27,989 nt of DNA from Candidatus Latescibacterota bacterium. GTDB taxonomy: Bacteria > JAAXHH01 > JACQVL01. The notes below the pieces were generated by a model. The model was not told the DNA's origin and made no database searches. It was given only the letters and a program-made list of their open reading frames with translations. The stretch's first letter is position 1, and every line of letters starts with the position of its first letter. Below, in pieces: positions 1 through 27,989 of this stretch. The stretch covers positions 1-27,989 of the forward strand of contig JACQVL010000251.1 of assembly GCA_016209865.1 (NCBI GenBank), given 5' to 3'. The position numbers and the translations under genes were made by a program.

Positions 1-34
1 CCCTTCCCCTCTCCGCTTGCGGAGAGGGGAAGGG
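1..34. repeat. Perfect hairpin, 15-bp stem with a 4-nt loop
   Basis: Bases 1-15 are exactly complementary to 20-34, around the loop CTTG. The stem is a pyrimidine-rich arm facing a purine-rich arm. It lies about 60 bp past the stop of the last minus-strand gene (97-324). It could therefore act as a transcript-end structure, although no T-tract follows on the minus strand. It also resembles short palindromes dispersed as REP-like repeats in many genomes. Bases 35-96 continue as G-rich low-complexity sequence with no gene. Confidence 0.6.
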
Positions 35-96
35 GGAGCGGGGGATGAGGTGAGGTGTGAGGGCAGGAGGCGTAGTCCAAAACATTATCTGAAAAA

Positions 97-324
97 CTAT
101 AGTACCTCAAACCCACTCACCTGAGGGAACTGAACAGCTTTGATGTAATATTCTAAGAGCTGTTGACCGTCACGCATGAATAATTTCCTCCATTCGTCCA
201 AGCCTGACAAAGCCATGCAGTGCTGTTCGTCTTTATTCGGCTTCCATCGTACCTCATGGAGCAATCGACGAGTTGCCTGCGCCGCTGCCCGTTGATGTTT
301 GCGTTCAGGCATTTTGAGTTTCAT
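97..324 (-). CDS. Small hypothetical protein
   Basis: This 75-residue frame starts at an ATG 33 bp after the stop of the Uma2 gene on the same strand, so it may be the last gene of that operon. The product is basic at its N-terminus and appears mostly helical, with an acidic, aromatic-rich second half. I recognise no domain. No strong Shine-Dalgarno sequence precedes the first ATG, and another Met occurs at residue 5. The base composition is less GC-rich than the neighbouring genes, which may indicate recent arrival or a spurious frame. It may be real, but the support is only position, orientation and plausible composition. Confidence 0.4.
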   Translation of the reverse strand: MKLKMPERKHQRAAAQATRRLLHEVRWKPNKDEQHCMALSGLDEWRKLFMRDGQQLLEYYIKAVQFPQVSGFEVL

Positions 325-357
325 GGCGACCTATGGACCATACTTTCAAGTTTTCTG

Positions 358-999
358 TTACACCAATCCCCATTCCTTCAGCACGCTCAGCAGCAGCGGC
401 AACGGTTCCTGCCACAGCCAGTCCACCTTCAGCCAAAGTCCTTCCAGGACTTTGCTGCGAAAGATGCCGTCTTCACCGACGGGGACAGGCCGGTAGATGC
501 CGTCGTCGCCCAGTCCATAAAATTCCGCTTGCTTGCGCAGGTAGTCAAGAAGCCAGTATTCGCGAACTCCCCCTTGCTCGTATTCGTAGAATTTCTCTCC
601 CCGGTCGCGAGCGCGGCTCTCGGGGCTGATGATTTCCACCACCAGGTCGGCGGGGCCGTCGAGATAGGTATCCTTCAAACGGGAAAGATGGTCGTTCGCA
701 ACAAAGAGAATATCGGGAGCTCGACCGGGCAGATCAGGTCCGGTCTTCATTTGAAATGGGTCGTAGCGAACCACCCCTAACTGACGAGTATCTACAAACA
801 GCGTAATCAACGTGAGAAGAAAACCTCCCAGGTCTGAATGTTCGCCGGATATTGGACTTATCGGTATCACCTCCCCGTTGACCCACTCCGCGTAGGTGTC
901 TTCATCTGCCCAGGCAAGGAATTCTTCGTACGTCATCTTCATAGGCAGTGAAGGAACGGCTGGTGCCGCCAACTGTTCAGTTTTCGTCTCTTGTGCCAT
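358..999 (-). CDS. Uma2 family (DUF820) PD-(D/E)XK nuclease-like protein
   Basis: This 213-residue protein has the typical length of Uma2/DUF820, a restriction-endonuclease-fold family whose biological role is mostly unproven. The family's N-terminal signature 'MTYEEFLAW' lies at 22-30. The putative metal-site residues are D96 (in APDILFV), E122 (in DLVVEIISPES) and K136. The conserved 'GVREYWLLD' follows at 144-152. The ATG at 999 has a strong GGAGGTG ribosome site seven bases upstream, which decides the start. It is preceded on the same strand by a remnant of another Uma2 gene (1046-1132) and the formate dehydrogenase alpha gene, so it lies at the tail of that operon. Family membership is clear; nuclease activity is inferred from the fold only. 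Confidence 0.88.
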   Translation of the reverse strand: MAQETKTEQLAAPAVPSLPMKMTYEEFLAWADEDTYAEWVNGEVIPISPISGEHSDLGGFLLTLITLFVDTRQLGVVRYDPFQMKTGPDLPGRAPDILFVANDHLSRLKDTYLDGPADLVVEIISPESRARDRGEKFYEYEQGGVREYWLLDYLRKQAEFYGLGDDGIYRPVPVGEDGIFRSKVLEGLWLKVDWLWQEPLPLLLSVLKEWGLV

Positions 1000-1045
1000 G
1001 ATGGATCACCTCCCATCAAAGACCCGTCCGTAACGTGAGATTGTC

Positions 1046-1132
1046 TCAGGCTCTACGCAAACATATACGGAAGCTGTCGTCCGGCATCATCAGCAGGTCG
1101 TGAGCCGTCATCGTCGGCGTGTGTGCGATCAT
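1046..1132 (-). pseudogene. Truncated Uma2 N-terminus (remnant)
   Basis: A frame of 28 codons begins at ATG 1132 with a good GAGGTG ribosome site five bases upstream. It encodes 'MTAHDLLMMPDDSFR' at residues 8-22, which closely matches the usual N-terminal signature of Uma2 proteins (M-T-x-D-D-L-L-x-M-P-D-D-x-F-R). After 'SFR' the homology stops and the frame ends within six codons. It sits between fdhA (stop at 1153) and an intact Uma2 gene (start 999). I interpret it as the 5' stump of a decayed Uma2 gene, left after a deletion or recombination with a neighbouring copy. It is too short to fold as the family domain. Confidence 0.6.
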
Positions 1133-1152
1133 CTCAGCACCTCGCAAACATC

Positions 1153-3984
1153 CTACCTTGCCTTTTCCACCCGCACCGCGCAGAACTTGAACTCCGGAAT
1201 CTTCCCGTACGGGTCGAGCGCGTCGTTCGTCAAGAGGTTGACCGCGGCTTCCTTGAAGTGGAAGGGGATGAACACGCTCCCCGGCGACACTTTCGTGGAC
1301 GCCTTCGTCCGGAGGGTGATCACGCCGCGCCGGGAGGCGACCGTCACCCAGTCCCCGTCCCGGACGCCCAGTCGCGTCAAATCGTCCGGCGCGACCTCGA
1401 CGAACGGTTCGGGCGCGATCTCGTCGAGCGCTTTCGTCCGGCGGGTCATCGTCCCGGTGTGCCAGTGCTGCAACACCCGCCCGGTGTTGAGGACGAACGG
1501 GTATTCGGCGTCGGGCAGTTCGTTCGCCGGGGCAAATTCCGCCGGGACGAACTTCCCCCGGCCACGGGGGAACGTCTGCGTGAAGATGATCTGCTCGTCG
1601 TGCGGCCAGATGACCGTCCGCCGCGCCATCTCGTCGTACGTGATCCCGTCGAAGAGGGGCGTGAGCGGGACGATCTCGTCCCAGACGTCGCGGGACGTTC
1701 GATACTCCCACTTTCTGACCCCTGACCCCTGACCCCTGACCCCTGCCTCGATTTCCATCATCCGGTTCGCTAAGTCGATGAGGATGTCACCGTCGATTCG
1801 CGCCTGGCCCGGCGGGTCGACCGCCTTCCGGCCGAGCTGCACCATCCGGTTGGTGTTGACGTACGTCCCCTCTTTCTCGGCGGCGGTGGAGGCGGGCAGG
1901 ATGACGTCCGCAAACTCCGCCGTCTCGGTCAGGAAGATGTCCTGCACAACGAGGAAATCGAGCGCCTGGAGGGCTTTCCGTACTTTGTTCATGTTTGGGT
2001 CGGACAGGAACGGGTTTTCTCCCATCATCAACATCCCCTTGATGTCCCCGTGCAGCGCGGCGTGCATGATCTCCACGACCGTCAGGCCGGGCCTGGGGTC
2101 GAGCGGCACTCCCCACGCCCGCTCGAATTTCGTCCGGACCGCTAGATCATCCACTCGCTGGTAGCCGGGGAGGGCGAACGGGATCAGCCCGACGTCGGAG
2201 GCGCCCTGGACGTTGTTCTGGCCGCGCAGCGGGTGCAGACCCGTCCCGCGCCGGCCGATGTTGCCCGTCAGCAGGCACAACGAGATGAGGCATCGCGCGT
2301 TGTCCGTCCCGGTCGTGTGCTGGCTGATGCCCATCCCCCAGAAGATCATCGCCCGCTCCGCCCGCCCGTAGGCGAAGGCGATCCGCTCGATCATCTCACG
2401 CGGCACACCAGTGATTTTTTCCACCACGTCAGGCGGATACTGCTGTACCATCTCTCGCAGCGCTTCGAAGTTCTCCGTGCGCTCCCGGACGAACGCGTCG
2501 TCGTGTAATCCGTCCCGGAGGATGACGTGCATCAGCCCGTTGAGAAGCGCGACGTCCGTCCCCGGCTTGAAGCGGACGTAGTGCGTCGCCTGGTTCGCTA
2601 ACGGAGGCCGCCGGGGATCCATGACGATGAGGGTGACCCCGCGTTTGGCCGCCTGCTTGAAGTACGTGGCCGCGACCGGGTGGTTCTCGTTCGCGTTCGA
2701 CCCGATGACAAGGAGGACGTCCGCGTCGAGCGCCTCCTGGAAGATGTTCGACACCGCGCCGCTCCCGATCGTCTCCATCAGCGCGGCGACGGACGACGCA
2801 TGGCAGAGCCGGGTGCAGTGATCGACGTTGTTCGTCCCGAAGACCGTCCGAATGAGTTTCTGGAAGAGGTACGCTTCCTCGTTCGTAACTTTGGCCGACC
2901 CGAACCCGGCGAGCGCGCCAGACCCGAACCGGGTTTTGATGTCCATCAGCCGCCGGGCGGAGAGGTCGAGCGCCTCGTCCCACGTCGCCTCCCGGAACGT
3001 CTCCCGAATGCGCTCGTTCCACTCGGGGGAGCGCAACGAGTCACGGAACTCTTTATAATCCGTGAAATCGGCGGACAGCGGCTGCTTCGGGTAGGCCTCA
3101 TCCTTGCGGATCAACGGAACGGTCAACCGCTGCGGGTGATGAGAATAATCGAACCCGTACCGTCCCTTCACGCACAGCCGGCCCTCGGTATGGCCGTCCG
3201 TCCGCCCGGTGACCTGGACGATGGTATTATCATGGACGTGGTATGTCACTCCGCACCCGACGCCGCAGTAAGGACAGACGGAATCGACAGTTTGCACGGT
3301 CGAAGGCGCTTTCACCTGCATCAGCGGTTTGTCGATCAGCGCCCCGGTCGGGCAGTACGCCTGACATTCCCCGCACGACACGCAGGTCGATTCGCCCATC
3401 GGCTTGCCGTCGTCGAACACGATGTGCGCCCGGTGGCCTTTCTCCGCCCGGCCGATAACCTCGTTCACCTGAACCTCGTCACACGCCCGGATACACCGGT
3501 CGCACAGGATGCAGGCGTTGAGGTCGACCGCGATGACGGCGGAGGAGGGGTCGGGGGGGAAAGGACGAAGGACGAAGGACGAAGGACGAATGGAAAAGCG
3601 GGGCGAGGTGATGTCCAGTTGTTCTCCGAGCAACTCCAGCTCGCAGTCGTGCGAGCGGGCGTGCTTCGCGCAGGGGGTCGGATGCTCTGCCAGGAGCAGC
3701 TCAACGAGCGTCTTCCGCGCGCGGCGGACGCGGTCGGTGTCCGTGCGGACGACTATGCCCTCCTCGACCTGCCGGATGCACGCGGCGGGCATGACGCGGG
3801 ACTTCTCCACGTCGACGGCGCAGACGCGGCAGACGGCGACCGGCCGGAGTTTCGGATGATGGCAGAGGACGGGGATGTGGATGCCCATCCCGCGTGCCGC
3901 CTCCCAGATCGTCGTATCGGCTGGCACGGCGACCGGCTGGTCGTCGATGGTGAGACGCACGAGAGGGGGTGATTGGGGTTCCAT
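1153..3984 (-). CDS. fdhA: NAD-linked formate dehydrogenase, alpha (Mo/W-bisMGD) subunit
   Basis: The product should oxidise formate to CO2 in the cytoplasm and pass electrons through Fe-S clusters to the NuoEF-like subunit encoded upstream. Its 943 residues contain a [2Fe-2S] domain (C41, C52, C55, C69), a NuoG-type His-Cys segment (H101, C105, C114) and two [4Fe-4S] clusters (C158/161/164/168 and C201/204/207/211). A further [4Fe-4S] site (C237/240/244/271) heads the molybdopterin domains. C394-H395 in 'VDHCTRLCHAS' sits at the active-site position that is selenocysteine-His in E. coli FdhF, so this is a Cys enzyme. 'TGNIGRRGTGLHPLRGQNN' at 573-591 is typical of the family. The ATG abuts the TAA of the Uma2 gene and has GGAGGTG nine bases upstream. 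Two oddities are H108, where NuoG-type proteins have a second Cys, and two in-frame heptad repeats (residues about 131-142 and 748-757). Confidence 0.93.
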   Translation of the reverse strand: MEPQSPPLVRLTIDDQPVAVPADTTIWEAARGMGIHIPVLCHHPKLRPVAVCRVCAVDVEKSRVMPAACIRQVEEGIVVRTDTDRVRRARKTLVELLLAEHPTPCAKHARSHDCELELLGEQLDITSPRFSIRPSSFVLRPFPPDPSSAVIAVDLNACILCDRCIRACDEVQVNEVIGRAEKGHRAHIVFDDGKPMGESTCVSCGECQAYCPTGALIDKPLMQVKAPSTVQTVDSVCPYCGVGCGVTYHVHDNTIVQVTGRTDGHTEGRLCVKGRYGFDYSHHPQRLTVPLIRKDEAYPKQPLSADFTDYKEFRDSLRSPEWNERIRETFREATWDEALDLSARRLMDIKTRFGSGALAGFGSAKVTNEEAYLFQKLIRTVFGTNNVDHCTRLCHASSVAALMETIGSGAVSNIFQEALDADVLLVIGSNANENHPVAATYFKQAAKRGVTLIVMDPRRPPLANQATHYVRFKPGTDVALLNGLMHVILRDGLHDDAFVRERTENFEALREMVQQYPPDVVEKITGVPREMIERIAFAYGRAERAMIFWGMGISQHTTGTDNARCLISLCLLTGNIGRRGTGLHPLRGQNNVQGASDVGLIPFALPGYQRVDDLAVRTKFERAWGVPLDPRPGLTVVEIMHAALHGDIKGMLMMGENPFLSDPNMNKVRKALQALDFLVVQDIFLTETAEFADVILPASTAAEKEGTYVNTNRMVQLGRKAVDPPGQARIDGDILIDLANRMMEIEAGVRGQGSGVRKWEYRTSRDVWDEIVPLTPLFDGITYDEMARRTVIWPHDEQIIFTQTFPRGRGKFVPAEFAPANELPDAEYPFVLNTGRVLQHWHTGTMTRRTKALDEIAPEPFVEVAPDDLTRLGVRDGDWVTVASRRGVITLRTKASTKVSPGSVFIPFHFKEAAVNLLTNDALDPYGKIPEFKFCAVRVEKAR
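1716..1743. repeat. Heptad repeat TGACCCC x4, inside fdhA
   Basis: There are four perfect copies of TGACCCC. The array lies within the fdhA reading frame, and 4 x 7 bp is read as a seven-residue period giving 'GVRGQGSGVRK' near residue 748. On the coding strand it reads GGGGTCA repeated, so four G4 tracts are separated by three-base loops. The same motif recurs after fmdB at 9434-9461. Confidence 0.95.
3561..3588. repeat. Heptad repeat AAGGACG x4, inside fdhA
   Basis: There are four perfect copies of AAGGACG. The array lies within fdhA between the His-Cys segment and the first [4Fe-4S] ferredoxin motif. On the coding strand it is translated as the period 'RPSSFVL' around residues 133-141. 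It keeps the reading frame and appears to extend a linker rather than disrupt a cofactor ligand. Confidence 0.95.
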
Positions 3985-4563
3985 TTACGCGAACACCTCC
4001 GCTACCGTCAGCGTCAGTTCGGGCAGCACCTCAGACCGGACGGATTGTCCCATGCCGAACACGGCGACGGTTTCCATCTTCTCAGAAGAAAGACGCAAGA
4101 CCTCGACCGTCTGCGTTTCCGGGCTGACCAGCCAGGATTCAAGTACGCCGATACTCCGATAATCCGCCAATTTCTCTTCGATATCCAGCCGGGTTTCGGT
4201 CGGGGATAGAATCTCGACGACAAGATCGGGAGGGACGGTGATGATGGGCATCTGCCGCAGGCCTTCCCGTCCGGTGATTCCGGTCCGCGCCGCGCTCAGG
4301 AAGAGGACATCCGGCTGGCGGACTCGTAGCGGATCACGCCGGATGAGGACGTCGACGGGGGCATAGAGCACAACGCCTAACTTGTGGGGTTCGACATGAT
4401 CTTGTAACGCTCGTGCAATACGAAAGGAAATCCACTGATGATCCGATGTTGGCGCTGGTGACATGATCATCTCCCCATCGATGATATCATACCGTTGCAC
4501 TGTCTCTGGCGAGGCGAGATACTCCTCGTACGTCATTCGCTGGATGGTTGACATCGTGGCCAT
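3985..4563 (-). CDS. Uma2 family (DUF820) nuclease-like protein inside the formate dehydrogenase operon
   Basis: This is a 192-residue Uma2/DUF820 protein. 'MTYEEYLASPE' at 10-20 is the family's start signature. The PD-(D/E)XK-like residues are D85 (RQPDVLFLS), E117 (DLVVEILSPTE) and K131, followed by 'GVLESWLV' at 139-146. I chose ATG 4563 over the longer frame at 4590 because AAGGAGG precedes it by six bases and because the longer frame would overlap the upstream gene. The gene starts 11 bp after the stop of the NuoEF-like subunit, and its TAA directly abuts the ATG of fdhA. It is thus wedged between two subunits of one enzyme and is surely co-transcribed with them. No enzymatic link to formate oxidation is known to me, so the placement may be an insertion of a mobile Uma2 gene. 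Confidence 0.9.
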   Translation of the reverse strand: MATMSTIQRMTYEEYLASPETVQRYDIIDGEMIMSPAPTSDHQWISFRIARALQDHVEPHKLGVVLYAPVDVLIRRDPLRVRQPDVLFLSAARTGITGREGLRQMPIITVPPDLVVEILSPTETRLDIEEKLADYRSIGVLESWLVSPETQTVEVLRLSSEKMETVAVFGMGQSVRSEVLPELTLTVAEVFA

Positions 4564-4574
4564 AGTAGACCTCC

Positions 4575-6239
4575 TTATTCCCGAAAACACACGCCCGACG
4601 GGCAGCGTCGCTTCGTGATATGGTCGTACACTTCATCCGGAAAATACTTCAGCACGGACGTGACGGGCAGCGGAGCCGCCTGGCCGAGGCCGCAGATCGA
4701 GGTCAGCGCCATCGTCTCGGCTAAATCGGCCACCGGGTCGAGCAGATCGGGCGTCCCCTCGCCGCGACTGACGCGGTCGAGCAGAGTGACGAGTTGCTGG
4801 GAGCCGGTCCGGCAGGGGACGCATTTACCGCACGATTCGTTCCGGAAGAACGTCGCGACGTTCTTCGCTAAGTCGAGCATGCACGTCCCGTCCGCGACCG
4901 CCACGACCGCGCCGGAGCCGAGCATCGACCCGGCCTTCGCCAGCGCCCCGAAGTCTAAGGGGATGTCCGCCATCGACGCGGGAAGAAAACCGGACGAGGC
5001 TCCGCCTGGAGCGAATGCTTTGAGTGTGAGACCATCCAACATGCCCCCACCGTAGGAGGCGATCAGATCGGCGACCGTCGTGCCGAGCGGGATCTCGTAC
5101 ACGCCGGGCCGGCGGACGTGGCCGCTGAGGGCGATGTACTTCAACCCGGATGCCCCGTTGACCCCGCGTCCCTTGAACCATGCCGCGCCACGGCGCAGGA
5201 TGGAGGGCACCCAGGCGAACGTCTCCACGTTGTTGATGAGGGTCGGTTTGCCGTACAGCCCGTGCGTACCGGGGAACGGCGGCTTGTTCCGGGGCTCGGC
5301 TCGCTTCCCTTCGAGCGCTTCGAGGAGCGCCGTCTCTTCCCCGCAGATGTACCCGCCGGGGCTGTCAAAGATTTCCAGATGGAAGGTATGGTCTGTGCCG
5401 AGGAGACGATCTCCGAGGAGGCGATCCCGGTAGCACTGTTTGATTGTCCGCCCTACAATCTCCCGCTCCCGGTCGTACTCATGCCGGAGAAAAATGTACC
5501 CCTTCGTCGCCCCGGAGACGAGCGCGCCGAGGATGATGCCTTCGACGACGAGATGGGGGGCTGTCCGCAGGAGTTCCCGGTCCTTGCACGTGCCCGGCTC
5601 GCTCTCGTCCGCATTGCAGATGACATATTTGATATCGGCGGGTGTCTTCCGGACGAGATCCCATTTCATCCCCGCCGGGAAGCCCGCTCCGCCCATCCCC
5701 CGCAGTCCGCTCTCTTTGAGGGCAGCGATGACGCTCTCCGGGTCTCCAGACTGCACGAATTGAGTCAGGCCCTCATACCGACTCTCTCCGTCGTACGGGT
5801 CGATCTCCCCTGTGCTCTGTGGGCGTCGCAACCCCTGACGCCGGAGCGGCCGCCCTTCGGCCAGGGTTTCGACCTGCCGGGCCAGACTGTCTAAGGTGAC
5901 CCGGCCATAACTCCGGCCGTTGATGGCGACGGCGGGCGCGCCGTCACACTGGCCCAGACACGATGTCTCTCCCACCACCCAGCCGTCCAGCCCAGCCCGC
6001 TCGACCGTTTCCCGTACAGTGGCCAGCACGTCGTACGCGCCCCGGAGATGGCAGGAGACGTCCGCGCAGACGCGGATGTCGACGGGGGGCGGGGGTTCAA
6101 GCCGGAAATGGGGGTAGAAGCTGGCGACCCCGTGAATCTCGTAGAGCGGGGTGTTCGTCCGCTCGGCGAGGGCGTGCAACTCCTCCGCCGGGAGGTACCC
6201 GTGGCGGTGCTGGATGGCCTTGAGTTGGTCGATGAGCAT
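4575..6239 (-). CDS. fdhB: Formate dehydrogenase NADH-side subunit, NuoE-NuoF fusion
   Basis: This 554-residue flavoprotein should pass electrons from the alpha subunit to NAD+ through FMN. Residues 1-130 are a NuoE-like thioredoxin-fold [2Fe-2S] domain with ligands C58, C63, C94 and C98. Residues 155-554 are NuoF-like. The FMN/NADH-binding loops are 'GLRGMGGAGFPAG' (178-190) and 'ICNADESEPGT' (207-217). The terminal [4Fe-4S] ligands are C470, C473 and C476 in CGKCVPC, and C516. HoxF and some FDH beta subunits have the same fused layout. It is the first gene of the operon, followed by Uma2 and fdhA. An in-frame TGA lies two codons before the ATG, in the edge of a heptad array, so no longer start exists. 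No clear Shine-Dalgarno is visible, and the NuoE helix region is short compared with free NuoE. Confidence 0.92.
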   Translation of the reverse strand: MLIDQLKAIQHRHGYLPAEELHALAERTNTPLYEIHGVASFYPHFRLEPPPPVDIRVCADVSCHLRGAYDVLATVRETVERAGLDGWVVGETSCLGQCDGAPAVAINGRSYGRVTLDSLARQVETLAEGRPLRRQGLRRPQSTGEIDPYDGESRYEGLTQFVQSGDPESVIAALKESGLRGMGGAGFPAGMKWDLVRKTPADIKYVICNADESEPGTCKDRELLRTAPHLVVEGIILGALVSGATKGYIFLRHEYDREREIVGRTIKQCYRDRLLGDRLLGTDHTFHLEIFDSPGGYICGEETALLEALEGKRAEPRNKPPFPGTHGLYGKPTLINNVETFAWVPSILRRGAAWFKGRGVNGASGLKYIALSGHVRRPGVYEIPLGTTVADLIASYGGGMLDGLTLKAFAPGGASSGFLPASMADIPLDFGALAKAGSMLGSGAVVAVADGTCMLDLAKNVATFFRNESCGKCVPCRTGSQQLVTLLDRVSRGEGTPDLLDPVADLAETMALTSICGLGQAAPLPVTSVLKYFPDEVYDHITKRRCPSGVCFRE

Positions 6240-6247
6240 AAGAGATC

Positions 6248-6275
6248 AGTGACGAGTGACAAGTGACGAGTGACG
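6248..6275. repeat. Heptad repeat AGTGAC(G/A) x4
   Basis: There are four copies, one ending in A. The array fills most of the 55-bp gap between the metallophosphoesterase stop (6295) and the fdhB start (6239). It begins 19 bp after the phosphoesterase stop codon and ends nine bases before the fdhB ATG. It occupies the place where a ribosome-binding site for fdhB would be expected. Confidence 0.92.
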
Positions 6276-6294
6276 AGCAACCGATTATCCGGGA

Positions 6295-7077
6295 TCACTG
6301 GACCGGGACGATCGTATGCAGCGACGTCTCGAACACCCCGTCGCGGAGGTCGACGACGCGAAACCCCGGCGGGTCGGTCGAGAGGAGGGAAGCGGGGCGT
6401 TCTGCCGGCGGAGGCAGGGGCTCGGTCCGGAACTGGAAGCTGACGGACGGCGCGGTGAAGTACGTGACCCGGCCGCGGTCGATGCAGAACGGAGAGTGGA
6501 CGTGTCCGCAGAGCACCCAGCGGACCGACGGGTGGCGGTCGAGCACCCGCAGGAGCCGGTCAGCCTCCTGGAGCATCAGGTGATCCATCCACGCGACGCC
6601 CACCGGGACCGGGGGATGGTGGCAACACACGACCGTCGGAGGCTCCGGGTCGTCTCTGAGGAGGGTATCGAGCCAGTCGAGCTGCGCGTCATCGATCGAG
6701 CCGGTCACCTTGCCGTCGTCCAGCGTATCGAGCACGGCCAGCCGGCAACCGTCCCGGTCGAACGCGTAATGCACCCGGTCCGGCTTCGGGTCAGGCTCCT
6801 CCAGGATGATCCGGCGGAACGGCAGCCGGGCGTCGTGATTCCCGACAGCCGGGTACAGCGGCATGTCGAGCCGTGAGAGGATCGATTTGACGAGCGTGTA
6901 CGAGGCTTCCTGCTCGTCGTTCGTCAGGTCGCCCGTCAGGATGACGAAGTCGGGGGCCGGGCGCAATCGGTTGACGGCGTCCACGGCGGCGCGTAATCGG
7001 GCCACGGTGTCGTGTCCGAGGACAGGCTGTTTCTCCGGGACGACGAGATGCGGGTCGGACAGTTGGACGAACCGCAT
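6295..7077 (-). CDS. Calcineurin-like metallophosphoesterase (class III phosphodiesterase / CpdA-like)
   Basis: This 260-residue protein has the complete dinuclear metal site of the calcineurin-like fold. The ligands are D8 and H10 (SDPHLV), D50 (LTGDLTND), N80 and H81 (VGNHDAR), H153 or H154 (CCHHPP), and H192 and H194 (GHVHSPF). The order and spacing match class III cyclic-nucleotide phosphodiesterases such as CpdA, but the substrate could equally be another phosphodiester. There is no signal peptide, so it is cytoplasmic. The ATG lies six bases after the stop of pepA, which points to co-transcription. A heptad array follows 19 bp beyond its stop codon. Confidence 0.88.
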   Translation of the reverse strand: MRFVQLSDPHLVVPEKQPVLGHDTVARLRAAVDAVNRLRPAPDFVILTGDLTNDEQEASYTLVKSILSRLDMPLYPAVGNHDARLPFRRIILEEPDPKPDRVHYAFDRDGCRLAVLDTLDDGKVTGSIDDAQLDWLDTLLRDDPEPPTVVCCHHPPVPVGVAWMDHLMLQEADRLLRVLDRHPSVRWVLCGHVHSPFCIDRGRVTYFTAPSVSFQFRTEPLPPPAERPASLLSTDPPGFRVVDLRDGVFETSLHTIVPVQ

Positions 7078-7083
7078 ACCCCC

Positions 7084-8583
7084 TCACTTCCCCCAATCTT
7101 TGGCGAACTGCACGAGCAACCGGACACCGGCGCCCGTCGCGCCCTTCGGACAGTACGGCTGCTCCCGGTCGGTATACGCGGTCCCGGCGATGTCTAAGTG
7201 CACCCACGGGTAGTCGACGAACTTCTGCAGGAACGCCGCGCCGGTGATCGCGCCGCCCGGCCGGCCGCCGGTGTTCTTCACATCCGCCACTTCGCTCTTG
7301 ATCTGCTCGTGGTACTCGTCCCACAACGGCAACGGCCACACCCGCTCACCCGTGGCGTTGCCCGCCCGCTGGACGCGCGCCATCACGACCTCGTCGTTCC
7401 CCATGATGCCCGTCGCGTGATGGCCGAGTGCCACCACGCACGCGCCAGTGAGCGTCGCCAGGTCGATCACCGCCGCTGGCTTGTACCGGGCCGCGTACGC
7501 TAAGGCATCCGCTAAGACGACCCGGCCTTCCGCGTCGGTGTTGATCACCTCGATCGTTTTCCCGGCCAGAGTGGGAATGATGTCGCCCGGTTTGTACGCC
7601 CGCCCGTCCGGCAGGTTCTCCGTCGCCGGGATCAGGCCGACGACGTGGGCGGGCAGGTTGAGCGCCCCGATCGCCTGCATCGCCCCGACGACCGCCGCGG
7701 CCCCGGACATGTCGTGCTTCATCTCCTCCATCCGGTCGCCCGGCTTGATGGAGATCCCCCCGCTGTCGAACGTGATCCCTTTCCCGACGAACACGATCGT
7801 CCCCTGCTTGCCCGACGGCTGTCCGTGTTCAAGGACGATAAACCGCGGCGGCTCCTCGCTCCCGCGGTTGACCGCTAAGAGCGCGCCCATCCCGATCTTC
7901 TCGATTTCTTTCTTGCCGAAGACCTGACAGGCCAGGTGGGCCCGTTTGGCCATCTTCGACGCCGCGTCTGCCAGGCCTCTCGGGGTCAGGGCATTGCCCG
8001 GAGCGTTGCTCAGATCGCGGGCGAGGAGGGTGCTGTCTGCGACGATGCGTCCTGTCTCCACCCCGGCCTGGATCGCGCGCGCCCGGCCCCGGTGGCTGTA
8101 CACGACGGTGAGGCGGTCGAGCCGTTTTCCGTTTTGACCGTTATCCGTCTTGAACTCGGAGAACCGGTACGTGCCTAACAGCGTCCCTTCGACGGTCGCC
8201 TGAGCGCAGGCGTCCGGGGACAGGCCGGTGATGCCCAGTCCGTGGACGGTGGTCATCAGCCGGGTCACGCCCAGGTCGAGCAGGGCGCGTCCGGCTTTCC
8301 CGGCGGCCTGGCGGGCGATGTCCAGGGTGAACCGCTCCCGAGGGCCGAGGCCGACGAGCAAGACGCGCTTCGGCGGAGCCGCTCCTCGTGGATAGAGCAA
8401 CAGCGTGTCGCCCTTCTTCCCCTTGAAATCTCCGATGTCGAGCACATCGGAGAGCAGCCCTTTGAGGGCGTTCTCCATCGCGGTCGCTCTCCCGTCCGGG
8501 AGCCGCTCTCCCTCGAACAACCCCACGATCACCGCGTCTGCCGCATCCGCGCCGACCCGACCGAGCTTGGCCTCGACCGTCAT
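7084..8583 (-). CDS. pepA: Leucyl aminopeptidase (M17 family)
   Basis: This is a 499-residue cytosolic zinc/manganese aminopeptidase of the usual family length, removing N-terminal residues during peptide turnover. The C-terminal catalytic domain shows the full site. The metal ligands are K268, D273, D291, D350 and E352, and the catalytic residues are K280 and R354. The signature NTDAEGR lies at 348-354. The weakly conserved N-terminal domain covers roughly 1-170. I placed the start at ATG 8583 because GGAGG lies five bases upstream. A longer frame reaching 8823 would run antiparallel to nothing and overlap the sod gene. The stop lies six bases from the metallophosphoesterase start, and the sod stop lies 17 bp upstream. 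Confidence 0.95.
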   Translation of the reverse strand: MTVEAKLGRVGADAADAVIVGLFEGERLPDGRATAMENALKGLLSDVLDIGDFKGKKGDTLLLYPRGAAPPKRVLLVGLGPRERFTLDIARQAAGKAGRALLDLGVTRLMTTVHGLGITGLSPDACAQATVEGTLLGTYRFSEFKTDNGQNGKRLDRLTVVYSHRGRARAIQAGVETGRIVADSTLLARDLSNAPGNALTPRGLADAASKMAKRAHLACQVFGKKEIEKIGMGALLAVNRGSEEPPRFIVLEHGQPSGKQGTIVFVGKGITFDSGGISIKPGDRMEEMKHDMSGAAAVVGAMQAIGALNLPAHVVGLIPATENLPDGRAYKPGDIIPTLAGKTIEVINTDAEGRVVLADALAYAARYKPAAVIDLATLTGACVVALGHHATGIMGNDEVVMARVQRAGNATGERVWPLPLWDEYHEQIKSEVADVKNTGGRPGGAITGAAFLQKFVDYPWVHLDIAGTAYTDREQPYCPKGATGAGVRLLVQFAKDWGK

Positions 8584-8600
8584 GCTGTCCTCCCCGTGCG

Positions 8601-9341
8601 TTATTTCATCGCCTTCTCCAAATTCGCCGCCACGACGCCCCAGTCGATGTTCCGCATGAACGCGTCGATGTACTTCCCGCGGTCGGTCTGGTAGTCCAGG
8701 TAGTAGGCGTGTTCGTATGTATCTAAGGCGAGGACGGGGACGGCGTTCCAGACCGGGAAGGTGTTCTGCGCGTCGCCTAAGTAGTTGTACAGCCGGCCGT
8801 CGTCCCGGTCGTACGCGAGCCACACCCAGCCGCGCGCGGCCAGCCCGGTCCCTTTCAGGTCGGCGGCCCAGGCGTCGTACGAGCCAAAATGCTTCTCGAT
8901 CGCCGTGAGCAGCGCCCCCGCCGGTTTTCCACCCTTGCCGCCTAAGTGGCCGAAGTAGGTCTCATGGTTCTTCACCCCGCCTACGGCGAACGTCAGCTCG
9001 ACCTTGAGTTCCCGGATATCGCTGTACGTCTGGTTGCCCTTGGTCGGGTCTGCCGTCGCCAGCTTCTGGCGGATCTCGTTCGTCTTATTGACGTACCCCT
9101 GGTAGAGCCGGTAATGGGCCTCCATCGTCGCCTTCGAGATTCCATCCAGCGTCGCGCTGATCGACGCGAACGTCTTCGCGGTGATCGGGGGCGGCGCGGG
9201 CAGACCGGCCGGCTGGGCGGCCGGGGCGGTGGTCTGATCGGCCGCTGCGCGAAGCGGATGCTCCGTCAGGAGAGACGCAGCGCCCACACTCAACGCGCTG
9301 GTTTTCAGAAAATTCCGGCGACTGACACGATGTATGGCCAT
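8601..9341 (-). CDS. Tat-exported Fe/Mn superoxide dismutase
   Basis: This 246-residue protein begins with a twin-arginine signal, 'SRRNFLK' at 7-13 followed by a hydrophobic stretch to about residue 33, so it acts outside the cytoplasm. A Pro/Ala-rich linker (38-53) leads to a Fe/Mn-SOD domain. The expected metal ligands are H76 (MEAHYRLY), H126 (NHETYF), D207 and H211 (LALDTYEHAYYLDY). The usual His-rich 'HHxKHH' of the first ligand helix is replaced by 'HYRLYQ' and appears one residue shorter, so this is a divergent subgroup and the metal preference is uncertain. The start is set by GGAGG six bases before ATG. It is followed 17 bp later by pepA. Protection of envelope proteins from superoxide is the likely role. 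Confidence 0.88.
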   Translation of the reverse strand: MAIHRVSRRNFLKTSALSVGAASLLTEHPLRAAADQTTAPAAQPAGLPAPPPITAKTFASISATLDGISKATMEAHYRLYQGYVNKTNEIRQKLATADPTKGNQTYSDIRELKVELTFAVGGVKNHETYFGHLGGKGGKPAGALLTAIEKHFGSYDAWAADLKGTGLAARGWVWLAYDRDDGRLYNYLGDAQNTFPVWNAVPVLALDTYEHAYYLDYQTDRGKYIDAFMRNIDWGVVAANLEKAMK

Positions 9342-9377
9342 GAGATACCTCCTGGAAGGTCACAGGCCGCAGGTCAT

Positions 9378-9410
9378 AAGGTCGCAAGTCAGAATCTGAC
9401 CTTCGACCTT
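9378..9410. other. Imperfect hairpin between fmdB and sod
   Basis: AAGGTCG (9378-9384) pairs with CGACCTT (9404-9410), and inside it GTCAG (9388-9392) pairs with CTGAC (9396-9400) around a 3-nt loop. The two stems are separated by a 3x3 internal loop. It lies in the 125-bp fmdB-sod gap, about 37 bp before the sod start. No T-tract is present, so it is either a weak attenuator-like structure or one of the local seven-base-period repeats (AGGTCAC, AGGTCAT and AAGGTCG run just before it). Confidence 0.45.
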
Positions 9411-9433
9411 GTCCTTTACTCTTTATGGTTTTC

Positions 9434-9461
9434 TGACCCCTGACCCCTGACTCCTGACCCC
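9434..9461. repeat. Heptad repeat TGACCCC x4 (one variant)
   Basis: Three copies of TGACCCC and one TGACTCC. The array begins five bases past the stop codon of fmdB. In the fmdB-sense direction it reads GGGGTCA, the same family and orientation as the array inside fdhA at 1716-1743. Confidence 0.93.
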
Positions 9462-9466
9462 TGCTT

Positions 9467-9691
9467 TTAATGACAGCCGCATCCGATTCCGCACGACCCG
9501 ACCCCGCCGTTCCCTTTCCCCACCGACGGGGACGGCGAGTCGGCGACCGCCGTGGCGAACGTCGAGAATTTCTTCGTGACGTGTTCGCTCGCGCAGGACG
9601 GGCACGACACGTGGTCCCCATCCGCCGCAGTCCGGACGAGGACCTCGAACGCTTCGCTGCAATCCCCGCACTGGTATTCATAGATTGGCAT
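9467..9691 (-). CDS. FmdB/zinc-ribbon family small protein
   Basis: This 74-residue protein begins with the family hallmark 'MPIYEYQCGDC'. A zinc ribbon is formed by C8-x2-C11 and C30-x2-C33. The family is named after FmdB, a putative regulator of methylotrophy genes, but most members have no established function. The C-terminus (residues 54-74) is Gly/Ser-rich with the unusual tail 'GSCGIGCGCH', which adds three Cys and a terminal His as possible extra metal ligands. GGAG lies eight bases before the ATG. It follows glcF by three bases, so the two are translationally close. Confidence 0.85.
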   Translation of the reverse strand: MPIYEYQCGDCSEAFEVLVRTAADGDHVSCPSCASEHVTKKFSTFATAVADSPSPSVGKGNGGVGSCGIGCGCH

Positions 9692-9694
9692 ACA

Positions 9695-11029
9695 TCAGAC
9701 TCCTTTCTTCGCTGCCTGGTACGCCCGGTCGAGGAGCTCGACCGGATGAACGACCTCGATCCGTTTCTTGTCCCGCATCGCGCCGTAACGAATCTGCAAC
9801 AGGCAGCCCGGGTTCCCGGTGGCGACGATGTCCGGGTCGGCTGCCGTGATATGGCTCATCTTGCGGGCGAGGAGCCGCATCGACATCTCCGGCTGGGTGA
9901 TGTTGTAGATGCCCGCGCTGCCGCAGCACCAGTCCGACTCCGCCAGGTCGACTAAGGTCACGCCGGGGATGCGGCGGAGCAGGGCGCGCGGCTGCTCGCG
10001 GACGCGCTGGCCGTGCGCCAGATGGCAGGCATCGTGGTAGGCCACGCGCGCGTTGATCGGCCCCATCAGCTCGTTCAGCGGGATTTCTGCTAAGAATTCG
10101 CTGATGTCTTTTACCTTCGCGCTGAACGCCGCCGCCCGTTCGTGGGAGGCCGGGTCGTGTTCCAGCAGGTCGCCGTACTCCTTCAGGTGCGCCCCGCATC
10201 CTGCGGAGTTGATGATGATCGCGTCCACCCCCGCCTGCTCGAAGACTTCGATATTCTTTCGCGCCAACGCTTCCGCCATCGCCCGTTCTCCGTTGTGAAC
10301 GTGGAGCGCGCCGCAGCACGTCTGCGCCGCCGGGATGACGACCTCGCAGCCGTTCTCCGCTAACACCCGCGCCGTGGCGACGTTGATCTGCGTGAACATC
10401 TCGTTCATGATGCACCCGGTCACCAGGCCGACCCGGTAGCGGCGCGTCCCTTTCGCCGGGATGACCGGCTTGAGGGCCCGCTTCAGGCTGCGGCGGGGCA
10501 GGCGCGGGAGCATCGCTTCCATCTCGCGCAACCCTGCCGGGAGCGACTGGAGCAATCCCGACTGGCGGATGAGCGTCTGCAAGCCGAGGCCCTGGTACAG
10601 CCGGAGCGGCCAGAACGCGAAGGCGAGCAGACGGGCTGAGGGAAGGACGCGTTTGAAGACCAGGTCGCGCAGCCGGCGGACCCGATCCGGACGCGGGTGA
10701 TGCCGCTCGATCTCCGCCCGCGCGAGCTCGACGATGTGACCGTAGCGGACTCCCGACGGACAGGCCGTCTCGCACGCCCGACAGTCGAGACAGAGGTAGA
10801 GGTGTTTGACGTAATTCTCCGTCATCTCGATCCGGCCGTCGGTGTACGCGCGCATCAGGTAGAGGCGGCCGCGCGGGGAATCCATTTCCACCCCTAATTC
10901 CGCATACGTCGGACAGAAGGGCAGGCAGAGGCCGCAGTGGATGCAATCGAGAAACCGCTCGTAGTGCGGCGCGTTGGCGCCCCGCAACGGGGATGAAGTC
11001 TGGGAGACGGTGGCTGATTCATCGGTCAT
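9695..11029 (-). CDS. glcF: Glycolate oxidase iron-sulfur subunit / (Fe-S) oxidoreductase
   Basis: This 444-residue protein carries two N-terminal [4Fe-4S] ferredoxin motifs (C29/32/35/39 and C80/83/86/90). Two CCG domains (DUF224) follow, one with 'GCIMNEMF…TCCGALHVHNGE' and one with 'YHDACHLAHGQ…WCCGSAGIYN'. This is the GlcF layout. In the glycolate oxidase complex GlcF accepts electrons from the FAD subunits GlcD/GlcE. No glcD or glcE occurs in this window; the upstream neighbour is a DinB-type gene nine bases away. It may therefore pair with a flavoprotein encoded elsewhere, or serve another 2-hydroxyacid such as lactate or glycerol-3-phosphate. The length and motifs favour GlcF over LutA. 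Confidence 0.87.
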   Translation of the reverse strand: MTDESATVSQTSSPLRGANAPHYERFLDCIHCGLCLPFCPTYAELGVEMDSPRGRLYLMRAYTDGRIEMTENYVKHLYLCLDCRACETACPSGVRYGHIVELARAEIERHHPRPDRVRRLRDLVFKRVLPSARLLAFAFWPLRLYQGLGLQTLIRQSGLLQSLPAGLREMEAMLPRLPRRSLKRALKPVIPAKGTRRYRVGLVTGCIMNEMFTQINVATARVLAENGCEVVIPAAQTCCGALHVHNGERAMAEALARKNIEVFEQAGVDAIIINSAGCGAHLKEYGDLLEHDPASHERAAAFSAKVKDISEFLAEIPLNELMGPINARVAYHDACHLAHGQRVREQPRALLRRIPGVTLVDLAESDWCCGSAGIYNITQPEMSMRLLARKMSHITAADPDIVATGNPGCLLQIRYGAMRDKKRIEVVHPVELLDRAYQAAKKGV

Positions 11030-11038
11030 CGCGTGCCC

Positions 11039-11515
11039 TCACCACCCCTTCGCCGCTCGAAGTCCGGTGATCTGCCCGACGTGATGCTCCCCATGCCCGG
11101 CGTACGTGACGAGCATCCGTTCCAGCGTGACTTCCCCGATCTCAGGATGGAACGCGGAACGAGTCCACCCGGACTCCGGGACGTGCTCCAGCACGACCGT
11201 CCATCGGTCGTGCAGTCCCTTGAGGATCGACACCGAACTGGCGACGGGCATCGCCGCATCCGGGAGTTTCGCCCAGGCATCCTGGTCGTACGGCTTGAGC
11301 GTCGGCCGGTCTTCGGTGAGGATCAGCTTCATCCGGACGAAGGCGTTCAGATGAGAGTCGGCCAGATGATGGACGACCTGCCGGACCGTCCATCCCCCCT
11401 GCCGGTAGGGGGTGTTGAGCTGGTCATCGTGTAAGCCTTTCACCGCCTCTTCGACGAGGGCGGGGAGTTGCTGGATTCTGGCGATGCAGTCACGCCGTTC
11501 TGCGGGTGTGATCAT
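11039..11515 (-). CDS. DinB/YfiT-type metal-dependent hydrolase or thiol transferase
   Basis: This 158-residue four-helix-bundle protein closely follows the YfiT subgroup of the DinB superfamily. It has 'GGWTVRQVVHHLADSHLNAFVRMK' spread over 40-63, 'LTEDRPTLKPYDQDAWAKL' at 66-84, and 'YAGHGEHHVGQI' at 138-149. The likely metal ligands are H49 or H50 with H141 and H145, matching the H-x3-H spacing of Bacillus YfiT. Members use Ni or Zn, and some (BstA-like) transfer bacillithiol to electrophiles. Whether this organism makes bacillithiol is unknown, so detoxification is only an inference. An AAAGGA-like ribosome site precedes the ATG. glcF starts nine bases after its stop. Confidence 0.85.
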   Translation of the reverse strand: MITPAERRDCIARIQQLPALVEEAVKGLHDDQLNTPYRQGGWTVRQVVHHLADSHLNAFVRMKLILTEDRPTLKPYDQDAWAKLPDAAMPVASSVSILKGLHDRWTVVLEHVPESGWTRSAFHPEIGEVTLERMLVTYAGHGEHHVGQITGLRAAKGW

Positions 11516-11600
11516 GATCGGTATCCTTTCATCGTGGAATCATTCCTTCCTTACTGGACTGTCGGGTATCGTATAACGGTAATCCTTTCCGGGCATCCTG

Positions 11601-12317
11601 TCAAGTCTTTCCATCGGTCAGGCAGCGGTGGATGGTGTCGTACGCGGCATCCGCCAGTTGGCCTCGGGCCTTCGGGGTGTACCCCTGCGTGTCGATCGGG
11701 GGCGCGACGATGAGGTCGACCGTGCCCCCGTGGACGCGCAGGCTCCCGCGCACCAGAATCTCATAGCTGCCCACGATGGCGATCGGGACGACCGGAACCC
11801 CGGCCTGGATGGCAAGCAGGAACGCCCCCTTATTGAACGGCTGCAGGTCCCCCGTCCGGCTCCGGGTGCCTTCCGGGAAGACGAGCACCGGCAGGCCCGA
11901 GCGGACCTTCTGGACTGCCCGTTCTAAGCTCCGCATCGCCCGCGTCGGACTCTCCCGGTCGATGCTCACGTACCCGGCCAGCCGGATGTACCAGCCCAGG
12001 ATCGGGATGTGAAACAGGGAGGCTTTGGCGATCATCCGAAACTGAAACGGGAGATGGGCCAGGAGGATGGGAATATCGGCCGCGCTGGCGTGATTGGCCA
12101 CCAGGACGCACGGCCGGCCGGCCGGCACGTGCTCCAGTCCGTGCGGTCGCACCGTCACGCCGCCGACCCGGAGCAGCGTCCGCGCCCACCAGCGGGTGAT
12201 CCAGTGGGTCAGGTGGCCGGACGGCTTGAACGGCGCTAACAGGATGGCCGGAACGCCGAACAGGATGGTGAGGAAGACGATGGCGATGGCGACGAACACG
12301 GCTCGAAGGATGGACAT
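11601..12317 (-). CDS. plsC: 1-acyl-glycerol-3-phosphate acyltransferase (PlsC family)
   Basis: This 238-residue membrane-associated acyltransferase adds a second acyl chain to lysophosphatidate in phospholipid synthesis. A hydrophobic segment at about 5-30 anchors it. The catalytic HX4D is H76-D81 (NHASAADIP). The substrate-binding motifs are 'IDRES' at 119-123, 'FPEGTRSRTG' at 147-156 and 'VPVVPIA' at 174-180. I chose ATG 12317 because the frame upstream to 12524 is built from repeat DNA (heptads and palindrome) and has no homology to the family. The chosen ATG lacks an obvious Shine-Dalgarno, so a nearby start cannot be excluded. There is an 85-bp gap with no recognisable feature (11516-11600) before the DinB gene downstream. 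Confidence 0.88.
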   Translation of the reverse strand: MSILRAVFVAIAIVFLTILFGVPAILLAPFKPSGHLTHWITRWWARTLLRVGGVTVRPHGLEHVPAGRPCVLVANHASAADIPILLAHLPFQFRMIAKASLFHIPILGWYIRLAGYVSIDRESPTRAMRSLERAVQKVRSGLPVLVFPEGTRSRTGDLQPFNKGAFLLAIQAGVPVVPIAIVGSYEILVRGSLRVHGGTVDLIVAPPIDTQGYTPKARGQLADAAYDTIHRCLTDGKT

Positions 12318-12338
12318 AGGGTGGTGGTCGGTAAGATC

Positions 12339-12352
12339 AGTGACGAGTGACG
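12339..12352. repeat. Heptad repeat AGTGACG x2
   Basis: Two copies, preceded by AGATC just as in the array at 6248-6275. It lies 21 bp upstream of the plsC ATG. Confidence 0.8.
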
Positions 12353-12434
12353 AGAAACAACCAGGACAAGCGTCTGCGAACTTCGCTGTCATTATACCGA
12401 GCGCATGGTAGGCGTCAAGGGTTTTGTCGGTGTT

Positions 12435-12563
12435 CGGTAGTCGGTTAAAACAATATGGATTCCCGCTCCCCACTTTCGTGAGGACAAGTTTCGCGGGAAT
12501 GACAGTCTCTGATTGACTCGTCACTTGTCACTCGTCACTCGTCACTATTTTTCCCGACTACCG
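12435..12563. repeat. Composite repeat with 10-bp terminal inverted repeats (MITE-like)
   Basis: CGGTAGTCGG at 12435-12444 is exactly inverted as CCGACTACCG at 12554-12563. Inside are the palindrome arms ATTCCCGC (12459-12466) and GCGGGAAT (12493-12500), here with a long 26-nt loop, followed by a CGTCACT/TGTCACT array (12519-12546, four copies). The same inner order (palindrome, then CTCT…, then CGTCACT array) occurs at 18651-18734 and 27906-27964. I see no target-site duplication and no coding capacity. Confidence 0.7.
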
Positions 12564-12689
12564 ACCACTATTTTTTCATCCCCCCAGCAACTTTTTTAGT
12601 CGATGACACGTCTTACTGTATAGAACGTGACCGGAACGTCTGTGAAACCCGACTTGAGTATCGATACAGATTCACGCAGGAGGAGTGCG

Positions 12690-13904
12690 ATGCAGGAAGA
12701 CACGATCAACATTCGGCACCTGGGGCTGGCGCTGATGCTCTACATCATGGGGCCGGCGCTGATCCTCTACGGAACGTTCAACCTGATCACGCTCAGCGGC
12801 AGCCAGCTCGTCGACTGGGTCATGATGACCCGTCCAACCCAGGCGTCTCCGATCCTATCGCCGACGCCCCAGAAGGGGATCGACGCCGACCAGGGTACGG
12901 TCGTCCCGTCGGCCAGCCCAACGATCATTTCGAGACGTCCTCATCCTGATGGCCCCGACTCCCGGTTGGCGCTCAACAGCTTCGCCCATCAGAAATCGAA
13001 GGGCGACCGGTGGAGCAACGGGTACACCGAACCGTTCGAACGGACGGTGAAGATGCGATCCGATGGACGATGCTCGGTGAGCAACGTGTCTGGTAACATC
13101 ACGGTCAGGACGTGGGACCATGCTGAAATCCGCATCCAGGCAAAGAAGATCGCTCACACCGACGACGACGAGGAAGGGAAGGAGATGGTCGAACAAGTCG
13201 AGATCGAGGTGGAGGAGCACGACGGGAACGTCGATGTGCGGACGGTCTACCCTGAACGGAGCGGCTGGTGGGGCGATCGAAGGATCAGTGTCTCAGTCAT
13301 CTACGAGGTGACCGTCCCTGAGCGAGCCTCTGTGCGGCTGACCTCCGTGAGCGGAAGCATCGACATCGCCGGGCCGCGCGGGGAAGTCGCCGCCAAAGCC
13401 GTCAGCGGGAAGGTGGTCATCGCCGACATCACTAGCCGGGTCCTCGGAGAGAGCGTCAGCGGGGACGTGATCGCCAGCCGCCTGACCGGGGATGCGGAGT
13501 TGGTCACGGTGAGCGGGGATGTGGAGGCGCGATCCGTGAAAGGCGATCTCGAAGCCCGGACGACGAGCGGCCAGATCGAGCTGCAGGACGTGACGGCTGC
13601 CCGATTGTCCGCGCACAGCACGAGCGGGACGATCAGGCTCGAAGGCCCGATCGTCAAGGGCGGTTCGTATGACCTCGAAACGACGAGCGGGGGGATTCGA
13701 CTGGTCGTGCCGCCGGATGCGGCATTCAACCTCCGCGCGCAGGCGTTCAGCGGGTCGATCGACTCTGACTTACCCGTCACCCTGCGCGGCCCGATCTCGA
13801 CCGGCCGGGAACGACGGCGCAGCCTGAACGGCACGGTCAACGGCGGCGGCGCGTTCGTGACGCTCTCCGCCATGAGCGGGCATATTCAGATCAGGACGCG
13901 ATAA
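12690..13904 (+). CDS. Membrane-anchored DUF4097 (beta-solenoid-like) protein
   Basis: This is the only convincing plus-strand gene. ATG 12690 is preceded by GGAGGAG at good spacing, which favours it over the longer frame from 12627. The 404-residue product has one hydrophobic segment at about 11-35, then a Pro/Ser-rich linker (about 47-90). A repetitive C-terminal half follows in which 'SG-hydrophobic-x-hydrophobic' recurs about every 18-22 residues (VSGNITV, VSGSIDI, VSGKVVI, VSGDVIA, VSGDVEA, TSGQIEL, TSGTIRL, TSGGIRL, FSGSIDS, MSGHIQI). This is the DUF4097/DUF4098 pattern, a right-handed beta-roll of unproven function often found near anti-sigma factors or envelope genes. With one N-terminal anchor the solenoid probably faces the periplasm. 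It converges on the giant gene at 14035. Confidence 0.85.
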   Translation: MQEDTINIRHLGLALMLYIMGPALILYGTFNLITLSGSQLVDWVMMTRPTQASPILSPTPQKGIDADQGTVVPSASPTIISRRPHPDGPDSRLALNSFAHQKSKGDRWSNGYTEPFERTVKMRSDGRCSVSNVSGNITVRTWDHAEIRIQAKKIAHTDDDEEGKEMVEQVEIEVEEHDGNVDVRTVYPERSGWWGDRRISVSVIYEVTVPERASVRLTSVSGSIDIAGPRGEVAAKAVSGKVVIADITSRVLGESVSGDVIASRLTGDAELVTVSGDVEARSVKGDLEARTTSGQIELQDVTAARLSAHSTSGTIRLEGPIVKGGSYDLETTSGGIRLVVPPDAAFNLRAQAFSGSIDSDLPVTLRGPISTGRERRRSLNGTVNGGGAFVTLSAMSGHIQIRTR

Positions 13905-13918
13905 CAAGAAAGAATAAC

Positions 13919-14029
13919 GGGGTTCGGGATTCGGGGTTAGGGGTTCGGGAAACAGAAAAGACAGAAAAGAAGGAGTGCCTGTCTGTTGTCGATTTTTTCC
14001 CGAATCCCGTACCCCTAATCCCGAACCCC
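13919..14029. repeat. Opposed heptad arrays forming a 33-bp inverted repeat between convergent genes
   Basis: Bases 13919-13951 and 13997-14029 are inverted copies (29 of 33 positions pair), separated by a 45-bp A-rich spacer. Each arm is a run of imperfect heptads related to GGGGTTC/GGGATTC. The first arm starts 14 bp after the stop of the plus gene, and the second ends five bp before the stop codon of the minus gene. In each transcript the proximal arm is G-rich with at least four runs of three or four G. The structure could terminate both transcripts as a hairpin or as separate G-quadruplexes. Confidence 0.75.
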
Positions 14030-14034
14030 GAGTC

Positions 14035-17000
14035 TCACTTCACCAACACCATCTTCCGCACCCGCGTGAACACTTCCCGCCCGGTGACCGCATCCCGCAC
14101 GACAATCCGGTAGAAGTACACCCCCGTTCCAACCTGTCGTCCTGTCTCGTTCCGGCCATTCCATTCGATGGCGTAGAACCCGGCCTGGTGCGGTTGATCG
14201 TTGAGGAGCATCCGCACCGCCTGGCCGAGGAGGTTGTACACGATGATCGTCACCGACCCCGGCCGTGGGAGGGCATAGCGAATCCGGGTCGTCGGGTTGA
14301 ACGGGTTGGGATAGTTCTGCGCGAGGGCGAACGCGCCCGGCACGCGACTCCCCGCCGTCGCGTCAACGGACACCGGCTTGCTCGCTTTGGCGGTCAAACT
14401 CTGGGCCGACGACCAGGCACCGTCGAACGTCCCGTCGTTCGCCCGCGCCCGCCACCAGTAGCGCACCCCGTCCTGAAGGGCGACACTGTCCGAGACCGCC
14501 TGGTCGATCACCTGCCAGTGCGTCGGGTTGGTCGAAGTGCCCTGAGGAATGCCCGATGTGGAAGTCACGAGCTGAGTCAGGAGGGAATCCGTGTAGACGG
14601 CGAACGTGTAGGCGAGCGTCCCGCCGCTCGTCCCGGGTGTCGCATCGCTGATGACTAAGATGGGCTTCCGGGAGACTTCGGCGTTGTCTGCCGGGGACGC
14701 TGGTCCCGGCGCAGACGGCGCATTCGCCGTCGCGGGCGTGGCAGAGACGGTGCTCGACGCTGTGCTGGTGTTAGGCGTCGGCAGTGCGTGATCCACCGCC
14801 TTGATAGAATACGTGTACACCGTCCCGTTCGTCACCGCATTGTCAAGGTACGTCGTGTCCGTGATCCCCGACTGCACCTGCGCCGTGACTCCGCTCACCG
14901 TCCGGAAGACCTCGTACCCGGCCAGATCGGTTTCCGTGTTCCGGCTCCACCGGAGCCGCACCGCGCCATTCCCGGCGATCGCCGTCAGGTTGGCGGGCGC
15001 GGCGGGCGGGGTGACGTCCTGAGTGGCGAGTGTCGTCAGCGGCTGCGACGAGCTCGTCGCGGTGTTGCCCGTCGGGTCGGTCGAGCCGACGAGCACGCTG
15101 TAGGAGATCGCCCCCGCCTGAAGGAACGTCGTGTCGGTCACGGTCAGCGCATGGGTGGTGACGTTCGTCGCGGATGCGACGGTCAGGGTATCGTTCGCCC
15201 CGGTGATGACGTGCACGAAGCTGTTCGACGGCTCATCCGTCGTCCACGAGAGCGACGCGGAGCGATAGCCAGGCTGGATGACGATCCCGCTGATCGCCGG
15301 CGGCGTGGCGTCGGCGGTCGAGGTGGTCGTGAACGACGACGTGCTGCTCAGGCGCGGGCCGTTGCCGCTGACGTCCGTCGATTTGACCCGGAAAGAGTAC
15401 CCGATCCCTGCGGTCAAGTTCGTCAGCGTCACACTGTGGGAGGTGCTCAGCGCCGTCGTCCCTAACGTCTGGTTGAGGCTGGTGGAACTCGTCCCGAAAT
15501 CGACGAAGCTGTCGGACAGTTCGTCCGTCGTCCACGTGATGACCGCCCGGTCGTTCGTGACCGACGAGACCGTCACCCCGCTGATGACGGGCGGGGTCAC
15601 GTCCGCTTCCGTGGCGGTCGTGGCCGAGGCGATGAGCGTAGGCAGCGGCCCCTGCGTCGGCCCGTTCCCGGTCGGGTCGGTCGAGCTGATCCGGTAACTG
15701 TAGATCGTCCCCGCCGCCAGGTTGGTGATCGTGACGGTATGCGCCGTGACGTTATCCGGGACGGTCGTCACCTGCCCGAACGCGGCCGTCGTCCCGTATT
15801 CGATGATGCTGTTGCAGAGCTCGTCCGTCACCCAGGAGATCGTCAACGCGGCCGACGTCTGGGCGATGATCGTGGGACCGGAGAGCAGCACCGGCGCCTG
15901 GGTATCCGGCTGCGGGTTCGTCGTGAACCGGCCGGTCGACCCCGGCACCTGGAGGACGCGGAAGAGCGCCCGTGACTCGGCTAAGGCGCTGATCTGCTTC
16001 AGGGTCAGACCGGACGGCGGGAACGTCCGGGAATTCCCGCTCGCATCCGTGGCGGTGACGAGGAACCGGTAGGGGGCGCCCAAGTTGAGGTTGGTCAGGG
16101 CGATGCGATGGTTGACGACGTTGGCGTCGCCGAACACCGTCGTGATGTTCGTCAGGTCGTTCGCCGGCGCGGCGTCGACCCGGATGGTCGCCGGTTCGTC
16201 GGTGGTGACGAGGACGACGACGACCGACCCGCCGTTATACCCGATGATCGGCCCCTCGACGAAGACGGGCGGGAGGCTGTCGACGGCGGTCGTCGTGAAC
16301 GTCCGACGCCGGCTCTCCGACCGGTTCCCGGCCTGGTCCCGCGACTGCACCCGGTACTCGTACGTGATCCCGCCAAGCAGGTTCGTCAAGACGAACTGGT
16401 GATTGGTCACGAACTCGGTGTCGAGCCGCCTCGTCGTGTCCGCGCTGCCGACCGCGTTGTAGAGGATTTCGGTGTCAGACGGCTCATCCGTCTCGTAGAC
16501 GATGGTGGCGCGAGCGGCGGTGGCGGCCAGCACCGCCGGACCTCGAACGATGCCCGGCGGGATGGTGTCCGCGAACGCCGGAGTGGTGAACGACTGGAAC
16601 GGGGTGATCCGCTGGTTGTTGCTCGGGTCGACGAACCGCACCCGGAAGAAGTATTGAGTATTCGAGGACAGCCCGGTCAGCGGAATCCGGTGACGGGTGA
16701 CGGGGAACGCCGCGCCCTGCACCTCTGTCGTCGTCAGGGTGCTGTCGAGCGCCACGTACTGGACGTAACCGAACGCGATCTCGTCCGTCGTGGCAACGAT
16801 GAGCGCGCTCGTCTGCGTCAGCCCGACGACCGCCGGGAATTCGACGAGCCGGGGCGGGATGGTATCCGCCACCCGCCGCGTGCGAAACGCGCGAGGTGTG
16901 GACGCGGACGGGAAGAACTTCGCGGCATTCCCGCTGATGTCGGTCGCGCCGACCCGGAAGTAGTAGGTCATATCCGGCACCAGGCCCGTCAGGGTGATCC

Positions 17001-18615
17001 GGTGGAGGCGAGACGGGCTGGACTCGTTCGTCGTGTTGACCGTGTCCACCGTCCCGGCCGTCAGGCCAATGCCCACGCGCCCGGTGGACAGTTCGTCCGT
17101 CTCGAACACGATCGTCGCCGCGCTGTCCGTGATCCCGATCGCGCCCGGCCCGGAGACGATAACCGGAGCGACCACGTCACTCCCCGCTAAGGTGGCGAAC
17201 GACGCGACGGCGGAGCTGTCGCGGTTGTCGACCGCATCCTTCACGAAGGCCCGGAAGAGATACGCGGTATTCGCCGTCAGCCCGGTGAGCGTCACCCGGC
17301 GGTCGCGGGCGAGGACGGTATCCGTGATCGTCGTCCCCAGGCTGGGTGACGTACCGTAATGGAGAGCGGCGCGATGGGGTTCGTCGGTGGAGAACTCGAT
17401 GATGGCTGAGGTGCTCGTTGCCCCGACGAGCGCGGGGCGGCGGACGAAGACGGGGGGTTTCGCGTCGACCGCGAACAGGTCGGCGGCCACTCTGAACGCG
17501 ATATTCCCCGACGGGTCCCGGAGCTGGCCACGCACGGCCGCTTTCGGAGCCTCATCCCCTCGGGCGATGACATACCTTCCCGTGTACGTTCCCGACCCGG
17601 CCGAGGTCTCTGCCATCGGGACGTTCTGCACGAGCCCGACGAGGGCGAAACTGGCCGCCATGTTCGACGTGCCAGTGAGGACGACCTGAATCGTATCCCC
17701 GATCCCTTTCACCGGGCCGCCGGTTGCCGAGAAGTTCACGGACGTGATCACCGGGGGGATGGTATCGATCACCGCGCCCGGACTGCCTTCGTTGAGCGTA
17801 AAGCTCTCAAACCGGAGGTTGAGCGGGCCGGGGTTGGCGACGTCAAACCGGACCCCGACAAGCGGCCCGCTGCCGGCGAACGGGCTGGACTTCGCCGCGG
17901 CGACCCGCACCCGTCCGGGACTGAGGAGGTTGAAGGTATCGGTCGCCGCTTCGCTCAGCGTCCCGGGCTTGGCCGTTCCGACCGCCGTCGCCCGGAGCGC
18001 GTTGTACTGGAGGACAAAACTGTAGCTCAGGACGTTGAGACCTGTCAGATTATTGACGACGATCGGGACGGCCAGCGGCACGCCCGCGATGCCCTGGATG
18101 TTCGTGATGCCCCCAACCCGGACGGGGACGGAGAACGTCCCGTTTGTGGGGGTCGCGGCCGGGGTGCCTTCATTAAACCGGAAGGTCGTGAAACTGAGCG
18201 ACGTGACGACGGTATCGGCGAGGGTCGGGGAGACGGTGAACGGGATTTCGACGAACGGGCCTTTGCCCGTCGCTGGCGTGATGCCCGCGGCGGCGACGAT
18301 GAGCGTCCCCGGGCTCGTCGCGTTGGCGGTCGGCAGGCTGAACCCGCTCCCCAGCGTCCCGACGGATTGCGCCTGGATGCCGCCCGTCGGGTTGGGGATG
18401 GGCGTCAGGACAGCCGGGTCGTACGTCATCGTGAACTGGTACGCGAACACACTGTCCGCCGCTACGACCGTGTCGAGCGCCGCGACCTGCACTGTGATCC
18501 GGCTCCCCGGATTGCCCGAGGCGTCGTTGATCTTCACCCGGATCACGGCCTGGGCAGACACGACCGCGAGCATGACGAGCGCAAGGCTCAACCCCAATGT
18601 GCGCATCAGTCTCAA
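14035..18615 (-). CDS. Giant secreted protein: two cohesins, eight TDE Ig/FN3-like repeats, FN3, FlgD-like sorting domain
   Basis: The 1526-residue product starts at TTG 18615, with AAGGAG eight bases upstream; a later ATG at 18606 is too far from that site. A signal peptide covers about 1-23. Two cohesin-like beta-sandwiches follow (about 24-165 and 168-283; 'YDPAVL' at 65-70, 'FNEG' and 'LNEG' near their ends). An Ig-like unit lies at 285-383. Eight repeats of about 95-125 residues (384-1198) each open with 'D-x-x-PP/AP' and carry 'TDE'. FN3 is at 1199-1294, and a further FN3-like unit with 'YWWRARANDG' follows. The C-terminal 100 residues contain 'NYPNPFNPTTRIRYALP' and 'YNLLGQAVRML', the FlgD Ig-like domain used as a type-IX (type A-like) sorting signal in FCB bacteria. 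No dockerin is present, unlike its three neighbours, so it could act as a scaffold or receptor partner. Confidence 0.85.
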   Translation of the reverse strand: MRLMRTLGLSLALVMLAVVSAQAVIRVKINDASGNPGSRITVQVAALDTVVAADSVFAYQFTMTYDPAVLTPIPNPTGGIQAQSVGTLGSGFSLPTANATSPGTLIVAAAGITPATGKGPFVEIPFTVSPTLADTVVTSLSFTTFRFNEGTPAATPTNGTFSVPVRVGGITNIQGIAGVPLAVPIVVNNLTGLNVLSYSFVLQYNALRATAVGTAKPGTLSEAATDTFNLLSPGRVRVAAAKSSPFAGSGPLVGVRFDVANPGPLNLRFESFTLNEGSPGAVIDTIPPVITSVNFSATGGPVKGIGDTIQVVLTGTSNMAASFALVGLVQNVPMAETSAGSGTYTGRYVIARGDEAPKAAVRGQLRDPSGNIAFRVAADLFAVDAKPPVFVRRPALVGATSTSAIIEFSTDEPHRAALHYGTSPSLGTTITDTVLARDRRVTLTGLTANTAYLFRAFVKDAVDNRDSSAVASFATLAGSDVVAPVIVSGPGAIGITDSAATIVFETDELSTGRVGIGLTAGTVDTVNTTNESSPSRLHRITLTGLVPDMTYYFRVGATDISGNAAKFFPSASTPRAFRTRRVADTIPPRLVEFPAVVGLTQTSALIVATTDEIAFGYVQYVALDSTLTTTEVQGAAFPVTRHRIPLTGLSSNTQYFFRVRFVDPSNNQRITPFQSFTTPAFADTIPPGIVRGPAVLAATAARATIVYETDEPSDTEILYNAVGSADTTRRLDTEFVTNHQFVLTNLLGGITYEYRVQSRDQAGNRSESRRRTFTTTAVDSLPPVFVEGPIIGYNGGSVVVVLVTTDEPATIRVDAAPANDLTNITTVFGDANVVNHRIALTNLNLGAPYRFLVTATDASGNSRTFPPSGLTLKQISALAESRALFRVLQVPGSTGRFTTNPQPDTQAPVLLSGPTIIAQTSAALTISWVTDELCNSIIEYGTTAAFGQVTTVPDNVTAHTVTITNLAAGTIYSYRISSTDPTGNGPTQGPLPTLIASATTATEADVTPPVISGVTVSSVTNDRAVITWTTDELSDSFVDFGTSSTSLNQTLGTTALSTSHSVTLTNLTAGIGYSFRVKSTDVSGNGPRLSSTSSFTTTSTADATPPAISGIVIQPGYRSASLSWTTDEPSNSFVHVITGANDTLTVASATNVTTHALTVTDTTFLQAGAISYSVLVGSTDPTGNTATSSSQPLTTLATQDVTPPAAPANLTAIAGNGAVRLRWSRNTETDLAGYEVFRTVSGVTAQVQSGITDTTYLDNAVTNGTVYTYSIKAVDHALPTPNTSTASSTVSATPATANAPSAPGPASPADNAEVSRKPILVISDATPGTSGGTLAYTFAVYTDSLLTQLVTSTSGIPQGTSTNPTHWQVIDQAVSDSVALQDGVRYWWRARANDGTFDGAWSSAQSLTAKASKPVSVDATAGSRVPGAFALAQNYPNPFNPTTRIRYALPRPGSVTIIVYNLLGQAVRMLLNDQPHQAGFYAIEWNGRNETGRQVGTGVYFYRIVVRDAVTGREVFTRVRKMVLVK
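14734..17466 (-). repeat. Eight tandem TDE Ig/FN3-like repeats plus one FN3 domain
   Basis: The units begin at residues 384, 479, 583, 682, 778, 903, 1003 and 1101, with canonical FN3 from 1199. Each has the core pattern hydrophobic-x-hydrophobic-x-TDE-(P/L/I), a 'hydrophobic-T-(G/N)-L' turn and a 'Y-x-(F/Y)-R-V-x-x-x-D' strand. The DNA copies are diverged, so this is an old expansion rather than a recent tandem duplication. Similar modules precede the catalytic domain in purple acid phosphatases, but no enzyme domain is present here. Confidence 0.8.
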
Positions 18616-18650
18616 GATGGTGACTCCTTACTCACGTTACACCTGGTGTC

Positions 18651-18734
18651 ATTCCCGCCCCCGCTTTCGCGGGGGGAAACTCCATCGGGAATCCCTGCTC
18701 TTTACTCGTCACTCGCCACTTGTCACTCGTCACT
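18651..18734. repeat. Composite repeat: palindrome plus CGTCACT array
   Basis: The region holds a palindrome CCCCCGC-TTTC-GCGGGGG (18658-18675) within a diverged ATTCCCGC context. CTCTTTACT follows, and then four heptads (CGTCACT, CGCCACT, TGTCACT, CGTCACT; 18707-18734). The array stops one base before the stop codon of the 18736-21858 gene. The unit has the same order as the copies at 12435-12563 and 27906-27964. Confidence 0.8.
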
Positions 18735-18735
18735 A

Positions 18736-21700
18736 TTATTTCAACAGCGTCAGCCGTTTCGTCTGTCGGAACGTTCCGGCGTCGAGCCGGTAGAAATAGA
18801 CCCCACTGGCGGCCGGCTGGCCGCGGCCGTCACGCCCGTCCCACGTGACCGTGTAGAACCCGGCGGGCTGCGTCTCGTCCACCAGGACGCGCACCGCCTG
18901 GCCGAGGACGTTGTAGAGGACGAGCCGGACGGCCACCGGCTTCGGGAGGGCGTACGCGATCGTCGTCGTCGGGTTGAACGGGTTCGGCCGGTTCTGCGAG
19001 AGCGAGAACGCTTTCGGGATCAGGGCGGTTGCCTTGCCGACGACGAACTCGGCGGACGTGCCGGGCATGTCCAGTTCGTTCACCGCGAACCGTTCGACGG
19101 TCAGCGGGCTGCGGCCGCCGTCCCGGCCGATGACGCGGAAGGAGAGCGCGACGAGATCCCCCTCCTCGTTCAGTGGTGCAGTTCCGGCTAAGGCCAGATG
19201 GATGCGTCCTTCTTTGTGTGAATACGCTAACTCATACCGGGCGGTCAGACCCGTCCGTGCCGCGTCGATCAACTCCAGCACCGCCGGGTCGTACCGGAAG
19301 ACGAGGTCGGCGCCGAAGAGGTTCGCCGTCTTCTGGACGCGGATGGGGATCGTCACCCGCTCGCCAGGCTGGCCCGCACGATCCTGGACGGCCGCGACCG
19401 CCGCGCCGGGAATGACTTTCGGCACGGCAAGCTGGCGGACGGGGAACGTGTCGACCTGCTTCGTCAGGTACCGGAGAATCAACGACACGTCGAGCGGACC
19501 GACGATTCCGTTCCCGCTCACGTCCGCCAACAGCCGCTGGATGGGGGACAGCGTCAGCACCTCGGCGGTGTGCCGGAGGGCGAGCGAGGCGTCGAACGCG
19601 GAGATGCCGCCCTGCATCGTGACGTCCCCGAAGATGCTATCCGGGTTCGACGGGAAGTTTTTGAGTTTCTGCAATTCCGCATTACTCATCCCGGCGTACA
19701 AGACTGGCGGGAGTCCGGTGATGAACCGCGCCTCCGCGATCACTTCGGCTTCGAGCGTCCGCTGCGACTCGATCATCATGTAGATGACCGTATCGTGCGG
19801 GGCGATCGTGACCTGCTTCCAGAAAATTGACGGCTCATCATTCCCTTGCTGGAAATACACACTATCGGCTTTATCCGTCCCGCCCAGTCCATCGAACACG
19901 TGCGCGAGAGCGGCGTCAGAGTCTGTGGGGTCGGACGTGTCTTCATCATCCGTGACGAACCAGAGATAGTCGGCTACGCTGACGTTGGACAGACTGAATG
20001 TGCCCACGCTGATCGAGGTTGCCCGGAGGTTCGTGCTGCTGTCCGAGCCGAGATCGCCGTTGACCTTGAGATCGACCGTGACCGCCGTATCCGCCGGATT
20101 GACGACGATGTTCAGGTACCGGGCGAACCGGCCGCCCTCGTCCGGGACGAACACTTTCCGCGAGATGTGGAGGCCGGCCAGGGTCGAATCGATCGGGAAG
20201 ACAATCTCCCGTCCGTTCTCTTCATAAGCGACCTGGCCGGAACCGTTGTATGTGCGCGACTGCCCATCCTTCATCACGGTAAAGTCATTCCAGTCATCAT
20301 ACGAATCGCTGCTGCCGACGATGATGTTGCCGCCGTCATCGATTGTCCCGTCGGACGTGTTAATATCGTACAGAAATCCCTTCTCATCGACCAGGTTCGT
20401 GCTGAACACGATTACCGTGATCGAATCCCGCGCCGCCTGTCCTACCCGATCCTGTGCTTCCACCACGATGTCGTACCGACCGCCGTAGAGCACGTCCACG
20501 GTCGCGGTGAACGTCGTGTCTGAGGTCAACGTCGCCACGGTCGAATCGACGACGAGTCCGCCGACTTGTTTTGCCCGGACGATCACTTGTTTCAGGTATT
20601 TTTCCAGGACTGTCCCCTGGACGGTGACATTGTTCGCTGCGGTGTCGCCGTCCGCCGGGCTGGTGATGTCCACGACCGGCGAGGTCTGATCGAGGATGAT
20701 GACCGTCGTGTCGGCGGCGGCCAGACTGTCGGTGGCCGTGAACCCCTGCGCCACCACCCGGTTGCTGTCCGGGTTGAGGCTGACGTTGGCCAGGCTGAAC
20801 GTCTTAGCGACGGTATCGAGCACCGCATCCACGAAGGGATTATCACGGACTTGCACTTTCACCTTTTTCACCGTCGTGTCGGGCGCGGTTCCGGTCAGCG
20901 TGATCGGCGTTGTGTTCACGAACTGGGGCGTCGTGATCCCGAACCCCCCCGTACTGGCGAAGATGAGCGCATTGGCAAAGAGACGGGTGACGTTCGGGCT
21001 GGAATAATTCGTTGAATAGCCCATAAAGATCGAGATACCGACCACGGTGCCTGCGGTATTCGTGGCAATGACCTTGTTCCCTGCGGTGTCCCGGGCGAGC
21101 AGGACGGCGTCTTCGTTCAAAGGGGAATCGGTGTAGTTGGAGTTATACTGATAAGTCAGGCTGGACACCCCGTCGAAAATCGGGTGGCCGGTCTGAGCGG
21201 TGGCCATGTCCAGGGTGCCGCTGGGGGATTTCGTAGAAGCCGTGACCTGAAACGGGCTGTAGCCGTTCGTCACGATCCGCCCCTCCAGGCTCCACGGATC
21301 GGAGAACGCATACGTCCCCAGGACGAGTCCGCCGCCGCCGTCCACATAATCCGCCAGAACATTGCCAGTCGCCACCGGGTCTGAGAATTCACTATTCGTC
21401 CAGACGAGCAACACATCGAACGCCTGGAGCTGAGCCAGGGTCGGGGTCGTGCCGTTATCGGTGATGACCGTGATATTCTCTGCCGAGAGGAATCCCGTGG
21501 CCGCCAGCCCGTTCTTTACATCAGACGCACTCCCGCCATCCGACAGCAGCCCAACTTTGATGTTCGACGGGCTGGTCGCCTGCACCGCGTTCGGGGCGAG
21601 TGCTCGCACGAGCGGGCGAATCGGACCGGACGCCGGTGCGTCGGCGGCTGGCGTCATTGGCCGCGTGGCCGCCCCACGCCTCGCTTTGGCTTGTTTCTTC

Positions 21701-21858
21701 GCGCCCGTTTCGGCCAGGGCCGCGCCGCCGACCAGCAACGCCAGGAGGAGCACGCAGGCCAGCCATCGTCCCAAAAGCCTGGATTCCCGCTTTCGCGGGA
21801 ATGACAGTGGGTGGAACGACAAGAATCTGTAGAGGAGTAACATCGAATTTTTTCTCAT
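18736..21858 (-). CDS. Giant secreted protein: GATase-like head, Ig-like units, dockerin, cohesin, FlgD-like sorting domain
   Basis: The product has 1040 residues. I chose ATG 21858 because the paralogue upstream starts in the identical context (catcaacag-ATG-AGA); a longer frame begins at 21891 inside a heptad array. The signal segment (29-49) is preceded by 'SFPRKRESR' encoded by a dispersed palindrome. Residues 99-305 resemble class I glutamine-amidotransferase-like folds, but I see no Cys-His-Glu triad. Two Ig-like units (310-485) lead to a conserved beta-rich module (486-715, 'GFLYDI…DSYDDW…RYLNIVVNP…LGSD'). A two-repeat dockerin follows at 744-806 ('GDVTMQGGISAFDASLALR', 'DVSGNGIVGPLDVSLILRY'). 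A cohesin lies at 828-940 ('FRYDPAVLELI'), and the C-terminal FlgD-like domain at 948-1040 ('NRPNPFNPTTTIAYALP'). Carrying dockerin and cohesin together suggests self-assembly. Confidence 0.85.
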   Translation of the reverse strand: MRKNSMLLLYRFLSFHPLSFPRKRESRLLGRWLACVLLLALLVGGAALAETGAKKQAKARRGAATRPMTPAADAPASGPIRPLVRALAPNAVQATSPSNIKVGLLSDGGSASDVKNGLAATGFLSAENITVITDNGTTPTLAQLQAFDVLLVWTNSEFSDPVATGNVLADYVDGGGGLVLGTYAFSDPWSLEGRIVTNGYSPFQVTASTKSPSGTLDMATAQTGHPIFDGVSSLTYQYNSNYTDSPLNEDAVLLARDTAGNKVIATNTAGTVVGISIFMGYSTNYSSPNVTRLFANALIFASTGGFGITTPQFVNTTPITLTGTAPDTTVKKVKVQVRDNPFVDAVLDTVAKTFSLANVSLNPDSNRVVAQGFTATDSLAAADTTVIILDQTSPVVDITSPADGDTAANNVTVQGTVLEKYLKQVIVRAKQVGGLVVDSTVATLTSDTTFTATVDVLYGGRYDIVVEAQDRVGQAARDSITVIVFSTNLVDEKGFLYDINTSDGTIDDGGNIIVGSSDSYDDWNDFTVMKDGQSRTYNGSGQVAYEENGREIVFPIDSTLAGLHISRKVFVPDEGGRFARYLNIVVNPADTAVTVDLKVNGDLGSDSSTNLRATSISVGTFSLSNVSVADYLWFVTDDEDTSDPTDSDAALAHVFDGLGGTDKADSVYFQQGNDEPSIFWKQVTIAPHDTVIYMMIESQRTLEAEVIAEARFITGLPPVLYAGMSNAELQKLKNFPSNPDSIFGDVTMQGGISAFDASLALRHTAEVLTLSPIQRLLADVSGNGIVGPLDVSLILRYLTKQVDTFPVRQLAVPKVIPGAAVAAVQDRAGQPGERVTIPIRVQKTANLFGADLVFRYDPAVLELIDAARTGLTARYELAYSHKEGRIHLALAGTAPLNEEGDLVALSFRVIGRDGGRSPLTVERFAVNELDMPGTSAEFVVGKATALIPKAFSLSQNRPNPFNPTTTIAYALPKPVAVRLVLYNVLGQAVRVLVDETQPAGFYTVTWDGRDGRGQPAASGVYFYRLDAGTFRQTKRLTLLK
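21783..21802. repeat. Dispersed palindrome ATTCCCGC-TTTC-GCGGGAAT
   Basis: A perfect 8-bp stem with a TTTC loop, lying inside the signal-peptide region of the 18736-21858 gene. On the coding strand it contributes 'SFPRKRES', a translation seen wherever this common palindrome is read in this frame. Confidence 0.9.
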
Positions 21859-21867
21859 CTGTTGATG

Positions 21868-21888
21868 TTCCCGAACCCCGTACCCCGT
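21868..21888. repeat. Heptad array (TTCCCGA, ACCCCGT x2) between two giant genes
   Basis: The three heptads fill the 29-bp gap between the stop of the 21888-24995 gene and the ATG at 21858. The last heptad ends on the first base (plus-strand reading) of the stop codon. In the sense direction it is G-rich, with three G runs. Confidence 0.85.
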
Positions 21889-24800
21889 CATTTTATCAGT
21901 ACCATCTTTCTCGTCGCCGTAAACGGTTCCCGGCCGGTCACGACGAGCCGGTAGAAATACACCCCGCCCGCGACCGGCACGCCTGTCGCCGCCCGCCCGT
22001 TCCAGCGGACCGTGTAGATTCCAGCCTCTTGCGGGCCGTCGACGAGCGTCGTGACGACCTGGCCGAGGAGGTTGTAGACCCGGAGGATCACGTGACCTTG
22101 CGCCTTCAGGGCGTAGCGGATGGTCGTCGCCGAGTTGAACGGGTTGGGACGGTTCTGGTCGAGCGCGAAGGCGGTCGGGATCGCCGCCGCCCCCACCCGG
22201 AGCGGGATGTCGACATCGGGCATCCGCGTCTCATTGAGCCGGAGGCCGGCGACCGTGACCGTCCCCCGCGTCCCGTCCGGCCCGACGGCGCGGAAGATGA
22301 CCTCGATCAGCCGGCCTTCCCCGCCGACCGGCCGCACTCCGGCCATCGCCACCCGCACGACGCCATCTTTCGCGCTCGACGCGATGTCCCAGCCATCGAT
22401 CAGGGCCGACGGGATGACGTTCACGAATTCCAGGACGGCCGGATCGTACTTGATCATAAAATTCATCGCCAGGAGGTCCGCCGGTTTCTTGATGGAGACG
22501 GGCACGGTGACGAGCCCACCCGGCTCGACGGTGAGCACCGGGATGTCTTCCACGACTCCACCGCCCGCGATCGGCTTCGGACTCGCCTGACGGACGGGGA
22601 AGATGGAGATCGCCCGGCTGACGTACTTGAGGATGAGCGAGGCGTCGTACGCGCTCAGTTCCCCGTTCCCGCTGACTTCTCCGGCGATCTGCTGGAGCGG
22701 GGTGAGGGTGACGAGCTCGACTAAGCCGCGCAGGACGAGCGAGGCGTCGAACGCGGTCACCTGCCGGTTGCCGCTCACGTCCCCGATCGCGCTGTCCGGG
22801 TTCGTCGGGAAATTCCGGAGGGCGGCGATCTCCCCGGCGGTCAGGCCGGTGTACAGTTTGGTGGGCAGTCCGGCCAGTTGGCGAGCCGCCGTGACCCCTT
22901 CATCCGGCAGGCCGCGCTGGGCCTCGACGTGCAGGTACGCGACCGTCTGCCCCGGCCCGATGGTGACGTTATTCCAGTAGATCGTCAGATTAGTATCATC
23001 TTCTTCAAACTCAACGCTATCGGCCTTATCGATCCCGCCAAGCCCGTCGAACACGTGCGCGAGCGCCGGAGGATTATTCGTATCTGAGAACGAATAGTCA
23101 TCGTCCGTCACGAACCAGAGATAGTTGGCTACGCTGACGTTGGACAGGCTGAATGTGCCCACGCTTATTGACGTCGCCCGCGTGAAGGAATCGTTCTCTA
23201 AATATCCCTGCAGGGCGAGATGGACGGTGAGCGGGTCGCTCGTCGGGTTCGTGACGATACTGAGATACCGGAGGAAGCTCGTCTCCGGCACCCAGACCTT
23301 CCGGGAGACGACGAGGCCGTTCGACAGCGTGTCTGGAGGGAAAATGAGGGTACGGCCATCTTCTGAGTAGGCGACGGTGTCGCCGGGCGTCGGATTATTG
23401 TATTCCTCATAATCATTATTAAAGTAGATTTGGAGCCTGCCCCATCCATCATAACTCGTATAAGTGTTCGTGATAATGTTCCGGCCTTCGTTGATCTCCC
23501 CGTTATTCGTATCGATCCCGTACAGGAATCCCTGGCTATCGACGAGGTTCGGGCTGAAGACGACGAGAGTGATCGAGTCATGGGCCGCCAATCCGACCCG
23601 ATCGTAGGCCACGGCCTCGATCGTCAACCGGCCGTTGAAATCATCGATCGTGATCGTCGCGGTAAACGTGGTGTCTGTGTCCAGTGTGGCGGTCGTCGAA
23701 TCGATGACCCCGCCCTCGATCCCGCTGATCTTCTGCCGGATGACCACCCGATCCCGGTATTGATCCCGCGCGATCCCCTGCACGGTCACGTTGAACGCTG
23801 AGGTCAGGCGGAGCGTATCCCCGCCCGCCGGGCTGGTGATGTCCACGACCGGCGGAGTCTGATCGAGGATGACGACCGTCGTATCGGCGGCGACCAGACT
23901 ATCATTCGCCGTGAACCCCTGCGCGACCACCCGGTTGCTGTCCGGGTTGAGGCTGACGTTGGCCAGGCTGAACGTCCGGGCGACGGTATCGAGCACCGCA
24001 TCCACGAACGGGTCGGTGCGGACCTGGACTTTGACTTTCGTGATTGTCGTGTCGGCCGTCGTCCCGGTGACGGTGATGGGGGTGGTGCTGGTGAACGCAG
24101 GAGTGGTGAGTTTGAATCGTTTGATGGCGAGGGAGTATTCGATCAGATTACGATGCGGATCGCCACTCGCTCCACCGGTGCCCCACCCATACGTCAACGT
24201 CGTGACGATGACTTGCCCGCTCCCATAACGATATTGGACCCAGGAAGGACCATTTGAGTTCTGGAGGACGACCTCAGCATCGACCGGAAACCCGGAGAGC
24301 GTGCCGTGGTCGGTGGAAGACCAGCTATTAAAGTTCGTCGTGGAGAGCGCGGCACCTCCGTAAGGAACGCCTGTGATATACGGATGGGAGGGCAGGAGAA
24401 TGCTTTCACTATTATGTGTGGTCGCTCGGCTGTAATCCACCCCGCCCGGCGCGATGTCCGTCCCGTTGCCGATGTTCCCGGCGATGTTGATGACGGCAGT
24501 CCCGCCGTTCTGGACGTACGTCGTCAGCGCCGCCATCGCGTTCGTGAGGTTGGTGTAGCTCCCCCAGCTCGGCTCCATGTAGACCACTTTGAACGGCGCC
24601 AGGTCGCTTGCCGTCGCTGTACTCAACTGGGATTCCGAAATGAGGGTGCGAGTATGGCTGCCAAACTGTGTCTGGTTTCTGGAGTGATTGACGATCAGGA
24701 ATTCTGCGGGCGTGAACGCGGTCGCCTGCAACGGACGGGTGCTCACGTGGGGCGCCGGTTCTGAGTCGGTGGATGGCGCGGTCACGACCGGCCGCGTGAT

Positions 24801-24995
24801 GTCACGCCGGGCAGAGCGGCGCATCCGGGCCTGTTCGGCGGCGGCAGTATCCGACGGAGTCGCCCATCCGGCCAGCAGCCCCAGGAGCAGCACGACGGCG
24901 GTCAGCCCTATTCCAGGCCGACTGGATTCCCGCTTTCGCGGGAATGACAGAATGGGGGACATAAAACAGAAGGGTAACATCGAGCCTCTTCTCAT
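21888..24995 (-). CDS. Giant secreted protein: GATase-like (DUF4350-like) head, Ig-like units, dockerin, cohesin, FlgD-like sorting domain
   Basis: The product has 1035 residues and is a paralogue of the downstream gene. ATG 24995 has AGGAA nine bases upstream, and no other start codon exists back to the stop of the preceding gene in the same frame. A hydrophobic signal segment lies at 29-46, preceded by 'SFPRKRESS' from the palindrome. Residues 97-293 form a Rossmann-like / GATase-like head ('APFKVVYMEPSWGSY', 'YVQNGGTAVINIAG') that differs from that of the downstream paralogue. From residue 299 on the two align: Ig-like units (299-480), the beta-rich module (481-707), a dockerin at 738-800 ('GDVSGNRQVTAFDASLVLR', 'EVSGNGELSAYDASLILKY'), a cohesin at 823-935 ('IKYDPAVLEFV') and a FlgD-like end ('NRPNPFNSATTIRYAL', 'YNLLGQVVTTLV'). 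Confidence 0.85.
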   Translation of the reverse strand: MRRGSMLPFCFMSPILSFPRKRESSRPGIGLTAVVLLLGLLAGWATPSDTAAAEQARMRRSARRDITRPVVTAPSTDSEPAPHVSTRPLQATAFTPAEFLIVNHSRNQTQFGSHTRTLISESQLSTATASDLAPFKVVYMEPSWGSYTNLTNAMAALTTYVQNGGTAVINIAGNIGNGTDIAPGGVDYSRATTHNSESILLPSHPYITGVPYGGAALSTTNFNSWSSTDHGTLSGFPVDAEVVLQNSNGPSWVQYRYGSGQVIVTTLTYGWGTGGASGDPHRNLIEYSLAIKRFKLTTPAFTSTTPITVTGTTADTTITKVKVQVRTDPFVDAVLDTVARTFSLANVSLNPDSNRVVAQGFTANDSLVAADTTVVILDQTPPVVDITSPAGGDTLRLTSAFNVTVQGIARDQYRDRVVIRQKISGIEGGVIDSTTATLDTDTTFTATITIDDFNGRLTIEAVAYDRVGLAAHDSITLVVFSPNLVDSQGFLYGIDTNNGEINEGRNIITNTYTSYDGWGRLQIYFNNDYEEYNNPTPGDTVAYSEDGRTLIFPPDTLSNGLVVSRKVWVPETSFLRYLSIVTNPTSDPLTVHLALQGYLENDSFTRATSISVGTFSLSNVSVANYLWFVTDDDYSFSDTNNPPALAHVFDGLGGIDKADSVEFEEDDTNLTIYWNNVTIGPGQTVAYLHVEAQRGLPDEGVTAARQLAGLPTKLYTGLTAGEIAALRNFPTNPDSAIGDVSGNRQVTAFDASLVLRGLVELVTLTPLQQIAGEVSGNGELSAYDASLILKYVSRAISIFPVRQASPKPIAGGGVVEDIPVLTVEPGGLVTVPVSIKKPADLLAMNFMIKYDPAVLEFVNVIPSALIDGWDIASSAKDGVVRVAMAGVRPVGGEGRLIEVIFRAVGPDGTRGTVTVAGLRLNETRMPDVDIPLRVGAAAIPTAFALDQNRPNPFNSATTIRYALKAQGHVILRVYNLLGQVVTTLVDGPQEAGIYTVRWNGRAATGVPVAGGVYFYRLVVTGREPFTATRKMVLIK
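24926..24945. repeat. Dispersed palindrome ATTCCCGC-TTTC-GCGGGAAT
   Basis: Identical to the copies at 21783-21802 and 27906-27925. Like the first of those, it is inside the signal-peptide coding region, here of the 21888-24995 gene, and it encodes 'SFPRKRES'. Confidence 0.9.
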
Positions 24996-25004
24996 CTGTT
25001 GATG

Positions 25005-25032
25005 TTCCTGAACCCCGAATCCCGAACCCCGT
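25005..25032. repeat. Heptad array (TTCCTGA, ACCCCGA, ATCCCGA, ACCCCGT) between two giant genes
   Basis: Four imperfect heptads occupy almost the whole gap between the stop of the 25032-27743 gene and the ATG at 24995, ending on the stop codon. In the sense direction they are G-rich. The layout is the same as at 21868-21888. Confidence 0.88.
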
Positions 25033-27743
25033 TATTTTATCAGTATCATCTTTCTCGTCGCCAGAAAAGGCTCGCGGCCGGTCACCTGAAGCTGGTAGAA
25101 ATACACCCCGCCCGCCAAGGCCGCGCCCGTCGTCGTCCGTCCGTTCCAGCGCGCGGTGTAGACGCCCGCCTCCTGCGGCCCGTCGACGAGCGTCGTGACG
25201 ACCTGGCCAAGGAGGTTGTAGACCCGGAGGGTCACGTGTCCCCGCTCTTTCAGCGCATAGCGGATGGCCGTCGCCGGGTTGAACGGGTTGGGCACGTTCT
25301 GGTCGAGCGCGAACGCCGACGGGATCACCCGCTGGACGACGACCTCGCCCGTCCCGGTCTGGACGGCCGCTTCGTTCGCGTGGAAGCGGTCAAACGATAG
25401 GGACGATCGAGCGCCCGGAGCACCGACGACGTCGAAGACGACCTGCACCAGCTCCCCGGACCCCGGCAGCGGGGCTGTCCCCGCGCTGGCGACGCGCACC
25501 GCGCCGGCGGGGTCAGCATGCACGACGAGCTGCGCGCCCGCCGGGAGGCTACCCCGAACGACCTCGACGAACCGGAGCGCGGCCGGGTCGTACCGGAGGG
25601 TGAACCCGATCGCCCGCACATCCCGCCCTTCCGACAGCGTAACGGGCACGGTCACCCGGTCGCCGGGACTCGCCCGGAGAGCGGGCAACGCCACGCTCGG
25701 CCCGCGGCCATCCGGCAGCGGCTTTGAGGTTCCCTGAACCGGAAAGGTCGAGATCTGGCCGACGACGAACTGGAGGATGAGCGCCGCATCGAACGCGGTC
25801 ACCGCGCCGTTCCCGCTCACGTCCCCGGTCGTCGTCTGTTCCTGCGTGAGCGACCGGAGACCGACATCCGTCTGGAGGGCGGCCGAGGCATCGAGCGCCG
25901 ACACGCTGCCGTCGAGGGTGATGTCCCCGAACGCCCCGGCCGCCACCCGGAACGTCCCGTTGGTGATGACGGCGGTCGGGTTGTTTTCGTTGAAGAGCAC
26001 GTCGCTCAACGTCAAGGGGGTAGAATCGTTCGAGTTGGCGGTCGCGCTCACCCGGAACCGGATTTTGAGCAGGATGCCGTCGCTCGCCAGGGCCAAGACC
26101 CGCGCGACGGTGACTCGGATTTTCCCGGCGCCGATAGACGGGTTGACCTCGATCCCGCTGCCCTGCGTCAGCGTCCCGTCCAGGACGACGGTCGGGTCGG
26201 TCAGCAGGCCGCTCGTCCCGTAGTCAACGGTACAACTATAGGAATAAATGCTGGTCGCGTTGGCGACCCCGCTGATCTGGACAGGAATCGTGACGGTCGC
26301 GTTCGGACGGCTGAACAGGGTGGGAATGGACACCGCCACTGAGGTGAGTCCGATCCCGGCCAGGGGGATGCTCGTCGGGCCGCCCGGGGCGTTGTGCTGG
26401 AGCGACAAACTGGCCGCCTTCGTCCCGCCCGACGTCGGCGTGAACCCCACCGTGACATTCTGGCTCCCGCCCGCCGCCACGTTCAGGTTCGCCGGGGAGA
26501 CGGAGAACTGCCCGGAATCGGGCCCGGACAGGCTGAGGCTGGACACGGTGAGGGGGACGAAACTGGAGTTCGTGACCGTCACCGTCCGGTTCGCCGTCTG
26601 GCCGACGCTGAGGTTGCCGAAATCAACGGCGGCAGGGGAGAGGGAAAGCGCGGCGACGGCGGTCACCTTTCGGACGCGGTGGTTGCCCGTATCCGAGATG
26701 TAGAAATTTCCGGTTCCATCGACGGCGACATCAAGGGGGTTGTCCAGCTTCGCTGCGGTGGCAGGGCCGTCATCCCCGGAGAACCCTTCATCGCCAGTAC
26801 CGGCAACCGTCGTGATGATCCCGGTGGGATCCACCTTCCGGACGCGATGGCCGTCCCATTCCGCGATGTAGAGGTTTCCCATGCTATCCCGAAACATACT
26901 GGTCGGGCCACTCAGGACGGCGGCACGGGCGGGGCCGCCATCCCCGGGGGAATTCGGTCCGCCGCCGGCGATCGTCGTGATGATCTGCGTGGCCGCGTCC
27001 ACCTTCCGAACGCGGTTGTTGTTATAATCCGAGATGTAGAGATTCCCCGGCCCGTCTGAAAAGATGCCTTCGGGGTTGTTTAAGCTGGCGGCGGTGGCCG
27101 GACCGCCGTCCCCGGAGAAGCTGGCCGTCCCGTTGCCAGCGACGGTCGTGATGATCCCGTTGGGAGCCACTTTCCGGATGCGGTGGCCATCCCATTCTGA
27201 GATGTAGAGGTTCCCGGCGCTATCCCCGTACACCGTGATCGGGCCGTTCAGACTGGCGACCGTAGCCAGGCTGTCATCCCCGGCGGAGCTCTTCGTCCCG
27301 TTCCCGGCGACGGTCGTGATGACCCCGTTGGTATCCACCTTTCGGATGCGGTTGTTGTAGTAATCCGGGATGTAGAGATTCCCTGCCCCATCCTTGAACA
27401 CGTTGGCATACCACAGTTTCAGGCTGGCGGCAGTGGCCGGGCCGTCATCTCCGGAGAAGCTCGCGGTTCCGTTCCCGGCGACGGTCGTGATCACCCCGTT
27501 GGTGTCCACCTTTCGGATGCGGTTATTGCGATAATCCCCGATGTAGAGGTTTCCCGCGCTATCCACAAAGATGCCGCTCGGGCTGTACAGGCTGGCGGCG
27601 GTGGCCGGGCCGTCATCCCCGGAGAAGCTCGCGGTCCCGTTCCCGGCGACGGTCGTGATCGTGCCGGGCGCCTGGGCCCAGCCGGGCACCGTCAGGCTCA
27701 GGAGGATGAGGAGGGTGAGGGGAAGCCACAACAGGCGGGTCAT
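25032..27743 (-). CDS. Giant secreted protein: six-bladed NHL propeller, choice-of-anchor-like domain, cohesin, dockerin, cohesin, FlgD-like sorting domain
   Basis: The product has 903 residues from ATG 27743, which has GAGGAA nine bases upstream; the longer frame to 27797 lacks this and would precede the signal peptide (about 1-23, ending 'GWAQA'). Residues 27-362 are six NHL-type blades, each with 'GNLYI-x-D/E…R-(I/V)-RKV' and 'ITTVAGNGT'. Residues 365-465 match ASPM/HYDIN or choice-of-anchor D modules ('VDFGNLSVGQTANRTVTVTN'). Cohesin 1 lies at 468-602 ('FNENNPTAVITNGTF'). A dockerin follows at 605-668 ('GDITLDGSVSALDAS', 'GDVSGNGAVTAFDAALILQF'). Cohesin 2 is at 690-805 ('LRYDPAALRFV'). 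The FlgD-like end (807-903) carries 'NVPNPFNPATAIRYAL'. Two cohesins around one dockerin make it a possible branching unit. It is the first gene of the four and has a recognisable promoter. Confidence 0.87.
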   Translation of the reverse strand: MTRLLWLPLTLLILLSLTVPGWAQAPGTITTVAGNGTASFSGDDGPATAASLYSPSGIFVDSAGNLYIGDYRNNRIRKVDTNGVITTVAGNGTASFSGDDGPATAASLKLWYANVFKDGAGNLYIPDYYNNRIRKVDTNGVITTVAGNGTKSSAGDDSLATVASLNGPITVYGDSAGNLYISEWDGHRIRKVAPNGIITTVAGNGTASFSGDGGPATAASLNNPEGIFSDGPGNLYISDYNNNRVRKVDAATQIITTIAGGGPNSPGDGGPARAAVLSGPTSMFRDSMGNLYIAEWDGHRVRKVDPTGIITTVAGTGDEGFSGDDGPATAAKLDNPLDVAVDGTGNFYISDTGNHRVRKVTAVAALSLSPAAVDFGNLSVGQTANRTVTVTNSSFVPLTVSSLSLSGPDSGQFSVSPANLNVAAGGSQNVTVGFTPTSGGTKAASLSLQHNAPGGPTSIPLAGIGLTSVAVSIPTLFSRPNATVTIPVQISGVANATSIYSYSCTVDYGTSGLLTDPTVVLDGTLTQGSGIEVNPSIGAGKIRVTVARVLALASDGILLKIRFRVSATANSNDSTPLTLSDVLFNENNPTAVITNGTFRVAAGAFGDITLDGSVSALDASAALQTDVGLRSLTQEQTTTGDVSGNGAVTAFDAALILQFVVGQISTFPVQGTSKPLPDGRGPSVALPALRASPGDRVTVPVTLSEGRDVRAIGFTLRYDPAALRFVEVVRGSLPAGAQLVVHADPAGAVRVASAGTAPLPGSGELVQVVFDVVGAPGARSSLSFDRFHANEAAVQTGTGEVVVQRVIPSAFALDQNVPNPFNPATAIRYALKERGHVTLRVYNLLGQVVTTLVDGPQEAGVYTARWNGRTTTGAALAGGVYFYQLQVTGREPFLATRKMILIK
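26658..27665 (-). repeat. Six tandem NHL repeats of about 168 bp
   Basis: Six units of about 54-58 codons encode the propeller blades. Blades 1, 2 and 4 retain very similar DNA around 'VAGNGTASFSGDDGPATAASL', and blades 3 and 5 share 'EWDGHR'. The alternation suggests past duplication of a two-blade unit. Confidence 0.85.
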
Positions 27744-27814
27744 TCTGGACAATTCCTCAGATCTCATCAGATGAAAACCGATCACAGAGGCGAACACAGT
27801 CTACTGTAAGAGCA

Positions 27815-27844
27815 ATAATAAAACAAGATGATTTTCTGAGTCAA
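27815..27844 (-). promoter_or_regulatory. Sigma-70-like promoter for the giant-protein cluster
   Basis: On the minus strand, TTGACT (27844-27839) and TATTAT (27820-27815) are separated by 18 bases. Each box matches the consensus at five of six positions. The local sequence is conspicuously AT-rich for this window. The -10 box lies about 70 bp upstream of the 27743 start codon, in the only AT-rich stretch before the cluster. Confidence 0.5.
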
Positions 27845-27873
27845 TGATACAAATCACCTTGCGATAAGTCGAT

Positions 27874-27964
27874 GGTCGGTGGTCGGTTAAAACCAGGCCG
27901 ACTGGATTCCCGCTTTCGCGGGAATGACACCCTCTGATTTACTCGTCACTTGTCACTCGTCACT
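27874..27964. repeat. Composite repeat: GGTCGGT x2, palindrome, CGTCACT array
   Basis: GGTCGGT occurs twice (27874-27887), followed by TTAAAAC. The perfect palindrome ATTCCCGC-TTTC-GCGGGAAT is at 27906-27925, then CTCTGATTTACT, then three heptads CGTCACT/TGTCACT/CGTCACT (27944-27964). It is the least diverged copy of the composite seen at 12435-12563 and 18651-18734, and lies just upstream of the promoter of the giant-gene cluster. No gene is visible from 27744 to the window end. Confidence 0.82.
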
Positions 27965-27989
27965 GATTTTACTGACCGCTCAGTAATAC

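Follow-up and report, generated by a model that had tools for sequence, protein, structure and literature searches.

A putative non-cellulosomal cohesin–dockerin system on chains with predicted T9SS export in a Latescibacterota bacterium

Cellulosomes combine dockerin-bearing plant-cell-wall enzymes with a scaffoldin that holds several cohesins and, usually, a CBM. Modules of both kinds were recognized outside cellulosomes more than 20 years ago and, to our knowledge, still lack a clear role there. In Archaeoglobus fulgidus, the proteins of the non-cellulosomal cohesin–dockerin pair ORF2375/ORF2376, which have consecutive ORF numbers, were reported to bind strongly (PMC9705933). ANME archaea encode chains that combine one dockerin with as many as five cohesins and whose function the source gives as unknown (PMC9012536). 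For Candidatus Stygibacter (Cloacimonadota), a cellulosome-like complex was proposed, with dockerins on enzymes and cohesins on a scaffoldin of 3,755 aa (PMC8542988). According to these papers, non-cellulosomal modules, chains with both modules and surface-attaching C-terminal domains are already known, each separately (PMC9012536, PMC8542988, PMC9705933). A literature search over titles, abstracts and passages, with few subscription papers, returned no description of a dockerin-cohesin-T9SS tail as a unit, of two matched classes per genome, or of a swap of the block.

The window, the whole stretch of 27,989 nucleotides analyzed here, is the entire contig C206 of a MAG (3.75 Mb, 83% complete). 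Like A. fulgidus, it has a dockerin ORF beside a cohesin ORF with the cohesin near the N-terminus (residues 29-162 in A. fulgidus) and no cellulolysis. It differs in that the A. fulgidus pair is archaeal and its binding was measured, whereas that of the window pair is predicted, and in that neither a T9SS sorting domain nor a genome-wide tail is reported in the accessible text (PMC9705933). As in ANME, dockerin and cohesins share one chain in a non-cellulolytic setting; unlike those of the window, the ANME proteins are archaeal and have ABC-transporter binding protein or S-layer partner domains, and the passages available describe no T9SS and no matched classes (PMC9012536). Stygibacter shares with the window an FCB-type host and, on its dockerin and cohesin proteins, a C-terminal domain for surface attachment; however, it has enzymes and a scaffoldin (PMC8542988), neither of which was found in the MAG. 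The clostridial (type I) cellulosome has in common with the window the module families, the cohesin fold and the two-repeat, near-symmetric dockerin. In contrast to that system, no enzymes, CBM or multi-cohesin scaffoldin were found in the MAG, and dockerin and cohesin share a chain beside the T9SS domain.

Positions 14035-27797 of the window are filled by four minus-strand ORFs, with the transcription order P0004, P0003, P0002, P0001. P0003 and P0002 overlap by 4 bp, and gaps of 36 bp and 120 bp separate P0004 from P0003 and P0002 from P0001, respectively. The features are as follows.

27815-27844, minus strand: sigma-70-like promoter match, 10/12 consensus positions, just upstream of P0004 (consensus match alone)
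25032-27797, minus strand: P0004, 921 aa
about 26658-27665, minus strand: P0004 NHL propeller (Pfam/NCBIfam)
26385-26648, minus strand: P0004 ASH domain (Pfam/NCBIfam)
25953-26339, minus strand: P0004 cohesin 1 (PF00963 over cut-off, genome scan)
25773-25928, minus strand: P0004 dockerin (PF00404 over cut-off, genome scan)
25419-25694, minus strand: P0004 cohesin 2 (PF00963 over cut-off; AlphaFold model and structure alignment)
25080-25262, minus strand: P0004 T9SS sorting domain (FlgD_ig / TIGR04183)
21888-24995, minus strand: P0003, 1035 aa
22620-22784, minus strand: P0003 dockerin (PF00404 over cut-off; tail alignment)
22281-22538, minus strand: P0003 cohesin (PF00963 over cut-off; tail alignment)
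21939-22124, minus strand: P0003 T9SS sorting domain (FlgD_ig / TIGR04183)
18736-21891, minus strand: P0002, 1051 aa
19465-19629, minus strand: P0002 dockerin (PF00404 over cut-off, genome scan)
19120-19389, minus strand: P0002 cohesin (PF00963 over cut-off, genome scan)
18784-18966, minus strand: P0002 T9SS sorting domain (FlgD_ig / TIGR04183)
14035-18615, minus strand: P0001, 1526 aa
18133-18540 and 17833-18096, minus strand: two N-terminal cohesins of P0001 (PF00963 over cut-off, genome scan)
about 14686-17448, minus strand: P0001 FN3/PAP_N-type repeat array (Pfam/NCBIfam)
14104-14286, minus strand: P0001 T9SS sorting domain (FlgD_ig / TIGR04183)

The sigma-70-like match is a possible promoter of the four-gene run. 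P0003 and P0002 are paralogues with 44% identity. The P0003 body N-terminal to the dockerin has no fold recognized by Pfam/NCBIfam, the N-terminal part of P0002 is weakly ThuA-like (E 0.0018), and the AlphaFold model of the P0003/P0002 body, made from an alignment of two sequences, has a pLDDT of 40. A REP-like palindrome, ATTCCCGC(N4)GCGGGAAT, is located at window positions 21783-21802, 24926-24945 and 27906-27925; the MAG contains 138 copies of it and 0 copies of a control pattern. Two of the copies lie within coding sequence and read SFPRKRES where P0002 and P0003 have their signal peptides, so the start codons or N-terminal regions of these two proteins may have been shaped by the element. 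At 1153-6239 of the window, inspection of the translation by eye suggested genes for an NAD-dependent formate dehydrogenase (a large subunit and a NuoE/F-like fusion) on either side of a Uma2-like ORF.

At the curated cut-offs of 24.1 bits for PF00963 and 22.9 bits for PF00404, the genome scan gave six cohesin and three dockerin matches in the window, which assigns the modules to the cohesin and type I dockerin families. A first-pass annotation had assigned to each of the three adjacent minus-strand genes a dockerin of two repeats, together with one or two cohesins and a FlgD-like sorting domain, and to the fourth gene (14035-18615) two cohesins and no dockerin. Pfam and NCBIfam searches agreed with the former, and the PF00963 and PF00404 genome scans with the latter; FlgD_ig matched all four proteins. 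The same annotation had recognized no glycoside hydrolase, CBM or lytic domain, and none exceeded the Pfam/NCBIfam cut-offs on the four proteins. Its description of the proteins as giant is overstated at 921-1526 aa. The P0002 dockerin scored 21.1 bits in a single-protein scan, just below the cut-off, and 26.1 bits in the whole-genome scan; the P0002 cohesin was unlisted in the former and scored 41.5 bits in the latter.

The nearest solved structures by sequence include the dockerins 4uyp and 8x39 and the cohesins 3kcp, 2xdh and 1g1k. Residues 484-921 of P0004 were modelled with AlphaFold, with pLDDT values mostly between 85 and 95 for the dockerin, cohesin 2 and the sorting domain; with a pTM of 0.56 and a low-confidence linker, the model is uninformative on who binds whom. 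The best 50 structure matches listed for the modelled cohesin 2 were all cohesins. The top match was 5nrk_A (Z 16.8, rmsd 1.9, 127 residues), and the A. fulgidus cohesin structure 2xdh has the same fold (Z 16.2). ORF2375 of A. fulgidus presumably also holds a cohesin. Since the nearest solved structures and the matches to the structure model are dockerins and cohesins, the module assignment is not a matter of chance. Profile and structure searches had been named beforehand as a possible refutation of the module families, and both place the modules in them. The Ca2+-ligand positions of the dockerins (1, 3, 5 and 12 of each repeat, read off the sequence) are kept in both repeats in most dockerins of the MAG. 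Weak ligands are Q at position 5 of repeat 1 in P0002 and E at position 1 of repeat 2 in P0003, and an insertion interrupts repeat 1 of the dockerin at two further loci, L017 and L013.

All four sorting domains scored above the TIGR04183 cut-off of 23 bits (31.6, 33.2, 28.6 and 26.0 bits). The MAG contains seven PorV-family genes over the cut-off and two C25 peptidases, one of them in an ORF with FlgD_ig that adjoins a PorV gene, an arrangement like that of PorU-PorV. No match to SprA was obtained in the MAG with two models, which were silent on the controls too. Export of the four proteins by a T9SS is likely.

Twelve dockerin proteins were detected in the MAG, three in the window and the others on contigs C221, C278, C220, C156, C139, C43, C201, C54 and C185. 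All 12 end in a FlgD_ig/T9SS sorting domain, and 11 of them have a C-terminal dockerin-cohesin-sorting domain tail of near-constant length (300-311 residues). Outside the window, the tail cohesin was called by Pfam in C221, C278, C156 and C201 and recognized by alignment in C220, C139, C43 and C54. In the twelfth protein (L015, contig C185, 124-741), most of the second cohesin is deleted with the frame intact, giving a tail of 206 aa versus about 305; this is either a natural deletion or a mis-assembly. The view of the four genes as a special self-contained set was not borne out, as the tail closes 12 proteins (one of them without most of the cohesin) genome-wide and many more in other genomes, and the cluster as a unique invention was rejected on the same count. 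P0001 was the only dockerin-free cohesin chain found in the genome-wide PF00963 scan. In the MAG, at its 83% completeness, none of the 12 dockerin proteins had a catalytic domain over the cut-off; no CBM over the cut-off and no multi-cohesin scaffoldin were found, the maximum being two cohesins per chain. With cohesin and dockerin modules present, often on one chain, and no dockerin-bearing enzyme or scaffoldin found, the MAG conforms to the non-cellulosomal system that had been proposed.

The tail was also found in relatives of the same order (L099, L104 and L106-L119). Neither module was found in the genomes of one genus of this order (ten or more, mostly well assembled), so the tail is dispensable. 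A GTDB scan detected it in Balneolales (L018), Zixibacteria (L019, L046, L054, L082), Cloacimonadota (L022) and others, and in some tails the cohesins are divergent. The Cloacimonadota genome G025, the source of L022, gave 37 matches to a dockerin-cohesin profile of the class termed A below, mostly to the dockerin part. Most of its dockerins are very alike, and in most of the retrieved loci the sorting domain follows ~115 residues downstream.

The dockerins fall into two classes. Those of the window tend to 'D-A-S-L-x-L' in both repeats, the others to 'L-D-I-V-x-x-I-N'. In the dockerin tree, with a support of 100/100, class A comprises the window, L018 (Balneolales), L019 (Zixibacteria) and the Cloacimonadota, and class B the other nine dockerins of the MAG and other relatives. 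A first cohesin tree, built without Cloacimonadota, placed the six cohesins of the window and those of Balneolales on one side (97/95). In an enlarged tree, 16 class-A-context and 21 class-B-context cohesins were split by one branch (95/91; 99/96 without the long Balneolales rows). As predicted beforehand, the Cloacimonadota cohesins joined class A, including those of L150 and L153, ORFs in which no dockerin was seen. As good a split was obtained in 0/500 label shuffles, which is not a probability because the shuffles ignore relatedness. Moving the two P0001 cohesins to the class-B side cost 2.37 log units and was not rejected (AU p 0.137), and their placement in class A is the weak point of the scheme. 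The co-segregation of dockerin and cohesin classes favours a real pairing; because both sit on one chain, they could also be inherited jointly without any need for binding.

Two protein bodies occur in the MAG with either class of block. L017 (C139) and P0003 are 50% identical in the body and 54% in the sorting domain versus 20% in dockerin plus cohesin, with corresponding values for P0002 and P0003 of 47% in the body and 39% in dockerin plus cohesin. L013 (C43) and P0004 share 54% identity in the NHL-ASH body and 52% in the sorting domain versus 25% in dockerin plus cohesin and 17% in cohesin 1. Despite different bodies, L017 and L013 are 60% identical in dockerin plus cohesin. Because bodies and sorting domains are conserved and the block is divergent, the block looks swapped as a unit. 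The swap may be the trace expected from selection for matched recognition, and joint inheritance without binding might also account for it.

A dockerin gene adjoins a cohesin-only gene at no fewer than eight loci (the window, L122, L018, L054, L082, L131, L134 and L150/L152), a recurrence and not a rate because the loci were chosen for holding the tail. L122, from another family of the same order, encodes two such proteins, one of 162 aa with a single cohesin and one with two cohesins at its N-terminus, recognized with a custom profile and not with Pfam. The neighbours at L054 and L082 consist of an N-terminal cohesin, Ig repeats and a sorting domain, and those at L131 and L134 are cohesin-sorting-domain proteins of 277 and 258 aa. 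At L150/L152, a 360-aa two-cohesin protein adjoins an ASH-cohesin-dockerin-sorting domain chain, nearly the order of P0004. On 8 of the 9 dockerin contigs of the MAG outside the window, no cohesin-only neighbour was present in the stretch read. The product of the gene at 14035 had been suggested as an anchor or receptor. With cohesin-only genes beside dockerin genes in several phyla and with P0001 cohesins that group with the window class, P0001 is a likely candidate for the receptor. By analogy with A. fulgidus, the recurrence of the cohesin-only gene beside a dockerin gene would also favour real pairing. As a separate observation, L122 (2655-3140) and L120 (9402-10079) encode small secreted proteins, seemingly a signal peptide plus one cohesin; Pfam calls that of L120 only.

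As to mechanism and ALTERNATIVES, we regard as on balance probable a non-cellulosomal, T9SS-displayed cohesin–dockerin system in which class-A dockerins would clip display chains at the surface. P0004, P0003 and P0002 would be exported by signal peptide and then by the T9SS through the C-terminal domain, each with a class-A dockerin and one or two class-A cohesins just before the sorting domain. P0001 would follow the same route, and a long FN3 stalk would hold out two class-A cohesins at the N-terminus of the mature protein. Each of the other three proteins would plug its dockerin, probably with Ca2+, into the P0001 cohesins and possibly into those of the other two, and the non-catalytic display bodies would thereby be clipped together on the cell surface. 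The self-assembling lattice or fibre that the first-pass annotation had suggested draws no support from these results, and small complexes could form instead. Class-B blocks elsewhere in the genome would lead to a parallel assembly. We infer the secretion route, the binding, its inter-chain direction and the surface location from sequence.

It seems rather unlikely that the modules no longer bind and that the block is a passive spacer between body and sorting domain, spread by recombination. Such a spacer could explain why the tail is so frequent in the Cloacimonadota genome with its 37 matches, wholly absent from ten well-assembled relatives, shortened by the cohesin deletion in L015 and divergent in some of its cohesins, but it leaves aside the Ca-ligand positions retained in most repeats, the classes that match across separate genes and the recurring cohesin-only neighbours. 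These neighbours also bear on pairing in cis, by which the dockerin would dock on the adjacent cohesin of its own chain and form a rigid, Ca-stabilized unit by the sorting domain with no inter-chain assembly: same-class cohesins on dockerin-free genes next to dockerin genes would be unneeded for it. Pairing in cis would fit the constant neighbourhood of dockerin and cohesin 2, the near-constant tail length and the joint exchange of dockerin and cohesin; with the low-confidence linker and whole-chain pTM of the P0004 model also against it, we consider it distinctly unlikely. A cellulosome-like complex with its enzymes lost to gaps in the assembly would resemble the one suggested for a Cloacimonadota genus, in which GH18, GH57 and peptidases bear dockerins and the scaffoldin is large (PMC8542988). 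This reading could draw on the incompleteness of the MAG and is highly improbable given 0/12 dockerin proteins with a catalytic domain and at most two cohesins per chain; a true cellulosome was rejected, as neither of its two components, dockerin-bearing enzymes and scaffoldin, was found.

For the favoured reading, in which chains are clipped together at the surface, a tail with two matched classes, cohesin-only partners and a natural swap provides defined pairs for direct binding tests in this region of the bacterial tree, with negative controls already included (A versus B). Orthogonal cohesin–dockerin pairs would be useful protein fasteners. More tentatively, and at less than even confidence, we propose that in FCB-group bacteria the exchangeable cohesin-dockerin-cohesin block before the T9SS domain may serve as an address tag. 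A swap of the block would then decide which of two surface assemblies, A or B, the same bodies join in one cell, the two assemblies being mutually exclusive and cohesin-only chains acting as the receptors.
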